Origin: Flavobacterium sp. TR2 | GTDB lineage: Bacteria; Bacteroidota; Bacteroidia; Flavobacteriales; Flavobacteriaceae | Assembly: GCF_025252405.1 (NCBI RefSeq) | Contig: NZ_CP104307.1 | Coordinates: forward strand, 1,612,001 to 1,676,000 | Length of the DNA stretch: 64,000 nt | Direction: 5' to 3' | Translations under genes and position numbers: made by a program | In this document: one piece after another, positions 1-64,000 of the stretch | Numbering within the stretch: the first letter of the stretch is position 1 | Layout: every line of letters begins with the position of its first letter | Notes under the pieces: model-generated | Told to the model about the DNA's origin: nothing | The model's input: only the letters and a program-made list of their open reading frames with translations | Database searches by the model: none

Positions 1-781
1 TTTGATGGTACAACTCTTCATCATCTATTTGAATACCGCTGAAGGTATCATTGAATACATCTCTTAATATCGAAGAAGCTCTGTTAAGCTCTCCTAATAC
101 TTTTGATGGATGATGAGCAGTTGGTAATTTTTTACACATTGCAGACCATCTGCCAAGCAGGTTCTGCAAATCTTTTTCTAATTCGGCTACGTTTTTGCCT
201 TCTGCTACTGTACGAACAATAACACCAAATCCTTTAGGTTTGATCGATAGAACAAGTTTTTTTAGACGATCCTTTTCTTTTTTGTCTTCTATTTTTTGAG
301 AAATAGAAACGCGATCAGAAAAAGGAACTAGAACGATAAATCTTCCGGCAAGAGAAAGCTCAGCGCTTATTCTTGGCCCTTTGGTTGATATAGGTTCTTT
401 AACTACTTGAACTAAGACAGATTGATTGGCACTTAAAATATCAGTAATGATGCCATCTTTGTCAATCTCTTTTTCAAACTGAAAGGTTTTTAGGGAGAAA
501 TCTTTTAATTTACCTGCGCTTACAAGTTTTATGAATTTCAGTTGAGAAGCTAGATTTGGACCCAAATCGTGATAATGTAAAAAGGCATCTTTTTCGAAAC
601 CTACATTTACAAAAGCAGCATTAAGTCCAGCAACTGGTTTTCTGATTTTGGCAATAAAAATATCGCCAACCTGAAAGTTGCTTTTTTCTTCTTCTTTGTG
701 TAATTCAATTAGTTTTCCATCTTTTAATAAGGCAAAATCTACTGCATCAGAACTAGATCTAATGATTAATTCTTTATTCAC
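1..781 (-). CDS. rng: Ribonuclease G (Rne/Rng family), N-terminal part, cut by window edge
   Basis: Reading back from the GTG at 781 gives 260 uninterrupted codons that run off the window. The protein starts VNKELIIRSS and continues with the RNase E/G-type S1 segment (GDIFIAKIRKPVAGLNAAFV, then EKDAFLHYHDLG). Further on come GPRISAELSLAGRFIVLVPF and VIVRTVAEGK, both typical of the RNase G catalytic core before the metal-binding aspartates, which lie outside the window. The family makes 5'-end-dependent endonucleolytic cuts in rRNA precursors and mRNA. It lies downstream of the HU and 30-residue basic protein genes on the same strand, but a terminator hairpin separates them. GTG is the start because a stop-free frame with family similarity begins exactly there. 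The gene is known to continue beyond the window because no stop codon is reached. Confidence 0.93.
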   Translation of the reverse strand, partial: MNKELIIRSSSDAVDFALLKDGKLIELHKEEEKSNFQVGDIFIAKIRKPVAGLNAAFVNVGFEKDAFLHYHDLGPNLASQLKFIKLVSAGKLKDFSLKTFQFEKEIDKDGIITDILSANQSVLVQVVKEPISTKGPRISAELSLAGRFIVLVPFSDRVSISQKIEDKKEKDRLKKLVLSIKPKGFGVIVRTVAEGKNVAELEKDLQNLLGRWSAMCKKLPTAHHPSKVLGELNRASSILRDVFNDTFSGIQIDDEELYHQ

Positions 782-840
782 ACTGTAAATTTTTATCCAG
801 ACTTTTAGTTTCAGGTTTTAAGCTCTAAGTTTCAAGTTTT

Positions 841-874
841 ACAACTCACAACTCATAACTTATAACTCATAACT
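841..874. repeat. 7-bp tandem repeat (CAACTCA/TAACTCA)
   Basis: Four complete heptamers and a partial fifth follow each other: CAACTCA, CAACTCA, TAACTTA, TAACTCA, TAACT. The array sits in the 293-base spacer between the RNase G gene and the 30-residue basic protein gene. The rest of that spacer is AT-rich and includes TTCCAAATTCCAAT-like imperfect palindromes near 950-1030, probably repeat debris. No other gene was seen there. Confidence 0.7.
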
Positions 875-1060
875 GAATTGTAAGGATGGATTAAACAATA
901 TTTTTAACAGGTATTAACCCGGTTGGGAAAAGTTATATTTCAATTTTTAAATTCCAAATTCCAATCAAAATTGGCATTGAAGCCTTAATTTTTGGATTTT
1001 GGATTTTCTTTTTTGGAATTTTTGAAATTTCCCAAATTTCAATGAACGTTTAAAAAGAAA

Positions 1061-1082
1061 AAAGTAGTTTAAAACTACTTTT
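1061..1082 (-). terminator. Rho-independent terminator after the HU operon
   Basis: AAGTAGTTT at 1062-1070 pairs with AAACTACTT at 1072-1080. On the minus strand the hairpin is followed by a T-rich run. It overlaps the stop codon of the 30-residue basic protein gene, so it ends the HU/basic-protein transcript before RNase G. Confidence 0.7.
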
Positions 1083-1167
1083 TCTTTTTGTGGCGGTTAG
1101 CTCTCGCTCTTTTCTTACGTTTGTGAGTAGCTACCTTATGTCTCTTTCTTTTTTTACCACTTGGCAT
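1075..1167 (-). CDS. 30-residue very basic protein, candidate small ribosomal protein
   Basis: A short ORF reads MPSGKKRKRHKVATHKRKKR and then ten more residues, ARANRHKKKK, before TAG. About 21 of the 30 residues are Lys, Arg or His and there is no acidic residue. It starts 27 bases after the HU stop on the same strand and ends in a terminator, so it is very likely co-transcribed with HU. The composition is that of small ribosomal proteins, which thread basic tails into rRNA. I believe similar short proteins are conserved in Bacteroidota, and a small Bacteroidota-specific large-subunit protein (bL38) has been reported, but I cannot confirm from sequence alone that this is the same protein. 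A nucleic-acid-binding role is inferred from charge only. It is easily missed by ORF callers because of its length. Confidence 0.75.
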   Translation of the reverse strand: MPSGKKRKRHKVATHKRKKRARANRHKKKK

Positions 1168-1194
1168 ATTGTGTCAGATTTATGTTAATTAATA

Positions 1195-1485
1195 TTATTT
1201 TGCTTCGTTGTTAGTTTTAACTCCCTCTACAAAAACTTTTGCAGGTTTAAACGCAGGAATATTGTGTGCTGGAATTTTAATAGTAGTGTTTTTAGAAATG
1301 TTTCTTCCAGTCTTTTCAGCTCTAGTTTTAACGATAAAACTACCGAAACCTCTTAAGTATACATTGTCTCCAGTTTCTAAAGAAGTCTTAACTTCTTCCA
1401 TAAAAGTTTCTACTGTTGCTTGAACGTCTCCTTTTTCAAGACCTAGTTTCTCTGAAATCTTCGCTACGATATCTGCTTTCGTCAT
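1195..1485 (-). CDS. hup: HU-family DNA-binding protein
   Basis: The protein has 96 residues with the full HU/IHF fold. The N-terminal helices begin MTKADIVAKISEKLGLEKGD, the dimer sheet has the LRGFGSF motif near residue 45, and the beta arms end in IPAHNIPAFKPAKVFVEGVK. HU is a homodimeric nucleoid protein that bends DNA. One oddity is that the arm tip, normally RNPxTG with a DNA-intercalating proline, reads RNISKNT here, so the proline is missing. This may weaken sharp bending (inference). The gene is followed by the 30-residue basic protein gene and has its own divergent promoter facing mutY. Confidence 0.95.
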   Translation of the reverse strand: MTKADIVAKISEKLGLEKGDVQATVETFMEEVKTSLETGDNVYLRGFGSFIVKTRAEKTGRNISKNTTIKIPAHNIPAFKPAKVFVEGVKTNNEAK

Positions 1486-1534
1486 TTTCTTTCCTATTTT
1501 ATTTTATAAATGGTGTACTATTTTTTTGAGTTTG

Positions 1535-1542
1535 CAAATATA
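1535..1542 (-). promoter_or_regulatory. Bacteroidota -7 promoter element for HU
   Basis: The minus strand reads TATATTTG followed by C, a perfect TAnnTTTG element. A TTG lies 21 bases upstream as a fitting -33 box. The leader to the HU start would be roughly 45 bases. Confidence 0.75.
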
Positions 1543-1599
1543 GGAATTAAAAAAATAATTAATCAAGCTAATTCGTTAAATTTTAATTACATAAACATT

Positions 1600-1607
1600 T
1601 ACTTTTG
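1600..1607 (+). promoter_or_regulatory. -7 promoter element just upstream of mutY
   Basis: TACTTTTG matches TAnnTTTG. Its last three bases are the TTG at 1605 that a naive caller would take as the mutY start. The real start must be the ATG at 1626, giving a leader of only about 10-15 bases. No convincing -33 TTG is visible. Confidence 0.65.
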
Positions 1608-1625
1608 CAATCTAAGTATTTTGCA

Positions 1626-2672
1626 ATGGATTTTCATAACATATTGATAAAATGGTATTTACAGCACAGACGTGATTTGCCGTGGCGAAAAACGGCCGAT
1701 CCGTACCAAATTTGGCTCTCAGAAATTATGCTTCAGCAGACGAGAGTTGCGCAAGGAATGCCTTACTTTTTTTCATTTATAAAGGAATTTCCTACCGTAA
1801 AACATCTGGCTGACGCTTCAGAAGAGAAGGTTTTGAAGCTTTGGCAAGGATTAGGATATTATTCTCGTGCTCGAAATCTTCATAAAACGGCCCAATATAT
1901 AAGTAATGATTTAAACGGAGTTTTTCCAGATTCTTATAAAGAGCTTTTAAAACTTAAAGGAGTAGGAGAGTATACTGCTGCGGCAATAGCTTCTTTCTCT
2001 TATAATGAATCGGTTCCTGTTGTAGATGGAAATGTATTTCGGGTATTGGCTCGCTATTTTGATATTGAATCCGATATTGCACTTCCGGCAACTAAAAAAG
2101 AGTTTGCGGCTCTGGCGCAAGAATTAATGCCAAAAGACAATCCTGCTATCTTTAATCAGGCAATTATGGAATTTGGTGCGCTGCAGTGCGTCCCTAAAAG
2201 CCCTGATTGTTCGGTTTGTGTTTTTAATGCAAGCTGCGCCGCATTGCAAAAAGGAAAAGTTACTGCGCTTCCCGTGAAGTCTAAAAAGCTTAAAGTGACC
2301 AACCGATATTTTAATTATTTGATTTTGGAAGATGCTTTAGGAAACACATTAATCCAGAAAAGGACCCAAAAAGGAATCTGGCACAATTTATACGAGTTTC
2401 CGCTGCTGGAGACAGAATCGATTGTTGATTTTGATTTAGTTTCTAAAAAGGTTAGCGAAGAAATATTTCCAGAATACACTATTATAAGTATAGAAGATTG
2501 CAGCGAATCGACGATTATACATAAGCTTTCGCATCAGCACCTGCATATACAGTTCTGGAAAATCAAAGTGCAGGAGAAAATTGAAAACGGAATAGATTCC
2601 CAAAAATTAAAAACTTTTCCTTTTCCAATTGCAATATATAATTTTATAGAAAAGCAAGAAATAAATTGCTAA
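1626..2672 (+). CDS. mutY: A/G-specific adenine DNA glycosylase MutY
   Basis: This base-excision-repair enzyme removes adenine mispaired with 8-oxoguanine. The 348-residue protein has the catalytic glutamate in SEIMLQQT (E33), the helix-hairpin-helix LKGVGEYTAAAIASF near 110-124, and the catalytic aspartate in VVDGNV (D134). The 4Fe-4S loop has C188, C195, C198 and C204 in the exact C-x6-C-x2-C-x5-C spacing. A C-terminal NUDIX-like domain that reads 8-oxoG follows (about 225-345). I use ATG 1626 because the upstream in-frame TTG lies inside a promoter element. It is the first gene of the mutY-ssb-gldE-gldD group, an order also known from F. johnsoniae. Confidence 0.96.
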   Translation: MDFHNILIKWYLQHRRDLPWRKTADPYQIWLSEIMLQQTRVAQGMPYFFSFIKEFPTVKHLADASEEKVLKLWQGLGYYSRARNLHKTAQYISNDLNGVFPDSYKELLKLKGVGEYTAAAIASFSYNESVPVVDGNVFRVLARYFDIESDIALPATKKEFAALAQELMPKDNPAIFNQAIMEFGALQCVPKSPDCSVCVFNASCAALQKGKVTALPVKSKKLKVTNRYFNYLILEDALGNTLIQKRTQKGIWHNLYEFPLLETESIVDFDLVSKKVSEEIFPEYTIISIEDCSESTIIHKLSHQHLHIQFWKIKVQEKIENGIDSQKLKTFPFPIAIYNFIEKQEINC

Positions 2673-2679
2673 AAAAATG

Positions 2680-2687
2680 TATCTTTG
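2680..2687 (+). promoter_or_regulatory. -7 promoter element for ssb
   Basis: TATCTTTG matches TAnnTTTG and begins eight bases after the mutY stop. The TTG inside it (2685) is in frame with ssb but is part of the promoter, so ssb should start at ATG 2709. This suggests ssb is transcribed independently of mutY with a very short leader. Confidence 0.6.
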
Positions 2688-2708
2688 GGAGAAATACCAC
2701 CAAAAACT

Positions 2709-3149
2709 ATGAACGGAACATTAAATAAAGTGATGCTTATTGGCCATTTAGGCGATGATGTAAAAATGCATTATTTTGATGGAGGAAATTGCATCGGACG
2801 TTTTCAGCTGGCTACAAATGAAGTGTATATCAACAAAACGACCAATGAAAAGATAACCTCTACAGAATGGCATAATTTGGTTGTGCGTAATAAAGCCGCA
2901 GAGATTTGCGAAAAATATCTTTCTAAAGGAGACAAAATTTATGTCGAAGGAAGAATAAAATCTCGTCAGTGGCAGACTGAAGAAGGAACGACAAAATATA
3001 CTACAGAAATTCAGGTTACAGAGTTTACTTTTCTGACTACCAAAAAAGAAACTGCATATACAAAGCAGAACCAAGATGTAGAGTCGTCAAAAAATACTAA
3101 CTTTGATGCTACTAATGAAGGGCTTCCAATTAATGATCTGCCCTTCTGA
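2709..3149 (+). CDS. ssb: Single-stranded DNA-binding protein
   Basis: The 146-residue protein begins MNGTLNKVMLIGHLGDDVKM, the start of the SSB OB-fold, which runs to about residue 108 (SKGDKIYVEGRIKSRQW, then FTFLTTK). A flexible linker follows, and the acidic tip NDLPF matches the protein-interaction tail (DDIPF in E. coli). SSB coats single-stranded DNA in replication and repair as a tetramer. ATG 2709 is preferred over the TTG at 2685 because that codon is embedded in a TAnnTTTG promoter and homologues begin close to MNxxLNKV. It sits between mutY and gldE. Confidence 0.95.
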   Translation: MNGTLNKVMLIGHLGDDVKMHYFDGGNCIGRFQLATNEVYINKTTNEKITSTEWHNLVVRNKAAEICEKYLSKGDKIYVEGRIKSRQWQTEEGTTKYTTEIQVTEFTFLTTKKETAYTKQNQDVESSKNTNFDATNEGLPINDLPF

Positions 3150-3175
3150 GAGATGTTTAACTAATTTTATGCAAT

Positions 3176-4471
3176 TTGGACCCAGAGCCCAGTTTACTTT
3201 TTTCTACCAATCTTGACGCCAATCTAATTATTGGTTTCGTCGGAATATTTATTTTGTTATTTCTTTCAGCAATCGTTTCTGGTGCTGAAGTTGCCCTTTT
3301 TTCTTTATCGCAGCAAGATATCGATGAGACTTTAAACGATAATCTTGCAAAAGGTAAAATTATTTCAAACTTATTAGATAAGCCTAAAAAGCTTTTGGCA
3401 ACTTTATTGGTTGCAAATAATTTTTTTAACATTGGTGTCGTAATCCTATTTGCTTATATAGGACAGAATATTTTTGCCAATGTAGCTTCGCCAGCCTTTA
3501 AATTCACCCTAGAAGTAATTGTGGTTACTTTCCTGATTTTATTATTTGGCGAAGTGCTTCCTAAAGTTTATGCGAGCAGAAACAGCGTTCGTTTTGCTAA
3601 ACGGGTGGCATATCCGCTGGCATTTTTAGACAAAGTACTTTCTCCAATCAGTTTGCCAATGCGAGCCGTTACCCTATATTTGCAACACAAATTAGGCAAA
3701 CAAAAGAATAATTTTTCTATCAATCAGCTTTCGCAGGCTTTAGAATTGACAGATTCTGAAGGAACTTCGACAGAAGAACAAAAGATTTTGGAAGGAATTG
3801 TTTCTTTCGGAAATACCGATACAAAGCAAGTGATGAGTCCGAGAATTGATATTTTTGCATTGGAAATATCGGAGACATTCGCAGAGATTTATCCTAAAAT
3901 AATTGAAACAGGTTTTTCTAGAATCCCAGTTTATCGCGACAATATTGATCAGATTGAAGGCGTATTATTCGTAAAAGATTTATTGCCACATATTGATAAA
4001 GAAGAATTTGACTGGACAGCTTTAATCAGAGAAGCGTTTTTTGTCCCTGAAAATAAAAAGCTGGATAATCTGTTGAAGGATTTTCAGAGCTTAAAAAGCC
4101 ATCTTGCAATCGTGGTTGATGAATATGGCGGAACTTCAGGGTTGGTTTCTTTAGAAGATGTTATTGAGGAAATTGTCGGAGATATTAGTGATGAATTTGA
4201 TGATGAAAATCTGAACTTCTCGCAAATTGATGAAAATAATTTTCTTTTTGAAGGAAAAATAAACTTGAAAGATTTCTACAGAATTGTAGATGTTGACGAA
4301 GATGTTTTTGAAGCCCATAAAGGAGAAGCAGAAACATTGGCCGGATTCATTCTGGAGATTCTGGGTAATTTTCCTAAAAAAGATCAAAAAGTGCCTTTTG
4401 AAAACTGTATTTTCACCGTAGAAACAGTCGATAAAAAGCGTGTAAAACAAATAAAAGTAACTATAAATTAA
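3176..4471 (+). CDS. gldE: GldE, CNNM/HlyC-CorC-type membrane protein of the gliding cluster
   Basis: The 431-residue protein has an N-terminal CNNM transmembrane domain, with helices near 17-40, 85-105 and 115-135 and the motif FLSAIVSGAEVALFSLS. A CBS-pair region follows (about 205-330, including MSPRIDIF and VVDEYGGTSGLVSLEDVIEE), then a CorC_HlyC C-terminal domain. Family members act in divalent-cation export or sensing. In F. johnsoniae, GldE lies beside GldD and supports gliding, and is reported to compensate partly for GldD defects. The start is TTG 3176. No in-frame ATG exists before the first membrane helix, and the upstream ATG at 3169 is out of frame. The stop is one base from gldD, so the two are coupled. 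Confidence 0.93.
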   Translation: MDPEPSLLFSTNLDANLIIGFVGIFILLFLSAIVSGAEVALFSLSQQDIDETLNDNLAKGKIISNLLDKPKKLLATLLVANNFFNIGVVILFAYIGQNIFANVASPAFKFTLEVIVVTFLILLFGEVLPKVYASRNSVRFAKRVAYPLAFLDKVLSPISLPMRAVTLYLQHKLGKQKNNFSINQLSQALELTDSEGTSTEEQKILEGIVSFGNTDTKQVMSPRIDIFALEISETFAEIYPKIIETGFSRIPVYRDNIDQIEGVLFVKDLLPHIDKEEFDWTALIREAFFVPENKKLDNLLKDFQSLKSHLAIVVDEYGGTSGLVSLEDVIEEIVGDISDEFDDENLNFSQIDENNFLFEGKINLKDFYRIVDVDEDVFEAHKGEAETLAGFILEILGNFPKKDQKVPFENCIFTVETVDKKRVKQIKVTIN

Positions 4472-4472
4472 A

Positions 4473-5033
4473 ATGCTTAACAAAATACTTTCAATAACAG
4501 CAATTTTGCTTGCGCTAACGGTTATAAGCTGTAAAAATGATGTTCTGCCAAAACCGGCTAGTTTTCTGCGGTTAGATTATCCAGAAGCAAAATATGTGAA
4601 TTTTGAAAACACTTGTCCGTTCACTTTTCAAATGAACGAAGATGCCATTATAAAAGGAGAAAAAGAATGCGGTTTTGCCATCACGTATCCAAAGATGAAA
4701 GCGACCATTTATTTGACATATAAGCCAGTAAATGGCAATATTGACAAATTACTGCGCGATGCTCAAAAACTGACTTATGAGCACGTTATAAAAGCTGATG
4801 ATATTTTGGAACAGCCGTATTTAAATCCGCAGAAAAAGGTTTACGGAATGTTTTACCAGGTTGACGGAAACGCAGCAACAAATTCTCAGTTTTACGTTAC
4901 CGACAGCACAAAACACTTTTTAATTGGTTCGATGTACTTTTACGCAAAACCAAATTTTGATTCGATTATGCCTGCCGCAAGTTATGTTAAAAACGATATG
5001 CAGCGTTTGATGGAGACGTTGAAATGGAAGTAA
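4473..5033 (+). CDS. gldD: Gliding motility lipoprotein GldD
   Basis: This 186-residue lipoprotein has the signal MLNKILSITAILLALTVISC, with the lipobox cysteine at residue 20. The GldD-type body follows (PKPASFLRLDYPEAKYVNFE, and YYxQVDG-like segments such as GMFYQVDGNAATNSQFYVTD). GldD is needed for gliding and for stability of the GldJ/type IX secretion machinery in F. johnsoniae; its biochemical activity is unknown. It is translationally adjacent to gldE, with a one-base gap, and is followed by a strong terminator. It is the last gene of the cluster. Confidence 0.94.
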   Translation: MLNKILSITAILLALTVISCKNDVLPKPASFLRLDYPEAKYVNFENTCPFTFQMNEDAIIKGEKECGFAITYPKMKATIYLTYKPVNGNIDKLLRDAQKLTYEHVIKADDILEQPYLNPQKKVYGMFYQVDGNAATNSQFYVTDSTKHFLIGSMYFYAKPNFDSIMPAASYVKNDMQRLMETLKWK

Positions 5034-5034
5034 A

Positions 5035-5068
5035 AAAAAGGATTCAATTTTGAATCCTTTTTTTTCAT
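5035..5068 (+). terminator. Terminator after gldD
   Basis: GGATTCAA at 5040-5047 pairs with TTGAATCC at 5050-5057. The stem is extended by an A-run on the left and a T-run on the right. It begins directly at the gldD stop. Confidence 0.85.
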
Positions 5069-5083
5069 TTTATATTCGGGCTT

Positions 5084-5253
5084 CATTCCGTAGGAATGTC
5101 TCGTTGGTAGAAAAAAAACAGCCAGATATTTTGCGTTCCGTAGGAACGTTTGATATGCAGAATCGAAAAAAAATCTCAAAACCAGACATTCCTACGGAAC
5201 GTAAAAATCCATGATAATATAATTTTCCGCCAACGAAATGTTCCTACGGAACA
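5084..5253. repeat. Composite inverted repeat built on TTCCGTAGGAA palindromes
   Basis: Four short palindromes occur: CATTCCGTAGGAATG (5084-5098), CGTTCCGTAGGAACG (5134-5148), CATTCCTACGGAACG (5187-5201) and TGTTCCTACGGAACA (5239-5253). The first two face one way and the last two the other. The left half resembles the reverse complement of the right half, including the shared TCGTTGG next to the outer palindromes, so two about 65-bp units lie head to head. This looks like a dispersed REP/REPIN-type element. No gene is visible in this spacer. Confidence 0.75.
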
Positions 5254-5267
5254 AAGTAGAGTAAAAT

Positions 5268-5304
5268 AAAAATGGCTGTTTCTATTTTTGAAACAGCCAT
5301 TTTT
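5268..5304 (-). terminator. Bidirectional terminator after the HMA lipoprotein
   Basis: A 15-bp stem (AAAAATGGCTGTTTC at 5268-5282 with its complement at 5290-5304) ends in T-rich runs on both strands. It lies 20 bases past the stop of the minus-strand HMA gene. Confidence 0.85.
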
Positions 5305-5323
5305 ATTTCGTTGAATTTCGAAT

Positions 5324-5701
5324 TTAAGACTTAAAATTCGAAACTTTATATGTTTTTCCGTCTCCAGTTTCTTGAACCACTTTTGTTAAAGATTCTGAGT
5401 TTTGGATTGTTTTGTCAAAACTTACAGTTGCAGTTTTTTTATCAAAATCGACAGTTGCTTTTTCAACTCCGTCAAGGTTTGCCAATTCTTCTTCGATTGT
5501 TTTAGCGCATCCAACAGCGCAAGTCATTCCGTCAATTGTAAAACTCGCTGTTTGTAAATTTTCAGCAGCGATCGGTTTGTGTTCTTTTGGAGCGCTTTTT
5601 TCTGCGTTTACCACTTCAAGACTTTTGTCTTCTGCTTTTTTGCAGCCAACAAACACTAAACCGGCGATTGCTGCAGCGAATAAGATTTTTGAAATTTTCA
5701 T
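5324..5701 (-). CDS. Heavy-metal-associated (HMA) domain lipoprotein
   Basis: This 125-residue protein has a lipoprotein signal ending in VFVGC (C20), then a linker to about residue 50 and one HMA ferredoxin-like domain (about 51-120). The metal site reads GMTCAVGCAKTIEEEL, with C61 and C65 spaced C-x3-C rather than the usual C-x2-C. The rest of the fold is clear (LDGVEKATVDFDKKTATVSF). It probably binds Cu(I) or a similar soft metal in the periplasm as a chaperone or sensor; the metal is inferred. It stands alone between two repeat-rich spacers. A one-residue insertion in the binding loop is the main oddity. Confidence 0.88.
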   Translation of the reverse strand: MKISKILFAAAIAGLVFVGCKKAEDKSLEVVNAEKSAPKEHKPIAAENLQTASFTIDGMTCAVGCAKTIEEELANLDGVEKATVDFDKKTATVSFDKTIQNSESLTKVVQETGDGKTYKVSNFKS

Positions 5702-5802
5702 TATATATAAATTTAAAATTGCGAATTATATTGTTGCAAAATTAATAAAAAGAGAGAGGTCAGTTTGTAAAATAATTACAAATTTGCAGTAAAATGCGAT
5801 TT

Positions 5803-6669
5803 ATGGAAACAAAACAGTTAAAGTGGATTTACTTAACGATTCTTTCTCTTATTTGGGGAAGCTCTTTTATTTTGATAAAAAAAGGATTGGTTGGTTTAAC
5901 CGCTGTTCAAGTAGGATCGTTTCGAATTATTTTTGCTGCTTTGTTTTTGCTGATTGTAGGTTTTAATAGTTTGAAAAAGATTTCGCGACGCCAATGGAAA
6001 TTTGTTGCCATAACCTCTCTTTTTGGAACTTTCATGCCCGCGTATCTTTTTGCCATTGCAGAAACTCAGGTAAATAGCTCGATTGTAGCGATTTTAAATT
6101 CGCTAACGCCTTTAAATACATTGGTTTTAGGAATTATAGCATTTGGGATTCAGTTTCAAAAACGACAAGTTTTAGGTGTTTTTGTTGGACTCGTAGGCTG
6201 TTTGCTTTTGGTTTTAAGCGGAGATTCTTCGAGTGGAACTCAAAATTATTTATATGTGCTGCTGGTTGTAATCGCAACCCTTAGTTATGCTATAAACGTT
6301 AATCTGATTAAGAAATATTTGCACGATTTAAATTCAGTTAGCATTACAACAGGAAATTTTGCGGTTTTGCTTTTGCCTGCATTAATCATTTTAAGCACAA
6401 CCGATATTAGCCAGAAAATACATTTTGCAGAGACGCAGCATTCTATATTTTTTGTTGCTATTTTAGGTATTCTGGGAACTGGAATCGCCAACATTCTTTT
6501 TTTTAAACTGATTCAGATGTCATCGCCCGTTTTTGCAACATCTGTGACATATTTAATTCCGATTGTAGCATTCTTCTGGGGATTGCTAGACAATGAATTC
6601 CTCACGCCAATTCAGTCTGTTGGCGCTTTTATTATTTTGATTGGAGTTTATTTATCGGCTAAGAAGTAG
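5803..6669 (+). CDS. EamA/DMT-family transporter
   Basis: This 288-residue inner-membrane protein has ten predicted helices arranged as two EamA repeats (about 5-135 and 150-286). The first begins WIYLTILSLIWGSSFILIKKGL. Each repeat ends in the glycine-rich helix pattern (VFVGLVGCLLLVLSG; SVGAFIILIGVYLSAKK). DMT proteins export amino acids or other small metabolites; the substrate here cannot be told. The start is ATG 5803 (METKQLKW), nine bases after an alternative in-frame ATG at 5794. The shorter form places the first helix in the usual position. It is a single gene with no operon partner. Confidence 0.85.
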   Translation: METKQLKWIYLTILSLIWGSSFILIKKGLVGLTAVQVGSFRIIFAALFLLIVGFNSLKKISRRQWKFVAITSLFGTFMPAYLFAIAETQVNSSIVAILNSLTPLNTLVLGIIAFGIQFQKRQVLGVFVGLVGCLLLVLSGDSSSGTQNYLYVLLVVIATLSYAINVNLIKKYLHDLNSVSITTGNFAVLLLPALIILSTTDISQKIHFAETQHSIFFVAILGILGTGIANILFFKLIQMSSPVFATSVTYLIPIVAFFWGLLDNEFLTPIQSVGAFIILIGVYLSAKK

Positions 6670-6735
6670 ATTTCAATGTGAAATGCTGCTTGTAAAAGGT
6701 AAAATGTAATTTGAAGCGTATGCCTTTTTGAATGA

Positions 6736-6795
6736 TCCCGAAACTTCGGGAGAAGGGCTTGCTAATTGGAATGGACTTCTCCCGAAGTTTCGGGA
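6736..6795. repeat. Perfect 20-bp inverted repeat, dispersed family member
   Basis: TCCCGAAACTTCGGGAGAAG (6736-6755) is exactly complementary to 6776-6795, with a 20-base loop. Downstream, GCTCAGCCTGACA (6798-6810) recurs almost unchanged after a similar CTTCTCCCGA...TCGGGAC block at 21543-21576. It lies in the spacer between the EamA gene and the M16 operon. Confidence 0.75.
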
Positions 6796-6825
6796 CCGCT
6801 CAGCCTGACAAAATAGAGTATAAAA

Positions 6826-6862
6826 AAAGCTTTGTCAAAGTTTGAAACTTTGACAAAGCTTT
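6826..6862 (-). terminator. Terminator downstream of the M16 operon
   Basis: An 18-bp stem, AAAGCTTTGTCAAAGTTT and its complement, has a one-base centre. On the minus strand it runs into TTTTTTT. It could also serve the EamA gene from the other side. Confidence 0.75.
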
Positions 6863-6892
6863 ATAGAGTCTCATTTTTTAAGACTGAGAGAG

Positions 6893-6932
6893 AACCTTTG
6901 TCTCTTTGAGCCTTTGCAACTTTGAACCTTTT
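6893..6932. repeat. 8-bp tandem repeat, AACCTTTG type
   Basis: Five octamers in phase: AACCTTTG, TCTCTTTG, AGCCTTTG, CAACTTTG, AACCTTTT. The array touches the stop codon of the M16 gene. Related period-8 arrays occur near 63497-63528 and 63717-63764. Confidence 0.7.
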
Positions 6933-8979
6933 ATAAAAAATCTTTCTCAGAAACTCCCTCGTTAATCTTGATATCAGACATTTTAATATCCAATTCAAAA
7001 CCAACATTCTGAACTAAGTTAAAAGGAACTTTAACGCCTTTTACTTCTTTGTAATCATTGAAATTAGTGATTTGTTCAACTGATTTTCCTCCTTGTTCGC
7101 GAACTTTAGATTCGGCAGTTTTTAAACCTGATTTAACGTCATAATAATACTTTGTTTTGCCGTCTTTAATCACGTAAGCATCATTTCCATTAATCGGTTC
7201 GATTCCTTCCACTTTTAGGTCAGTTCTTTTTACAAGCTGCAGTTCTTCAAAAGGAGCGGCATTGGCTTTCATTTCGGCTAAATCTTCTCCTTCAAGGTTT
7301 TTTCTTTGGCCTTGCTGTTCTACGTATGCGCCTTTTTCGTTAACCACCTGTTTCATTAAATTCATAGTTCCCATAGAGAGCGAAACCATCATTTTTCCTT
7401 TTGAATCTAATTTAGATGTAAAAGTTAATGGAGTAGGAGCTTGCGGAATTGTTGTAGAACCATTCATGAATAATGTTTTTACGGCCGTAACTGCTTTTTC
7501 TCCGCCAATTGCATTAATGTAGTTTTCAAAAACTGTTTTTGCGCTAATATCTTTTGGTGCTTCTTTTTTTGCGGACGGTTTTTCAACAGGATTTCCGTAT
7601 TTGTCGAAATAGGAAATCGGAATCTGCAGTTTTTCTAAACCGGGAATAACATCAGCTCCTTTTCCAACAATAACAATTCGCATATTGTCCAATAAAAAGT
7701 ATTTGTTGGCAACGCGATAAATATCGTCGGCAGTAACATTGTTGATGGTCTGAATGTATTTTTCGTAGAAATCGGCAGGAAGTTTTTCAGTTTCGATGTT
7801 TAAAGCGTAACGTGCAACAGCTTGAGGTTTTTCTACCTGCATTACAAATCTTCCGATATATCCTGCTTTTACGTTTCTTAAAACTTCTGGATCAACTCTC
7901 TCTGTTCTGATTCTTTTGATTTCTTTTACAAATTGAACAACAGCACTATCTGTCACTGTATTTCTAACGGCAGATGAAGCTTTAAATTTTGTAACATATT
8001 TTCCGCTTCCAATGCTAGAATTTGCTCCATACGTCCAAGCGTGCTGCTCACGTAAATTCATGTTTAAATAGCTGTTGAAATCGCCTCCTAAGATTTGATT
8101 GGCAATAACAGCTGGGAAAAAATCTGGATCGCTCATTCTTAAATTGACCGTATTTACCAATGAAATTTCAGATTGAACGGCGTTTGGAACGTCAACAAAA
8201 TCTATTTCTAAATTCGAAACATTCGTCGGATTTGGATAAGTATTTTTTGGTGCCGCTTGTTTTTTCCATCCACTGAATAATTTTTCAACGGCAGTTTTTA
8301 CTTCTTTAAATTTAACATCGCCAATAACTACTAAATAGGCATTTTCTGGAACGAAATAAGTATTGTAGTTGCTTTGAACATCTGCAAGCGTGACATTTTT
8401 TACAGTCTCTTCAGAAAGATATTCGCCTGTTGGATGATTTTTTCCGAAAGCTAAAACATCAACCACTCTATTTGAAATGGCTGGAACACTTTTTTCATCT
8501 GCTTTTAAGCCTTCTAAAAGCTTTGCTTTTTCCTTGTCAAATTCTGCCTGAGTAAAATTAGGCTGTAAGGCACCTTCTGCCAAAAGCTCTAAAACACGTC
8601 CAGAATATTTTGATAATGTACTTGCATAAGCACCTTGTGAAGTGAAATTGATATTGGCTCCATAAAAATCAATTTCTTCGTTAAAAGCCTCTTTAGCTGT
8701 TTTTTTAGTTCCGTTTCCTATTAGGCTGCTGGTCAATTCGTCTACGCCTTTTTTATTGCCTTCAGTAAAAGGAGCATTGTCTAAAGTAAGCGTGTAGCTA
8801 ACTCTAGGCAATTTGTGGTTTTCAACAACCAAAACCTTCATTCCGTTTGATAAAACGAAGCTCTGCGGTTTTTTGATGTTGACTACTGGGGCATTTCCTG
8901 GTTTGGGTTGTGGACGATCTTGTGCTTGCATAATTCCAGTTAGGAAAATAAGGATTAAAAAAGGATATATTTTTTTCAT
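6931..8979 (-). CDS. M16 peptidase-like protein, non-catalytic subunit with C-terminal extension
   Basis: The 682-residue protein has a Sec signal (MKKIYPFLILIFLTGIMQAQ) and two M16 domains (about 35-240 and 245-460). The second contains the family pattern LGGDFNSYLNMNLREQHAWT. The zinc motif HxxEH is absent; the matching place reads GVDELTSSL. It should therefore be the substrate-binding partner, like the alpha subunit of mitochondrial processing peptidase. Residues about 480-682 are an extra beta-rich domain resembling lipoprotein-sorting LolA-like folds (tentative). It starts 12 bases after the catalytic M16 gene, so the two form an operon and probably a periplasmic heterodimer. A terminator follows about 70 bases past its stop. 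Confidence 0.9.
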   Translation of the reverse strand: MKKIYPFLILIFLTGIMQAQDRPQPKPGNAPVVNIKKPQSFVLSNGMKVLVVENHKLPRVSYTLTLDNAPFTEGNKKGVDELTSSLIGNGTKKTAKEAFNEEIDFYGANINFTSQGAYASTLSKYSGRVLELLAEGALQPNFTQAEFDKEKAKLLEGLKADEKSVPAISNRVVDVLAFGKNHPTGEYLSEETVKNVTLADVQSNYNTYFVPENAYLVVIGDVKFKEVKTAVEKLFSGWKKQAAPKNTYPNPTNVSNLEIDFVDVPNAVQSEISLVNTVNLRMSDPDFFPAVIANQILGGDFNSYLNMNLREQHAWTYGANSSIGSGKYVTKFKASSAVRNTVTDSAVVQFVKEIKRIRTERVDPEVLRNVKAGYIGRFVMQVEKPQAVARYALNIETEKLPADFYEKYIQTINNVTADDIYRVANKYFLLDNMRIVIVGKGADVIPGLEKLQIPISYFDKYGNPVEKPSAKKEAPKDISAKTVFENYINAIGGEKAVTAVKTLFMNGSTTIPQAPTPLTFTSKLDSKGKMMVSLSMGTMNLMKQVVNEKGAYVEQQGQRKNLEGEDLAEMKANAAPFEELQLVKRTDLKVEGIEPINGNDAYVIKDGKTKYYYDVKSGLKTAESKVREQGGKSVEQITNFNDYKEVKGVKVPFNLVQNVGFELDIKMSDIKINEGVSEKDFL

Positions 8980-8991
8980 GATTCGATATGC

Positions 8992-10314
8992 TTAGTTTTG
9001 AGATTTGGCTGTCGGAATATAATCTAAAATCAAACGTTGATTAGGGTTTAAATACTTTTTGGCAACTTCTCTGATCTCCTCTCTTGTGATAGAATGATAG
9101 ATGTCAATTTCGGTATTGATTAAATTAACGTCGCCGTAAAGTAAATAGTACGAAGCAAGATTCTCTGCAATTCCTTCTACGCTGGCATTTGCATTTACAT
9201 AGTTATTATCGAATTTGTTTTGTAGTTTCTCATAATCTTTCTCAGAAATAAGGTCTGTTTGAATTTTTACAATTTCCTCATCCATTTCTTTTAAGATATC
9301 TGCGGTTGTGTTAGGAGCCATTGGCAATCCATATAAAATGTAAACTCCGTAATCTTCCTGACTGAATCCGACAGCGCCAATTTGCAGCGCCATTTTTTTG
9401 TCGTCAACTATTTTTTTGTAAAGCTTAGAGCTTTTTCCATCGCTTAAATAAGAAGAAATCAAGTCTAAAACTCTAGCATCTCTAGTTTTCATTGATGGCG
9501 TTCTGTATGAGGCTACAATCATTGGAATTTGGATGTTTGGATCCTCGTAAGTAGCTGTAATTGGCTGCGTGATTGGATCTTCAACATACGTTTGTTTTTT
9601 AACTTCTTCGCCTCTCGGAATTGGTCCAAAATATTTCTGGATCCATTCTTTTGTTTTTGTTTTTTCAAAATCGCCAGCTACGACCAAAACAGCATTGTTA
9701 GGCGTATAGAATTTTTTATTGAATGCCTGAAACTCTTCAAGAGTTGCGGCATCCAGATCCTTCATAGAACCAATGGTTGTCCATCTGTAAGGATGCTTTT
9801 TAAACATATTCTTTTTAACCTCAGGAAGAATATTCCCGTAGGGCTGATTGTCGTAGCGCATTCTTTTTTCTTCTTTTACGACTTCATTTTGGGTGTCAAC
9901 ACCAATTTTATTGATAATAGGATGCATCAATCTTTCAGATTCCATCCATAAACCAAGTTCTAGGCTGTTAGAAGGGAACACTTCATAATAATACGTTCTG
10001 TCATCTGAGGTATTGGCATTATTTACCCCGCCATTTGCGGTAACTATTTTCATCCATTCCCCACGTTTTATATTTTGGGTTCCTTCAAATAATAAATGCT
10101 CAAAGAAGTGTGCAAATCCTGTTCGGTCAGGGCGCTCGTCTTTTGACCCCACATGATACATTACGGAAGTGATGACAACAGGTGCTGACGGGTCATTGTG
10201 TAAAATGACGTGCAATCCGTTGTCTAAATCGTATTCTTCAAAAGCTACTTTTTGGGCATGAGCCACTCCACCAAGCATTAATGCAGCACTTAACATCACT
10301 ATTGATTTTTTCAT
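8992..10314 (-). CDS. M16 family zinc metallopeptidase, catalytic subunit
   Basis: The 440-residue secreted protein has a signal MKKSIVMLSAALMLGGVAHA. The inverted zinc motif HFFEH spans H69 to H73, and the downstream glutamate ligand lies in NEVVKEEKRMRYDN about 75 residues later. The C-terminal M16 domain has the SSYLSDGKSSKLYKKIV motif. M16B enzymes degrade or process peptides inside a clam-shell dimer. It is the first gene of a two-gene operon with the non-catalytic partner and probably acts in the periplasm. The spacer upstream is 273 bases, AT-rich, and shared with the divergent rplU gene. Substrate unknown. Confidence 0.92.
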   Translation of the reverse strand: MKKSIVMLSAALMLGGVAHAQKVAFEEYDLDNGLHVILHNDPSAPVVITSVMYHVGSKDERPDRTGFAHFFEHLLFEGTQNIKRGEWMKIVTANGGVNNANTSDDRTYYYEVFPSNSLELGLWMESERLMHPIINKIGVDTQNEVVKEEKRMRYDNQPYGNILPEVKKNMFKKHPYRWTTIGSMKDLDAATLEEFQAFNKKFYTPNNAVLVVAGDFEKTKTKEWIQKYFGPIPRGEEVKKQTYVEDPITQPITATYEDPNIQIPMIVASYRTPSMKTRDARVLDLISSYLSDGKSSKLYKKIVDDKKMALQIGAVGFSQEDYGVYILYGLPMAPNTTADILKEMDEEIVKIQTDLISEKDYEKLQNKFDNNYVNANASVEGIAENLASYYLLYGDVNLINTEIDIYHSITREEIREVAKKYLNPNQRLILDYIPTAKSQN

Positions 10315-10527
10315 AAAGATTAATAATTTTAAAATATCAACAAGAGTAGGTAGACAAAAGTTGATTTTGGTTACATCAAAAATAGTTTTTTTTAGTTATG
10401 AATTGCAGATTTGTTTTTAAATAAATGCTATTTTAACAATCTTTTACTTTAAATTATTTCGGTTTTCTTTGTGAAACTGCTTGAAAAACAAGGTTTTTTC
10501 AGTTGAAAATATTTTTGCTTTTATAGA

Positions 10528-10557
10528 TTGCACAGTAAATTATTAGTTGTATATTTG
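10528..10557 (+). promoter_or_regulatory. rplU-rpmA promoter
   Basis: TTG at 10528-10530 and TATATTTG at 10550-10557 are 19 bases apart, a textbook Bacteroidota -33/-7 pair. The predicted leader before rplU is about 25 bases. Confidence 0.8.
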
Positions 10558-10587
10558 CAACCTTAAAAATCAATAAATCAATTTGAT

Positions 10588-11025
10588 ATGTATGCAATCG
10601 TAGAGATAGCAGGGCAACAATTTAAAGTAAGCAAAGACTTAAAGGTTTATGTTCACCGTTTAGCCAATGAAGAAGGTTCAAAAGTTTCTTTTGACAAAGT
10701 TCTTTTATTAGATGACAATGGAAATGTAACTTTAGGCGCCCCAGCTATAGAAGGTGCTTCAGTAGAAGCTAAAGTGTTACAACACTTAAAAGGAGATAAA
10801 GTTATCGTTTTCAAAAAGAAAAGAAGAAAAGGATACAAAAAAAGAAATGGTCACAGACAATATCTTACTCAAATTGTAATTGAAGGTATTACTGCAGCAG
10901 GAGGAACAAAAAAAGCAGCAGCTAAAAAAGCAGTTGTAGCAGAAGAAGCAGCTACTGAAGAAGTAGAAGCTCCAAAAGCAAAAAAAGCAGCTCCAAAAGC
11001 AAAAAAAGAGACTACTAAAGAATAA
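10588..11025 (+). CDS. rplU: 50S ribosomal protein L21 with Ala/Lys-rich tail
   Basis: The protein begins MYAIVEIAGQQFKVSKDLKV, the start of L21. The core ends near residue 105, with the RNA-binding HLKGDKVIVFKKKRRKGYKK segment and the GHRQYLTQIVI motif. A further 40 residues of AAAKKAVVAEEA-type low-complexity sequence follow, making it 145 residues against about 103 in E. coli. Such alanine/lysine tails are common in Flavobacteriia. L21 binds 23S rRNA domain II. It is 24 bases from rpmA in the usual rplU-rpmA operon, driven by a clear promoter. Confidence 0.97.
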   Translation: MYAIVEIAGQQFKVSKDLKVYVHRLANEEGSKVSFDKVLLLDDNGNVTLGAPAIEGASVEAKVLQHLKGDKVIVFKKKRRKGYKKRNGHRQYLTQIVIEGITAAGGTKKAAAKKAVVAEEAATEEVEAPKAKKAAPKAKKETTKE

Positions 11026-11049
11026 TAACAATATTTAAACTCATACGTC

Positions 11050-11310
11050 ATGGCTCACAAGAAAGGTGTCGGTAGTTCGAAGAATGGTAGAGAATCAGAA
11101 TCAAAACGTCTAGGCGTTAAGATTTATGGTGGTCAAGCTGCTATTGCTGGTAACATCATCGTTAGACAAAGAGGTTCAAAACATAATCCAGGTGAAAACG
11201 TTTACATCAGTAAAGATCACACTTTACACGCTAAAGTTGATGGAGTTGTTAAGTTCCAAAAGAAAAGAGATAACAAATCTTATGTATCTATTATCCCATT
11301 CGAGGCATAA
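11050..11310 (+). CDS. rpmA: 50S ribosomal protein L27
   Basis: This 86-residue protein begins [20 protein letters not shown], the flexible N-terminal tail that reaches the peptidyl-transferase centre. The L27 core follows ([20 protein letters not shown], then [21 protein letters not shown]). The start directly follows the methionine expected for bacteria without N-terminal processing of L27. It is the second gene of the rplU-rpmA operon and is followed by a terminator at 11332. Confidence 0.98.
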
Positions 11311-11331
11311 TAATCATAGATTGCTTTTTAT

Positions 11332-11369
11332 AAAAGACCCGTTCTGAAAAGATCGGGTTTTTTATTTTT
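11332..11369 (+). terminator. Terminator after rpmA
   Basis: AAAAGACCCG (11332-11341) pairs with CGGGTTTTTT (11354-11363), allowing one G-U pair, and a T-rich run follows. Confidence 0.8.
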
Positions 11370-11447
11370 AATTCATAGGGTTGAGTAAAAACTGCATTTG
11401 CAAGAGTGGGGATAAATAGATATCTTCAAACTTTTAAATACTATAAG

Positions 11448-12743
11448 TTGAAAAAAATATTCTTATTTGCCCTTTTATTCTGCATAAACACTTACGGTAA
11501 AGTTGCATCAGATAGTATTGCTGTTCATTTGAATGTGTTAAACAATAAGCAGAAGAATGTTCTGTATGAATTTGAAGCCATTAAAAAAAATGGTTTCAAT
11601 ACAGACCGATTTTGGAACAAGCATAAAAAAGAGTTCTCTGGTTTAAGCGATAATCTACGCAATGAATTGGCTAAGGAGATTTTTCTAAATTCAGATATTG
11701 TTTATGTGCCGCAAAAAGATTCTGCGGTACAATTATGGATGCAAACCCAATTGCTTACCAACTGGATGTTTTATCTTTCTGCATTTATCGCTATTTGTGC
11801 TGTTGTTGCTTTATTTAAAAAGTATTGGAGTCTGCTTATTCGGTTTTTAATAGATCGTTTGGCTCCCTTAGTAAAGATTTTGTTTTCGCCTATCCTGCTG
11901 ACTCTTGAATTGCTTTTAATTGGAGCAGTTTGTGTTATTTACGGCTCTATGGTTGAGGAATTTGTGCTGCGAACCGTAATTGTACATCTAGGATTGTTTT
12001 TATTATGGAGTCAGTCTACGGCTTTATTTACAAGAGAATACTGGATTAAGAAATATGTGTACGAAATAGAAAATAACTTTTGGGGCAATGATTCTTGGGA
12101 AACCATAAAAACAATCTGTTTGCCGGCTTTTATTGTTACACTCGCGCTTTTGTACGTATTGTATAAAGTTCCTGCCGATATTTTTTATAATTATGAAGTG
12201 GTTTTATCGGCAATTGCAACAGTTTATGCTTTGCCGTTTTGGCGTTCTTTAGAAAAATATATCTATCCTGTTTTATTTCCCTTTTATAAAGAAGATTACA
12301 GAGAAAGAAGTGTAAATTCTCTCGCTGCCTGTACGGTTGTTGCGGTTATTGCCACAATAGTGTTTGTGCTGCAAAGAAATGCTGTCTTTTATAATATTAT
12401 TTCGGCTTTAATAAGTTTGTTGATTTTGTCATTTTTGATACTGTCATTAAAAATGAATCATAAGCACAGTTCTAGAAACTATTATTTTATACAATTTGTT
12501 ACGTTTCTTTTTTTCGGTGCTGTTTTCGCATACGGCTTTTATTTTCGCTTAAACGAAGCGATCTGGTTTGTTATTATTGGAGCAACTTTGTTTATAATTA
12601 TAAAGTATATGGAGGTTTTTTCTTTTTTCTCAGACTGGAAAAGAGGGCGAGGCTGGGCTTGGAAATTGCTAGGTTTAGCTTTGCTGTTATGGCTGTTAGG
12701 TAAAGGAATCTTGGTTTTTTCTGCCCAAATATTTGCAGTTTAA
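11448..12743 (+). CDS. Polytopic inner-membrane protein of unknown function
   Basis: I do not recognise the family. The 431-residue protein begins with a good Sec signal (MKKIFLFALLFCINTYG) and a soluble stretch of about 80 residues. Roughly ten hydrophobic helices follow between about 95 and 430, including LLTNWMFYLSAFIAICAVVA and WKLLGLALLLWLLGKGILVF. The layout vaguely recalls mechanosensitive-channel-type proteins, but I see no MscS pore or beta domain. The start is TTG 11448 because it places the signal sequence at the very N-terminus; an in-frame GTG at 11406 would add 14 residues. It is a lone gene between the rpmA and AsmA terminators. Confidence 0.72.
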   Translation: MKKIFLFALLFCINTYGKVASDSIAVHLNVLNNKQKNVLYEFEAIKKNGFNTDRFWNKHKKEFSGLSDNLRNELAKEIFLNSDIVYVPQKDSAVQLWMQTQLLTNWMFYLSAFIAICAVVALFKKYWSLLIRFLIDRLAPLVKILFSPILLTLELLLIGAVCVIYGSMVEEFVLRTVIVHLGLFLLWSQSTALFTREYWIKKYVYEIENNFWGNDSWETIKTICLPAFIVTLALLYVLYKVPADIFYNYEVVLSAIATVYALPFWRSLEKYIYPVLFPFYKEDYRERSVNSLAACTVVAVIATIVFVLQRNAVFYNIISALISLLILSFLILSLKMNHKHSSRNYYFIQFVTFLFFGAVFAYGFYFRLNEAIWFVIIGATLFIIIKYMEVFSFFSDWKRGRGWAWKLLGLALLLWLLGKGILVFSAQIFAV

Positions 12744-12761
12744 GTTATCTGTAAAAGAAAA

Positions 12762-12796
12762 AACCTTTGCCGAAGTTTTAAGCTTTGACAAAGGTT
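12762..12796 (-). terminator. Terminator after the AsmA-like gene
   Basis: AACCTTTG (12762-12769) pairs with CAAAGGTT (12789-12796), and the minus strand continues into TTTTCTTTT. Confidence 0.65.
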
Positions 12797-12830
12797 GCTG
12801 AGTATTTTTAAAAATTGTAATTTGAACTAT

Positions 12831-15593
12831 TTATTCCTCCGTATCTTTGGTTTCTTCGAGATCTTCGGTTTTCTTGCCCACTTTTACTTTCGGATTGTCT
12901 TGAGTGCCAGTAACTGTTAACGGAATTCCGAAAATGCCAAAAGGAGGTAATCCTAAACGCATTTTTAAGTTTAATTTTCCATCCAGACTTGTTGTTCCTT
13001 CAATTCTTGGTCTAAAGCCTGCAAATTTAAATTTAAAACGTTCTACGGTTATAATATTGTTCTTTACAGTTGTCTTGATGTCAACTTTAGAAAGATCAGG
13101 ATTTTTCATCGATTCAGAATTCGTTTGCTTGCTTACGGCATTAAACATTTTCAAGCCTCTCACTTTTACATCTTTTACAGAAAGTGTTCCGCCTCCAACA
13201 AGCGAAGGGTAAACAGGATCCATGTTTTTGTCTAAACGGCCTTTTAATTGATAATCTAAAGAAACAATTCCCTGAGCTTTTTCTGCCGCACTCGCCATTT
13301 TTCTAAAAACTTCGATTTCATTATAGGCTCTTTTAATATCAAAGTCAATAGCTTTTATAGCATAGTCAAAATTGGCTTTTTGAGGGGTTACGGCTTGGTA
13401 ATTGGCATTCATAGAAACGTTGCATCCAATTAAGTTAAAACCAGTATTCTGCATGGTTAATTTGCCATTTTTCATGGATAAATTTCCAGTTGCATTTTGA
13501 AGATTCAATTTGTCAAAATATACTTTTTGAGCATTGGCAAATAATTGCAGATTTAAGTTGCTCGGAATAATAATAACGCCAGTCTGTGTGTTTTCAGATT
13601 GTTTTGTTTCTGTTTTTGGAGCAGAGCTCTGCGTTACTGCTGTATTAGAATCAACGCTAGACATGAATTCGTCTACATTGATGTATCGCGAAGTAACTTT
13701 AAAAGAACCTCTCAAAACGCCTGTATTGGTTGTTACGTAATTGAAAACGTTCTGTAGATATCCATTCATTTTAAAATCAGACTGTCCGTATGCCGCAAGG
13801 AAATTGTTGAACGACATTTTATCCTGATTGATTTTGAAGATTCCTTCTTTGATGATAAATTTCTTTGGGAGATATTCAGAAGCAATTCCGATATTTCTTA
13901 ATTCAAGCGTTCCTTTATTGTTTAATTTGCTGTAATTTCCTTTTTCGGCATCGCTTTGTTTTCCTTTTAAAGACAGATCGGCTTTTACAAAACCGTCTAG
14001 ATCAAGGCCTTTTTGAGAGAAAACTTTATAAATTCTGCTAATGTCCAGCTCGCCTTTTGCTTTGACATCATAACTCAAATCGTCAAAATTGCTTAAATCA
14101 GCCTGAACAAAAACAGGTTTTCCTTCAAAAGTAAATTGAGTTGGCTTTAAGCTTATCTTCAAATCTCCAAATGTTCCTTTTTGGTTTTCGATTTTCGATT
14201 TAATGGTAATGTCTGTAATTGGGTTCGGATAATAAGGTGTTTTTAAGTATCCGTTTTCCAAATTAATCGTTCCGTTTGTAACAGGGAAACGTTTATTCTT
14301 CTGGTCAAATACTCCATTTGCTTTTACGTCTCCTGCCAAAATTCCTTTCAATTCAATATCTGGAATTCCAAGGGCTTTCATTAGTTTTTCAAGATCTATT
14401 TTGGCTTTAAAATCAGCGTTAACATCTGGCGTGTTTACGCCTTTAACCAAAAACTTCGATTTTAAATAATCTTGATTAATGTTTAGCGATAAGTTTTTTG
14501 CGTCAACAATTACCAAATCTGGATTTAGAGAAGGTACAGTTGTTTTAACGTCTAAATTTAAGTTTGAAACGGGAAATGCGCTTTTGTTATAATTGACAAA
14601 TCCGTCAGTTACTTTTATGTCTAAATCTAAATCGGGAGCAATATTTTCAGAAGTAATATATTTTCCTTTTAAAGTCAGCAGCAGATTTGTATTTCCCTTT
14701 AGTTCTGTTTTAGAAAGCCAAGTAATGTATTTTGGCGGTAAAGCCGTAAAAACGTCATAAAGTTTGCTATTATCCGATTTGATGACAAAATCCATATTGT
14801 AGCCATCCTTCAAAAAGTCAAATTTGCCTTTGAAATCGACCAAAAGCTGGTTAATTTTAAGGTTATTCTGCTGGAAAAAGAAAGAAAGCGAGTTGATATT
14901 TACTTTTGTAATCAAATCGGCATCGATTTTTTTGTTCATCAAATACGGTTCATCTTCATAAACTATATTTAGCTTTTCGATGTTTGCTTTAGAGTATAAA
15001 TCGAAGACCGCTTTGTTTAAATCTCCTTTTCCTAAATAGTTAAATCCGTAGGCGTCAAAATGAACTTTAGTAGACTTGTCATCATAAACAATTTTACTGT
15101 TCAGAATCTCAATTCGCTCTAATTTCAGTGCAGTTTCAGAACTGTCTTTGGCTTTAGAAGCCTGTTCTTGCGATTTATAAATGTTGTAATTTGCTTCTCC
15201 GTTCGGATTCACTTTTACATTTATAAAAGAATCCGACAAATAAATCTGATCAATTTTTACCGATTTGCTAAAAATCAGACTTGCAACATTTATTCCAAAA
15301 GAAACCTCTTTTGCTGTGATGAATTTTTCGTTCGTATATGGAGCCGAGCCATTCAGGCTTAAGTTGTCTAAGGTTAAAGTAAGTGACGGGAAATGGTGGA
15401 AAAATGACACCGAAACATCAGAATAATTTAATTCTGCGCTTAATCTTTCGTTGGCTGTTTTCTTAATTTGTTCTTTAATCTGATCCTCAAAGACGATAGG
15501 CGTTAAAAATAATAATCCTATAATAACCGCGAAAGTTATTCCGAAATATTTCGCAATTTTAAAAACGATTGATCTGGATTTACTTTTCTCCAT
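12831..15593 (-). CDS. AsmA-like protein, large envelope protein
   Basis: The 920-residue protein has a single N-terminal membrane helix (about 10-32) followed by a long repetitive beta-strand region. N-terminal AsmA features include the LSAELNYSDVSVSFFHHFPS segment near 48-67 and LTLDNLSLNG. The C-terminal AsmA_2-like part includes MKNGKLTMQNTGFNLIGC and the glycine/proline tail LRLGLPPFGIFGIPLTVTGT. AsmA-family proteins, with TamB and YhdP, are thought to form bridge-like lipid channels between inner and outer membranes. The role here is by family analogy. It ends in an acidic/lysine tail (KKTEDLEETKDTEE). It is transcribed alone, downstream of miaE on the same strand with a 51-base gap. 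Confidence 0.88.
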   Translation of the reverse strand: MEKSKSRSIVFKIAKYFGITFAVIIGLLFLTPIVFEDQIKEQIKKTANERLSAELNYSDVSVSFFHHFPSLTLTLDNLSLNGSAPYTNEKFITAKEVSFGINVASLIFSKSVKIDQIYLSDSFINVKVNPNGEANYNIYKSQEQASKAKDSSETALKLERIEILNSKIVYDDKSTKVHFDAYGFNYLGKGDLNKAVFDLYSKANIEKLNIVYEDEPYLMNKKIDADLITKVNINSLSFFFQQNNLKINQLLVDFKGKFDFLKDGYNMDFVIKSDNSKLYDVFTALPPKYITWLSKTELKGNTNLLLTLKGKYITSENIAPDLDLDIKVTDGFVNYNKSAFPVSNLNLDVKTTVPSLNPDLVIVDAKNLSLNINQDYLKSKFLVKGVNTPDVNADFKAKIDLEKLMKALGIPDIELKGILAGDVKANGVFDQKNKRFPVTNGTINLENGYLKTPYYPNPITDITIKSKIENQKGTFGDLKISLKPTQFTFEGKPVFVQADLSNFDDLSYDVKAKGELDISRIYKVFSQKGLDLDGFVKADLSLKGKQSDAEKGNYSKLNNKGTLELRNIGIASEYLPKKFIIKEGIFKINQDKMSFNNFLAAYGQSDFKMNGYLQNVFNYVTTNTGVLRGSFKVTSRYINVDEFMSSVDSNTAVTQSSAPKTETKQSENTQTGVIIIPSNLNLQLFANAQKVYFDKLNLQNATGNLSMKNGKLTMQNTGFNLIGCNVSMNANYQAVTPQKANFDYAIKAIDFDIKRAYNEIEVFRKMASAAEKAQGIVSLDYQLKGRLDKNMDPVYPSLVGGGTLSVKDVKVRGLKMFNAVSKQTNSESMKNPDLSKVDIKTTVKNNIITVERFKFKFAGFRPRIEGTTSLDGKLNLKMRLGLPPFGIFGIPLTVTGTQDNPKVKVGKKTEDLEETKDTEE

Positions 15594-15644
15594 AAGGGAT
15601 TGTGGTATTTAAGTATGAAAATAGAGTTGAAAAAAGAGCGTTAT

Positions 15645-16226
15645 TTATCCGTGAACGGTTTCACTTTTACCATAATTGGTAATAATAGAACCTTCATATT
15701 CAATCCATTCCTTCCAGCGTTTATCAATATCAATATTGTCTTGATATTTTCTGGCAAATCCTAAAAAAGTAGTATAATGTCCTGCTTCAGAAATCATTAG
15801 GTCACGATAAAACTTAGCCAATTCTTCGTCTTTAATATTTTCTGAAAGCACCTTAAAACGTTCGCAGCTTCTAGCTTCGATCATTGCCGAAAACAGCAAT
15901 CTATCGCAAAGAGCATCTCGTCGGCTTCCGTCTTTTTTCATGAATTTAAAAAGCTCATTTACATAATGGTCTTTTCGTTCACGTCCTAGTGTAAGTCCGC
16001 GTTGTTTTATAATGTTATGAACCATCTGAAAATGTTCCAGTTCTTCTCTTGCAATTTCAAGCATTTCGGTTACCAATTCTTCAATTTCAGAGTTGTAAGT
16101 AACGATGCTAATCGCGTTTGAAGCCGCTTTTTGTTCGCACCAGGCGTGATCCGTTAAAATTTCTTCGATATTAGACTCTACGATATTTACCCAGCGAGGG
16201 TCTGTAGCTAATTTTAGTCCCAACAT
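15645..16226 (-). CDS. miaE: tRNA-(ms2io6A)-hydroxylase, MiaE-like
   Basis: This 193-residue ferritin-like diiron protein carries the expected glutamate and histidine ligands. These are the WCEQKAASNA helix near 30-39, EIAREELEHFQMVHNII near 57-73, EARSCERFKVLSE near 112-124 and SEAGHYTTFLGFARKY near 145-160. MiaE hydroxylates the isopentenyl group of modified A37 in tRNAs reading UNN codons. The length fits the short MiaE-like form. A -7 element lies just upstream, giving a leader of about 20 bases. It is divergent from the glycosyltransferase gene. Confidence 0.9.
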   Translation of the reverse strand: MLGLKLATDPRWVNIVESNIEEILTDHAWCEQKAASNAISIVTYNSEIEELVTEMLEIAREELEHFQMVHNIIKQRGLTLGRERKDHYVNELFKFMKKDGSRRDALCDRLLFSAMIEARSCERFKVLSENIKDEELAKFYRDLMISEAGHYTTFLGFARKYQDNIDIDKRWKEWIEYEGSIITNYGKSETVHG

Positions 16227-16249
16227 AATTTCCCAGCATTTAGATTTTG

Positions 16250-16257
16250 CAAAATTA
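16250..16257 (-). promoter_or_regulatory. -7 promoter element for miaE
   Basis: The minus strand reads TAATTTTG, a TAnnTTTG match, followed by C and about 20 bases of leader before the ATG. No clear -33 box was identified. Confidence 0.55.
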
Positions 16258-16339
16258 GTGATTTTTTACGACCGAATATCTGGAAATTGGGTGCAAATCC
16301 GCGGAAAAAAGCATTATTTTGTAATGTGAAACAAATATT

Positions 16340-17584
16340 ATGGATCAGATTAAAAAACTTTTAATTATTGGATTTGTCTGGCCTGAGCCAAAGTCTTCTG
16401 CGGCAGGAGGGCGAATGATGCAATTGATCTCTATTTTTAAGGAAAATGGATTTGAAATTACATTTGCAAGCGCAGCTCAGGACAGCGATTTTATGGTTGA
16501 TTTATCTGAATTTGGAGTAATAAAAAAAAGCATAGAACTCAATTCTTCTAGTTTTGATGATTTTGTAAGCGATTTAAATCCCGATGTTGTCCTATTTGAC
16601 CGATTCATGATTGAAGAGCAATTTGGATGGAGAGTGATTGAAAATTGTCCAGAAGCGATTAGAGTTCTAGATACAGAAGATCTGCATTGTCTGCGAACAG
16701 CGAGACAAAAAGCTTTTAAGGAAAAGAGGGCTTTTGAGCTTCCTGATTTATTGTCTGAGGAAGTGGCAAAGCGTGAAATTGCCAGTGTTTTAAGATGCGA
16801 TTTGTCTCTTATTATTTCTGAGTTTGAAATGAATGTTCTAAAAGATGTTTTTAGAATTAATGAAGATTTGCTTTTTTATCTTCCTTTTTTGGTTGATGAA
16901 ATGAAAGAAGAAGAATTATTAAAATTGCCTTCTTTTGAAAACCGAAATGATTTTGTTTTCATCGGAAATTTTCTTCACGAGCCCAATTGGAATACTGTGC
17001 AATATTTAAAAGAAGCGATTTGGCCTTCCATAAAAAAAGATTTTCCAGAAGCTGTTTTAAGAGTTTACGGAGCGTATCCTTCGCAAAAAGTATTGCAATT
17101 GCATCAGCCTAAAAATGGTTTTTTTATTATGGGAAGGGCAGAAGATGCCAATGAAATTGTAAAAAATGCAAAAGTAGTTTTAGCGCCAATTCGTTTTGGA
17201 GCAGGATTGAAAGGAAAATTATTAGAAGCTATGCAATGCGGAACGCCAAGCATCACAACATCTGTTGGGTCTGAAGCTATGCACGGCGGTTTGCCTTGGA
17301 ATGGTTTTATAGAAAATAATCCTGAAGAATTTGCTAAGAAAGCAATTGAGCTTTATAAAAATGAAAATCTTTGGAAAGAAGCTCAAAAAAGCGGAATTGA
17401 AATCATTAATAAATGTTATCAAAAAAATAATTATTTGTCTCAATTGATTTTATCTGTAAATTCACTTCTGATCGATTATAAAAGCCATCGCCTTCATAAT
17501 TTTATGGGGAATCTGCTGCAGCACCACGCCTATAAAAGCACTATGTATATGTCAAAATGGATTGAAGCGAAGAACAAAAATTAA
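16340..17584 (+). CDS. Glycosyltransferase, GT-B fold (GT4-like)
   Basis: The 414-residue soluble protein shows two Rossmann-like halves. The N-terminal half starts IIGFVWPEPKSSAAGGRMMQ, with the glycine-rich loop near residue 24. The C-terminal half begins with FVFIGNFLHEPNWNTVQYL near 210. The donor-binding region reads RFGAGLKGKLLEAMQCGTPS (about 287-306), with the conserved glutamate. It resembles group 1 glycosyltransferases but lacks typical GT4 acceptor-side signatures, so donor and acceptor are unknown. It is a single gene with no glycan operon around it, and its stop codon overlaps that of the convergent AraC gene by three to four bases. Confidence 0.85.
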   Translation: MDQIKKLLIIGFVWPEPKSSAAGGRMMQLISIFKENGFEITFASAAQDSDFMVDLSEFGVIKKSIELNSSSFDDFVSDLNPDVVLFDRFMIEEQFGWRVIENCPEAIRVLDTEDLHCLRTARQKAFKEKRAFELPDLLSEEVAKREIASVLRCDLSLIISEFEMNVLKDVFRINEDLLFYLPFLVDEMKEEELLKLPSFENRNDFVFIGNFLHEPNWNTVQYLKEAIWPSIKKDFPEAVLRVYGAYPSQKVLQLHQPKNGFFIMGRAEDANEIVKNAKVVLAPIRFGAGLKGKLLEAMQCGTPSITTSVGSEAMHGGLPWNGFIENNPEEFAKKAIELYKNENLWKEAQKSGIEIINKCYQKNNYLSQLILSVNSLLIDYKSHRLHNFMGNLLQHHAYKSTMYMSKWIEAKNKN

Positions 17585-18495
17585 GCTTCCATTTTTCCGA
17601 ATCCGACAGTTTCGCGATAAATTTGAGGCGAAACATCAGCATTGGTTTTAAAGAAACGGCTAAAATAATGTTCGTCCTCATAACCCAATTCGTAGGCTAT
17701 TTCTTTTACGGTTTTGTTGGTCAGATAAAGCTCTCTCTTAGCTTCAATAATGATTCTTTCGGAAATTAAATCGGTTAAGGTTTTATTGAAATAATTCTTA
17801 GGCAATTTAGCCAGCGCTTTTGGAGAAATATTCAGCAATTCGGCATAATTTCCAGCTGAATGTTTGGTTTTAAAATTCAGTTCGATCGCATCTTTCAAAT
17901 TTTGAAGAATAAAAGGTTCTTTAGAATCTGGAACCGATTTCATTTCTTCCAATTGTTCTGTTTTTAATCTTGAAGCCGTAATTAGAAAAATCTTCAAATA
18001 CGAGATCAGCAATTCGTATTGCGCCAATTCAGCATTTTGAATTTCGGCTTTCATTTGGCTAATCACCATATTGAAAGTCTGCGATGCTTGCTCTGTCACC
18101 TGAACATAAGGAGGCTGATAGATATTGTTGAATAAAACGCCATTGCACGAAACTTCTTTTTGATGCATATGAATGCAATAGAAGTCAGGATGAAAATGAA
18201 TGGCAATTCCTTCAATGGGTTCGTTTACGCAAAGCATAAAAGGCTGATACGGAGAAAAAGCCAGAAGCGAGTTTTCTTCAAATTGATGTTCTGCAAAATC
18301 GGCTTTTACTTTGCCTTTTCCTTTTGTAACCCAAATGAGAGAGTAATAATTGTTTCGCTGTAAATGATCAAAATGGCTGTTATCATCAAAAGGAAGAATT
18401 TTGAAAGCCAAATTGCCGTTTTGCGGATTGATTAAAGTAAAAACATTTTGAGAACTCATGACCTGTTTTGTTTTTGAAAGCATAAAGATAGCCAT
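17581..18495 (-). CDS. AraC-family transcriptional regulator
   Basis: The 304-residue protein has a cupin-like N-terminal sensing domain (about 20-130, with YSLIWVTKGKGKVKADFAEH). The two-helix-turn-helix AraC DNA-binding domain is at about 200-300. Its second motif reads KEIAYELGYEDEHYFSRFFK and continues NADVSPQIYRE, the classic signature. The ligand is not predictable. It lies 63 bases downstream of the AhpD-like gene on the same strand, so the two may be co-transcribed and the regulator may control it (inference). It is tail-to-tail with the glycosyltransferase, sharing stop-codon bases. Confidence 0.93.
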   Translation of the reverse strand: MAIFMLSKTKQVMSSQNVFTLINPQNGNLAFKILPFDDNSHFDHLQRNNYYSLIWVTKGKGKVKADFAEHQFEENSLLAFSPYQPFMLCVNEPIEGIAIHFHPDFYCIHMHQKEVSCNGVLFNNIYQPPYVQVTEQASQTFNMVISQMKAEIQNAELAQYELLISYLKIFLITASRLKTEQLEEMKSVPDSKEPFILQNLKDAIELNFKTKHSAGNYAELLNISPKALAKLPKNYFNKTLTDLISERIIIEAKRELYLTNKTVKEIAYELGYEDEHYFSRFFKTNADVSPQIYRETVGFGKMEA

Positions 18496-18558
18496 GAAAT
18501 AAATCCGCAGCTATCTTTATAAATTGTTTTTTGTTATACCTAATGTGGAATTTATCGA

Positions 18559-19089
18559 TTAAACTGTTGGAAAGTCTATTTCTGTATTGGCTACATTATT
18601 GAAGTAGTTTGTTAAAACATTTAAGGCTACATGGCCAATAATTTCTGCAATTTCAGCATCAGAAACACCTGCATTTTTCGCTTTGTTTACATCCTCATCA
18701 TTTACTAAACCGCCTTTGCTGATTAATGTTTTGGCCAATTGTAAAATAGCTTCCGTTTTCGCATCAGCAGAATTTCCTGATCTTGCCGCTTTTAAAACTG
18801 CTGGATCTGCTTTTACTAATTTTTCTCCAATAAAAGTGTGGGCTGCCAAACAGTAATCGCAAGAGTTGCTTTCTGAAGCGGCCAAAGCGATTAATTCGCC
18901 AGTTTTTGCGCTTAGTTTTCCGTGGCTCAAAGCGCCGCTTAAATTTAAATATCCTTCCAAAACCGCTGGAGAATTTCCCATTGTTCTCATCATGTTTGGT
19001 ACAACGCCTAATTTTGCTTGAACTGCGTTGAATAAATCTTTAGTTTTTCCTGTTACTTCTTCTGGGTTTAAAGCTGTTAATCGTGCCAT
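18559..19089 (-). CDS. Carboxymuconolactone decarboxylase/AhpD-like family protein
   Basis: This 176-residue all-helical protein has the peroxidase-type motif NSCDYCLAAH, with C77, C80 and H84 in the C-x2-C-x3-H spacing of AhpD. That arrangement supports a thiol-based alkylhydroperoxidase role rather than a true decarboxylase. A substrate-side segment VGHVALNVLTNYFNN-like (IIGHVALNVLTNYFNNVANT) follows near 150-169. It is probably cytoplasmic, with no signal peptide. It lies upstream of an AraC regulator on the same strand. The physiological electron donor is unknown. Confidence 0.9.
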   Translation of the reverse strand: MARLTALNPEEVTGKTKDLFNAVQAKLGVVPNMMRTMGNSPAVLEGYLNLSGALSHGKLSAKTGELIALAASESNSCDYCLAAHTFIGEKLVKADPAVLKAARSGNSADAKTEAILQLAKTLISKGGLVNDEDVNKAKNAGVSDAEIAEIIGHVALNVLTNYFNNVANTEIDFPTV

Positions 19090-19249
19090 TTTATTTAATT
19101 TTTAAAGTTGTTATTTGTTGTTGTCTTTTGACATTACAAAGTTGCGACGATGGCAGATTTTAAAACATGGAGAATGTACGCTATGTGATGGATAATTTTC
19201 CCTGAGTTTTTTTTCATGAGGAATTATCTTGGCATCCCCATTTCTATAA

Positions 19250-19350
19250 TAAAGTTTTTCAGGAGCTAATCCCGCTATCCGTTCCAATCTTTTGTGGCGA
19301 ACCCCGCCACAAAAGGATTTCCACTTCTATCGGGGCTAGGGCACGCGTTT
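19250..19350. repeat. REP-like structured repeat (GGAGCTAATCCCGC type)
   Basis: Within a 522-base gene-free spacer, TTTTGTGGCG (19290-19299) pairs with CGCCACAAAA (19305-19314). Outer arms GCTAATCCCG and CGGGGCTAG-like sequence at 19334-19341 also pair, giving a two-level hairpin. I recognise this layout as a dispersed flavobacterial intergenic repeat from memory; it needs a genome-wide count. The short ORF across it is not a gene. Confidence 0.7.
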
Positions 19351-19419
19351 TCATAGGTGTTTTTGTTTAGCTTCGGAGAAGCGAAATATTTGTAGAAATC
19401 ATATTTATTGTCGAAGATA

Positions 19420-19478
19420 AGCTCCAGCGGAGCGAAATGTATTTTGTACAATTTCATATATTTCGCTCCGCTGGAGCT
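19420..19478. repeat. Perfect 19-bp inverted repeat (CTCCAGCGGAGCG type)
   Basis: AGCTCCAGCGGAGCGAAAT (19420-19438) is exactly complementary to 19460-19478 around a 21-base loop, followed by TTTTTTT. A smaller palindrome, ACCCCGCTGGGGT, lies at about 19516-19528. The element could act as a terminator as well as a mobile-type repeat. Confidence 0.75.
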
Positions 19479-19547
19479 TTTTTTGTTTACATCATTTAAT
19501 TTCTATAAATATTTTACCCCGCTGGGGTATAAATAGTCATATAAAAC

Positions 19548-19590
19548 AAAAAGAGGCTGTCCAATTGTTTTTAGGAACAGCCTCTTTTTA
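19548..19590 (-). terminator. Terminator after the M1 aminopeptidase
   Basis: AAAAAGAGGCTGT pairs with ACAGCCTCTTTTT across a short loop about 20 bases past the stop, and the minus strand continues TTTTTG. Confidence 0.85.
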
Positions 19591-19611
19591 AAATTATATT
19601 TTAGAAAAAAA

Positions 19612-21459
19612 TTACTTCAAAATACCTTCAACAGCCTGAATGGTCGTTGCATGATAGCCAGATTTTGCTTTGTCAAAAACCTGTTTAGCCCATGCTTTTC
19701 CTTCGGGAGTTTTAACCATTTCTTTATAAAGCATCATAACAGAACCCGTTCTGCTGATTCCAATTAAAAACTGTTCGATTGCAGGATATGCTGGTTTGTA
19801 TTGATGAATTAATGCCTGCACAAACCATTGGCGCTTAATAATGAAATTGCCGTCTTTTGTGAAGTTGAATTCATTATCAATCGCTTCCATTTCTTTTGCT
19901 GTAATATCAGCAGGAAGATGGTCTATAAAATGCTGCTTTTCGGCAGTAGTTGTGATTTTTTTGCTTAATCCTGCAACGCCAGTTTCTCTCCAGCTTTTTT
20001 GGATTTTATCAATTGCGTCAAAATCAGCAGAGCTAACAGGAACAATGTTTGATGGAATTCCCGGCTTGTAGATCCAATCGTCTAATTTGATTTTGTCAGC
20101 TAGAGCTTTGTCTCCTTTGATAAGATTGTCATTTAAATATTTTACAAAATCCTCGGTTGTAATAGATTTGAAAGCATGAGAATCGAAATAGTTTTTGATA
20201 AACGGATCGAATTTATCGCGCCCAACAGCATTTTCAATAACTCTTAAAAAAGCATATCCTTTTACATAAGGGATCATGCTGATTCCATCGTCTGGATTTC
20301 TTCCTGTTAAGCTAACTTTTAATCTTGTGTCAGGACTTGTGTTCCCATATTCAGCAACATTGTCAGTTAATTCTTTGTTGGTGATAACGTTTTGCATTTC
20401 AAATTCTTTCTTCCCAAAAATGGCTTCACCAATTCTGTGTTCTACATAAGTAGTAAAACCTTCGTTTAGCCAAATATCATCCCATGTAGCATTTGTAACT
20501 AAGTTTCCGCTCCAGCTGTGGCCTAATTCATGCGCCAATAAGCTTGTAAGCGAACGATCTCCGGCAATTACTCCCGGAGTTAAAAAAGTCAAGTTTGGAT
20601 TTTCCATTCCGCCATAAGGGAAACTTGGAGGCAACACCAAAACATCGTAACGTCCCCAACGATATGGTCCGTATAATTTTTCGGCAGCATCAACCATTTT
20701 GCCCAGTTCAGCAAATTCATAAGCTGATTTTTTCAGCATCGATGGTTCTGCATAGACTCCAGTTCTATTGTCAATCGCTTGAAATTCGATATCTCCAACT
20801 GCTATTGCCATTAGGTAAGACGGAATTGCTTTGTCTTGCTTAAAAGTATAAATACCAGTATCATTTTTCTTCTGCGGATTTACGGCACTCATAACGGCTA
20901 ATAAATCTTTAGGAACGGTAACTTTAGCATTATAGGTAAAACGAATTCCTGGCGAATCCTGACACGGAATCCAAGTTCTTGACCAAACGCTTTCACCTTG
21001 TGAGAAAACAAAAGGTTTCTTTTTGTCTGCAGTCTGTTCTGGTTTTAGCCATTGTAATGCAACACCATCTTTAGTTGTGTTGTAGTAAATATTTACTTTG
21101 GTGGTGTTTGGCTCAATTGTAATATGAAGCGGTTTTCCGTGAAATTCTGTGGCTGCACCAAGTTCAAATTTGGTTTCTTTTTCTTCGTCACCTAAAGTTA
21201 CTTTTGTAATGTTTAAAGTGTTTTCGTCAAAGATGATTTCGTTTCCTTTGCTGATGTTGTCAATTGTCCAAGATGCTTTTCCTGAAATAGTTTGTGTGTC
21301 AAAATCAACTTTGATGTCAAGATCAAGATGTTTTACAACAGCCAGTTCGGGTTTAGAGTAGCTGTGTTCGTCTGTGACTGCAGCTGTTTTTTCTGTTTGC
21401 TCTTTTTTCTGGCAGGCTATTGCGGTCAGAAATAAAGTGACAAGAATTAGTTTCTTCAT
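19612..21459 (-). CDS. M1 family aminopeptidase, lipoprotein
   Basis: The 615-residue protein starts with a lipoprotein signal (MKKLILVTLFLTAIAC, C16). It has the M1 exopeptidase signature GGMEN at 283-287 and the zinc site HELGH (H310, E311, H314), with the third ligand E333 in LNEGFTTYVE. This is the exact HExxH-x18-E spacing. Domain order is N-terminal beta saddle, thermolysin-like catalytic domain and C-terminal helical domain, closest to leukotriene-A4-hydrolase-type enzymes. It removes N-terminal amino acids from peptides, presumably in the periplasm. It is a single gene with a terminator. Confidence 0.94.
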   Translation of the reverse strand: MKKLILVTLFLTAIACQKKEQTEKTAAVTDEHSYSKPELAVVKHLDLDIKVDFDTQTISGKASWTIDNISKGNEIIFDENTLNITKVTLGDEEKETKFELGAATEFHGKPLHITIEPNTTKVNIYYNTTKDGVALQWLKPEQTADKKKPFVFSQGESVWSRTWIPCQDSPGIRFTYNAKVTVPKDLLAVMSAVNPQKKNDTGIYTFKQDKAIPSYLMAIAVGDIEFQAIDNRTGVYAEPSMLKKSAYEFAELGKMVDAAEKLYGPYRWGRYDVLVLPPSFPYGGMENPNLTFLTPGVIAGDRSLTSLLAHELGHSWSGNLVTNATWDDIWLNEGFTTYVEHRIGEAIFGKKEFEMQNVITNKELTDNVAEYGNTSPDTRLKVSLTGRNPDDGISMIPYVKGYAFLRVIENAVGRDKFDPFIKNYFDSHAFKSITTEDFVKYLNDNLIKGDKALADKIKLDDWIYKPGIPSNIVPVSSADFDAIDKIQKSWRETGVAGLSKKITTTAEKQHFIDHLPADITAKEMEAIDNEFNFTKDGNFIIKRQWFVQALIHQYKPAYPAIEQFLIGISRTGSVMMLYKEMVKTPEGKAWAKQVFDKAKSGYHATTIQAVEGILK

Positions 21460-21499
21460 TTTGTGAGATTTTGAATTTGAGGATGAAAATTAAACAAAA

Positions 21500-21531
21500 A
21501 ATCCCGTCCCGAAAAACTTCGGGACGGGATT
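21500..21531 (-). terminator. Terminator after pdhC
   Basis: AATCCCGTCCCGAA (21500-21513) pairs perfectly with TTCGGGACGGGATT (21518-21531), and the minus strand continues in a T-run. The bases between this hairpin and the pdhC stop carry a copy of the dispersed CTTCTCCCGA...GCTCAGGCTGACA repeat (21543-21576). Confidence 0.9.
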
Positions 21532-21542
21532 TAATTATAAAC

Positions 21543-21576
21543 CTTCTCCCGAATCGTCGGGACGCTCAGGCTGACA
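21543..21576. repeat. Second copy of the CTTCTCCCGA/GCTCAGSCTGACA repeat
   Basis: CTTCTCCCGAATCGTCGGGA followed by CGCTCAGGCTGACA matches the block at 6776-6810 with a few differences. In both places it lies just past the end of a gene. Confidence 0.65.
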
Positions 21577-21583
21577 TATAGAA

Positions 21584-23230
21584 TTACGCCAACATTGTAA
21601 CTGGGCTTTCGATGTATTGTTTTAATGTTTGTAAGAACTGAGCTCCAGTTGCACCGTCAATTGTTCTGTGGTCGCAAGCTAATGATAACATCATTGTGTT
21701 TCCAACTACGATCTGACCGTTTTTAACTACTGGTTTCTCAACAATTGCACCTACAGAAAGGATAGCAGAGTTTGGCTGGTTGATGATTGAATTGAATTCA
21801 GTGATACCAAACATACCAAGGTTAGATACTGTAAAAGTACTTCCTTCCATTTCTTGTGGTCCTAATTTTTTGTTTTTAGCTCTTCCAGCAAGATCTCTTA
21901 CTGAACCGCCAATTTGAGATAAACTCATAGCGTCAGTAAATTTCAATACAGGAACTACTAATCCGTCTTCAACAGCTACGGCAACACCAATGTTTACGTG
22001 GTGATTGATGATGATTGCATCTTCTTTCCAAGTAGAGTTGATTTTTGGGTGTTTTTTCAATGCTAAAGCACAAGCTTTGATTACCATATCGTTGAAAGAT
22101 ACTTTTGTATCTGGAACGCTGTTGATAGCAGCTCTTGCCTGCATAGCTTCGTCCATGCTTACTTCGATCACTAAGTTGTAGTGAGGCGCAGTGAATAGAG
22201 ATTCGGAAAGACGTTTTGCAATGATTTTACGCATTTGAGAGTTTTTGATCTCTTCTGTGTAAACTTCACCAGCAGGAACAAATACTTTTGGTGCAGCAGG
22301 AGCAGATGCTTCTTGTTTAGCAGCAGGTGCTGAAGCAGCAGTTTGAGCCTGAGCAGATGGAGTAAAGTTCTCGATATCGCTTTTTACGATACGTCCATTT
22401 TCTCCAGATCCTTTAACTTGGCTTAATTGAATTCCTTTGTCAGAAGCGATTTTTTTAGCTAATGGTGAAGCTAAAATTCTTCCTCCGTTTGAAGTTTCAG
22501 CAACAGCTTCTGGTGCTTTTTCGGCAGCAGGAGCGGCAGCTTTTGTTTCTTCAGTAGCAGGAGCGGGAGCAGTTGCAGCGCCTCCGGCAGTAAAGTTATC
22601 AGCAATTCCAGAAATATCAGTCCCAGCAGGCCCGATGATAGCTAATAAACTGTCAACAGGAGCTGTGTTTCCTTCTTGGATTCCGATGTATAATAATGTT
22701 CCAGCATTGAAAGACTCAAACTCCATAGTAGCTTTGTCTGTTTCAATTTCTGCTAAAATATCACCTTCAGCAACAGTATCACCTACTTTTTTCAACCAGG
22801 TTGCTACTGTACCTTCAGTCATAGTATCGCTCAAACGTGGCATAGTTACAACAATAACACCTTTTGGTAATTCAGTTGCAGCTTTAGCCGGAGCAGGAGC
22901 TTCAGTTTTTGCTTCTGTAGCAGGAGTATCCGCTTTAGGAGCTTCGGCTGCAGGAGCGTCACCACCAGCTAAAAGAGCAGAAATATCTTCTCCTTCTTTA
23001 CCGATGATCGCTAATAATGAATCAACCGGAGCAGTTTCTCCAGCTTGAATTCCAATATGTAAAAGAGTTCCTTCGTTAAAAGATTCGAACTCCATAGTTG
23101 CTTTGTCTGTTTCGATTTCAGCTAAGATATCGCCTTCGCTTACTTTGTCGCCTACTTTTTTAAGCCAAGTTGCTACCGTTCCTTCCGTCATAGTATCGCT
23201 CAAACGAGGCATTGTTACTTTAATTGCCAT
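21584..23230 (-). CDS. pdhC: Dihydrolipoamide acetyltransferase, pyruvate dehydrogenase E2
   Basis: This 548-residue E2 has two lipoyl domains (about 1-78 and 125-203), with lipoyl lysines K43 and K166 in the identical ETDKATMEFES context. Ala/Pro-rich linkers and a peripheral-subunit-binding domain follow (about 250-288, ILASPLAKKIASDKGIQLSQ). The catalytic core runs from about 325 to the end, with H521 and D525 in DHRTIDG. E2 transfers acetyl groups from E1 to CoA. It starts five bases after the E1-alpha stop and ends in a strong terminator. E1-beta and E3 are not in the window. Confidence 0.95.
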   Translation of the reverse strand: MAIKVTMPRLSDTMTEGTVATWLKKVGDKVSEGDILAEIETDKATMEFESFNEGTLLHIGIQAGETAPVDSLLAIIGKEGEDISALLAGGDAPAAEAPKADTPATEAKTEAPAPAKAATELPKGVIVVTMPRLSDTMTEGTVATWLKKVGDTVAEGDILAEIETDKATMEFESFNAGTLLYIGIQEGNTAPVDSLLAIIGPAGTDISGIADNFTAGGAATAPAPATEETKAAAPAAEKAPEAVAETSNGGRILASPLAKKIASDKGIQLSQVKGSGENGRIVKSDIENFTPSAQAQTAASAPAAKQEASAPAAPKVFVPAGEVYTEEIKNSQMRKIIAKRLSESLFTAPHYNLVIEVSMDEAMQARAAINSVPDTKVSFNDMVIKACALALKKHPKINSTWKEDAIIINHHVNIGVAVAVEDGLVVPVLKFTDAMSLSQIGGSVRDLAGRAKNKKLGPQEMEGSTFTVSNLGMFGITEFNSIINQPNSAILSVGAIVEKPVVKNGQIVVGNTMMLSLACDHRTIDGATGAQFLQTLKQYIESPVTMLA

Positions 23231-23235
23231 AATTC

Positions 23236-24234
23236 TTATAATTTATGAGGTGTAAATGGATAGTCTTCTTGTGCGTATACTACATCGTACAATTGTTGCA
23301 AGTCTGGGTATGGAGATTCTTCAGCAAATTTCGCACACTCTTCAACTAAGTCTTTAACTCTTTGGTCAATTACTTCAATTTCTTCTTCAGTAGCATATTT
23401 TTGATCCATAATTACATCAAGAACTTGAGTAATCGGGTCGATTTTTTTGTACTCTTCTACCTCTTCTTTAGAACGGTATAATTGTGCGTCAGACATAGAG
23501 TGTCCTCTGTAACGGTACGTTTTCATTTCAAGGAAAGTTGGTCCGTCACCACGGCGAGCTCTTTCGATAGCTTCGTGCATAGCTTCAGCAACTTTTACAG
23601 GATTCATTCCGTCAACAGGTCCGCAAGGCATTTCGTAACCTAAACCTAATTTCCAGATGTCAGTGTGGTTTGCAGTTCTTTCTACAGAAGTTCCCATTGC
23701 ATAACCGTTGTTTTCAACGATAAATACAACTGGCAATTTCCATAACATAGCCATATTAAAAGCTTCATGAAGAGAACCTTGTCTAGCAGCTCCGTCACCA
23801 AAATAAGTCATAGTAACACCGCCAGTGTTAAAATATTTGTCTGCAAAAGCAATACCAGCTCCAACAGGAATTTGAGCACCTACAATTCCGTGCCCGCCAT
23901 AAAAACCGTGTTCTTTAGAGAAAATGTGCATAGAACCTCCCATACCTTTAGAAGTTCCTGTTGCTTTTCCTAAAAGTTCTGCCATTACGTTTCTAGGATC
24001 AACTCCCATACCGATTGGCTGAACGTGGTTTCTGTAAGCAGTAATCATTTTATCTTTGGTCAAATCCATAGCGTGCAGTGCACCCGCTAATACAGCTTCC
24101 TGACCATTATATAAGTGTAGAAAACCTCTAACTTTTTGTTGGATGTATAACGCTGCAAGTTTGTCTTCAAACTTTCTCCAAAGCAGCATGTCTTCATACC
24201 ACTTTAAATATACCTCTTTTGTAACTTCTTTCAT
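23236..24234 (-). CDS. pdhA: Pyruvate dehydrogenase E1 component, alpha subunit
   Basis: The 332-residue protein has the thiamine-diphosphate motif beginning FGDGAARQGSLHEAFN near 145 and ending ENNGYAMGTS. The E1-alpha phosphorylation-loop region reads YRYRGHSMSD near 242, and an N-terminal segment reads HLYNGQEAVLAG. It decarboxylates pyruvate with a separate E1-beta subunit encoded elsewhere. It is the first gene of a pdhA-pdhC operon with a five-base gap. Upstream, a TATTTTTG element lies about 100 bases before the start. Confidence 0.95.
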   Translation of the reverse strand: MKEVTKEVYLKWYEDMLLWRKFEDKLAALYIQQKVRGFLHLYNGQEAVLAGALHAMDLTKDKMITAYRNHVQPIGMGVDPRNVMAELLGKATGTSKGMGGSMHIFSKEHGFYGGHGIVGAQIPVGAGIAFADKYFNTGGVTMTYFGDGAARQGSLHEAFNMAMLWKLPVVFIVENNGYAMGTSVERTANHTDIWKLGLGYEMPCGPVDGMNPVKVAEAMHEAIERARRGDGPTFLEMKTYRYRGHSMSDAQLYRSKEEVEEYKKIDPITQVLDVIMDQKYATEEEIEVIDQRVKDLVEECAKFAEESPYPDLQQLYDVVYAQEDYPFTPHKL

Positions 24235-24335
24235 CTGAATTCTTTCTTTTGCTAAAGTTGTTTGTGTTATCGATTATTGTGCCTGTAACGCAAAATAGTT
24301 TCCTCCCACAAATTTGCGCCCGAAAGGTCGGGATG

Positions 24336-24343
24336 CAAAAATA
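24336..24343 (-). promoter_or_regulatory. Candidate -7 element for pdhA-pdhC
   Basis: The minus strand reads TATTTTTG. It would give a leader of about 95 bases containing a short CCCGACCTTTCGGG hairpin (about 24319-24332). No clear -33 box. Confidence 0.45.
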
Positions 24344-24393
24344 AGACATTACATTTAAGAACTAAAATTTAATGACTACTTTTTGGCTTTTTT

Positions 24394-24876
24394 TTACAAG
24401 AACTTTTTGTCGAACATCAATGGGAGCAGATTTTTTAAAGACGAAGATTTGTAAACTTCACCAATTTCTCCCATAAAATAGATTTCAATCGGAGTGTCTT
24501 GTTTTATCTCGTATTCAGCTATTGATTGTCGGCAAGATCCGCAAGGCGGAATAGGGGCAGCGGTCTGATTGGTGTCTGAAGCTGCTGTAATTGCCATTTT
24601 TAGAATTTTTGCTTCTGGGTAGGTGCTTCCTGCATAAAAAATTGCAGTTCGTTCTGCGCAAAGTCCAGACGGATAAGCCGCATTTTCTTGATTAGAACCT
24701 AAAATCACTTTTCCGTTGTCTAGAAGGAGAGCAGCGCCAACTTTAAACTTTGAATAAGGAGCGTAGGCTTTTTTTCTGATTTCTACAGCTTGATTCATCA
24801 AGTCCTGAATTTCGGCTGGAAGTTCATTTAAATTATCAAATATTGTAAATGAAGAGGTTATGTTGATTTCTTTCAT
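24394..24876 (-). CDS. cdd: Cytidine deaminase
   Basis: This 160-residue enzyme has the zinc and catalytic motif CAE (C73-A-E75 in GLCAERTAIF) and the second zinc pair P-C-x2-C (C112, C115 in PPCGSCRQ). These are typical of the homotetrameric class. The substrate loop FKVGAALLLDNGKVILGSN is at about 44-62. It deaminates cytidine and deoxycytidine for pyrimidine salvage. An N-terminal extension of about 20 residues precedes the usual start region. It lies downstream of porV but beyond a terminator hairpin, so it is partly uncoupled from the secretion genes. Confidence 0.94.
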   Translation of the reverse strand: MKEINITSSFTIFDNLNELPAEIQDLMNQAVEIRKKAYAPYSKFKVGAALLLDNGKVILGSNQENAAYPSGLCAERTAIFYAGSTYPEAKILKMAITAASDTNQTAAPIPPCGSCRQSIAEYEIKQDTPIEIYFMGEIGEVYKSSSLKNLLPLMFDKKFL

Positions 24877-24894
24877 TCTTTATAAGGGAAAAAA

Positions 24895-24927
24895 AATCCA
24901 AATTCCTAAAATGCCGGAATTTGGATT
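24895..24927 (-). terminator. Terminator between porV and cdd
   Basis: AATCCAAATTCC (24895-24906) pairs with GGAATTTGGATT (24916-24927). On the minus strand a run of nine T follows, then the cdd start. Confidence 0.8.
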
Positions 24928-24954
24928 GAGTTATTTTTATTTTAAACTTTTTCT

Positions 24955-26160
24955 TTAATAAGTTTCGTATTTGTCTCCAAAGTTAAACGTTAAAGAGAAA
25001 CGAAGCGTGTTTTCCAAAGGATTTTTTATTTTAGATGCAGAGAATAAGTATGAAACATCAATTTTCATGATGTTGTATTTAAAACCTGCTCCTAAAGAGA
25101 AAAATTGCTTGGCGCCTTTCTCTGGGCTTTCGTGATAATATCCTAAACGGAAAGCAAAAGCATCTTGATACATATATTCTCCAGCAATGCTGTAAGTTAC
25201 CTCTTTCATTTCTTCTTTAAATCCGCCTGGAGCATCTCCAAAAGATTTAAAGATTCCTTGGAACCATCCGATATCATTATAGTTTCTATAGCCGATATCT
25301 GTTGCTTCTTGTTGCGAAATATCTTCAGGATCATCGTAGTCTCCGTCGCCATTTACATCTACCGGTGTTCCAATTCCTGGAGGAGTTGGAACTAAAAGTT
25401 TAGTAAGTTCAGCGCTTAAAGTAAACTTGTTGTAATCGTCAAAGATAAAATCGAATCCTCCGCCTAATCGTAAATTGGCAGGTAAGAAGTTTGAGCTTAC
25501 ATCGTCGTTATCGTAGCTGATTTTTGGTCCCATATTTTGAAGATTGACACCAGCTCTCCATCTTCCGTTGAAATCTTGATAAGCAATTTCTTCCGATTGG
25601 TAAAAAGCAGCAACATCAACAGCAAATGAACTTGCAGACGTAGCGTCAACTTCTTCTGAAGCAACTTTTAAATTTGAATTGATAAAACGTGCGGCAACAG
25701 CCATGGAGAATTTGTCGCTTAATTTAAGCGAATATGATCCGTCTAAGGCAAACTCGTTCGGATTTACTTCTCTAACGGCTTCATTTGGGTCTCCGGTGTA
25801 TCTTAATTCAATTCCTCCAAAACCAAAATAGCGAAAACTTCCTGCAAATGCGCTTCGTTCGTTAATTTTGTTGTAATATGTAATCTGACCTAACGAAATA
25901 TCATTGGCAAGATCTGTCAAATAAGGAGTGTAACTGATGGAAAGGCCTTGTGCATCTTCAGAAAATGCATACTTTGCAGGGTTCCATTGTTGAGAGAAAA
26001 CGTCTGCAGAAGTAGCGACACCTTGGTCTGCCAAACCTGCTGCTCTAGCATCAGCAGCGACTAATAAAAAGGGCACTCCAGTAACAATAGGCCTTGATTC
26101 CTGAGCCTTTGAAGTGTAAATGCTAAAAATACAAATTAGTAAGAGTGATAGTTTTTTCAT
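24955..26160 (-). CDS. porV: Type IX secretion outer-membrane protein PorV (LptO)
   Basis: The 401-residue protein has a signal (MKKLSLLLICIFSIYTSKAQ) and an FadL-like beta-barrel body. It shows the PorV hallmark GVPFLLVAADARAAGLADQG at about 24-43, the QQWNPAKYAF motif near 54, and an aromatic C-terminal strand (LRFSLTFNFGDKYETY). PorV is the outer-membrane shuttle that carries type IX cargo from the translocon to the PorU sortase. An acidic VDVNGDGDYDDPEDISQQEA-type insertion near 265-285 looks calcium-binding. It follows porU by 48 bases, the porU-porV order known from F. johnsoniae. Confidence 0.94.
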   Translation of the reverse strand: MKKLSLLLICIFSIYTSKAQESRPIVTGVPFLLVAADARAAGLADQGVATSADVFSQQWNPAKYAFSEDAQGLSISYTPYLTDLANDISLGQITYYNKINERSAFAGSFRYFGFGGIELRYTGDPNEAVREVNPNEFALDGSYSLKLSDKFSMAVAARFINSNLKVASEEVDATSASSFAVDVAAFYQSEEIAYQDFNGRWRAGVNLQNMGPKISYDNDDVSSNFLPANLRLGGGFDFIFDDYNKFTLSAELTKLLVPTPPGIGTPVDVNGDGDYDDPEDISQQEATDIGYRNYNDIGWFQGIFKSFGDAPGGFKEEMKEVTYSIAGEYMYQDAFAFRLGYYHESPEKGAKQFFSLGAGFKYNIMKIDVSYLFSASKIKNPLENTLRFSLTFNFGDKYETY

Positions 26161-26208
26161 TTATGGGACTAGTGTTTTTGGTAGTGCAAATATATAATAT
26201 TATAGGAA

Positions 26209-29200
26209 TTATAGTATGACAAGTTTTTCGTATTTTTCTGCTTTTTTATTTGTTAAATTAGATTTTACTGTCAGTTTGTAAATATACACTCCTTTTCCGA
26301 TTCTGTCACCAAAATCATCTCGTCCGTCCCATGTTATCTCTCGTGATAAAAATCCTTCAGTTGTAACGGTTTGATTTTTTGTCCAGACTACTTTTCCTGT
26401 AATAGTCATTACTTGAACCTGCACGTCTAGCGGTTCATAAGGTCTATTATGAGAAAACCAAAATTGTGTATAAGTTGAAAATGGATTTGGATAATTAAGA
26501 ACGTGCGATAATGTCAGTGAATCGTCTCCTACAACCGTAAATTGAATTTCGCTCGTAACAGGATTGTTGTAAACATCCCAAGCGGTAAAACTTATGGTAT
26601 GCAGTCCAGGAGCTAGATTTCGGAATGGAAACCGTAAATTTCCGTTAGTGTAATCATCTAATTTTGTCTGATAATAATCATTCAAAATATAAGGATTGCT
26701 TACGTCTCCATCTAAAATAGCGACAATATCGTGCCCGATTCCGCTTGCTGTATTAATTCCGTTTTCATCTTCTAAAAATGCTAAAAGGAATGGCGATTCG
26801 TTTGTAATTCCGCCAGATACAAAAGTTTCATCGTTCATATATAACTTCACTTTTGGACTTATATTGTCCTGAGGTGCATTTTCGTTTATTCCTCCAATTT
26901 TAATGGTGTTATTGTAGCCAGTTTGATTCTCTAACGATTCGTTTTTTTTCGAATAAAAGCTGATTCTTCCATTGTCGACAGGGATTCTGATATCTCGAGG
27001 GACAACAAAGCTAAATTCAAATTGGCCGTTGGTTACAGATGCATTTCCTCTAAAAATCGTTTCGCCAAGAGTTTTAAATTGCATCGGAGGGCTAAAACCA
27101 TCATTATTTAAAGTAGTGTTTGCGATTAGCTTGTCAAAAATAGCAGTGGCCAATTCTCCATTATAATTGCTTAAAAGAGTATTGTTTTCGTCTGTGATTT
27201 CTCCTGAGATTTTAATTTTTGATAGCGATTTTAAATCAGGAATTGCTTGCGAAATCACAATATCATTCACTTTTGTTAGATTTATTCGCGGTTTCGGAAT
27301 GGCAAGCATCAAAGCGGGGTCACCTATATAGAAGACAACATTGCTGGAAGAGCTCGGATTCTCATTTTTGGATATTCTTAAAGACTCCGCAATAGTATTG
27401 TATTGATTTGAGCCGTATGAGAGAAGGTTTTTGCTAATTGTTCTGTTGAATTCTTCTGCGTTTGCCTGCCCAATTTCACGAATTGTTGTCAGCATTGAAA
27501 TAGCGCCTCCTTTTGGATTCCAGTAGACATATTCGCCAGCTGTGGGTCTTGTAGGGTCATCAAAACGGGAAAATTCGCAGGTAATAGTAATAAATAAAGG
27601 ATATTTGTACTGATTGCTAAGGTTTTGCCCATCCGATTTCTCCCAGATTCTTTCGCTAGCTAATCCGTCCTCGCCGCCATGACCTAAATAATTAAATATT
27701 AAAGCGCCTTTTTCGAAAGCATTAAAAAAATCGGTTCTAGCTTTTGGGTATCGCGCACCCCCTGCAGAGGCCTCTTGCGTATACGCGTCTAAAAATATTT
27801 TATCGATATTGAAAAAAGGTTTCTCTGCTGCAATTTGATCTGCAAGTGCATTTTGGTTGGCTTGCAGAGTCTGGTCGCCGGGTCTGTCAGAATCGTCGCT
27901 AATGAGAACCATATTGTTTCTCCAATTTCCGTACGATTTTTTGTCGTGATATTCTAGAACTTTATTGACCATTTCTTGAGCTTGCGCATTGTCCGAAACC
28001 AGCATTCTTCCTATGGCGATATCGATGCCGGCAAGAGAAGGAATAATAACGCCTTCATTAAGATCCATCAATCCGTAAAAATCGTCAGAAGCAAATGAAG
28101 CTTCGCCTACAGTATTGCTTATTAAGGATTGGTATATAGGTATAATATTGGTATTATTCGAAATTCTGTCTTTATAATCATATGAAGCGTCTCCGAATAA
28201 ATTTAAATAGCGCACTTTTTTTTCTGGAGAAGAAGCATTGTCGTAAATATATTTGACACAATTTCTAATCGCGGCAATATCTTGTTTGCCAGAAGAAAAT
28301 TCTTGATAGATGTTTTCTAATGCAATAACTTTTACATTTAAATTGGAGTTTGTTCTGTGGAAGCTGGCTAATCTTTCGGCTTGTGAGACTAAAGATTTTG
28401 GAGTCACTATAATATAATCAATATCTTGAAAAGCGTTTTGGTTATTTTTAAACAAGGTTCCTTTTAAATTCTGGTTGGCAATTTTTGATTGATTTTCTTT
28501 TAAAGGAACATAGTAATCGGATGGATCTATTGCTATATATTTTCTGATCTCACCCAAAGTTGCTTTAAAGCTAAAAGAGGCTTGATTGGCATTTTCTATT
28601 TTAGATACATTATATAGGTCTGTAACATCCCAAATTTGTGTTATCGCTGATGCGTTCCCAATTGTGTAATTGGCAATTCCAGCTGTACCGCTTGCAGCGT
28701 TGTATTGAAAATGAAATTGTTTTCCAGTTCCTAAAAGTTTTCGTTTTGCAGTTAAATTGATGTAGTCCAAATAACCTTTTGATCCCGGAACGCCATTGTT
28801 ATTATAGGTAAGTTTGATTTTAATATTGTCTGCTCCTGTAAATTGGGTATTTGCAGGCAGTTTTCCTGTTGTGTATTTGGTGTCCGTATTACTTATTAAA
28901 GGAGGGAAGCTTATCGTGCCTGCGCTTTGTCCGTTTGCCGTTATTGCAAAAGAAGTAGTGGTTAAGGAGGCAGAAGCTGCGCTTACCTCTATTTTTACAG
29001 GCGCAGAAGTGTCAAGGTTTGGGAAATTAAACGAAAATTCCTGTTCCTGATTGATTTCAAACGATTCTCCGAGCCATTGACGTCCTAGGTGTACGATGTT
29101 TGTTTGGTCAATTTCATGGTATTGATAGTCATCAAACGTGTTTAGTTCTAAGCTGCTGTTTGCCGATGGCTGGGTTAGCTTTTGAATTCTTTTTCCATCA

Positions 29201-30042
29201 CCTCCTGAAGCTGTAATATAATAGTAAGATTTGGTGTCGTATAAGTTTAAGTTGGTTTGGCTTTCCGAATTCCAATTGTCAATTCCTTCGGCATAAAAAA
29301 GGATATAGTCTTCATTGTTAAAAACGCCGTCATCTTCGCCAGTTATCTGTATTGCGTTTTCTGTTAAATCATTAGGGTAATACGCGTTATTGGCTAGAGG
29401 GAGCATTCTCCCGCCGTTTCCATAGATTTTTATTCTTCGAGGATCGACTTTAGAAACATCAAACCCAAGACTTTGCAAAAATGATCTGTTGATTCTGTAA
29501 ACGCCCGATTTCTGGATATAAAACCGATACCAGTCTCCAGAGGCTAGGACAGAATTTACAATCGCGGCCGATTTTTGAAAAGTAGAAGATGCTGTTCGCG
29601 CGCTTGTGTTGCTGAAAAAGTAGGAAAACGATTTTATGCGTTTGTAGCTATTGCCTTCCTTAATTATAGGAGACAAAGAAAGAAAAGAATATTTTGTGTC
29701 TCTTGCGTTTGTAACTATTACCGATTCGTTTGGTTTTTCGGGGATATTTTCAGGTGCTAAATCGCCTAAATCTGCTCTCGAAATCGACTCATAAATCACG
29801 TTGCTGATTTGTGCTGAACTGCCGCTTGAAACGCCAGATTGATTTAGGTTTTGAAGCAATGTTATGCTTTTTTTTGTAATGTCGAAGCGGAAACTGTTTC
29901 CTGTGAAGTATGGAATTATGATTTTGTCCTCGCCGTAATTTACCTCTTTTTTATTTTGCCAATCGATCGTTATAGTCCCATTTACCTGTGAAAACGAGAG
30001 GATTGGAATTAAAAAAATGTAGATAAGAAATGCTTGCTTCAT
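26209..30042 (-). CDS. porU: Type IX secretion system sortase PorU
   Basis: The 1277-residue protein has a signal (MKQAFLIYIFLIPILSFSQ), an N-terminal propeptide-like region and a C25 gingipain-type protease domain at about 540-900. The catalytic pair is H788 in NYLGHGGEDG and C822 in TCEFSRFDDP. A C-terminal region (about 1165-1277) carries the type IX cargo-type ending, with LNYPNPFSTYTQFWF and KGVYIYKLTVKS. PorU removes C-terminal domains from type IX cargo and attaches them to the surface. It is divergent from gldJ and upstream of porV. The length fits flavobacterial PorU. Confidence 0.95.
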   Translation of the reverse strand: MKQAFLIYIFLIPILSFSQVNGTITIDWQNKKEVNYGEDKIIIPYFTGNSFRFDITKKSITLLQNLNQSGVSSGSSAQISNVIYESISRADLGDLAPENIPEKPNESVIVTNARDTKYSFLSLSPIIKEGNSYKRIKSFSYFFSNTSARTASSTFQKSAAIVNSVLASGDWYRFYIQKSGVYRINRSFLQSLGFDVSKVDPRRIKIYGNGGRMLPLANNAYYPNDLTENAIQITGEDDGVFNNEDYILFYAEGIDNWNSESQTNLNLYDTKSYYYITASGGDGKRIQKLTQPSANSSLELNTFDDYQYHEIDQTNIVHLGRQWLGESFEINQEQEFSFNFPNLDTSAPVKIEVSAASASLTTTSFAITANGQSAGTISFPPLISNTDTKYTTGKLPANTQFTGADNIKIKLTYNNNGVPGSKGYLDYINLTAKRKLLGTGKQFHFQYNAASGTAGIANYTIGNASAITQIWDVTDLYNVSKIENANQASFSFKATLGEIRKYIAIDPSDYYVPLKENQSKIANQNLKGTLFKNNQNAFQDIDYIIVTPKSLVSQAERLASFHRTNSNLNVKVIALENIYQEFSSGKQDIAAIRNCVKYIYDNASSPEKKVRYLNLFGDASYDYKDRISNNTNIIPIYQSLISNTVGEASFASDDFYGLMDLNEGVIIPSLAGIDIAIGRMLVSDNAQAQEMVNKVLEYHDKKSYGNWRNNMVLISDDSDRPGDQTLQANQNALADQIAAEKPFFNIDKIFLDAYTQEASAGGARYPKARTDFFNAFEKGALIFNYLGHGGEDGLASERIWEKSDGQNLSNQYKYPLFITITCEFSRFDDPTRPTAGEYVYWNPKGGAISMLTTIREIGQANAEEFNRTISKNLLSYGSNQYNTIAESLRISKNENPSSSSNVVFYIGDPALMLAIPKPRINLTKVNDIVISQAIPDLKSLSKIKISGEITDENNTLLSNYNGELATAIFDKLIANTTLNNDGFSPPMQFKTLGETIFRGNASVTNGQFEFSFVVPRDIRIPVDNGRISFYSKKNESLENQTGYNNTIKIGGINENAPQDNISPKVKLYMNDETFVSGGITNESPFLLAFLEDENGINTASGIGHDIVAILDGDVSNPYILNDYYQTKLDDYTNGNLRFPFRNLAPGLHTISFTAWDVYNNPVTSEIQFTVVGDDSLTLSHVLNYPNPFSTYTQFWFSHNRPYEPLDVQVQVMTITGKVVWTKNQTVTTEGFLSREITWDGRDDFGDRIGKGVYIYKLTVKSNLTNKKAEKYEKLVIL

Positions 30043-30124
30043 CGGTTAAAAAGGCGAAATTTAATTAAAAAATAATTAGTAAGTAAAAATATAGTATTTC
30101 ATGTTATAGTAATAATAAAAAGTA

Positions 30125-30132
30125 TATTTTTG
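30125..30132 (+). promoter_or_regulatory. Candidate -7 element for gldJ
   Basis: TATTTTTG followed by C lies in the porU-gldJ divergent spacer, giving a leader of about 115 bases. A weaker TATATTGC near 30218 is an alternative nearer the start. Confidence 0.4.
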
Positions 30133-30254
30133 CGTTCGTAACTAAAGGTTATTTTCTGGTAAAAAACAGCTAAATAAAATTATTAGAACAGATGTTGCCA
30201 ATTAAATGTTAATTATTATATTGCAGCACCTAAATTTATCACCTAAGAATGAGT

Positions 30255-31940
30255 ATGAAAGTAAACAAAATTGTAGTCTTGCAGTTAATGATGTCAATGG
30301 TATTGATGTTGGGCACGGCTAGTTGTAGCAAAAAATCGAGTTCCACTCACGCTTCTAGAGCTACTGGCTGGGATGTAGATAGTCAGAATGGAACTGCTGC
30401 CAGAAATGCAGGTAAAAAACAGCAGGCTGGTCCTGGTTTGGTTTTTGTTGAAGGAGGTACGTTTACTATGGGTAAAGTACAGGATGATGTTATGCACGAT
30501 TGGAATAACACACCAACTCAACAACACGTTCAATCATTCTATATGGATGAAACCGAAGTTACGAACGGTATGTACTTAGAATACCTAGAGTGGTTAAAGA
30601 AAGTTTTTCCACCAACAGAAGAAAATTACAAGAATATTTACGAAGGAGCATCTCCTGATACATTAGTATGGAGAAATCGTTTAGGATACAACGAAACGAT
30701 GACTAACAACTATTTAAGACACCCATCTTATGCTAACTATCCTGTAGTTGGTGTAAACTGGATTCAAGCAGTTGAATTTAGTAAATGGAGAACAGACCGT
30801 GTAAACGAGGCTGTTTTAGAGAAAAACGGATATCTTAAAAAAGGAGCTAAAACAAATGATGTTAATGCTGAAAATGCATTTAATACTGAAGGATACTTAA
30901 TGTCTCCTAGCACATCGCGTGGTGCAAGCGAAGAAATCGTTTTAAAGAAAAACCCAACAGGAAGAAGACCTAAAGCTGGTAAAGATGGTGTTGTTCCAGA
31001 AGAGAAAAATGTTTACGCACAACGTTCATCAGGAATTATTTTACCTGAATATAGACTTCCTACTGAAGCAGAATGGGAATATGCAGCGGCTGCAGATGTT
31101 GGACAAAGAGAATACAATATCTACAAAGGACAAAAGAAATATCCTTGGTCTGGAGATTATACACGTTCTAACAAACGTAAAAACAAAGGTGACCAATTGG
31201 CTAACTTTAAACAAGGAAATGGTGATTACGGTGGAATTGCAGGTTGGTCAGATGATGGAGCAGATATCACAAACGCTGTGAAAAGCTATGCACCAAACGA
31301 TTTCGGTCTATATGATATGGCAGGAAACGTTGCAGAATGGGTAGCTGACGTTTACAGACCTATTATTGATAACGAAGCAAATGACTTCAACTATTACAGA
31401 GGTAACCAATACGCTAAAAACAAAATTGGTAAAGACGGTAAAATTGAAATTGTTACAACATCTACTATTAAGTATGATACTTTAAGCAACGGTAAAGTTA
31501 TTGCAAGAAACCTTCCAGGAGAAATTGCTCAAGTGCCAGTTGACGAACAAGAGACTTATTTAAGACAAAATTTCAGTACAAGCGACAACATCAACTACAG
31601 AGATGGTGATAAGCAATCTTCTAGATTTTTTGATTTTGGTGATTCAGAGTCTGGGCCTAAAGCAGATCAGGCAATGTACAACTCTCCTAAACACAATGTT
31701 ACAACTGACAGTTTAGGAAAAATGATCAGAAAATATGATAACTCTAGTAAACGTACAACTTTAATCGATGATAAAGTAAGAGTTTACAAAGGAGGATCTT
31801 GGAGAGATAGAGCTTACTGGTTAGATCCAGCTCAAAGAAGATACTTCCCTCAAGATATGGCAACTGATTACATTGGTTTCAGATGCGCAATGTCTAGAGT
31901 AGGTTCTAAATCTGAAAAAAGAAAATCTCCTAGAAACTAA
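30255..31940 (+). CDS. gldJ: Gliding motility lipoprotein GldJ
   Basis: This 561-residue lipoprotein has a signal ending LGTASC (C24) and a formylglycine-generating-enzyme (SUMF1/FGE) fold. The fold shows GLVFVEGGTFTMGKVQDD, YMDETEVTNGMYLEYLEWL, RLPTEAEWEYAAAADVG, YDMAGNVAEWVADVYRP and YKGGSWRDRAYWLDPAQRRY. No copper-site cysteine pair of true FGE is evident. GldJ is required for gliding and type IX secretion and cooperates with GldK. I prefer the second ATG (30255), which gives MKVNKIVVLQ as in GldJ; the ATG at 30249 adds two residues. It is divergent from porU and followed by a terminator. Confidence 0.94.
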   Translation: MKVNKIVVLQLMMSMVLMLGTASCSKKSSSTHASRATGWDVDSQNGTAARNAGKKQQAGPGLVFVEGGTFTMGKVQDDVMHDWNNTPTQQHVQSFYMDETEVTNGMYLEYLEWLKKVFPPTEENYKNIYEGASPDTLVWRNRLGYNETMTNNYLRHPSYANYPVVGVNWIQAVEFSKWRTDRVNEAVLEKNGYLKKGAKTNDVNAENAFNTEGYLMSPSTSRGASEEIVLKKNPTGRRPKAGKDGVVPEEKNVYAQRSSGIILPEYRLPTEAEWEYAAAADVGQREYNIYKGQKKYPWSGDYTRSNKRKNKGDQLANFKQGNGDYGGIAGWSDDGADITNAVKSYAPNDFGLYDMAGNVAEWVADVYRPIIDNEANDFNYYRGNQYAKNKIGKDGKIEIVTTSTIKYDTLSNGKVIARNLPGEIAQVPVDEQETYLRQNFSTSDNINYRDGDKQSSRFFDFGDSESGPKADQAMYNSPKHNVTTDSLGKMIRKYDNSSKRTTLIDDKVRVYKGGSWRDRAYWLDPAQRRYFPQDMATDYIGFRCAMSRVGSKSEKRKSPRN

Positions 31941-31961
31941 TATTTAGGAATTCAAAATAAT

Positions 31962-32015
31962 AAAAATTCCAAATTCCAAAAGCTGAATATTCAGTCTGGA
32001 ATTTGGAATTTTTTT
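31962..32015 (+). terminator. Terminator after gldJ
   Basis: AAAATTCCAAATTCCA pairs with TGGAATTTGGAATTTT, with an inner CTGAATATTCAG palindrome and a final T-run. The TTCCAAATTCC core also occurs at the porV terminator and near 950. Confidence 0.8.
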
Positions 32016-32058
32016 ATTGTTTTTTTTCTACTTTTATGATCTATTAAAAAATATATAA

Positions 32059-33342
32059 ATGAATATTCAAGACATTCATAACTTGTTTTTACAGTGCAGT
32101 TCTTTGTCTATTGATACCAGAAAGATTGAAAAGAATTCGATGTTTTTTGCTATTAAAGGAGAGAATTTTGATGCTAATACATTTGCTAAAGAAGCATTAG
32201 ATTTAGGGGCTTTATTTGTCGTTATTGACAATGAATCTTATTTTATTGACGATAGAACTATCTTAGTAAAAAACAGTCTGGAAACGCTTCAAGAATTGGC
32301 AAAATTTCATAGGGCTTATTTGGCTCTTCCAATTGTTGCTTTAACAGGCAGTAATGGAAAAACAACGACAAAAGAATTGATCAATGTTGTGCTGTCAAAA
32401 AAGTTTAAAACAAAAGCTACTATTGGCAATTTAAATAATCATATCGGGGTGCCTTTGACTCTACTTTCTTTTACAAAAGAAACAGAAGTCGGAATTGTTG
32501 AAATGGGAGCCAACCATCAAAAAGAAATTGAATTTCTGTGCCAGATTGCACAGCCAGATTTTGGATATATAACCAATTTCGGGAAAGCGCATTTAGAAGG
32601 TTTTGGAGGAGTGGAAGGTGTGATTGCAGGTAAAAGCGAAATGTATCAATATCTTGCGGCAAACCAAAAAACGGTTTTTGTAAATCTGGAAGACCCAATT
32701 CAGATTGAAAAATCGAAAGGGATTAAATCATTTACTTTTGGAGTAAAAAAGGAAAAAGCAGATTTAAATATTCAGAATATTACGGCAAATCCTTTTGTTG
32801 CTATTGAGTATAATGATTTTGCCATAGAGTCGCATCTGATTGGACTTTACAATGCTAATAATATCAATGCAGCTGCTGCAATTGGAAAATACTTTGATGT
32901 AAAAGAAAGCGATATAAAAAGCGCTATTGAAAATTATATCCCAGCAAATAATAGGTCTCAAATGATGCAGAAAGGCTCAAACGAGATTATTTTAGATGCT
33001 TATAATGCTAACCCAAGCAGTATGGCTGTCGCTATTGCGAATTTCCTGCAATTGGACAAGAAAAACAAAATTATGATTCTTGGAGATATGTTCGAATTGG
33101 GAGATGAAAGTCTTCAGGAGCATAAAGCTATAGTCGATTCATTAGCCAATCAAAAAGATGCTTTATGTTTTCTCATTGGAAAATCTTTTTTTGCCAATAA
33201 AATTTCGAATGAACATATTCAGTTTTTTGAGACATTTGATGCTTTTGCCGAATTTCTAAAAGCCTTCAAGTTTGATTCAAATATGATATTAATAAAAGGT
33301 TCGCGAGGCATGGCCTTAGAGCGAACACTAGATTATATTTAA
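32059..33342 (+). CDS. murF: UDP-N-acetylmuramoyl-tripeptide--D-alanyl-D-alanine ligase
   Basis: The 427-residue protein has the Mur-ligase order. An N-terminal UDP-binding domain has SIDTRKIEKNSMFFAIKGEN. The central ATPase has P-loop TGSNGKTTTKELI near 96-108 and the GNLNNHIGVPLTLL and EMGANHQKEIEFL motifs. The C-terminal domain has ILDAYNANPSSM and ILGDMFELGDES. MurF adds D-Ala-D-Ala to UDP-MurNAc-tripeptide in peptidoglycan synthesis. It follows gldJ on the same strand but past a terminator, so it probably has its own promoter. It is convergent with the PUL regulator across a shared terminator. Confidence 0.96.
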   Translation: MNIQDIHNLFLQCSSLSIDTRKIEKNSMFFAIKGENFDANTFAKEALDLGALFVVIDNESYFIDDRTILVKNSLETLQELAKFHRAYLALPIVALTGSNGKTTTKELINVVLSKKFKTKATIGNLNNHIGVPLTLLSFTKETEVGIVEMGANHQKEIEFLCQIAQPDFGYITNFGKAHLEGFGGVEGVIAGKSEMYQYLAANQKTVFVNLEDPIQIEKSKGIKSFTFGVKKEKADLNIQNITANPFVAIEYNDFAIESHLIGLYNANNINAAAAIGKYFDVKESDIKSAIENYIPANNRSQMMQKGSNEIILDAYNANPSSMAVAIANFLQLDKKNKIMILGDMFELGDESLQEHKAIVDSLANQKDALCFLIGKSFFANKISNEHIQFFETFDAFAEFLKAFKFDSNMILIKGSRGMALERTLDYI

Positions 33343-33344
33343 AA

Positions 33345-33374
33345 AAGAAGCCATTCACTACTGAATGGCTTCTT
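33345..33374. terminator. Bidirectional terminator between murF and the PUL regulator
   Basis: A perfect 13-bp stem, AAGAAGCCATTCA with TGAATGGCTTCTT, around a CTAC loop. T-rich runs follow on both strands. Confidence 0.9.
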
Positions 33375-33377
33375 CTT

Positions 33378-36257
33378 TTAAATGCTCATTAAAAATCCGA
33401 TTAGATTTTCTTTTTTGTTCAGTCCTAGTTTTTTCCTTAAACGATAACGGGCCAATTCGACTCCGCCTGTAGAAATATTCATAATTTCTGCTATTTCTTT
33501 CGTCGACATATTCATTAATAGATAAGTGGATAAATCTAATTCTCTTGGAGAAATAGTTGGGTATTGTCCTTTTAAACGCTTTAAAAACTCAAAATGAACG
33601 TTTTTAATGTGTTTTTCGAGGTCTTTCCAGCTCTTATCTGTGTTTACTTCTTTTACAATGCTTTTGTGCAGTTTGCTAAACTCTGCCTTAGTGGTTTCGT
33701 CTAGAATTCCAGTATCAATGTCTTTCAGTTTATGAATGATTCCATTTAAGACTTTGTTCTTTTTTACAACTTGCAAAGAGTTGTTTACGAGTTCTTTATC
33801 TTTTGCTAAGATTTTAATTTGGAGCTTGTCGTTTTTCAGTTTTTCAATTTCCTTTTCCAAATCATGCTGTTCATGCCTGATTTTAGATTCTTTTTCAAGG
33901 TATAATCTTCTTTGTTCTATAGTTTCGTAATACCTATTTTTTCTAATTTTCAGTTTGATTCTAACAGAGATTAAATAGGCGCCAAGTAAAATGAGCATCA
34001 GGTAAAATAAATAAGCCAAAAAATGTCTATACCAAGGTGGTGATACTGTAAATTCGAATTCTGTAATATTTGACTCTATGCCATAACTATTTCTAGCTTT
34101 TAATTTCATTACATAATTGCCTTCTCTTAAATTGGTATATTCCTTTATTGCTGTAGACGACCAGCCACGCCAGTTTTCTTCGAAAGGCTCTAATTTATAG
34201 GAGTACATTACGTTTTCCTGATTTTCGTATGTTGGAGACGCAAAAGTAAATTTGACACGATTATACTTGTACGGAATGCTGTATGACTCTAATTTAGTGG
34301 TCAAATTGCCCGTTAAAATAGTGTCACCAGGATTCGAAAAGCTCTCAATAAAAGCTTTTGGTTTCGTCATAAATGTGTTTGGAATCGTCGAGTTGTAATG
34401 AGCCAGACGATCTGTTAATCCTATAAAAATGTTTTGAGGATCTATAGCATTTACTGAGATGTAATTGTTTACCAGATTACCTGTCAAGTTGGAGAATATG
34501 GCTTGTTTTTTGGTAAAAGTTCCGTTTTTGTTTTTTACCAAAACGCCAAGCGATTCATTAAACGCATACCAAAGGTTTCCGGCAGGGTCTTCAATTAAGG
34601 TGTTAATAGTCGGAATTCCATTAAATAAGTTTGTGATTTTTTTATCTTCAAAAAAGGCTTCTTGCTCAACAGAATATCTGTAGAAATGATTTTTTACTTG
34701 AAAATAAACTTTATTGTTGATGCTTTGAAGACTGTTTATTCCCTTAAATTTTTCTGATATGTTAACGTGTTTTTTGATGAAATCAAATCTTTGCAAATCT
34801 TCAGACAGTTTTACTTGATACAGAAAAGGATTTTTCTTGAGCCATAAGTAGTTTGCGTCTATTTCTACAGAAAAATTGTTGGTTGTTTCGTCAAATCCTT
34901 TTACTTGATGCAGATAATCATATCCAGTAGCAGATCGTTTGAAAACCGAAAATCCGTTATAGCTTTCACCTATGATATAGTTTTCATGCTCTGGAATCTT
35001 TTTAAACCCGAAATAACCTTTATTGTCAAGTATTTTTGATACCCTGTTGTTTTCAATAATTAATGCCCCGCTATTGCTGGCGCAAATTAATACATTGTTT
35101 AAAACCTGAATATTCCAAACTTGCGAAATTGTTCCTTCAACTCTAGTAAAAGGGCTGTCTTTAAATGAACTGCCCCATGTGTGGTAGAATAGCCCTTGGT
35201 TGGTGGCTACATAAAGATTTCCGTTATATGTTGTTGAGGCATATACTGTACCTATATTATAGCTGTAATCAAAGTAGGAGAAAGGTGAGTTTTCATTTAT
35301 GAAAGTGATACCATTATCAAGTCCAAGCCAGATATTGCTTTTCTTGTCAACAAATGATGCTAATATAGTATTGTTCTGGATTCCTTTTTGACGGTTTAAA
35401 TGCTGAATTATTTTTCCATTTAAATCACATATAATGGCTCCGTCTAATACCGAATTAAGTATGATAAACTTGTTTTTGATGATAGATCCCCCAAGAGAAG
35501 TGTTTTTCTTAATAAATTCGTTGGCTTCTGTTGCCCACGGTTTTATAATGCCGTTTTCTGATACAAAAAGACCTTTTTCTAAGGTGGCGTATAATAATTT
35601 GTTATTTGGCAATGGAAAGAGAGACCATATCTCTTTGTCATTAAAAACAGTGGTGCCTTTTATTGCCGTAAGTTTTCTGTTTTTGTATTCAAGCACGCCT
35701 AAGGTTTTATCTTGAAAATACAGTCGGTTGTTCACCAAAAACGAAAATTGAAATTTATGAGGAGCAGTTAGAGTAGTTACTTTTTCATTTTTTAGAAAAA
35801 ACACTTTGCTAAAAGACTGAAAAATGACTTCGCCATTAAAAATGTGAATTCTCCAGATCAGATTAATGTTTTCTTTGTCTATTGGGCTTAATAGATTGTA
35901 TAAAGAGTGGTATTTTAAAATTCCTTTTTCGTCATATTTGAAATACCCAAATTCGTTATTGCCGCCTACAAATATCCTTCCTAAAGCGTCAATTTTCAAG
36001 CTTCTGATCTCCGATTTGTTTGGTAAGGAGTATTTATGCCAGTTTGATCCGTCAAATTGGATCAGACCGCTATTGTTTGCAAAATAGATGTTTCCGTTTT
36101 TGTCCTGATCAATGCTCCAGTTTTGAGTGCCACCTTTATACTCTGATCGTTTATAATTTTTTATATCTGGAATTCCGATGTTTTTTACTTGTGAAAGGCT
36201 TTTAAATTGTAAGAAAAATAGTGAAATTAGGGTAAAAGATCTGACTATTGATTTCAT
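33378..36257 (-). CDS. Membrane-spanning one-component PUL regulator (propeller, Y_Y_Y, LuxR-type HTH)
   Basis: The 959-residue protein has a signal (to about 22) and a periplasmic propeller region of repeated WSIDQDKNGNIYFANNSGLI-like units. A Y_Y_Y domain follows (about 665-740, with YSYKLEPFEENWRGWSS). One membrane helix is at about 746-766, and a coiled coil at about 775-830 is rich in EKEIEKLKNDK. The LuxR/GerE-type helix-turn-helix is at about 895-955 (TISPRELDLSTYLLMNMSTK then EIAEIMNISTGGVELARYRL). It has no kinase, receiver or phosphotransfer domain, so it should signal directly through the membrane. It is divergent from the first susC gene, the normal place for a PUL regulator, and probably binds the 17-bp repeats there (inference). 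Confidence 0.92.
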   Translation of the reverse strand: MKSIVRSFTLISLFFLQFKSLSQVKNIGIPDIKNYKRSEYKGGTQNWSIDQDKNGNIYFANNSGLIQFDGSNWHKYSLPNKSEIRSLKIDALGRIFVGGNNEFGYFKYDEKGILKYHSLYNLLSPIDKENINLIWRIHIFNGEVIFQSFSKVFFLKNEKVTTLTAPHKFQFSFLVNNRLYFQDKTLGVLEYKNRKLTAIKGTTVFNDKEIWSLFPLPNNKLLYATLEKGLFVSENGIIKPWATEANEFIKKNTSLGGSIIKNKFIILNSVLDGAIICDLNGKIIQHLNRQKGIQNNTILASFVDKKSNIWLGLDNGITFINENSPFSYFDYSYNIGTVYASTTYNGNLYVATNQGLFYHTWGSSFKDSPFTRVEGTISQVWNIQVLNNVLICASNSGALIIENNRVSKILDNKGYFGFKKIPEHENYIIGESYNGFSVFKRSATGYDYLHQVKGFDETTNNFSVEIDANYLWLKKNPFLYQVKLSEDLQRFDFIKKHVNISEKFKGINSLQSINNKVYFQVKNHFYRYSVEQEAFFEDKKITNLFNGIPTINTLIEDPAGNLWYAFNESLGVLVKNKNGTFTKKQAIFSNLTGNLVNNYISVNAIDPQNIFIGLTDRLAHYNSTIPNTFMTKPKAFIESFSNPGDTILTGNLTTKLESYSIPYKYNRVKFTFASPTYENQENVMYSYKLEPFEENWRGWSSTAIKEYTNLREGNYVMKLKARNSYGIESNITEFEFTVSPPWYRHFLAYLFYLMLILLGAYLISVRIKLKIRKNRYYETIEQRRLYLEKESKIRHEQHDLEKEIEKLKNDKLQIKILAKDKELVNNSLQVVKKNKVLNGIIHKLKDIDTGILDETTKAEFSKLHKSIVKEVNTDKSWKDLEKHIKNVHFEFLKRLKGQYPTISPRELDLSTYLLMNMSTKEIAEIMNISTGGVELARYRLRKKLGLNKKENLIGFLMSI

Positions 36258-36470
36258 AAAATTTTAAATATATTTTTATTATAAATGCTTTATTTTAAGT
36301 TTAAATTGTTGATTTATCAATCAGAATAAATCTCGTTTTTTAAATTATTTTTAATTTATAACGCATTGGTTACTGTTAAACTAATGTAATATACGTTTTT
36401 TTTAATTAACATTTTTGTAACATTTTTTTTTCAAAACTAAAATACTGTAAATTAATTTATTATAAAATAA

Positions 36471-36520
36471 ATGTTGTGTTTTTGTAGTGTGTTAAAATTT
36501 AATTTGAAGTGTTTTTGTAA
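36471..36520 (+). promoter_or_regulatory. Paired 17-bp direct repeat upstream of susC1 (candidate operator)
   Basis: Two copies fitting WTGWWGTGTTTTTRTAR lie at 36471-36487 and 36504-36520, exactly 33 bases start to start, i.e. about three helical turns. The same pair at the same spacing lies upstream of susC2. The distal copy ends in TAG, the proximal in TAA. The divergent spacer of 345 bases holds no gene. Confidence 0.75.
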
Positions 36521-36555
36521 AGAAATTTAATCTAATACTTATTAAAATTTAACAT

Positions 36556-36563
36556 TATAATTG
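36556..36563 (+). promoter_or_regulatory. susC1 -7 element, start of the shared 43-base leader
   Basis: TATAATTG is one base from TAnnTTTG. From 36560 onward the sequence to the ATG is identical to the susC2 leader. No TTG is found at the -33 position, which fits activator dependence. Confidence 0.6.
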
Positions 36564-36602
36564 CATCAAATTACTAATTAATTAACCAAAATTTTTAGAA
36601 AA

Positions 36603-39600
36603 ATGAAATTGACAAAATTATTGATTTTTTGTGTTTCGTCTTTACTGTTTTCGGTTGTTGCATTTGCTCAGGATGTGACAATAAATGGAATCATTAATGA
36701 TGAAAGTGGATTGCCCGTCCCAGGAGCGACGGTTTTAGTAAAGGGAACCAATAAAGCAACTGCCTCTGACTTTGATGGGAAATTTCAGATTAGTGCTCCC
36801 TCTAACGGAACTTTGACAATCAGTTTCGTTGGTTTTGAAACTGTAAACGAAGCAATAGGAGGAAAAACCAAGCTCACTATTGCTCTAAAAGCAGTATCTC
36901 AAAGTTTAAATGAAGTTGTAGTTATCGGATACGGTACACAAAAGAAAGCTTTGATTACTGGAGCCTCTACAAACTTAAAAGGGGAAACGCTGCAGGAATT
37001 GAATACTGGATCTGCAATGGAAGCCCTTCAAGGTATTGCGCCGGGTATTAGTATTACAAGAAATAGCGGTGCGCCAGGAGCTGGTACTAAAGTTGTTATT
37101 CGTGGTATTGGTACAATCGGAAATTCAAATCCTTTATACATTGTAGATGGTGTCGCTGTAGGGGATATCGATTACCTGAACCCTTCGGATATTGAATCTA
37201 TTGATGTTCTAAAAGATGCGGCTTCGGCAGCAATTTATGGTTCTAGAGCAGCAAATGGGGTTGTTCTGGTAACTACGGTGAAAGGACGTAAAGGAAAACC
37301 AGCTAGAATTTCTTATGATAGTTACTTTGGAATTCAAAACATCTACAAAAATCTGGATCCTTTAAACGCGCAGGAATATATGTACATCATGGATGAAGGA
37401 AGGGTTAATGACGGGCTTGCGCCAAACGACTGGAAAAAGATGTTAACCAGCAACGATTGGTTGGAGCGTAATTATCCTGGTGCAGGAAAACAGCTTGGAG
37501 AAGATATTTGGAATAAATTGCAAAACGGCTGGACAGGAACCAATTGGATCAATGAAATGTCTAAAAAAGATGCTCCTGTAGTAAACCATGCTATTAATAT
37601 TACAGGCGGATCAGAAGATATCACTTACTCTTTAGGGGTTTCTTATTTTGATCAAGACGGTATCTTGGGAGGAAATATTATAGACGCTGGATTTAAAAGA
37701 TTGACTACAAGATTGAATACTCAAATGGTTTTGAAAAAAAATGAGAGCCATAACATCATTACAGTTGGAGAAAATTTGACATATACAAACATTCAAAAAA
37801 GAGACGTTTCTAGCGGCAATATTTATGGCAATGACTTGCATAATGCGATAACGCAAAATCCATTGCAGCCCGCTTATTGGCAGACTGCGATTGATAGAAA
37901 TATTAACGAATTTGGATTTACTCCTACGTTAGACGGCTTAAGTACAAATCAGACCAATCCTTTGGCTGTTATGTACTACAGAAGCAATTACAATTATCCA
38001 AAAGATCATAAAATTATTGGAAATGTGTTTTTAGAAGTTGAGCCTATCTCTAATCTTAGATTTAAATCGGTTTACGGAATTGATTCCTGGTTTGGCTACA
38101 ATAGAACAATGAATCCAACTTATCATTTAGGTGTGCTTTATGATGATGCAGTTGATGGGGCGACTCAGTCTCAATATTTTGGAGCTAATTCAACTTGGAC
38201 GAATACAGTTGCTTATCAAAAACAATTTGGGAATCATAATATTAACGCCGTTATTGGTACTGAATTATGGAAAAGAATTGTTGAGAATAACGTCTATGGT
38301 TCAAGAAACGGTTTGACATTTCCTAATGATCCAAAATATGCTTATTTAGACAATACAAAAAGCCCAGGTTCGGTTGCAGATATCAATACATCAGGTTTTG
38401 ATAAAGCAGCAGGAGGAGGCGCTGTTATGTCGTATTTTGCTCGTGCACAGTATGATTATAAAGAAAAATACCTGCTTTCAGCTATTATTCGTCGTGACGG
38501 ATCTTCTAACTTTGGCGATGGTCATAAGTACGGTAATTTTCCATCAGTATCTGCGGGTTGGGTTATTACCAAAGAAGATTTTATGGCCAGTACATCAAAA
38601 TATCTTGATTTCTTGAAGTTAAGAGCTAGCTGGGGTCAGAATGGTAATCAGTACACAGATTATGCTTTCTACTACTCTTCAAATATAAAATATGCCTTCC
38701 CAGGTTACTTTTTTGGAGACACCAAACCGGTTTCTGGCCAGACTGCCTATCCGGCAAAAGTGACTAACGCAGATGTTACTTGGGAAACTTCTGAACAGTT
38801 AGATTTCGGATTAGATGCAAGTTTATTCAATTCTAGATTAGGAATCACATTTGACTGGTATAAGAAAAAAACTAAAGACTGGCTTGTTTTAGCTGAATTG
38901 CCTGGAACTGCAGGTGCTGATTATCCTTATAAAAATGGTGGAGATATTGAAAATAAAGGAGTTGAATTTTCTGTAAGCTGGAAAGATAAAGTAGGCGATT
39001 TTAAATACGGTTTAACTGTGAGTGGCGCCTTTAATAAAAATGAAGTTACAAGAATTGCTAACGCAAACGGTATAATTAATGGGCCTACTAATGTCTTATC
39101 GCAAGGAACATCCGAAATTTCAAGAGCGCAAGTAGGTTATCCGATAGGAGCTTTCTATGGCTTTAAAACAGCTGGAATTTTACAGAATCAGCAAGAAGTT
39201 GATGCTTACGTAGGACCTACTGGTCAGCCTTATTTTAATGATCAGCGCCCTGGGGATGTTCGTTTTGTGGATCAAAATAATGACGGAGTAATTGATGAAA
39301 AAGATAAAGTGATTTTAGGAGATCCAAATGCAAACTTCCAATTGGGTATCCAATTAAACCTTGAGTACAAAAATGTTTATCTGAATACTACAATGGCAGG
39401 TAAGTACGGAATGCAAGTGATGCAATCGTACAGATCATTTGCTGATATGCCAAAACAGAATTATACTTCAGATGTCTTTGATCGCTGGCACGGAGAAGGA
39501 ACTTCAAACAAAATGCCTCGTTTAAGTTCAGTGTCAAATAGAAACTCAAATTATATTTCAGATATCTATATGCAAAATGCTGATTATCTAAGAATTAATA

Positions 39601-39833
39601 ATTTAACTCTAGGTTACAACTTTAATGAATTATTGAAAGATTTTAAATTTATTTCAAATCTTAAATTCTACGTTGCTGTAAATAATTTGTACACATTTAC
39701 AAAATATGACGGTATGGATCCAGAGGTTCGCTGGTCAGGAGATAATGATAAAGCTCCATGGGCTTCTGGAATAGATCTTGGCCTATATCCGCAATCTAGA
39801 ACAGTAATGTTTGGATTAAGTGCAGATTTTTAA
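36603..39833 (+). CDS. SusC-like TonB-dependent outer-membrane transporter (first unit)
   Basis: The 1076-residue protein has a signal ending FSVVAFAQ and a carboxypeptidase-regulatory-like domain (about 24-100, GIINDESGLPVPGATVLVKG). The TonB box region LNEVVVIGYGTQKK and the plug (YIVDGVAVGDIDYLNPSDIE, then SIDVLKDAASAAIYGSRAAN) follow, then a 22-strand barrel ending in a phenylalanine (FGLSADF). SusC proteins import oligosaccharides captured by SusD. Barrel loops include an EF-hand-like DQNNDGVIDEKDKV segment. It is the first gene of susC1-susD1-lipoprotein and is close to the second susC at the N-terminus only. Confidence 0.96.
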   Translation: MKLTKLLIFCVSSLLFSVVAFAQDVTINGIINDESGLPVPGATVLVKGTNKATASDFDGKFQISAPSNGTLTISFVGFETVNEAIGGKTKLTIALKAVSQSLNEVVVIGYGTQKKALITGASTNLKGETLQELNTGSAMEALQGIAPGISITRNSGAPGAGTKVVIRGIGTIGNSNPLYIVDGVAVGDIDYLNPSDIESIDVLKDAASAAIYGSRAANGVVLVTTVKGRKGKPARISYDSYFGIQNIYKNLDPLNAQEYMYIMDEGRVNDGLAPNDWKKMLTSNDWLERNYPGAGKQLGEDIWNKLQNGWTGTNWINEMSKKDAPVVNHAINITGGSEDITYSLGVSYFDQDGILGGNIIDAGFKRLTTRLNTQMVLKKNESHNIITVGENLTYTNIQKRDVSSGNIYGNDLHNAITQNPLQPAYWQTAIDRNINEFGFTPTLDGLSTNQTNPLAVMYYRSNYNYPKDHKIIGNVFLEVEPISNLRFKSVYGIDSWFGYNRTMNPTYHLGVLYDDAVDGATQSQYFGANSTWTNTVAYQKQFGNHNINAVIGTELWKRIVENNVYGSRNGLTFPNDPKYAYLDNTKSPGSVADINTSGFDKAAGGGAVMSYFARAQYDYKEKYLLSAIIRRDGSSNFGDGHKYGNFPSVSAGWVITKEDFMASTSKYLDFLKLRASWGQNGNQYTDYAFYYSSNIKYAFPGYFFGDTKPVSGQTAYPAKVTNADVTWETSEQLDFGLDASLFNSRLGITFDWYKKKTKDWLVLAELPGTAGADYPYKNGGDIENKGVEFSVSWKDKVGDFKYGLTVSGAFNKNEVTRIANANGIINGPTNVLSQGTSEISRAQVGYPIGAFYGFKTAGILQNQQEVDAYVGPTGQPYFNDQRPGDVRFVDQNNDGVIDEKDKVILGDPNANFQLGIQLNLEYKNVYLNTTMAGKYGMQVMQSYRSFADMPKQNYTSDVFDRWHGEGTSNKMPRLSSVSNRNSNYISDIYMQNADYLRINNLTLGYNFNELLKDFKFISNLKFYVAVNNLYTFTKYDGMDPEVRWSGDNDKAPWASGIDLGLYPQSRTVMFGLSADF

Positions 39834-39849
39834 TATTAAAACATTGACA

Positions 39850-41556
39850 ATGAAAAAACTAAGATATATAATAGCAATCTCGGCAATTTTTGTGGCATCT
39901 AGCTGTAATGATGAGCTAGATACGGAGAACCTTTCAGAAAAGAGCTTAGATAATTTTTATAGAACTCCAACAGATATAAATGAAGCAATGGCTGGGGTTT
40001 ATAATGCCATCTATACAGCAAATGTTCATAGCGAAGAACAAGTGGCGGCCAATTTGATGGATAATATGATGTTTGGCGGGGGAGGTCCTGATGATAAATC
40101 GGCTAAATGGGTTGATAATTTTGAAGACCCTGCAGAAGATACCTATCGTGATATGTGGAAACAATCTTATAATGGGATTTCGAGAGCGAATGCTATCATA
40201 GAAAAAGCATCGTTGGCAGATTTTTCTAAGTATTTTAATACGCCTCAAGAAGCAGAAGATTTTAAAAAACAGGCTGTTGGTGAAGCCTTATTTATGAGAG
40301 CTTTCTTTTACTTCAGATTGGCTAAATTCTTTGGAGGAGTGCCAATGATCATAAAATATGATGGAGATCGATTGGTAGCGAGATCAACTTATACCGAAAC
40401 ATTTGCGCAAATCGCATCCGATTTAAAATTGGCTATCGAAACTATGCCTGCTACGCCATTTCCAAGTATTCCGACTTCGAGATACGGTCATGCAAATAAA
40501 TGGGTTGCTGAAGCATACTTAGGTCGCGTATTTTTATTTTACACTGGATACATGAGTAATATTGAAAAGAAGGCAACTACAGACTTGCCACTTGTTGGAG
40601 GCGGTTCTTTGACAGGAGCGCAAGTGGCTGCATACCTAGAGGATTGCATCAATAATAGCGGACATAAATTAGCATCTGATTTTAGAAATCTTTGGGCTTA
40701 TTCTTATGTAAATAAAAGTGCAGGAAAGAATGTATTGCCTTGGGCAACAACAGAAGGCTTAGCATGGGTAGGTCAAGACGGAGTCACTCCGACATTTGGA
40801 ACAGGAAACTATGAGACTATGTTTGTGCAAAGATTCTCTTTTGGTGACTGGGGCTGGGCAAATGGTAATATTTATACCAACAGATTAGCCTTGTTCAATT
40901 CGCTGCGCGGTAATTCACTAGTTCCTTTTGGAGAAGGATGGGGATGGTGTACTGTAAACCCTAAATTGTATAGCGGTTGGGATGATGCAGATCCAAGAAA
41001 ACGTGGTTCTATACTAGAAGTAGGCAGAGCCGATCAAGGAACAGATGGTTATGCAAAAGACAAAGGAGATCATGAAACAGGATATTTCAATAAAAAATAT
41101 ACTTCGTTGCAGCATGATAATGGCAAAGGATCAAACGTAGGTATGTTTGTTCAGATGTATGCTTGGTCAAATGCAGATATGCAGTTAATGCATGCTCAGG
41201 ATTTTATTTTCATGCGTTTTGCAGATGTACTATTAATGCATTCTGAAATTACAAAAACAGCAGACGGTATGAATGCGGTAAGATTGAGAGCGCACTTAGG
41301 CCCAGTTGCTTATTCTCTTGATAATATTAAAACTGAGCGTCTGCACGAATTAGCTTTTGAAGGGCTGCACTGGTTTGACCTTGTTCGTTGGGGAGATGTT
41401 GATACCGCATTTAATGATGTAATTCAAGTGAGAAACTCTGGAGTTGATGCAAATTACAGTGTCAAATACAGATCTGAAACAAAAGGTTTAGTGCCTATTC
41501 CAGAAGCAGAAGTAAGACTATTAAATGGAGTTTACAATCAGAATCCAGGTTGGTAA
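39850..41556 (+). CDS. SusD/RagB-like glycan-binding lipoprotein (first unit)
   Basis: The 568-residue lipoprotein has the signal MKKLRYIIAISAIFVASSC (C19) followed by an acidic NDELDTEN stretch typical of surface-exported lipoproteins. It has SusD tetratricopeptide-like helices and the C-terminal signature ERLHELAFEGLHWFDLVRWG, ending LVPIPEAEVRLLNGVYNQNP. It binds glycan at the cell surface and caps the partner SusC. The start is ATG 39850; an in-frame GTG at 39820 lies inside susC1 and would displace the signal peptide. The gap to susC1 is 16 bases. Confidence 0.95.
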   Translation: MKKLRYIIAISAIFVASSCNDELDTENLSEKSLDNFYRTPTDINEAMAGVYNAIYTANVHSEEQVAANLMDNMMFGGGGPDDKSAKWVDNFEDPAEDTYRDMWKQSYNGISRANAIIEKASLADFSKYFNTPQEAEDFKKQAVGEALFMRAFFYFRLAKFFGGVPMIIKYDGDRLVARSTYTETFAQIASDLKLAIETMPATPFPSIPTSRYGHANKWVAEAYLGRVFLFYTGYMSNIEKKATTDLPLVGGGSLTGAQVAAYLEDCINNSGHKLASDFRNLWAYSYVNKSAGKNVLPWATTEGLAWVGQDGVTPTFGTGNYETMFVQRFSFGDWGWANGNIYTNRLALFNSLRGNSLVPFGEGWGWCTVNPKLYSGWDDADPRKRGSILEVGRADQGTDGYAKDKGDHETGYFNKKYTSLQHDNGKGSNVGMFVQMYAWSNADMQLMHAQDFIFMRFADVLLMHSEITKTADGMNAVRLRAHLGPVAYSLDNIKTERLHELAFEGLHWFDLVRWGDVDTAFNDVIQVRNSGVDANYSVKYRSETKGLVPIPEAEVRLLNGVYNQNPGW

Positions 41557-41584
41557 TATTTAATAACTATTAATAATTAGAAAG

Positions 41585-42376
41585 ATGAAAATTCATAATA
41601 TAAAATATTTACTAATTGCTGTGTGTATGCTGGTCATTTCGGCATGTGACCCAATTGTAGACGAACAGCATTTGGAGAATTCGACAGACGTTGCCGGAGT
41701 TGAATTAACAACCAAACAAACACCTCCCGGGGGAAACAAGATTACCTTAAGTATGAATACGCCTGGAGTTACAGGCTATTGGGACTATAATTTAGGAAAA
41801 GCGCTGACAAACGAAGTGACTATTGTTTATCCTATTCCAGGGAAATCGACTTTTACATTTGTGGGAACACTTGGAGCTGAATTCTTTACTAAAACAATTG
41901 ACGTGCAAGTTGATAGGCTAGATACCCCATTAGATCAAGATTGGTATGACTTGGTGAGCAACAACACTGCCGCTGGTAAAACATGGGTTTTTGATGGCGT
42001 TGCTGGTACAGGCGATCAGTATTGGTTTATGTCTCCCCCAGATAATCCAGATTCAGCTATGAGTGCATGGTGGAATGCAGGAGACTGCTGTCCTCCGTTG
42101 GACGTAAGCGGTAAAATGCACTTCGACTTAAATGGCGCGGCAAATTACAATCACTATCAAACTGCTACTGCAGCAGCCGAAAAAGGAAGTTTTGTGATGG
42201 ATATTGCGAATAAAAAGCTATACATTATTAATTCGAAAATTTTAGGGTACGAAGCTGGAAATGCCGCTAACGAGTACAGTATTATTACACTTACAGAAGA
42301 CAAATTAGTACTGTATGTTCCGAGAAGCTTAAAAGATGCTACAACAGGCTGGACATTTGTTTACAGACCTGAATAA
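41585..42376 (+). CDS. Putative surface glycan-binding lipoprotein
   Basis: I do not recognise a named family. The 263-residue lipoprotein has the signal MKIHNIKYLLIAVCMLVISA, with the lipobox cysteine at residue 21, then an Ig/PKD-like domain (about 35-115, NEVTIVYPIPGKSTFTFVGT). A beta-rich C-terminal domain follows (about 120-263), full of surface aromatics (YWFMSPP, AWWNAGDCCPP, WTFVYRPE). The exposed tryptophans and tyrosines and its place right after susD1 suggest a surface glycan-binding protein (SGBP). Adjacent cysteines in GDCCPP are unusual for an exported protein. It is the last gene of the first SusCD unit and is followed about 150 bases later by a terminator. The second unit has no counterpart. 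Confidence 0.75.
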   Translation: MKIHNIKYLLIAVCMLVISACDPIVDEQHLENSTDVAGVELTTKQTPPGGNKITLSMNTPGVTGYWDYNLGKALTNEVTIVYPIPGKSTFTFVGTLGAEFFTKTIDVQVDRLDTPLDQDWYDLVSNNTAAGKTWVFDGVAGTGDQYWFMSPPDNPDSAMSAWWNAGDCCPPLDVSGKMHFDLNGAANYNHYQTATAAAEKGSFVMDIANKKLYIINSKILGYEAGNAANEYSIITLTEDKLVLYVPRSLKDATTGWTFVYRPE

Positions 42377-42524
42377 CGATAATGTTTTGTGTTAGTTATT
42401 TCGAAAAAGGAAGACTAAAAAATTCCTTTTTCGAATTTTCAAACATTTTATGCTTCCTTAAATAAATGTAAGCGTATTTTAAGGTTTAAACTATGGTTAG
42501 TTTAAGTTAAGTTTATTGCCTGGG

Positions 42525-42557
42525 TAGCCCATAATTTCGATTATGGGCTATTTTTTT
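42525..42557 (+). terminator. Terminator of the first SusCD unit
   Basis: TAGCCCATAAT (42525-42535) pairs with ATTATGGGCTA (42540-42550) around a TTCG tetraloop, followed by seven T. A related TAGCCCATAAT hairpin ends the second unit. Confidence 0.9.
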
Positions 42558-42728
42558 GCTTCAATGTTAAAGAATTTATTGTGTGTCGCAATGAGGAGTT
42601 TATTGCCTAAAAAACATCTTTTTTTATTCTCTATCGAATATTCTGGCAAAATTCTTCTTTATTTAGCTCTTTCATGAGGTGTCAAAAATATAATAAGCCA
42701 GCTTGCCTAACGACCTTTCTAATCTTCT

Positions 42729-42905
42729 TTAATCCATTTCTTGTATTTTGATTGTGTAAACTGTTAAAATTTCTTTGGAATTCTCGAAGCCTAACCCAAC
42801 TCTGAATTTGAGAATCATCGCAAAATTCCCTTCTGCATCAAAGTTGAATTGAAAAATGTCTTTTTTTTTAGTTTTCAGCCATGCTAACTCTGCTTTTCTT
42901 TTCAT
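42729..42905 (-). CDS. Possible 58-residue protein of unknown function
   Basis: An ATG-started ORF lies alone in the nearly 1-kb spacer before susC2, on the strand opposite the PUL genes. It begins MKRKAELAWLKTKKKDIFQF and ends KIQEMD, with a middle of mixed hydrophobic and charged residues (AMILKFRVGLGFENSKEIL). Its composition is protein-like rather than AT-driven noise. No family, promoter or ribosome binding site is clear. It may be a real small gene or the remains of a decayed one. The rest of the spacer holds only the upstream unit's terminator, AT-rich DNA and the susC2 control region. Confidence 0.4.
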   Translation of the reverse strand: MKRKAELAWLKTKKKDIFQFNFDAEGNFAMILKFRVGLGFENSKEILTVYTIKIQEMD

Positions 42906-43243
42906 TTTTAAGTAATGAAAAATAAATAAATTCTTATAAAAATATGTAAAATAAGAATTTTCTTTCTCTAAAAATAATTGTTGATAATGTAAAAAAAGTA
43001 GGGTAAAAATATCATATTCTTTATTTCTCTTTTTTGGCTAAAATGACACCCTATTATTATGTAAATGTTTGTATAGTAGTTGTTTATATTGTTTTTAAGG
43101 CTACTACCACGTTGTAGTTTAGATAATTTTTGACAATATAATGCAGTAAAATATTGATGTAGTGTTCTTTTTTAAAATTAACTTTTCTTTAGTACTATTT
43201 TTTGTTTTTTCAAATATCTAAAAATCAATTATTTATAATTTTT

Positions 43244-43293
43244 TTGATGTGTTTTTATAATATTATTTTTTTCTTTTTGATGTGTTTTTGTAA
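43244..43293 (+). promoter_or_regulatory. Paired 17-bp direct repeat upstream of susC2 (candidate operator)
   Basis: Copies at 43244-43260 (TTGATGTGTTTTTATAA) and 43277-43293 (TTGATGTGTTTTTGTAA) are 33 bases apart. The proximal copy ends 34 bases before the -7 element, against 35 bases at susC1. Confidence 0.75.
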
Positions 43294-43327
43294 TGATTGT
43301 TAGCTGTGAAAAGTAAAATTTAAGTTT

Positions 43328-43335
43328 TAGTATTG
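43328..43335 (+). promoter_or_regulatory. susC2 -7 element, start of the shared 43-base leader
   Basis: TAGTATTG corresponds to TATAATTG at susC1. The leader from 43332 to the ATG at 43375 is identical to that of susC1. No -33 TTG is visible. Confidence 0.6.
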
Positions 43336-43374
43336 CATCAAATTACTAATTAATTAACCAAAATTTTTAGAAAA

Positions 43375-46300
43375 ATGAAATTAACAAAATTACTTGTTTT
43401 TTGTATTTCATCTTTGTTATTCTCGGTTATAGCTGTGGCTCAGGATGTCACAGTAAATGGAATAATTAATGATGAAAATGGTTTACCTGTTCCAGGTGCA
43501 ACAGTTTTATTAAAAGGTACTACAAAATCTACTGCGTCAGACTTTGACGGAAAATTTCAGATTCAAGCACCTTCAAACGGAACATTAACAATTACCTTTA
43601 TTGGTTATTCTACAGTATCAGAAGCTGTAAATGGAAGAACAAAACTTACTATTCAATTAAAGCCAGAATCACAATCTTTAAATGAGGTTGTAGTGGTTGG
43701 ATACGGGACTCAAAAGAAATCTGTTGTAACTGGGGCAATCTCTAGCGTAAAATCGGCTGATCTTGAAAAAGTGCCAAACGGAAGAGTTGAGCAGGCTTTA
43801 CAGGGTAGAGTAGCAGGGGTTTCTGTTGCTGCAGTTTCTGGACAGCCAGGTGAAAAGTCAAAAGTTCGCGTTAGAGGTATCACTACATTTAGAGAAGGAG
43901 GAAATGACCCTCTATGGGTTGTTGACGGTATTGCTGTAGATGCAAATGCAATTGGTTTTATCAATCAAAGCGATATTGAGTCTATCGAGGTGCTTAAAGA
44001 TGCTGCGTCTGCTGCAATCTATGGTACTCGTGCGGCTACAGGGGTTATCTTAGTTACTACTAAAAAAGGTAAAGCAGGAAAAATTTCTGTAAACTATAAT
44101 GGTTTTGCAGGTATATCAGCACCAGCAAAAAAATTAGATATGTTGAATGCGACTCAGTATGCAACTTTAATGAATGAAAAATCTGTAAATGATGGTGGTG
44201 CAATTAAATATCAAAATCCAGCATCTTTTGGAAAAGGTACAAATTGGCAAGATGCAATCTTTAATGATTCTGCTTTCAGATACACACACGAATTAAGCAT
44301 TAGCGGTGGTGGTGAAAAATCTACTTTCTACGCTTCTTTCGGAATTCAAGATCAAGAAGGTATTGTTACGACAGATATTTCTAACTATACAAAGAAAAAC
44401 TTTAGATTAAACTCTACTCACAAAATTTCTGATTACTTTACTTTTGGACAGACTTTTGGATATACACACCAAAAAACAAAAGGTATTGGAAACACAAACA
44501 GTGAGTTCGGAGGACCTTTAAGTTCTGCAATCAACTTAGATCCGCTTACTCCACTAGTAGTTACGGACCCTACTGAAGCAAATACAGGATTTTATACTAA
44601 TCCAAATGTTGTTAGAGATGCAAATGGTAATCCTTACGGAATTTCTTCTTTAGTACAGCAAGAGATGACAAATCCTCTTGGATATATTCAAACTAGATTA
44701 GGAGGATACAACTGGTCAGACGATTTTGTTGGGAATGCTTATTTAGAGGCTAACATTACAAGCCACTTAAAGTTTAGAACGACACTTGGTGGTAAATTAG
44801 CTTATTGGGGAGATGAAATGTTTACTCCAGTTTTCTTCTTAAACCCAAACATGAAAGCGGATAGAAATAACTACAGCCAAAACAACAATAAATCTTTAGC
44901 ATGGACATTAGAGAATACTTTAAGTTATGCTAATAAATTTGGAGATCACAACGTGAGTGTTTTAGCTGGACAAGGAGCTTATGTTGAAAACATTGGAGGT
45001 TCTATTGGAGTAACAATGTTCGGATTGCCAATTACAAGCTACAAAGATGCTTCTTTTAACTTCGATATTCCGCAATCTGATAGAGTTAACAGAGCAAGCG
45101 ATTTTGTAGAGCACAAATTATCTTCATTGTTTTTACGTGCTAACTACGATTACATGGAAAAATATCTTTTTACAGGTATTGTTCGTCGTGATGGTTCAAC
45201 TCGTTTTGGTGAAAACAAAAAATGGGGAGTTTTCCCTTCATTCTCTCTAGGATGGGTACTTTCTAAAGAAGGTTTCTGGAAAGAAAACAATGTAGTTAAT
45301 ACTTTAAAACTACGCGGAGGTTACGGAGTTGTAGGTAATGATAACATTGATGAATTTAAATATAGAGCTACAGTTGTTGGAGGTTATAACTATGCTGTAG
45401 GAACTACAGGAGGAATTACAACGGGATACGGAAACTCTACGCTTCCAAATGCAAACTTAGGATGGGAGGAAACATCTCAAACGACTGTTGGTCTTGATGC
45501 GAAGTTGTTTAATGATTTTTCTCTTACGCTTGATTACTACAAAAAAACAACAACAGGAATCTTAAGAAACGTTGTAATTCCTGGATATGTTGGAGTAGCT
45601 GAAGCGCCTTCTGCAAATATTGCTGATATGGACAACAGCGGTTTTGAGGTAGAATTAGGATACAAGAAAAGGCTTGGAGAATTTAATTTAGGTGTTAATG
45701 GTAACGTTGCTTACTTGAAAAACGAAATTACGTATGTAGGTTCATCTACAAACTTTATTGTTGGAGATGCTACTTTCCAATCTATGGGACCTGTAACTAG
45801 AACACAAGTTGGACACTCATTTAACGAATTTTACGGTTATAAAACAGCTGGAATTTTTCAAAATGCTGCAGAAGTTGCAGCATACAAAAATGCATCAGGA
45901 GGTCTAATTCAGCCAAATGCTAGACCTGGAGATTTCCGTTGGGTAGATTCTAATAATGATGGGAAGATTACAGAAGACGATAAACAATTCTTAGGAACAA
46001 ACGTGCCTAAATATACTTTTGGTCTTACAATAAACTTAGATTATAAAAACTTTGACTTTATGGCATTTACTCAAGGAGCAGCCGGAAGCAAAATTTTCCA
46101 AGGTTTAAGAAGGCTAGACGTATTAAACGCAAACTATCAGACAAAAGCTTTAGATCGTTGGACAGGAGAAGGAACTTCAAATGATTATCCAAGATTGACA
46201 AATGACGATCCAAATAAAAATTACACAAATATGTCTGATTTTTATCTTGAAAAAGGAAATTATCTACGCTTAAAAGTGGTTACTGTTGGATACACAATGC

Positions 46301-46485
46301 CAACTAATTTGTCGTCAAAAATTGGAGCAGATAAAGTTCGTTTTTACCTAACAGGAGAAAACTTAGTCACTTTTACAAAGTACACTGGATATGATCCAGA
46401 AATTGGAGGTCAAGTTTATGGTGTAGATAAAGGAGTTTATCCGCAAGCAAGATCTATTCTATTTGGAGCTAACGTTCAATTTTAA
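43375..46485 (+). CDS. SusC-like TonB-dependent outer-membrane transporter (second unit)
   Basis: The 1036-residue protein has the same N-terminal plan as the first SusC: signal ending FSVIAVAQ, regulatory-like domain with GIINDENGLPVPGATVLLKG, LNEVVVVGYGTQKK box, and plug with WVVDGIAVDANAIGFINQSD. It ends in the barrel terminus FGANVQF. Identity to the first paralogue is high over the first about 120 residues and falls sharply in the barrel, which fits import of a different or larger oligosaccharide (inference). An acidic SNNDGKITEDDK loop resembles a calcium site. It is followed by susD2 after 15 bases. Confidence 0.96.
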   Translation: MKLTKLLVFCISSLLFSVIAVAQDVTVNGIINDENGLPVPGATVLLKGTTKSTASDFDGKFQIQAPSNGTLTITFIGYSTVSEAVNGRTKLTIQLKPESQSLNEVVVVGYGTQKKSVVTGAISSVKSADLEKVPNGRVEQALQGRVAGVSVAAVSGQPGEKSKVRVRGITTFREGGNDPLWVVDGIAVDANAIGFINQSDIESIEVLKDAASAAIYGTRAATGVILVTTKKGKAGKISVNYNGFAGISAPAKKLDMLNATQYATLMNEKSVNDGGAIKYQNPASFGKGTNWQDAIFNDSAFRYTHELSISGGGEKSTFYASFGIQDQEGIVTTDISNYTKKNFRLNSTHKISDYFTFGQTFGYTHQKTKGIGNTNSEFGGPLSSAINLDPLTPLVVTDPTEANTGFYTNPNVVRDANGNPYGISSLVQQEMTNPLGYIQTRLGGYNWSDDFVGNAYLEANITSHLKFRTTLGGKLAYWGDEMFTPVFFLNPNMKADRNNYSQNNNKSLAWTLENTLSYANKFGDHNVSVLAGQGAYVENIGGSIGVTMFGLPITSYKDASFNFDIPQSDRVNRASDFVEHKLSSLFLRANYDYMEKYLFTGIVRRDGSTRFGENKKWGVFPSFSLGWVLSKEGFWKENNVVNTLKLRGGYGVVGNDNIDEFKYRATVVGGYNYAVGTTGGITTGYGNSTLPNANLGWEETSQTTVGLDAKLFNDFSLTLDYYKKTTTGILRNVVIPGYVGVAEAPSANIADMDNSGFEVELGYKKRLGEFNLGVNGNVAYLKNEITYVGSSTNFIVGDATFQSMGPVTRTQVGHSFNEFYGYKTAGIFQNAAEVAAYKNASGGLIQPNARPGDFRWVDSNNDGKITEDDKQFLGTNVPKYTFGLTINLDYKNFDFMAFTQGAAGSKIFQGLRRLDVLNANYQTKALDRWTGEGTSNDYPRLTNDDPNKNYTNMSDFYLEKGNYLRLKVVTVGYTMPTNLSSKIGADKVRFYLTGENLVTFTKYTGYDPEIGGQVYGVDKGVYPQARSILFGANVQF

Positions 46486-46500
46486 AAAAATTAAAGAATC

Positions 46501-48009
46501 ATGAAAACGATAAAATTTAAATATATATATGTAGCCGTGGCAATGGCGGTTTTAGGATCTTGCTCTGAAGATTTTGTGACCATCAACCCAGAAGGTAAAT
46601 TTGATACAAATACGTATTTTTCTAATGAGCAGCAATGTTATGCGGCTTTAATTGGAGTTTACGATCCGATGAGAAAAAACACTGGAGGTTTTGAAAACAT
46701 GGTAGCCATGCTGAATGCTGGTTCGGATGATTTTTATGCTGGTGGAGGTAGCTCTACAGATGGAACAGGAATCCAAAACTTCTCAACACACTCACTATCT
46801 TCAGTTACTATTCCGGGAAGTTACTGGAATGATCACTATCAAGGTATTTCTAGAGCAAATCAGTTGTTAATTAAGTTGCCAGCAGCTTCAATGAATGATG
46901 CGGTACGAAATAGATTTGCAGCAGAAGCTAAAACACTACGTGCACTTTACTATTTTAATTTAGTACGAATGTTCAAAAACCTTGCATTAGTTTTAGAGCC
47001 ATTATCTACAGAAACAATCTACACTCCTGAGCAAGTTGCGCCAGAAGTTATTTATGCTCAAATCGAGAAAGATTTAACTGAGGCTATTGCGGTTTTGCCA
47101 AATAATGTGGCTAAGGATACTGAAGCAGGAAGATTTAATAAAGGAGCGGCTCAAGCACTTTTAGGAAAAGTATATTTGTACGAAGGTAAAAAGACCGAAG
47201 CAGCTGCAGTATTAGCAGAAGTAAATGGTACTCCAGGCGAGACAAACCAATACGGAAATAAATTGTTGGATAATTTTAGCGACCTATGGGTAACATCTAA
47301 TAAATTCAATGCAGAATCTTTAATAGAGGTATCTCATAGTAGTGCAGGTAACTCTGACTGGACATTCTGGGGATCTGGTAGAGACGAAGGAAACTCTTTA
47401 AACATTATGGTTGGACCTAGAGGATATTCTAGACCAGCAGGTTCTACAGCACCAAATCTTCCTTCAGGATGGGCTTTCAACGTTGCAACTCAAAAATTAT
47501 ATGATGCAATGCAAGGCGATCCACGTAAAGATGCTACAATTCTTGATTTAAAAGCCCTAAAAGCAGCAGGCAAAGCAAATTATATTCCAGCTTACCAAGA
47601 TACAGGATATTTCTTGAACAAATACCTTCCAAGACAGTCAGATGTTAGTACAGGTGGAGGTAACTCAGAGTTGAACTACAAGCAAAACTCTTATGTAATC
47701 AGACTTGCAGATACTTACTTGATGGAAGCAGAAGCTTTAGGATCTGGAGCTAGAGCGCAAGCATTGCTTGATGCAGTAAGAAAAAGAGCTGGATTAGGTT
47801 CAGTACCTGTAACATTAGCTGCTATTAAGCACGAAAGAAGAATGGAATTAGCAGGTGAAGGACATAGATTCTTTGATTTAGTAAGATGGGGAGATGCGGC
47901 AGCTGCATTATCTGACAGAGGCTTTGATGCTGGAACAGATGAGATTTTCCCAATTCCGTACACAGAACTTAACGGTACTAAATTGAAACAAAATCCTAAC
48001 TACCAATAA
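46501..48009 (+). CDS. SusD/RagB-like glycan-binding lipoprotein (second unit)
   Basis: This 502-residue lipoprotein has the signal MKTIKFKYIYVAVAMAVLGS, with C21 followed by the acidic SEDF. SusD features are present: YYFNLVRMFKNLALVLEPLS helix near 155, GAAQALLGKVYLYEGKKTEA near 218, and C-terminal IKHERRMELAGEGHRFFDLV then RWGD, ending IFPIPYTELNGTKLKQNPNY. It partners the second SusC. It is shorter than the first SusD (568) and only distantly similar. The operon then ends in a terminator before the glycoside hydrolase block. Confidence 0.95.
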   Translation: MKTIKFKYIYVAVAMAVLGSCSEDFVTINPEGKFDTNTYFSNEQQCYAALIGVYDPMRKNTGGFENMVAMLNAGSDDFYAGGGSSTDGTGIQNFSTHSLSSVTIPGSYWNDHYQGISRANQLLIKLPAASMNDAVRNRFAAEAKTLRALYYFNLVRMFKNLALVLEPLSTETIYTPEQVAPEVIYAQIEKDLTEAIAVLPNNVAKDTEAGRFNKGAAQALLGKVYLYEGKKTEAAAVLAEVNGTPGETNQYGNKLLDNFSDLWVTSNKFNAESLIEVSHSSAGNSDWTFWGSGRDEGNSLNIMVGPRGYSRPAGSTAPNLPSGWAFNVATQKLYDAMQGDPRKDATILDLKALKAAGKANYIPAYQDTGYFLNKYLPRQSDVSTGGGNSELNYKQNSYVIRLADTYLMEAEALGSGARAQALLDAVRKRAGLGSVPVTLAAIKHERRMELAGEGHRFFDLVRWGDAAAALSDRGFDAGTDEIFPIPYTELNGTKLKQNPNYQ

Positions 48010-48067
48010 GATTGAATTCCGAAAAAAATAAAAAGTTAAGTTAAGTTTAAGTTTAAGTTTGGTTGTA

Positions 48068-48106
48068 AATAGCCCATAATCATTATGAGTATGGGCTATT
48101 TTTTAA
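48068..48106 (+). terminator. Terminator of the second SusCD unit
   Basis: AATAGCCCATA pairs with TATGGGCTATT and is followed by a T-run. It is preceded by a TTAAGTTTAAGTTTAAG stretch, resembling the sequence before the first unit's terminator. Confidence 0.85.
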
Positions 48107-48178
48107 ATCCTCAAAGGGTAGAACTCGATTTTTTGATTTCTTCTAAACTTCAATTTAAAATATAATAATTGGAAGCGA

Positions 48179-49633
48179 ATGAAAAAAAATAGCCTAAAAA
48201 TTTTATGCCTTTTGTTTGCCGCAGCAGCTTTTGCACAACAGCCCAAAACAAAAAAAGAGTTTACAACCAACGGCAAAAAAATAACCGTTTATACCACTGC
48301 AGAAAATTCAAAGTTACGACTGACTACTACAGATAATTTGACTTTTTCTGCTGCAAAACAGCCTCTAGAAACAGAAACCTCTGTTTTTGTAGAACCAGCC
48401 AAAAAGTTTCAGACTTTTATGGGAATCGGAGGGGCTATTACAGATGCCAGTGCCGAAATATTTGCTAAACTTTCAAAAGAAAAACAAGCAGAATTTTTAA
48501 ATGCTTACTACGATCAGCAAAAAGGAATTGGCTATTCTTTGCTAAGAACAACCATTCAAAGTTCTGATTTTAGCAGCGGAAGCTACTCTTATATCGAAGA
48601 AGGAGACAAGGAACTTAAGACTTTTTCTATTGACCATGACAGGCAATATCGTATTCCTCTAATAAAACAAGCCATCCAAAAAGCAGGAGGAAAGCTTACA
48701 ACGTACGCAGCACCTTGGTCGCCAAATGCTTTTATGAAAAGCAACAAAAATGTGCTAAAAGGAGGAACCTTGCTTCCTGAATACTATCAGACTTGGGCAA
48801 ATTTTTACGTGAAATTTATTAAAGCTTATGAAAAAGAAGGAATCCCGATTTGGGGAACTTCAACACAAAATGAGCCAATGGCTGTTCAAACTTGGGAATC
48901 TTGCATTTACACAGCAGAAGCAGAAAGAGATTTTATCAAAAATTATCTTGGGCCAACTTTGAAAAAAGAAAATCTTGGAGATAAAAAAATCATTGTTTGG
49001 GATCACAACCGCGATTTGATGAATTATCGCGCTAACGTAATTTACTCAGATCCAGAAGCATCAAAATATGTTTGGGGAATGGGATTTCACTGGTACGAAA
49101 CGTGGTCTGGCGGTGCGCCGATGTTTGATAATGTAGGGAAAGTAAATGAAGCGTATCCAGATAAAAAGCTGATGTTTACAGAAGGATGCATTGAAAAATT
49201 TGACGCAGCAAAATATCAATTTTGGGGTAATGCAGAGCGTTACGGAATTAACATGATTCATGATTTTAACAACGGAACAGTTGCTTGGACAGATTGGAAT
49301 ATTCTTCTAGACCAGAACGGTGGTCCAAATCATGTTGGAAATTTCTGTTTTGCGCCAATTCATGCAGATACTACCACAGGAGAGTTAATTTACACTCCAT
49401 CTTATTATTACATTGGACACTTTTCAAAGTTTATCCGTCTAAACGCAGTGCGAGTTAGCTCTGCAACAAGCAAAAGCGCTGTATTAAGCACCTCTTTTTT
49501 AAATGCTGACGGGACTATGGCTACTATTGTCATGAACCAATCAGCTAATGATCTTACTTACAATTTAATTATTGGTGATCAGAAGGCAGAAGTGAAAATT
49601 CCAGCACACGCTATACAAACACTTGTTTATTAA
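48179..49633 (+). CDS. Glycoside hydrolase family 30 enzyme, type A, copy 1
   Basis: The 484-residue secreted enzyme has a signal (to about 20, ending AAAAFAQ) and a GH30 TIM barrel with side beta-domain. The acid/base E232 is in TQNEPM and the nucleophile E335 is in FTEGC. Family landmarks include GIGGAITDASAEIF, APWSPNAFMK and GFHWYETW. GH30 enzymes of Bacteroidota cleave beta-glucosyl or beta-1,6-glucan linkages with retention. It is the neighbour and closest relative of the next gene, indicating tandem duplication. The signal looks like signal peptidase I type, so a periplasmic site is likely (inference). It opens the hydrolase block after the susD2 terminator. Confidence 0.92.
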   Translation: MKKNSLKILCLLFAAAAFAQQPKTKKEFTTNGKKITVYTTAENSKLRLTTTDNLTFSAAKQPLETETSVFVEPAKKFQTFMGIGGAITDASAEIFAKLSKEKQAEFLNAYYDQQKGIGYSLLRTTIQSSDFSSGSYSYIEEGDKELKTFSIDHDRQYRIPLIKQAIQKAGGKLTTYAAPWSPNAFMKSNKNVLKGGTLLPEYYQTWANFYVKFIKAYEKEGIPIWGTSTQNEPMAVQTWESCIYTAEAERDFIKNYLGPTLKKENLGDKKIIVWDHNRDLMNYRANVIYSDPEASKYVWGMGFHWYETWSGGAPMFDNVGKVNEAYPDKKLMFTEGCIEKFDAAKYQFWGNAERYGINMIHDFNNGTVAWTDWNILLDQNGGPNHVGNFCFAPIHADTTTGELIYTPSYYYIGHFSKFIRLNAVRVSSATSKSAVLSTSFLNADGTMATIVMNQSANDLTYNLIIGDQKAEVKIPAHAIQTLVY

Positions 49634-49652
49634 TATTTTGCAATGAAGTAAT

Positions 49653-49691
49653 GAAGAGGACTAATTTGAATCAACCAATTTAGTCTTCTCT
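49653..49691 (+). terminator. Weak hairpin between the two type A GH30 genes
   Basis: GAGGACTAA (49656-49664) pairs with TTAGTCTTC (49680-49688), with a G-U pair, followed by a broken T-rich run. It may be an attenuator rather than a full stop. Confidence 0.45.
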
Positions 49692-49726
49692 TTGCTTTTA
49701 ATTTTTAAAACGATTTTTTAAGCAAT

Positions 49727-51178
49727 ATGAAAATTACCTCTCAAATATTTTTATCGGCCTTTGTCTTACTGCAATTAAGTTGTTTTACTTCAAAACTAAC
49801 AGCTCAAAAAAATAATAAAATAAAGGTTTATACTACCGCCGAAAAAACAAACTTGAAATTATCATTGTCAAATGATCTGATTTCAAAAAACAGCACTACA
49901 CAACAAAAAACAGCAACAGTATCTATTACTGTAAATGCTGAAAAAACAGACCAAACCTTCCTCGGAATCGGAGGAGCAATTACAGATGCAAGCGCAGAAG
50001 TTTTTGCAAAATTATCGCCAAAAAAACAGCAGGAATTCTTGACTGCTTATTACGATAAAAAGAAAGGTATTGGGTACACTTTGGCAAGAACAAACATTCA
50101 CAGCTGCGATTTTAGCAGCGACAGCTATACTTATATTTCTGAAGGAGACAAAGATCTAAAGACTTTTAATATAGATCATGATCGAAAATACAGAATCCCT
50201 TTAATTAAAAAAGCAATTGAAACAGCCGGCGGAAAACTAACTTTATTTGTCAGCCCATGGAGTCCCCCAGCTTTCATGAAAGACAATAATGATATTTTGC
50301 ACGGCGGCGTTTTATTGCCCGAATTTGCACCAGCATGGGCATTGTACTATGCCAAATTCATAAAAGAATACGAAAAAGAAGGAATTCCAATCTGGGGATT
50401 AACAGTTCAAAACGAACCAATGGCCAAACAAAGATGGGAATCTTGCATCTACACGCCAGAAGCAGAAAGAGACTTTCTTAAAAATCATCTTGGGCCAACT
50501 TTAGAAAAAGAGGGGCTAGGCTCTAAAAATGTTATTATTTGGGATCATAATCGTGGAGATATGCTAACCAAAAGAGCCAATCTTGTTTTTTCAGATCCTG
50601 AAGTTGCTAAATATGCTTGGGGAATCGGATTTCATTGGTATGAAACTTGGAACGGAGGCCCGCCTCAATTTGAGTCTGTAGCAAAAGTTCATGAAGCATT
50701 TCCAAACAAAAAACTGCTTTTTACAGAAGGCTGTATCGAAAAATTTGACGCTTCAAAATATCAGTTTTGGGGAAATGCAGAACGTTACGGAATCAATATG
50801 ATTCATGATTTTAATAATGGCACTGTGGGATGGACAGACTGGAATATTCTTTTAGACCAAAACGGAGGGCCAAATCATGTCGGAAACTTCTGTTTTGCAC
50901 CTATTCATGCCGATACAACAAAAGACGAGCTGATTTATACACCAATGTATTACTATATTGGGCATTTCTCAAAATTCATAAGACCAAATGCAAAAAGAGT
51001 GCTTGAAACCATAAGCGACAAATCCTTATTAAGTACTTCTTTTAAAAATCCTGATGGACAATTGATTACCATTGTAATGAATCAATCTGAAAAAGAGATG
51101 GTTTATTCTTTAGAAAATCAAAAAGAAAAAACGACAATTACAATTCCGGCTCATGCCATACAGAGTATTGTATATTAA
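49727..51178 (+). CDS. Glycoside hydrolase family 30 enzyme, type A, copy 2
   Basis: The 483-residue enzyme is closely related to the preceding gene. The acid/base E230 is in VQNEPM, the nucleophile E334 in FTEGC, and the SPWSPPAFMKDN and HNRGDMLTKRAN segments are present. The N-terminus offers two readings: a lipobox at LQLSC (C19), or a signal-peptidase-I site after LTAQ. Its location is therefore uncertain. Residues around the active site (WDHNRGDMLTK against WDHNRDLMNY) differ from copy 1, so specificity may have diverged. Role as for GH30 beta-glucanases/glucosidases. Confidence 0.92.
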   Translation: MKITSQIFLSAFVLLQLSCFTSKLTAQKNNKIKVYTTAEKTNLKLSLSNDLISKNSTTQQKTATVSITVNAEKTDQTFLGIGGAITDASAEVFAKLSPKKQQEFLTAYYDKKKGIGYTLARTNIHSCDFSSDSYTYISEGDKDLKTFNIDHDRKYRIPLIKKAIETAGGKLTLFVSPWSPPAFMKDNNDILHGGVLLPEFAPAWALYYAKFIKEYEKEGIPIWGLTVQNEPMAKQRWESCIYTPEAERDFLKNHLGPTLEKEGLGSKNVIIWDHNRGDMLTKRANLVFSDPEVAKYAWGIGFHWYETWNGGPPQFESVAKVHEAFPNKKLLFTEGCIEKFDASKYQFWGNAERYGINMIHDFNNGTVGWTDWNILLDQNGGPNHVGNFCFAPIHADTTKDELIYTPMYYYIGHFSKFIRPNAKRVLETISDKSLLSTSFKNPDGQLITIVMNQSEKEMVYSLENQKEKTTITIPAHAIQSIVY

Positions 51179-51206
51179 TTGTCAAGCTAACTAAAAAACC
51201 ACAAAA

Positions 51207-52676
51207 ATGAAATTTAATTTTAAAAATACCATAAAAGCGTTTTGCTGCATGGCCGTCGTTTTGGCTCAGGTAAAATGCTCTTCTTCGAGTGATCCTGTAG
51301 AAAATCCGCCTGTAGACCCGCCAGTTGTAAATCCTCCAGCAGTTACAAACGATGTTAATTTTTGGCTGACAAAAGGAAATCAAAGCGTTTTATTTGAAAA
51401 ACAGACAGCAGTATTAGGTTTCGGCACTACAGCAAATGCTTATGCCAATATTGAAGTGAATGCGGCTCAAAAATATCAGACAATTGACGGTTTTGGATAT
51501 ACCCTGACAGGAGGAAGCGTAGAAGTTATAAACCAGTTAAATGCTGTAAAAAGAACTGCTCTTTTGCAAGAGCTATTTGGTTCTGGCGAAAACTCAATAG
51601 GAGTAAGTTATATCAGAATCAGCATTGGAGCTTCAGATTTAAATGCAGCTCCTTTTACTTATAACGATCTTGTAGCTGGAGAAACAGATTTAAATCTAGA
51701 AAAATTTAGTTTAGAAAAAGACAAAAATCTAATTGCCATGCTAAAAGAAATTTTGGCAATTAATCCGAAAATTTTAATCTTGGCAACTCCTTGGTCGGCA
51801 CCTCTTTGGATGAAAGATCTTGCTAGTTTTAAAGGTGGAAAACTGAAAACAGAATATTATGATGTCTACGCAAAATATTTTGTAAAATACATTCAGCAGA
51901 TGAAGGCAGAAGGCATCACAATCGATGCTGTAACTCCTCAAAATGAGCCCTTGCACGACGGAAACAACCCAAGTATGTATATGTCTGCAGCAGATCAGGC
52001 AAAGTTTATAAAAAATAGTTTAGGGCCAGCATTTAAAGCAGCAAACCTAAATGTAAAAATTATTGCTTACGATCACAATTGCGACAATCCAAATTATCCT
52101 AAAGCGATTTTGGCAGATGCAGATGCATTTCCTTTTGTAGACGGATCAGCCTTCCATTTATACGCAGGAGATATCAGCGCCCTAAGCGATGTGTTCAATT
52201 CCTATCCGACAAAGAATGTATATTTTACAGAACAATGGACATCATCTGACGGACAATTTGGGGGTGATTTAAAATGGCATCTTCGAAATGTAATTATCGG
52301 GGCGATGAGAAATTACAGTAAAAATGCATTAGAATGGAATCTGGCCAACAATGCAAATTTTGGACCCCACACAGATGGGGGATGCGAAATGTGTAAAGGT
52401 GCTATAACCATAACCTCTGCTGACCGTTTTGAGCGTAATGTTGCCTATTATATTATTGCCCATGCTTCAAAATTTGTCCCTATGGGATCTACTAGAATTG
52501 AAAGCAATTCAGGAGGCAGTTTGCAGAATGTCGCTTTTATAACGCCTTCAGGATCTAAAGTACTGATTGTAGAAAATGATGGCAATGCAACCGAAACTTT
52601 CAATATTAAATTTAATGGAAAATGGGTAACAACTTCGCTAGATGCGGGATCAGTTGGAACTTATACTTGGAAATGA
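51207..52676 (+). CDS. Glycoside hydrolase family 30 lipoprotein, type B, copy 1
   Basis: This 489-residue lipoprotein has the signal ending AQVKC (C24), then a Pro/Val-rich spacer (DPVENPPVDPPVVNPP) that lifts the enzyme from the membrane. The GH30 barrel has acid/base E247 in TPQNEPLH and nucleophile E342 in FTEQW. Type B differs from type A in GFGYTLTGGS, ISIGASDLN and a GGCEMCKGAI segment with a C-x2-C pair. Lipidation and the linker suggest a cell-surface endo-acting enzyme, as for GH30_3 endo-beta-1,6-glucanases (inference). It starts 28 bases after the previous gene. Confidence 0.92.
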   Translation: MKFNFKNTIKAFCCMAVVLAQVKCSSSSDPVENPPVDPPVVNPPAVTNDVNFWLTKGNQSVLFEKQTAVLGFGTTANAYANIEVNAAQKYQTIDGFGYTLTGGSVEVINQLNAVKRTALLQELFGSGENSIGVSYIRISIGASDLNAAPFTYNDLVAGETDLNLEKFSLEKDKNLIAMLKEILAINPKILILATPWSAPLWMKDLASFKGGKLKTEYYDVYAKYFVKYIQQMKAEGITIDAVTPQNEPLHDGNNPSMYMSAADQAKFIKNSLGPAFKAANLNVKIIAYDHNCDNPNYPKAILADADAFPFVDGSAFHLYAGDISALSDVFNSYPTKNVYFTEQWTSSDGQFGGDLKWHLRNVIIGAMRNYSKNALEWNLANNANFGPHTDGGCEMCKGAITITSADRFERNVAYYIIAHASKFVPMGSTRIESNSGGSLQNVAFITPSGSKVLIVENDGNATETFNIKFNGKWVTTSLDAGSVGTYTWK

Positions 52677-52811
52677 CCTAAATAAGCATTTCAATTTTGA
52701 AACTCGCTTTTAGTTTAAATTTTTTTTGTTAGCGGTAAAACCAAGAAATAGAAAAAATAATATTTATCTTGATATTCAATTTATTAACTAAACCATTTAA
52801 ATAATAAAAAG

Positions 52812-53885
52812 ATGAAAATAATCAATCTCGCAAATAGAGCAGGAATATTTACTTTAATCCTATTATTTGTATTTCAGTCATGCAGCAGTAACAACGATAC
52901 CACAGATAACCCTGTAGAGACAGCACCTGATAAAATTTCTGTACAAGTTGATATTGTCGGTAAAACTGCCGAAATGCCAAATGGAGACGGAAGCGGAAAA
53001 ATTAATTTAAAGATCGATGCCCCTAATGCAAAATCATATAAAATAGTGGTAAACAATGAAACAAAAGAGTTTACAACCAGCAATTTTTCATATGAGTTTA
53101 CCCAACCAGGAACAAAAAGCTATACGATTGATGTTACGGCATTTAACGGAATAAAGTATACTAATGCTTCTACAACAATAAATATTTTCGTAACCAGAAA
53201 ATTAATCTGGTCAGACGAATTTAATACAGATGGAGCACCAGATACTTCAAAATGGGGCTATGATTTAGGAAATGGAAACGGTTTTGGGAACAACGAATTG
53301 CAATATTATACAAACCGTTCTGAAAATGTAAAAATAGAAGGAGGCCTTTTGAAAATTACAGCAATCAAAGAAAATTATCAAGGAAGCCAATACACTTCTA
53401 CAAGAATGCTGACAAAAGGCAAATTTTCATTTAAATACGGAAGAGCAGAAGTTCGCGCAAAATTGCCAGTTGGCGGCGGTACTTGGCCAGCTTTCTGGCT
53501 GTTAGGCGACAATATTGACACAGCAGGATGGCCTTTGTGCGGAGAAATAGATATTTTAGAATCAGTTGGAAACAATCCAAATGTGATTCATTCGTCACTG
53601 CATTCTCCAGGGCGTTCAGGCAACACGCCAGATACAAAAACAACTACAGCGCCAAATTCAACAACCGAGTTTCATATATATGCGGCCGAATGGGATGCCG
53701 AAAACATCAAATTTTATGTAGACGATAATTTATTTTACACATATAAAAACTCGAGCACAACTCCATTTAATGCCAAATTCTTTGTGATTCTAAATTTAGC
53801 AATGGGAGGAAATTTTGGTGGAACTGTAGATCCAAATTTCAAAACAGCAACTTACGAAATTGATTACGTAAGAGTCTATAATTAA
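52812..53885 (+). CDS. GH16 family endo-beta-glucanase lipoprotein
   Basis: The 357-residue lipoprotein has the signal ending FQSC (C24), an Ig/PKD-like domain (about 40-128) and a GH16 jelly-roll (about 130-357). The catalytic sequence is E245-I-D247-I-L-E250 in GEIDILESVG, the ExDxxE laminarinase/beta-1,3-glucanase type. It is preceded by WPAFWLLGDN and followed by the ending NLAMGGNFGG and VDYVRVY-like IDYVRVYN. It cleaves internal beta-1,3-glucan bonds, presumably at the surface. Preceding it is a 135-base spacer; after it a small CTTGTAA/TTTACAAG hairpin precedes the EEP gene. Confidence 0.94.
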   Translation: MKIINLANRAGIFTLILLFVFQSCSSNNDTTDNPVETAPDKISVQVDIVGKTAEMPNGDGSGKINLKIDAPNAKSYKIVVNNETKEFTTSNFSYEFTQPGTKSYTIDVTAFNGIKYTNASTTINIFVTRKLIWSDEFNTDGAPDTSKWGYDLGNGNGFGNNELQYYTNRSENVKIEGGLLKITAIKENYQGSQYTSTRMLTKGKFSFKYGRAEVRAKLPVGGGTWPAFWLLGDNIDTAGWPLCGEIDILESVGNNPNVIHSSLHSPGRSGNTPDTKTTTAPNSTTEFHIYAAEWDAENIKFYVDDNLFYTYKNSSTTPFNAKFFVILNLAMGGNFGGTVDPNFKTATYEIDYVRVYN

Positions 53886-53957
53886 CATAACTTTTAAATA
53901 GATTTTTTTCTTGTAAGCCTTGTAAACACTAGCTTTACAAGATTAAAATTTTTTAAC

Positions 53958-54797
53958 ATGAAAAAGATAAACAAACTTGTTTTTGCAGTAATGCTGCTTT
54001 TAGCCGTGAACTCATTTTATGGTCAGAATTTAAAAATTATGACTTATAATATCCGTTTGGATGTTGCCTCAGATGGAGAAAATGCATGGCTAAAACGAAA
54101 GGATTATTTCACAGCCCAAATTGGGTTTTATAGCCCGGAAATTTTTGGAGTTCAGGAAGCAACGCCAAATCAAGTTTTAGATATTGCATCGGCTCTGCCA
54201 AATTATAACAGATTTGGAGTAGGAAGAGAAGAAGACGGACTGGGAGAAGCCTGTACGATTTACTATAAAAAAGATCGTTTTAAAGTCGAACAATCTAGCA
54301 CTTTCTGGCTGTCCGAAACTCCAAATGTGGTTTCAAGAGGTTGGGATGCAGCTTGCAACAGAGTTTGCACTTACGGACTTTTTAAAGATTTAAAAACTAA
54401 AAAAATATTTTGGGTTTTCAATTTGCATTTGGACCATATGGGTGAAGAAGCAAGAATAAAAGGCGTACAGCTTGTTCTTGCTAAAATTAAGGAATTAAAC
54501 ACCAAAAATTATCCAGCTTTTTTAATGGGTGATTTTAATTCTGAACCAAATACAACGCAAATTGGCGAAATCAAAAAAGTAATGGATGACACTAGAGATG
54601 TTTCAATAGAAAAACCTTTCGGGCCTTCAGGAACTTTCAACGATTTCAAACACAACGAGCCCGTAACATTATTATTAGACTATATTTTTATTTCAAAAAA
54701 TAGTGGTTTAAAAATTCAAAAACACGCAGTGCTAAGTGATTCTAAAGATTTAAAATATCCGTCAGATCATTTGCCTGTCCTAATAGAAATAGATTAA
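53958..54797 (+). CDS. Endonuclease/exonuclease/phosphatase (EEP) fold hydrolase
   Basis: The 279-residue protein has a Sec signal (ending VNSFYGQ) and an intact EEP active site. It has the asparagine in MTYNIRLDV, the metal glutamate in GVQEAT, the histidine region in NLHLDHMG, MGDFNSEPN, and the terminal catalytic histidine in SDHLPV. The EEP superfamily includes nucleases, sphingomyelinases and inositol-phosphate phosphatases. Exported members of this subtype are common in Bacteroidota glycan loci, with unknown substrate. It is two bases upstream of the next GH30 gene, so clearly in the operon. It may act on a phosphate substituent of the glycan (speculative). Confidence 0.88.
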   Translation: MKKINKLVFAVMLLLAVNSFYGQNLKIMTYNIRLDVASDGENAWLKRKDYFTAQIGFYSPEIFGVQEATPNQVLDIASALPNYNRFGVGREEDGLGEACTIYYKKDRFKVEQSSTFWLSETPNVVSRGWDAACNRVCTYGLFKDLKTKKIFWVFNLHLDHMGEEARIKGVQLVLAKIKELNTKNYPAFLMGDFNSEPNTTQIGEIKKVMDDTRDVSIEKPFGPSGTFNDFKHNEPVTLLLDYIFISKNSGLKIQKHAVLSDSKDLKYPSDHLPVLIEID

Positions 54798-54799
54798 AA

Positions 54800-56224
54800 A
54801 TGAAAAACATCAACAAAAAACTTCAAATCCTAGTTTTGCTGCCGCTAATTGCAATGCAGTTAAACTGCGGATCTTCAAAAAGTGTTACTGCCAATTCTGG
54901 AAAAGTAGAATCTTGGATTACTACTACAGATGAAACTTCAAAACTTAAAAAGCAGACAGATTTAGTTTTTGGCTCAGAAAGCAATTCAAATCAGACGATT
55001 GAAGTAAATCCAGCTGAAAAATTTCAAACCATCGAAGGATTTGGATTTTCATTAACAGGAGGAAGCGCTCAGGCTATTAAAAAATTGGATAAACCAAAAA
55101 GAGATGCCTTGCTTCAGGAATTATTTTCAAGAAAAAATGACGCAATCGGTCTAAGTTATTTAAGAATAAGTATTGGGGCATCAGATTTGAATGAAAAAGT
55201 TTTTTCGTATGATGATATGCCAGAAGGACAAACAGATCTGAATTTGGAGCACTTTAATCTTGGTCCAGATTTAGACGATGTAATTCCGGTTTTAAAAGAA
55301 ATATTAGCTATAAAACCTAAAATAAAAATAATGGGATCTCCGTGGTCTCCGCCAGTTTGGATGAAAGACAACGGAAGCTCAAAAGGAGGAAGCTTACAGC
55401 CAAAATATTATGGAGTTTATGCGCAGTATTTTGTAAAATATATTCAAGCCATGAAATCGCACGGAATTGTTATCGATGCCATAACGCCTCAAAATGAGCC
55501 ATTGCATCCAGGAAACAATCCGAGTTTGTTAATGCTGGCAGAACAGCAGGCAGATTTTATTGGGAATCATTTAGGCCCCGCTTTCGCGAAAGCAGGAATC
55601 AAAACCAAAATTATTGTTTACGACCACAACTGCAACAAGCCAGAATATCCTTTAACAATTTTAAAAGATCCAAAAGCAAATCCGTTTGTAGCAGGATCAG
55701 CTTTTCATTTGTACGAAGGAGATATTAGTGCTTTAACTACTGTTCATAATGCTTTTCCAAACAAAGATTTGTATTTTACAGAACAATATACAGGTTCAGG
55801 AACTAATTTTGAAACCGATTTGAAATGGAGCGTAAAAAATGTAGTAATCGGTTCAATGAGAAATTGGAGTAAAAATGCCCTTTCATGGGGATTGGCAAAT
55901 GATGAATTCTACAAACCTTTCACGCCAGGAGGATGCTCCACTTGCAAAGGAGCTTTAATGATCGATCAGAATCAGAACATTAAGAGAGAAGTAGGATATT
56001 ATATCATCGGGCACGCTTCTAAATTTGTTCCAGAAGGTTCAGTAAGAATTGGAAGTAATATTGCAGGAAACTTATATAACGTGGCTTTCAAAACTCCATC
56101 GGGACAAACCGTTTTAATTGTAGAAAATGATGGAGCTTCGGCAGAAACATTCAATATTAAATACAACCAAAAACAAACCGCAACCACACTAAACGCTGGG
56201 GCAGTAGCTACTTTCGTTTGGTAA
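54800..56224 (+). CDS. Glycoside hydrolase family 30 lipoprotein, type B, copy 2
   Basis: The 474-residue lipoprotein has the signal ending MQLNC (C23). The GH30 barrel has acid/base E233 in TPQNEPLH and nucleophile E328 in FTEQY. It carries the same type B marks as the gene two places upstream (GFGFSLTGGS, ISIGASDLN, and GGCSTCKGAL with a C-x2-C pair) but lacks its proline-rich spacer. It is coupled to the EEP gene (two-base gap) and to the GH3 gene (11-base gap). It is probably an endo- or exo-acting beta-1,6-glucan hydrolase on the surface. Confidence 0.92.
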   Translation: MKNINKKLQILVLLPLIAMQLNCGSSKSVTANSGKVESWITTTDETSKLKKQTDLVFGSESNSNQTIEVNPAEKFQTIEGFGFSLTGGSAQAIKKLDKPKRDALLQELFSRKNDAIGLSYLRISIGASDLNEKVFSYDDMPEGQTDLNLEHFNLGPDLDDVIPVLKEILAIKPKIKIMGSPWSPPVWMKDNGSSKGGSLQPKYYGVYAQYFVKYIQAMKSHGIVIDAITPQNEPLHPGNNPSLLMLAEQQADFIGNHLGPAFAKAGIKTKIIVYDHNCNKPEYPLTILKDPKANPFVAGSAFHLYEGDISALTTVHNAFPNKDLYFTEQYTGSGTNFETDLKWSVKNVVIGSMRNWSKNALSWGLANDEFYKPFTPGGCSTCKGALMIDQNQNIKREVGYYIIGHASKFVPEGSVRIGSNIAGNLYNVAFKTPSGQTVLIVENDGASAETFNIKYNQKQTATTLNAGAVATFVW

Positions 56225-56235
56225 AAACTTAAACT

Positions 56236-58464
56236 ATGAAAAAAGTAACCACAATTACGCTGTTTATGCTTTCGCTTTTTGCGTCGGCACAGCAGCAGAC
56301 AATAGATCAGAAAGTCAACGATCTGTTGAAAAAAATGACAATTGAAGAAAAGGTCGGCCAGCTGAATCAATATACTGGCGATAATCAGGCAACAGGGCCC
56401 ATTACCATAAATCCGAACAAACAAGCCGAAATCAAACAAGGTTTAATTGGTTCGATGCTAAATGTTATTGGAACAAAATATACCAGAGGGTATCAGGAAT
56501 TGGCAATGCAGTCAAGACTTAAAATTCCGTTGCTGTTTGGTCAGGACGTTATTCACGGCTATAAAACCACTTTTCCCCTTCCTTTAGCCGAAGCAGCGAG
56601 CTGGGATTTGCAAGCAATCGAATTGGCAGCAAGAGTTGCCGCAACTGAAGCATCGGCCAGCGGAATTCATTGGACATTTGCTCCAATGGTAGATATTGGC
56701 CGTGATCCGCGTTGGGGGCGTGTAATGGAAGGCGCTGGAGAAGACACTTATTTAGGATCTAAAATTGCTTATGCCAGAGTAAAGGGTTTTCAAGGAAACA
56801 AATTGGGAGATTTAAACTCAGTTATGGCCTGCGTAAAACACTTTGCTGCTTATGGAGCAGGTGTTGGAGGAAGAGATTACAATTCTGTTGATATGAGCGA
56901 AAGAATGCTTTTGGAAACGTATTTGCCGCCTTTCAAAGCTGCTTTAGACGCAGGTGCTGCGACATTTATGAATTCTTTCAATGATATTAACGGAATCCCA
57001 GCAACAGGAAATGCACATCTGCAAAGAGATATTTTAAAAGGAAAATGGAATTTTCAAGGATTCGTAGTATCAGACTGGGGGTCAATTGGAGAGATGGTAG
57101 CTCATGGATATTCTAAAGATCTTAAAGAAGCGGCATACTCAGCCATTACCGCAGGAAGCGATATGGATATGGAAAGTAATGCATACCGTAAAAATTTGGC
57201 AGAGTTAGTAAAAGAAGGCAGAGTTTCTATTGATCTGGTTGATGACGCTGTAAGACGCATTCTTCGCAAGAAATTTGAACTAGGATTGTTTGATGATCCT
57301 TACAAATATTCAGATCCAAAGAGAGAAGAAAAAGCTTTGGCAAATCCTGAGCATAGAAAAGCGGCTCTTGAAATGGCTGAGAAAAGTATCGTTTTATTAA
57401 AGAATGAAAACCAGACCTTGCCAATTTCAAAAAGCACCAAAACAATTGCTTTCATCGGACCAATGGTAAAAGAGTATAAGGCCAATATGGGATTTTGGGC
57501 TGTAGAATTGCCAGAAGTGAATTATGATAAATGGGTCGTTTCGCAATGGGATGGTCTGCAAAGTAAAGTAGGCAAAAACACCAAATTATTGTATGCAAAA
57601 GGCTGTGAAGTTACAGGTGACAATAAAGATGGTTTTGCAGAAGCTGTTGCAACTGCCAAACAAGCAGATGTTGTTATTTTGAGTGTTGGCGAAAGACATG
57701 ATATGAGCGGTGAGGCAAAAAGCCGAAGTGATATTCATTTGCCAGGCGTTCAGGAAGATTTGATAAAAGCAGTTATGGCTACAGGAAAACCAGTTGTAGT
57801 TTTAATAAATGCAGGAAGGCCTCTTGTTTTCAATTGGACCGCAGACAATGTTCCTGCAATTATGTACACATGGTGGCTAGGAAGCGAAGCTGGAAATGCA
57901 ATTGCGAATGTTTTATTTGGAGATTATAATCCATCTGGGAAATTGCCAATGACTTTCCCGAGAGAAGTAGGGCAAGTGCCAATTTATTACAATCACTTCA
58001 GCACGGGAAGACCAGCTAAAGACGAAAATTCAATAAACTATGTTTCGGCTTACATCGATTTGAAAAATTCTCCAAAATATCCTTTTGGATACGGTTTGAG
58101 CTATACAACATTTGATTATTCAGGATTGAAATTATCTTCAGCGAAAATAAAAAGCAGTGAAACGATTAAAGTTTCTTTCCAATTGAAAAATAGCGGAAAA
58201 GTAACTGGAGAAGAAGTAGTTCAGCTGTATTTGAAAGATAAATTCGGATCTGTTGTGAGACCGGTTTTAGAGTTGAAAGATTTCCAAAAAGTGAAATTAA
58301 ATGCGGGAGAATCTAAAACAATCGAATTTACAATTGATAAAGAGAGACTTTCTTTCTACAATAATAAGTTAGAATGGGTTGCTGAACCAGGAGATTTTGA
58401 AGTAATGATCGGAACCTCATCAGCAGATATTAAATTAAAATCTGATTTTGAATTAGTAAATTAA
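56236..58464 (+). CDS. bglX: GH3 family beta-glucosidase (BglX-like)
   Basis: The 742-residue enzyme has a signal ending LFASAQ. It shows the GH3 N-terminal barrel with FAPMVDIGRDPRWGRVMEGA and KHFAAYGAGVGGRDYNSVDM, nucleophile D280 in VVSDWGS, and the C-terminal alpha/beta sandwich (about 385-600) with SVGERHDMSGEAKSRSDI. The acid/base role is expected there. A fibronectin-III-like domain (about 640-740) ends the protein. The signal is signal-peptidase-I type, so it probably finishes oligosaccharides to glucose in the periplasm. It is the last gene of the locus and is followed by a terminator. Confidence 0.95.
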   Translation: MKKVTTITLFMLSLFASAQQQTIDQKVNDLLKKMTIEEKVGQLNQYTGDNQATGPITINPNKQAEIKQGLIGSMLNVIGTKYTRGYQELAMQSRLKIPLLFGQDVIHGYKTTFPLPLAEAASWDLQAIELAARVAATEASASGIHWTFAPMVDIGRDPRWGRVMEGAGEDTYLGSKIAYARVKGFQGNKLGDLNSVMACVKHFAAYGAGVGGRDYNSVDMSERMLLETYLPPFKAALDAGAATFMNSFNDINGIPATGNAHLQRDILKGKWNFQGFVVSDWGSIGEMVAHGYSKDLKEAAYSAITAGSDMDMESNAYRKNLAELVKEGRVSIDLVDDAVRRILRKKFELGLFDDPYKYSDPKREEKALANPEHRKAALEMAEKSIVLLKNENQTLPISKSTKTIAFIGPMVKEYKANMGFWAVELPEVNYDKWVVSQWDGLQSKVGKNTKLLYAKGCEVTGDNKDGFAEAVATAKQADVVILSVGERHDMSGEAKSRSDIHLPGVQEDLIKAVMATGKPVVVLINAGRPLVFNWTADNVPAIMYTWWLGSEAGNAIANVLFGDYNPSGKLPMTFPREVGQVPIYYNHFSTGRPAKDENSINYVSAYIDLKNSPKYPFGYGLSYTTFDYSGLKLSSAKIKSSETIKVSFQLKNSGKVTGEEVVQLYLKDKFGSVVRPVLELKDFQKVKLNAGESKTIEFTIDKERLSFYNNKLEWVAEPGDFEVMIGTSSADIKLKSDFELVN

Positions 58465-58481
58465 TCAATTGGGTGAAATTA

Positions 58482-58570
58482 AACACATAGAAACATAGAT
58501 TTAAATGTTGTAAAAAAAGACCAAAGGAAACAAGTTTCCACACATAGCAAAAAATATGTTTTTATGTGTT
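58482..58570. repeat. Imperfect inverted repeat, AACACATAGAAACATA type
   Basis: AACACATAGAAACATA (58482-58497) is complementary to 58555-58570 with one mismatch. It lies in the spacer after the PUL. The motif resembles an intergenic repeat I recall from flavobacterial genomes. Confidence 0.55.
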
Positions 58571-58596
58571 GAAAATAATTAAGCACAATTTATTAA

Positions 58597-58628
58597 ATAA
58601 AAACGGGGTCTTAAAGGCCCCGTTTTTT
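58597..58628. terminator. Bidirectional terminator at the PUL end
   Basis: AAAACGGGGTC pairs with GGCCCCGTTTT, with T-runs on both strands. It separates the GH3 gene from the convergent DUF3857 gene. Confidence 0.9.
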
Positions 58629-58643
58629 GTATATCAAATTTTA

Positions 58644-60665
58644 TTATTTAAGACGTTTCTTGAAACTGTATTTCAGCATATTCAATAAGCCTTCCTCGAT
58701 AATATCGATTCCAATTCCGAAATTGCTGTCGGCAACTTCATGATGCGCATTTCTAAAATCTTCAAAATCTTCACTTGGAATTTCTAGATTGATCAACGGT
58801 TTAAAATCGACAAGTATAGAAGCACCATTTTTAGTCACTTTTTTACGGCTCGTATAATCAAAATACGGATTTGCAATAGTACTTTCCTGAATAGTGTATT
58901 TTTCCTGAGTATCTATTTTCTGATCTGTCGTTAAATTGATTTCGTATTTCTCGTTATCAAAATTATGCCAGAAAGAAAGGTCGCTGTGTATAAAATCGCG
59001 TGCTGAGTTTTTAACTACGTTTCGGTCAAAATACATTAAAAAGCGATTCTTTTCAGGATCTGTAAAATAAGGATTCTCGATTAAAGTGTTGTACTGAATG
59101 GTAAACTCATTCAGCTTTTTATCATCGCTTAAAATCTCAATCGCTGCATCTTTAAAAATGGTTCTGACATCAGTTCCGTTTCTATCGCCAGAATAATTTA
59201 AAGCATAGAAAAGGAAATTATTCCAGCTGTCAATTATTTCTCTTTTGTTTGTGTTTTTGAAATATTTACGCATATAATTGGCGCGATTTCCTTTGTAAGT
59301 CGTAACCAATTTTAGCTGTCCGGTATTGTTTTGAACGCTAAAATCTACTTTCTCATTGATACCGTAGTAAGAAAATTTATGAGGCTCTTTTATTTCCAAT
59401 TCCTGATTTGGCTTAACCTCCAAATAATGCATAAAATAGATATAGCCTCGGTTTTCGATCAAACCAAATTCATCTCTCGAAGTTGCATCGACAAAATAAG
59501 TTTCGCCTTTGTAATTGATTTTTACAATAACATGATTAAAAGTCAATAAAGACGGAAGATAATATTTAATGTAATGATCTGAATTAAAGTTTACCAATAC
59601 CACAGAAGAATCAACATTGATGTAATCTAAAACCACTTTTAATAAAACCGATTTTGCTTTACAGTCACCCTGTTTATTTTCATAAGTTACTGATGGTTCT
59701 TGCGGTTTGTGGCCGTTCATTTCATCAGCATTAAAAATATAATAGACATGGCTCTGTACATAATCAATAGCAAACTGCAGTTTCTCGTCTTGATCTGCAA
59801 TGGCATCCAGTTTTTCAACAAGGTTTGGAGCAAAATCTTTTAGAGAAGCTTTGCTGTATATTTCTTCATAAAGAGGAGAAATGTAATTAGACAAATCAAT
59901 CCAGTTGCGGTCTGTCGCAAAATCAATAAAAGGAGCAATTTCTCTGTTGGCATCAAAAGAGTTAATGTAGTTTTCTTTTTCAATTGCAAATTGTTCGCCT
60001 TTTTTAAGATAATTGATTTCTGGTTCTAAAACATTTCCTTCTTCGTCTCTAAAAAACGTTTTTTTGTATGCAATTGTTTCTTTTCTATCATTGATAAATG
60101 AAAACTTATATTTTCCGTAAGCCCAATACGTGCTCGGCGTTACGTACACATATTTAAGAAATTCTTTTCGCATAAAATCTCGATCGGTAAAAACCTTTGT
60201 ACGAGAATCTTCGGTAATTAAAACATCATAAAGGCGCAAATCCTTAATGGTAATGTTTACCTTTTTGTTGCTGCTCAAAACGCCTCCATCACTTTGATTT
60301 TCGCTGTCCAAAACTTTAATTTTCGTATCGGCAATTTTATCAATCAAAACGCCATCTCTCAAAACACTGATTCGGTGTATGATATAAGTCTCATTTTCTT
60401 CTACAACAACATCTCTTACCGAAGCGCTTTCAAGATTTGACGGTTCGTTAAGCGTATAAGCAACGCAGGCATATTCGCTGTTTTCGGTATCGTTTGTATA
60501 ATAGATTTTGTCTAAGAAATAGCAGAAATCACGTCCTTCGTCAACTTGTTTAGTAGAGAAATCCGACTCTTTTATAGATTCGATAAGCTGATCATCAGTA
60601 ATTGTAGGAGCCCAGTTTTCTGGTTTTTGAATTTTGTAACTTTCTGTTTCAATGATATTTTCCAT
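58644..60665 (-). CDS. DUF3857/transglutaminase-like protein
   Basis: The 673-residue protein has a DUF3857-type N-terminal beta region (about 20-250) and a transglutaminase-like cysteine-hydrolase core. The triad is visible: C335 in KQGDCKAKSVLL, H378 in TFNHVI and D393 in YFVDATS. A beta-rich C-terminal domain follows to the end (KYSFKKRLK). Such proteins are thought to act on peptides or envelope proteins, but none is characterised well. Homologues usually carry a signal peptide, yet this one starts MENIIETESYKIQKPENWAP with none visible. It could be cytoplasmic or mis-started. It is convergent with the GH3 gene. Confidence 0.85.
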   Translation of the reverse strand: MENIIETESYKIQKPENWAPTITDDQLIESIKESDFSTKQVDEGRDFCYFLDKIYYTNDTENSEYACVAYTLNEPSNLESASVRDVVVEENETYIIHRISVLRDGVLIDKIADTKIKVLDSENQSDGGVLSSNKKVNITIKDLRLYDVLITEDSRTKVFTDRDFMRKEFLKYVYVTPSTYWAYGKYKFSFINDRKETIAYKKTFFRDEEGNVLEPEINYLKKGEQFAIEKENYINSFDANREIAPFIDFATDRNWIDLSNYISPLYEEIYSKASLKDFAPNLVEKLDAIADQDEKLQFAIDYVQSHVYYIFNADEMNGHKPQEPSVTYENKQGDCKAKSVLLKVVLDYINVDSSVVLVNFNSDHYIKYYLPSLLTFNHVIVKINYKGETYFVDATSRDEFGLIENRGYIYFMHYLEVKPNQELEIKEPHKFSYYGINEKVDFSVQNNTGQLKLVTTYKGNRANYMRKYFKNTNKREIIDSWNNFLFYALNYSGDRNGTDVRTIFKDAAIEILSDDKKLNEFTIQYNTLIENPYFTDPEKNRFLMYFDRNVVKNSARDFIHSDLSFWHNFDNEKYEINLTTDQKIDTQEKYTIQESTIANPYFDYTSRKKVTKNGASILVDFKPLINLEIPSEDFEDFRNAHHEVADSNFGIGIDIIEEGLLNMLKYSFKKRLK

Positions 60666-60760
60666 GATTCTTCTTGTAGGGATATATTCTTACTTTTAAA
60701 AACAGCTAAAATAGCTAATAAATAACTATTTTCTTTCATAAAGATTTTAAATTTATAATA

Positions 60761-60785
60761 AAAAAGCCTCACTAAAAAGCGAGGC
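60761..60785 (-). terminator. Terminator after the 85-residue protein gene
   Basis: GCCTC (60766-60770) pairs with GAGGC (60781-60785), and the minus strand then reads TTTTTTATT. Confidence 0.7.
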
Positions 60786-60814
60786 AGCATTATAAATTAT
60801 AAACAGGGACAAGG

Positions 60815-61072
60815 TTATTTTATAACAGTATTCACAAAATCCATTGCGCCAATTCCTTTATAAGAAGCATACAAAGCTTTGTCAAATGCTTCTTGTTTTG
60901 CTTTTTTGTTCTTTGCATCGGTTTCAACAATCATTTCGTTGAAAATCCTTTCCTGTTCTTCACTATATTTTAATGAAGCTTCTAAAAGATAGGTTTTAGA
61001 GACAAAACCAAAAGAATCTAGAATTTTGCTTCTAATCTTTTGATTAAAATTTTTTAAAGTATTGGCATTCAT
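60815..61072 (-). CDS. Small helical protein of unknown function
   Basis: I do not recognise the family. The 85-residue protein is mostly predicted helix, rich in Lys and Glu (MIVETDAKNKKAKQEAFDKA), without a signal peptide, membrane helix or cysteine. The N-terminus MNANTLKNFNQKIRSKILDS and the tail GIGAMDFVNTVIK are soluble in character. It is followed 30 bases later by a clear terminator and has a 280-base AT-rich upstream spacer shared with the NUDIX-like gene, in which I see no gene. It is probably a genuine short gene of unknown role. Confidence 0.65.
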   Translation of the reverse strand: MNANTLKNFNQKIRSKILDSFGFVSKTYLLEASLKYSEEQERIFNEMIVETDAKNKKAKQEAFDKALYASYKGIGAMDFVNTVIK

Positions 61073-61352
61073 AACGTTCTACATTTAATTTCTACACTCA
61101 CTTTGAAGATAAATGGTAGCTGTTTGTATTATTTTTTTGTTTTTGATTGGAATTTTAACAATTAAAACCACTAATGTGTTATTATGACGCAATGTACTTA
61201 TTTTTTTTAAATTTGATTTTAAATTTTCGTTAAAATTGTGATTTCGACACTTCTGTTTGGGTTGAAAATCATCTCTTTAGAAAAAAGACGTCAGTTTTAT
61301 AAAAATGAAGTAAATTGCAGAGTTATTAAAAGAAGAATTTATACAGATTTTG

Positions 61353-62108
61353 ATGTTAAAAGACATTATAGATAATAACGAAAACTATCAGCCAGGACTT
61401 TCTATAGATTGTGTCATTTTTGGTTTTCACGATAATCAGCTAAAAGTGTTATTGATTAAAGTGGAACGAGCCAATAAATGGTCTTTGCCTGGCGGTTTTA
61501 TCCCTGTAGATCAGGATATTGATACTGCCGCCATAACGATATTGAATGGCAGAACTGGTGTTGATGGCGTTTTTTTAAGGCAATTTGCAACTTTTGGAAA
61601 AGTGAATCGCAACAAGCAGCATTTTGATAAAAAAACATTGGAATATCTTCAGATTGAAGAAGAAAAAGGGAAGTGGCTCACACGCCGTTTTGTGACAATT
61701 GGATATTATGCTTTGGTAGATTTTTCGAAAATTCTTCCAAACCCTGCAGGCAGGCATGAAGTTGTAGAATGGATTGACCATAAAGAAGTCCCTGAACTTA
61801 TTTTGGACCATAGGGAGATTTTGGATAAAGCTCTGGATACTTTAAGGACAGAACTGAATTTAATGCCAATTGGGTACAATTTGCTGCCAGAGAAATTTAC
61901 AATTCCGGAATTGCAGAAATTGTACGAAACGATTTTGGATAAAAAGCTTGACCGCCGTAATTTTTTACGCAAAATCACCAATATCGGAATCCTGACCAAA
62001 CTAGACGAAAAGAAAAGCAATGTCGCACACAAAGCCCCAAACCTATATTCTTTTGATAAAGAAAAATACGATGAAATTCTTAAAAATGGGCTGAATCAGG
62101 GGTGGTAA
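61353..62108 (+). CDS. NUDIX-like transcriptional regulator with winged-helix C-terminus
   Basis: The 251-residue protein has a NUDIX fold (about 10-150) and an NrtR-type winged helix (about 165-245, LPEKFTIPELQKLYETILDK then KLDRRNFLRKI). The NUDIX box is degraded. After WSLPGGFIPVDQDIDTAA the expected REUxEExGU reads TILNGRTGV, so the metal-binding glutamates are gone and hydrolysis is unlikely. Bacteroidota use such proteins, for example the arabinose regulator AraR, as sugar-sensing repressors; the ligand here is unknown. The start is ATG 61353, since the TTG at 61350 adds only one residue. It is 30 bases from the next gene. Confidence 0.9.
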   Translation: MLKDIIDNNENYQPGLSIDCVIFGFHDNQLKVLLIKVERANKWSLPGGFIPVDQDIDTAAITILNGRTGVDGVFLRQFATFGKVNRNKQHFDKKTLEYLQIEEEKGKWLTRRFVTIGYYALVDFSKILPNPAGRHEVVEWIDHKEVPELILDHREILDKALDTLRTELNLMPIGYNLLPEKFTIPELQKLYETILDKKLDRRNFLRKITNIGILTKLDEKKSNVAHKAPNLYSFDKEKYDEILKNGLNQGW

Positions 62109-62138
62109 ATGTAAGTTTTAATCTTTAAAAATGATATT

Positions 62139-62456
62139 ATGGTTTCAATTGAAGAATTTAGAAAATTAGCAATGTCATTTCCAGATGCAACAGAAGAACC
62201 TCATTTTGAGAAAAACTCTTTTCGCATTAAAAAGAAGATTTTTGCCACTTTTGACAAAAAAAATGATCATGCCGTTTTAAAATTAACTGAAATCGATCAG
62301 TCGGTCTTTTGTGCGTCTAGCGAAAAGATTTTTTATCCAATTCCAAACAAATGGGGAAAACAAGGCTGGACAATTGTCGAGCTGTCAAGAGTAAGACCTG
62401 AAATGTTTGAAGATGCTTTAATTCGCTCGTACGAAAATGTGGCTTCTAAAAAGTAA
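62139..62456 (+). CDS. MmcQ/YjbR family protein
   Basis: The 105-residue protein fits the MmcQ/YjbR fold, related to a cyclic-nucleotide- or DNA-binding domain. It starts MVSIEEFRKLAMSFPDATEE, with the KIFATFDKKNDHAVLKL beta-hairpin and the YPIPNKWGKQGWTIVELSRV core. The biochemical role of the family is not established. It follows the NUDIX-like regulator by 30 bases on the same strand. It converges on alkB with a five-base gap, so their transcripts may overlap at the ends. Confidence 0.88.
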   Translation: MVSIEEFRKLAMSFPDATEEPHFEKNSFRIKKKIFATFDKKNDHAVLKLTEIDQSVFCASSEKIFYPIPNKWGKQGWTIVELSRVRPEMFEDALIRSYENVASKK

Positions 62457-62461
62457 TCGTT

Positions 62462-63070
62462 CTATCTCACAATAGTTCTAAAAGTCAAGTTAACCCTTGG
62501 CTTTTGAGTAGTCTTTGTTGGAGGAAGACGATGAAGCCAGTGGGTTTGCGTTTCATCTTTCATCACGAGCAAGCTTCCATGTTCCAAAATCAGAGAAACC
62601 GTTTCTTTTGATTCTTTATGCTTGAAGGCAAATTTTCGTTCGGCACCAAAACTCACAGATCCGATTGCGCCATTTTTCTTTAAATCTTTTTCGGCATCGC
62701 TATGCCAAGCCATTCCTTCTTCTCCGGTATGATATAAGTTCAGCAGACAGGAATTGAAAGTTTCTCCCGTTTTTTCTTCAATGATTTTTTTTAACTCTAA
62801 AAGTTCGGGAGTCCAAGGCAAAGCTTTTTTGGTAGTATTCGAATACGTGTATTCAAATTCCTGATCGCCGTACCACGCGACTTTTCTTTTGGTTAGGATT
62901 AATTTCCCAAAGATGACGGCTTCATCATTTTTCCATTCGATTGTGTTTAATAAAATATCACGATAGAAATCAGCTTGCTGTCTAGAAAATAATTTTCCGT
63001 AATAATGCACCGTTCCATCTTTTGGAAGCAGATTAGTTGTTTCGTCTATTTGAGGGTTAAATAAGTCCAT
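62462..63070 (-). CDS. alkB: AlkB-like 2OG-Fe(II) dioxygenase, DNA alkylation repair
   Basis: The 202-residue protein has the full AlkB double-stranded beta-helix. Iron ligands are H123 and D125 in AWHSDAEKDL and H180 in HWLHRLPP. 2-oxoglutarate-binding arginines are R192 and R198 in PRVNLTFR. The substrate-side NLYHTGEEGMAWH and FGAERKFAFKHK segments match ALKBH2-type enzymes. It oxidatively removes methyl groups from 1-methyladenine and 3-methylcytosine. Its start overlaps the end of the upstream Ada-like gene by 14 bases, implying translational coupling. Another 2OG oxygenase lies farther upstream past a repeat block. Confidence 0.94.
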   Translation of the reverse strand: MDLFNPQIDETTNLLPKDGTVHYYGKLFSRQQADFYRDILLNTIEWKNDEAVIFGKLILTKRKVAWYGDQEFEYTYSNTTKKALPWTPELLELKKIIEEKTGETFNSCLLNLYHTGEEGMAWHSDAEKDLKKNGAIGSVSFGAERKFAFKHKESKETVSLILEHGSLLVMKDETQTHWLHRLPPTKTTQKPRVNLTFRTIVR

Positions 63071-63302
63071 TTTTCCATTTTTGATATTCCAATTTCATAC
63101 AATGTCCGCAAGGTCTGAAGCCGTTTTGTTTTGCTTCTTTTTCAGAAGAAAAAAAGACGCGATTCTCTCGTTTCATTCTTTTTCCCGAAGAACATTGAAG
63201 CGTTCCGTAGATTTTTAATTTTTGGTTGCCACCGAAACAAATTTCGCCTTTTTTAATTTTATTTCGAAGATCCGAATCGGTTATTTTATTGTGTTGAAGC
63301 AT
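63057..63302 (-). CDS. Stand-alone Ada-type zinc-binding domain
   Basis: The 81-residue protein matches the N-terminal metal-binding domain of Ada. It has cysteines C37, C65 and C68, with the GFRPCGHC ending that in Ada is FRPCxxC, and the RVFFSSEKEAKQNGFRP helix before it. In Ada the first two ligands are C-x3-C. Here the second is replaced by lysine (CSSGK), leaving three cysteines plus C22 as a possible substitute. The methyl-accepting function is therefore uncertain. It overlaps alkB by 14 bases, so a role in alkylation sensing or repair with AlkB is likely. Confidence 0.8.
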   Translation of the reverse strand: MLQHNKITDSDLRNKIKKGEICFGGNQKLKIYGTLQCSSGKRMKRENRVFFSSEKEAKQNGFRPCGHCMKLEYQKWKNGLI

Positions 63303-63323
63303 TTGTTTTTTTTAGATTTTTTT

Positions 63324-63760
63324 ATGGTAGAGACGCACTGCGGCGTTTACGCAAAGATTGGTTTTTAATTTGCCACAGATTAAAAGAATTATTATTAAAA
63401 ATCTGTTTAAATCTACGGTATCTGTGAGGAAAATGCCTTTACAGATTTGCGTCAGACGCACTGCAGTGCGTCTCTACAGATATGCGATGGTTCCGAAACC
63501 TTTGATCCTCTAAACCTTTGCACCTTTTTTTCTTAATTTTATGGTAGAGACGCACTGCAGCGTCTATGCAAAGATTGGTTTTTAATTTGCCACAGATTAA
63601 AAGAATTATTATTAAAAGTCTGTTTAAATCTACGGTATCTGTGAGGAAAATGCCTTTACAGATTTGCGTTACGTAGACGCACTGCAGTGCGTCTCTACAG
63701 ATATGCGATGGTTCAAAACCTTTGATCCTCTGAACCTCTGAACCTTTGCACCTTTGTACC
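63324..63760. repeat. 217-bp tandem direct repeat with internal palindromes
   Basis: Two near-identical units begin ATGGTAGAGACGCACTGC at 63324 and 63541. Each contains GTAGAGACGCACTGC and, near its end, the complementary GCAGTGCGTCTCTAC, plus the shared TTGCCACAGATTAAAAGAAT middle. They differ at several bases and by a short insertion. Each ends in a period-8 CCTTTG array (63497-63528 and 63717-63764). No gene is visible. Confidence 0.85.
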
Positions 63761-63764
63761 TTAA
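63717..63764. repeat. 8-bp tandem repeat, AACCTTTG type, at 3' end of the repeat block
   Basis: In-phase octamers AACCTTTG, ATCCTCTG, AACCTCTG, AACCTTTG, CACCTTTG, TACCTTAA. The last octamer includes the stop codon of the adjacent oxygenase gene. The copy in the first unit is shorter. Confidence 0.7.
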
Positions 63765-64000
63765 TTTAATGCATCATGAAAAATGATTCCCAGCGTATAT
63801 CTTTCGCCCGAATGCACTTCGCTCACGCCATGTTTCATATTCACACGATAATAACCTTTAGTGCCTTTTACAGGTCTGAAATTGGTCGTAAAAACAAGAA
63901 TATCTCCCTTTTTGGGTTTCAAAACAATCGCTTTAGATTGCGCTCTTGGCGTTTGTTGGGTAAGAACAAATTCGCCGCCTGTAAAATCTTCGTCAGGTTC
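63761..64000 (-). CDS. 2OG-Fe(II) oxygenase, C-terminal part, cut by window edge
   Basis: Seventy-nine codons before the TAA read as the end of a prolyl-hydroxylase-like 2OG-Fe(II) oxygenase. The segment has FVLTQQTPRAQSKAIVLKPK, then GDILVFTTNFRPVKGTKGYY. It ends KHGVSEVHSGERYTLGIIFH, giving the distal iron histidine (KHGVSEV) and the 2OG-binding arginine (GERYTLG). The HxD ligands lie beyond the window, so the subfamily (PKHD/P4H-like or AlkB-related) cannot be decided. Its stop lies in the period-8 repeat next to the 217-bp duplication. Confidence 0.8.
   Translation of the reverse strand, partial: EPDEDFTGGEFVLTQQTPRAQSKAIVLKPKKGDILVFTTNFRPVKGTKGYYRVNMKHGVSEVHSGERYTLGIIFHDALN

Follow-up and report, generated by a model that had tools for sequence, protein, structure and literature searches.

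Paired direct repeats before two susC genes of Flavobacterium sp. TR2 as predicted operators of a divergent LuxR-type propeller regulator

Known direct-repeat operators and the susCD locus of Flavobacterium sp. TR2

The SusR-like operators of Bacteroides have been predicted as direct repeats 67 or 77 bp apart, separated by a long unconserved spacer and lying on one DNA face (Ravcheev et al. 2013, PMC3878776). The same source describes the SusR HTH as unlike other known domains, and neither LuxR nor GerE occurs in its main text. HTCS proteins of Bacteroides carry a kinase, a receiver and an AraC-type HTH, and the direct-repeat sites predicted for them in that text are 21 bp apart on average (PMC3878776). 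A LuxR-annotated gene comes first in many Muricauda clusters of a laminarin study, the available portion of which gives no operator (PMC13188888), and the AT-rich direct repeats in the accessible part of a xylan study belong to a different regulator, XylRA of Vibrio (PMC12125979). The available sections of a report on coevolution in F. johnsoniae are unrelated to the operator pair (PMC10197871). We found no operator for LuxR-type propeller regulators in the open-licence literature, some of it available as partial text.

The locus described here lies in a window of 64,000 nucleotides (the whole stretch of DNA analysed, to which the coordinates refer) from Flavobacterium sp. TR2. A gene on the minus strand codes for a 959-aa regulator (33378..36257). 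The plus strand then carries susC1 (SusC/RagA; 36603..39833), susD1 (39820..41556), a gene for a 263-aa protein (41585..42376), susC2 (43375..46485) and susD2 (46501..48009), with both susD genes assigned by Pfam, and the two susC genes are paralogues. Further downstream on the same strand (48179..58464) come, in order, four GH30 genes, a GH16 gene, a gene for an endonuclease/exonuclease/phosphatase-family protein and a GH3 gene. These enzyme families point to beta-1,3/1,6-glucan as the substrate of the locus. The endonuclease/exonuclease/phosphatase-family gene (53958-54797) sits amid the glycosidase genes. The 263-aa protein has no Pfam or NCBIfam family and travels with susC1/susD1: in each of the 11 fetched loci whose susD1 is complete, it lies 3' of that gene (64-90% identity), and it is perhaps a surface glycan-binding protein.

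Pfam finds in the regulator a Reg_prop propeller, a Y_Y_Y domain (residues 677-738) and a GerE/LuxR HTH (residues 902-953; 29.7 bits against a curated cut-off of 23.5). A signal peptide is recognisable by eye, and hydropathy reveals one hydrophobic stretch (about 745-771) between the sensor and the HTH. The predicted topology is that of a membrane-anchored protein with a periplasmic sensor and a cytoplasmic HTH, and the cytoplasmic stretch resembles a coiled coil by eye. The sensor part matches PDB entries 4a2l/4a2m (E 1.1e-11). Kinase, receiver and AraC-type HTH are absent, the Pfam matches being Y_Y_Y, Reg_prop, GerE and a sub-threshold sigma-70 region 4. The best 80 of 191 named relatives are all labelled Flavobacterium or Flavobacteriaceae, and Flavobacterium johnsoniae strain CI04 has an orthologue at 65% identity.

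MalT, a LuxR/NarL-type protein, binds direct repeats. The regulator shares with the LuxR/NarL-type (GerE) proteins the HTH family, by Pfam, and a recognition helix that aligns with that of EL222. It differs from them by a membrane tether preceded by a propeller sensor and by its AT-rich 20-bp copies with an 11-bp internal repeat and a 33-bp pair. Like the SusR-like systems, as the main text of Ravcheev et al. (PMC3878776) presents them, it would be a membrane-anchored activator of a susCD locus with two direct repeats and an unconserved spacer on one DNA face, and in both cases there are two spacings about one turn apart (67/77 bp there, 33/43 bp here). Unlike theirs, however, the HTH here passes the Pfam GerE model, and the spacing is about half as long. 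With the HTCS proteins of the same text it has in common the propeller/Y_Y_Y periplasmic sensor, through its match to the two-component sensor 4a2l, and direct-repeat operators, whereas it lacks the kinase and receiver, has a LuxR-type HTH and uses 33 bp. Judged from sequence, the pair looks as if it works like the other direct-repeat operators of polysaccharide loci, as a variant whose sensor type is shared with them and whose LuxR-type HTH and spacing are its own.

The repeat pair in the genome, the genus and the family

The two copies before susC1 lie at 36471..36490 (distal) and 36504..36523 (proximal), with the 17-mers ATGTTGTGTTTTTGTAG (36471-36487) and TTGAAGTGTTTTTGTAA (36504-36520). 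Those before susC2 lie at 43244..43263 (distal) and 43277..43296 (proximal), with the 17-mers TTGATGTGTTTTTATAA (43244-43260) and TTGATGTGTTTTTGTAA (43277-43293); all four are on the plus strand. The sequence-only reading had described them as 17-bp repeats, and direct reading confirmed that all four match the 17-mer pattern WTGWWGTGTTTTTRTAR and stand 33 bp apart, start to start, in both promoters. The length of the unit did not hold, as promoter alignment and a guided scan gave a conserved unit of about 20 bp, TTGATGTGTTTTTGTAANGW. No inverted (palindromic) half-site, as found in many LuxR-type sites, was seen by eye.

Across the entire 5.1-Mb genome, the 17-mer is matched at four places, all of them the window copies (reversed control, 0). 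A scan of the window with two mismatches allowed returned seven matches, four of them exact, against 1.58 expected. As a 33-bp pair with at most three mismatches, the pattern occurs twice in the genome, both times as a window pair (reversed control, 0), and the whole-genome scan found no second, unlinked pair. Single 20-mer sites with at most three mismatches number 25, including the four window copies, against 14 in the control. Four single sites outside the locus, with the surrounding ORFs inspected, have at most two mismatches, one of them a single mismatch. The latter is a lone operator copy (G000:C1:2147402-2147421, locus L317) about 110 bp before an ORF start, with no partner copy.

We extended the comparison to 299 genomes of the genus, with regulator orthologues accepted at E <= 1e-150. 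Orthologues were present in 106 of the 299, and the pair pattern in 92 genomes (112 places; reversed control, matches in 5 genomes). All 92 belong to the 106 with the regulator, and none of the 193 genomes that lack it has a pair match; throughout the genus, the pair follows the presence of the divergent regulator gene. Nor did the pair recur at many unrelated AT-rich spacers, the finding that would have counted against the sequence-only reading, in the TR2 genome or the 299 genus genomes scanned with reversed controls. Three places, each with three mismatches and with no regulator, susC or susD match nearby, are probably chance (G047 contig 31, G113 contig 6 and G158 contig 7). G113 and G158 each also hold an exact pair. 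G047 has no other pattern match, and a variant 33-bp pair accompanies its regulator; because this genome was counted only through the chance match, the true count is 91 of 106.

In 59 of 60 fetched pair loci, the regulator is divergent from the pair and susC lies downstream, the exception being the chance match in G047; the regulators at these loci are 55-97% identical. One of the 59 (L052) has regulator and pair 1.1 kb apart, perhaps after loss of the susC1 operon. Nine of the 60 loci have two pairs, and in eight of them each pair precedes a full-length susC. In the ninth, from G201 (L064, 9192-10232), a susC1 remnant keeps its own pair, about 1 kb from the susC2 pair. In G002 (contig 63; L155, 3062-4950) an exact pair precedes the gene of a 585-aa secreted protein with a type 9 secretion sorting tail (Pfam); a distant susC follows this gene, and the first gene under the operator is not susC. 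In G243 (L140), the operator pair persists beside a second regulator and susC that have decayed.

The family set comprised 299 genomes from 236 genera. The pair pattern was present in ten of them, eight outside the genus (reversed control, three). Three of the eight, from three other genera (G317, G417 and G430), match with 0-1 mismatches, and all three have a divergent regulator (53-56% identity) and a susC (63-66%). Each of the remaining five matches outside the genus has three mismatches and no adjoining regulator or susC, as expected of chance.

Another DNA-binding protein, such as a global CRP-like or an unlinked regulator, could use the pair, in which case the divergent LuxR-type protein would be a mere neighbour. 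The excess of single 20-mer sites in the genome over the control is what such a protein might leave. The lack of pair matches in all 193 regulator-free genomes argues against it, as do the missing second pair in the TR2 genome and the site changes that accompany changes in the regulator's recognition helix (below), and we regard this explanation as quite unlikely.

The regulator is present and the pattern unmatched in 14 genus genomes. We fetched 20 further regulator places, from 13 of these 14 genomes (one with two copies), from G047 and from second copies in five other genomes; the fourteenth genome, G211, was left out as its gene starts at a contig end. Eighteen of the 20 places have enough upstream DNA, 17 failing the pattern and one (L129) matching it with three mismatches. 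A motif-guided scan of spacings from 20 to 59 bp nevertheless placed the best pair of all 18 at 33 bp (11), 32 bp (5) or 43 bp (2). Over the 107 regulator genes with readable upstream DNA, from 101 of the 106 regulator genomes, the best pair fell at 33 bp in 100, at 32 bp in 5 and at 43 bp in 2. Outside the 107 stand G052 and G103 (cut by contig ends), G211 and G237 (gene at contig end), G076 and the decayed G243 copy. In a Markov null, one of these three spacings was best in 7 of 60 sequences. The median scan score was 43, against 29 in the null. Observed scores went down to 33, which is also the top score reached in the null; the weakest pairs therefore exceed the null by their spacing only. 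We also scanned spacings of 16-120 bp with no motif supplied. Of the 111 rows, among them four that derive from the decayed copy and many whose loci had been selected with the motif, 95 had their best spacing at 33 bp and none at 21, 67 or 77 bp. With 10.5 bp to a turn, 33, 43 and 32 bp correspond to 3.1, 4.1 and 3.0 turns; each is near a whole number of turns and therefore all keep the copies on one DNA face.

The match counts in genome, window and genus, set against their controls, rule out chance in AT-rich DNA as the origin of the pattern. A broader reading would give the pairs no function and explain their likeness by chance or by descent, the two AT-rich promoters being duplicates. The two paralogous susC genes share their leader from the -7 element to the ATG, as this reading would have it. 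The spacers have diverged and the repeats have not, however, and the pair is kept beside diverged regulators both in the genus and in the three other genera, with the site fixed and the best spacing at 32, 33 or 43 bp in 107 of 107. We consider a functionless pair extremely improbable.

Promoter geometry and the proposed activation

The -7-like elements are TATAATTG for susC1 (36556..36563, plus strand, at +84 from the pair start) and TAGTATTG for susC2 (43328..43335, plus strand), both read directly. The proximal copies end 35 bp (susC1) and 34 bp (susC2) before them, as the sequence-only reading had reported. A TAnnTTTG-like -7 element is the Bacteroidota promoter consensus. With one change allowed, such an element was recognised in 95 of 105 promoters, 85 of which have it at +83, counted from the start of the pair. 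In 80 of the 105 promoters, the distance between pair start and susC ATG is exactly 130 bp. Conservation over 105 distinct promoters averaged 1.46 and 1.60 bits per base in the two copies, 0.38 in the spacer and 1.02 in the leader before the ATG. In the window, the leaders from -7 element to ATG (36564-36602 and 43336-43374) are identical in both susC genes; they are conserved in relatives and end in an A-rich run before the ATG.

Both window promoters had also been said to lack a -33 box, and direct reading found neither TTTG nor TTG 13-27 bp before the -7 element of susC1 or susC2. Across the relatives this claim stood for TTTG, present in 1 of 95 promoters (background 9%), and was less clean for TTG. 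The promoters thus have the -7 element and lack the -33 TTTG, as activator-dependent promoters do; TTG, however, occurs in 35 of 95 (background 20%).

This geometry alone would also be compatible with a regulator that binds the pair and represses susC until a ligand releases it. The sites lie upstream of the promoter, though, and not over it; 94 of 95 promoters are without TTTG in the -33 zone, as activator-dependent promoters should be; and the paired upstream repeats resemble those that the main text of PMC3878776 predicts for the activator SusR. Repression appears very unlikely to us.

We conclude instead that both pairs are very probably operators of the divergent regulator (33378-36257), which would be a membrane-tethered one-component LuxR-type activator bound on one DNA face. 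The proposal that this protein is the common activator gained support from the co-occurrence in the genus, the 107 spacings, the three matches in other genera, the helical phase and a co-variation of helix and site that involves few events. Comparison provides the assignment of regulator to site, the spacing, the promoter geometry and the co-variation; binding, stoichiometry, activation and ligand are inferred. A beta-glucan oligosaccharide would bind the periplasmic propeller/Y_Y_Y sensor, and the signal would pass through the one membrane helix and then the cytoplasmic coiled coil. LuxR-type HTH domains would then bind the two copies of TTGATGTGTTTTTGTAANGW, which share one face of the DNA at a distance of 33 bp (about three turns). 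With the proximal copy about 35 bp before the -7 element, the bound HTH domains may compensate for the absent TTTG -33 box, and RNA polymerase would be recruited to both susCD operons of one glucan locus.

Recognition helix, internal 11-bp repeats and related regulators

Residues 934-938 of the regulator (ELARY) align with KMHRG of EL222 (E 0.012), and the equivalent residues of NarL touch bases. Among the 104 regulators whose site lay in the first search interval, Val935 goes with a changed proximal site in 9 of 9 and Leu935 with the classic TGANG form in 95 of 95, the site classes having been named after the data were seen. Two further regulators (L120 and L122), whose pair lies just beyond that interval, are both classic with Leu935. 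The changed sites of the Val935 regulators are TGTTTGG, TGTATGG and TGTATTG and, together with Tyr938His, TGATAAGG and TGCTGAGG. In a tree calculated with the HTH left out, the residue must change twice, and grouping all Val935 regulators in a single clade is rejected (p-AU 3e-7). Independent comparisons number only two, and each goes the predicted way (sign test p 0.5), making the apparent co-variation of site and recognition helix suggestive and not significant. Where these helix residues vary, it is the first half of the site that changes with them, the second half being mostly constant, a pattern that two equal half-sites would not lead one to expect.

Within the 20-bp copies, self-identity is highest at an offset of 11 (0.56; next 0.46 at 5), and the internal repeat TTG-N4-G-N3-TTG-N4-G is complete in 124 of 214 copies (53 of 106 distinct). 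Because of this 11-bp tandem repeat, each copy may take two HTH domains head to tail, and the full operator would then hold four; the copies in which the repeat is incomplete count against this picture.

The TR2 genome encodes two related regulators of similar length with a C-terminal HTH, L109 (31% identity) and L110 (29%). L109 has Reg_prop and Y_Y_Y in Pfam and a GerE below the cut-off (20 vs 23.5); GerE is the sole Pfam match of L110. The next gene, in the same direction as the regulator, codes for a secreted GH16 protein (L109) or is a susC (L110). A 33-bp rule for the whole regulator family was not supported, as relatives of L109 and L110 have no consistent 33-bp pair. Given no motif, a search before the next gene returned an 8-mer repeat at 11 bp in 12 of 12 promoters of the L109 type and 27 of 29 of the L110 type (the next best spacing occurring in 6 and 15 promoters, respectively), counts that are not independent since the promoters are related to each other. 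The tandem repeats are ACCGTA-N5-ACCGTA in L109 (4470-4687), conserved in 12 of 12 relatives, and ACATCA-N5-ACATCA in L110 (12387-12630), conserved in 25 of 29. Their half-sites thus differ from those of the regulator described here.

These repeats suggest that HTH domains bind head to tail, one turn after another, and that the present operator consists of two such units separated by three steps. We tentatively extend this, at odds somewhat below even, to the class of membrane-tethered propeller/LuxR-type regulators of Flavobacteriaceae polysaccharide genes. The class may read an 11-bp lattice, with HTH domains head to tail at 11-bp steps and with the half-site word and the number of units differing; here the units would be at 0, 11, 33 and 44. 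If so, a specificity code would involve the recognition-helix positions that correspond to 935, 936 and 938, and the operators of other such loci would be readable from sequence.

Polysaccharide loci are the main route by which Bacteroidota use complex glycans. One LuxR-type propeller regulator now gains a defined predicted site, a spacing rule and candidate specificity residues, and the two susC promoters would be expected to stand under its joint control, which can be tested in a tractable Flavobacterium.
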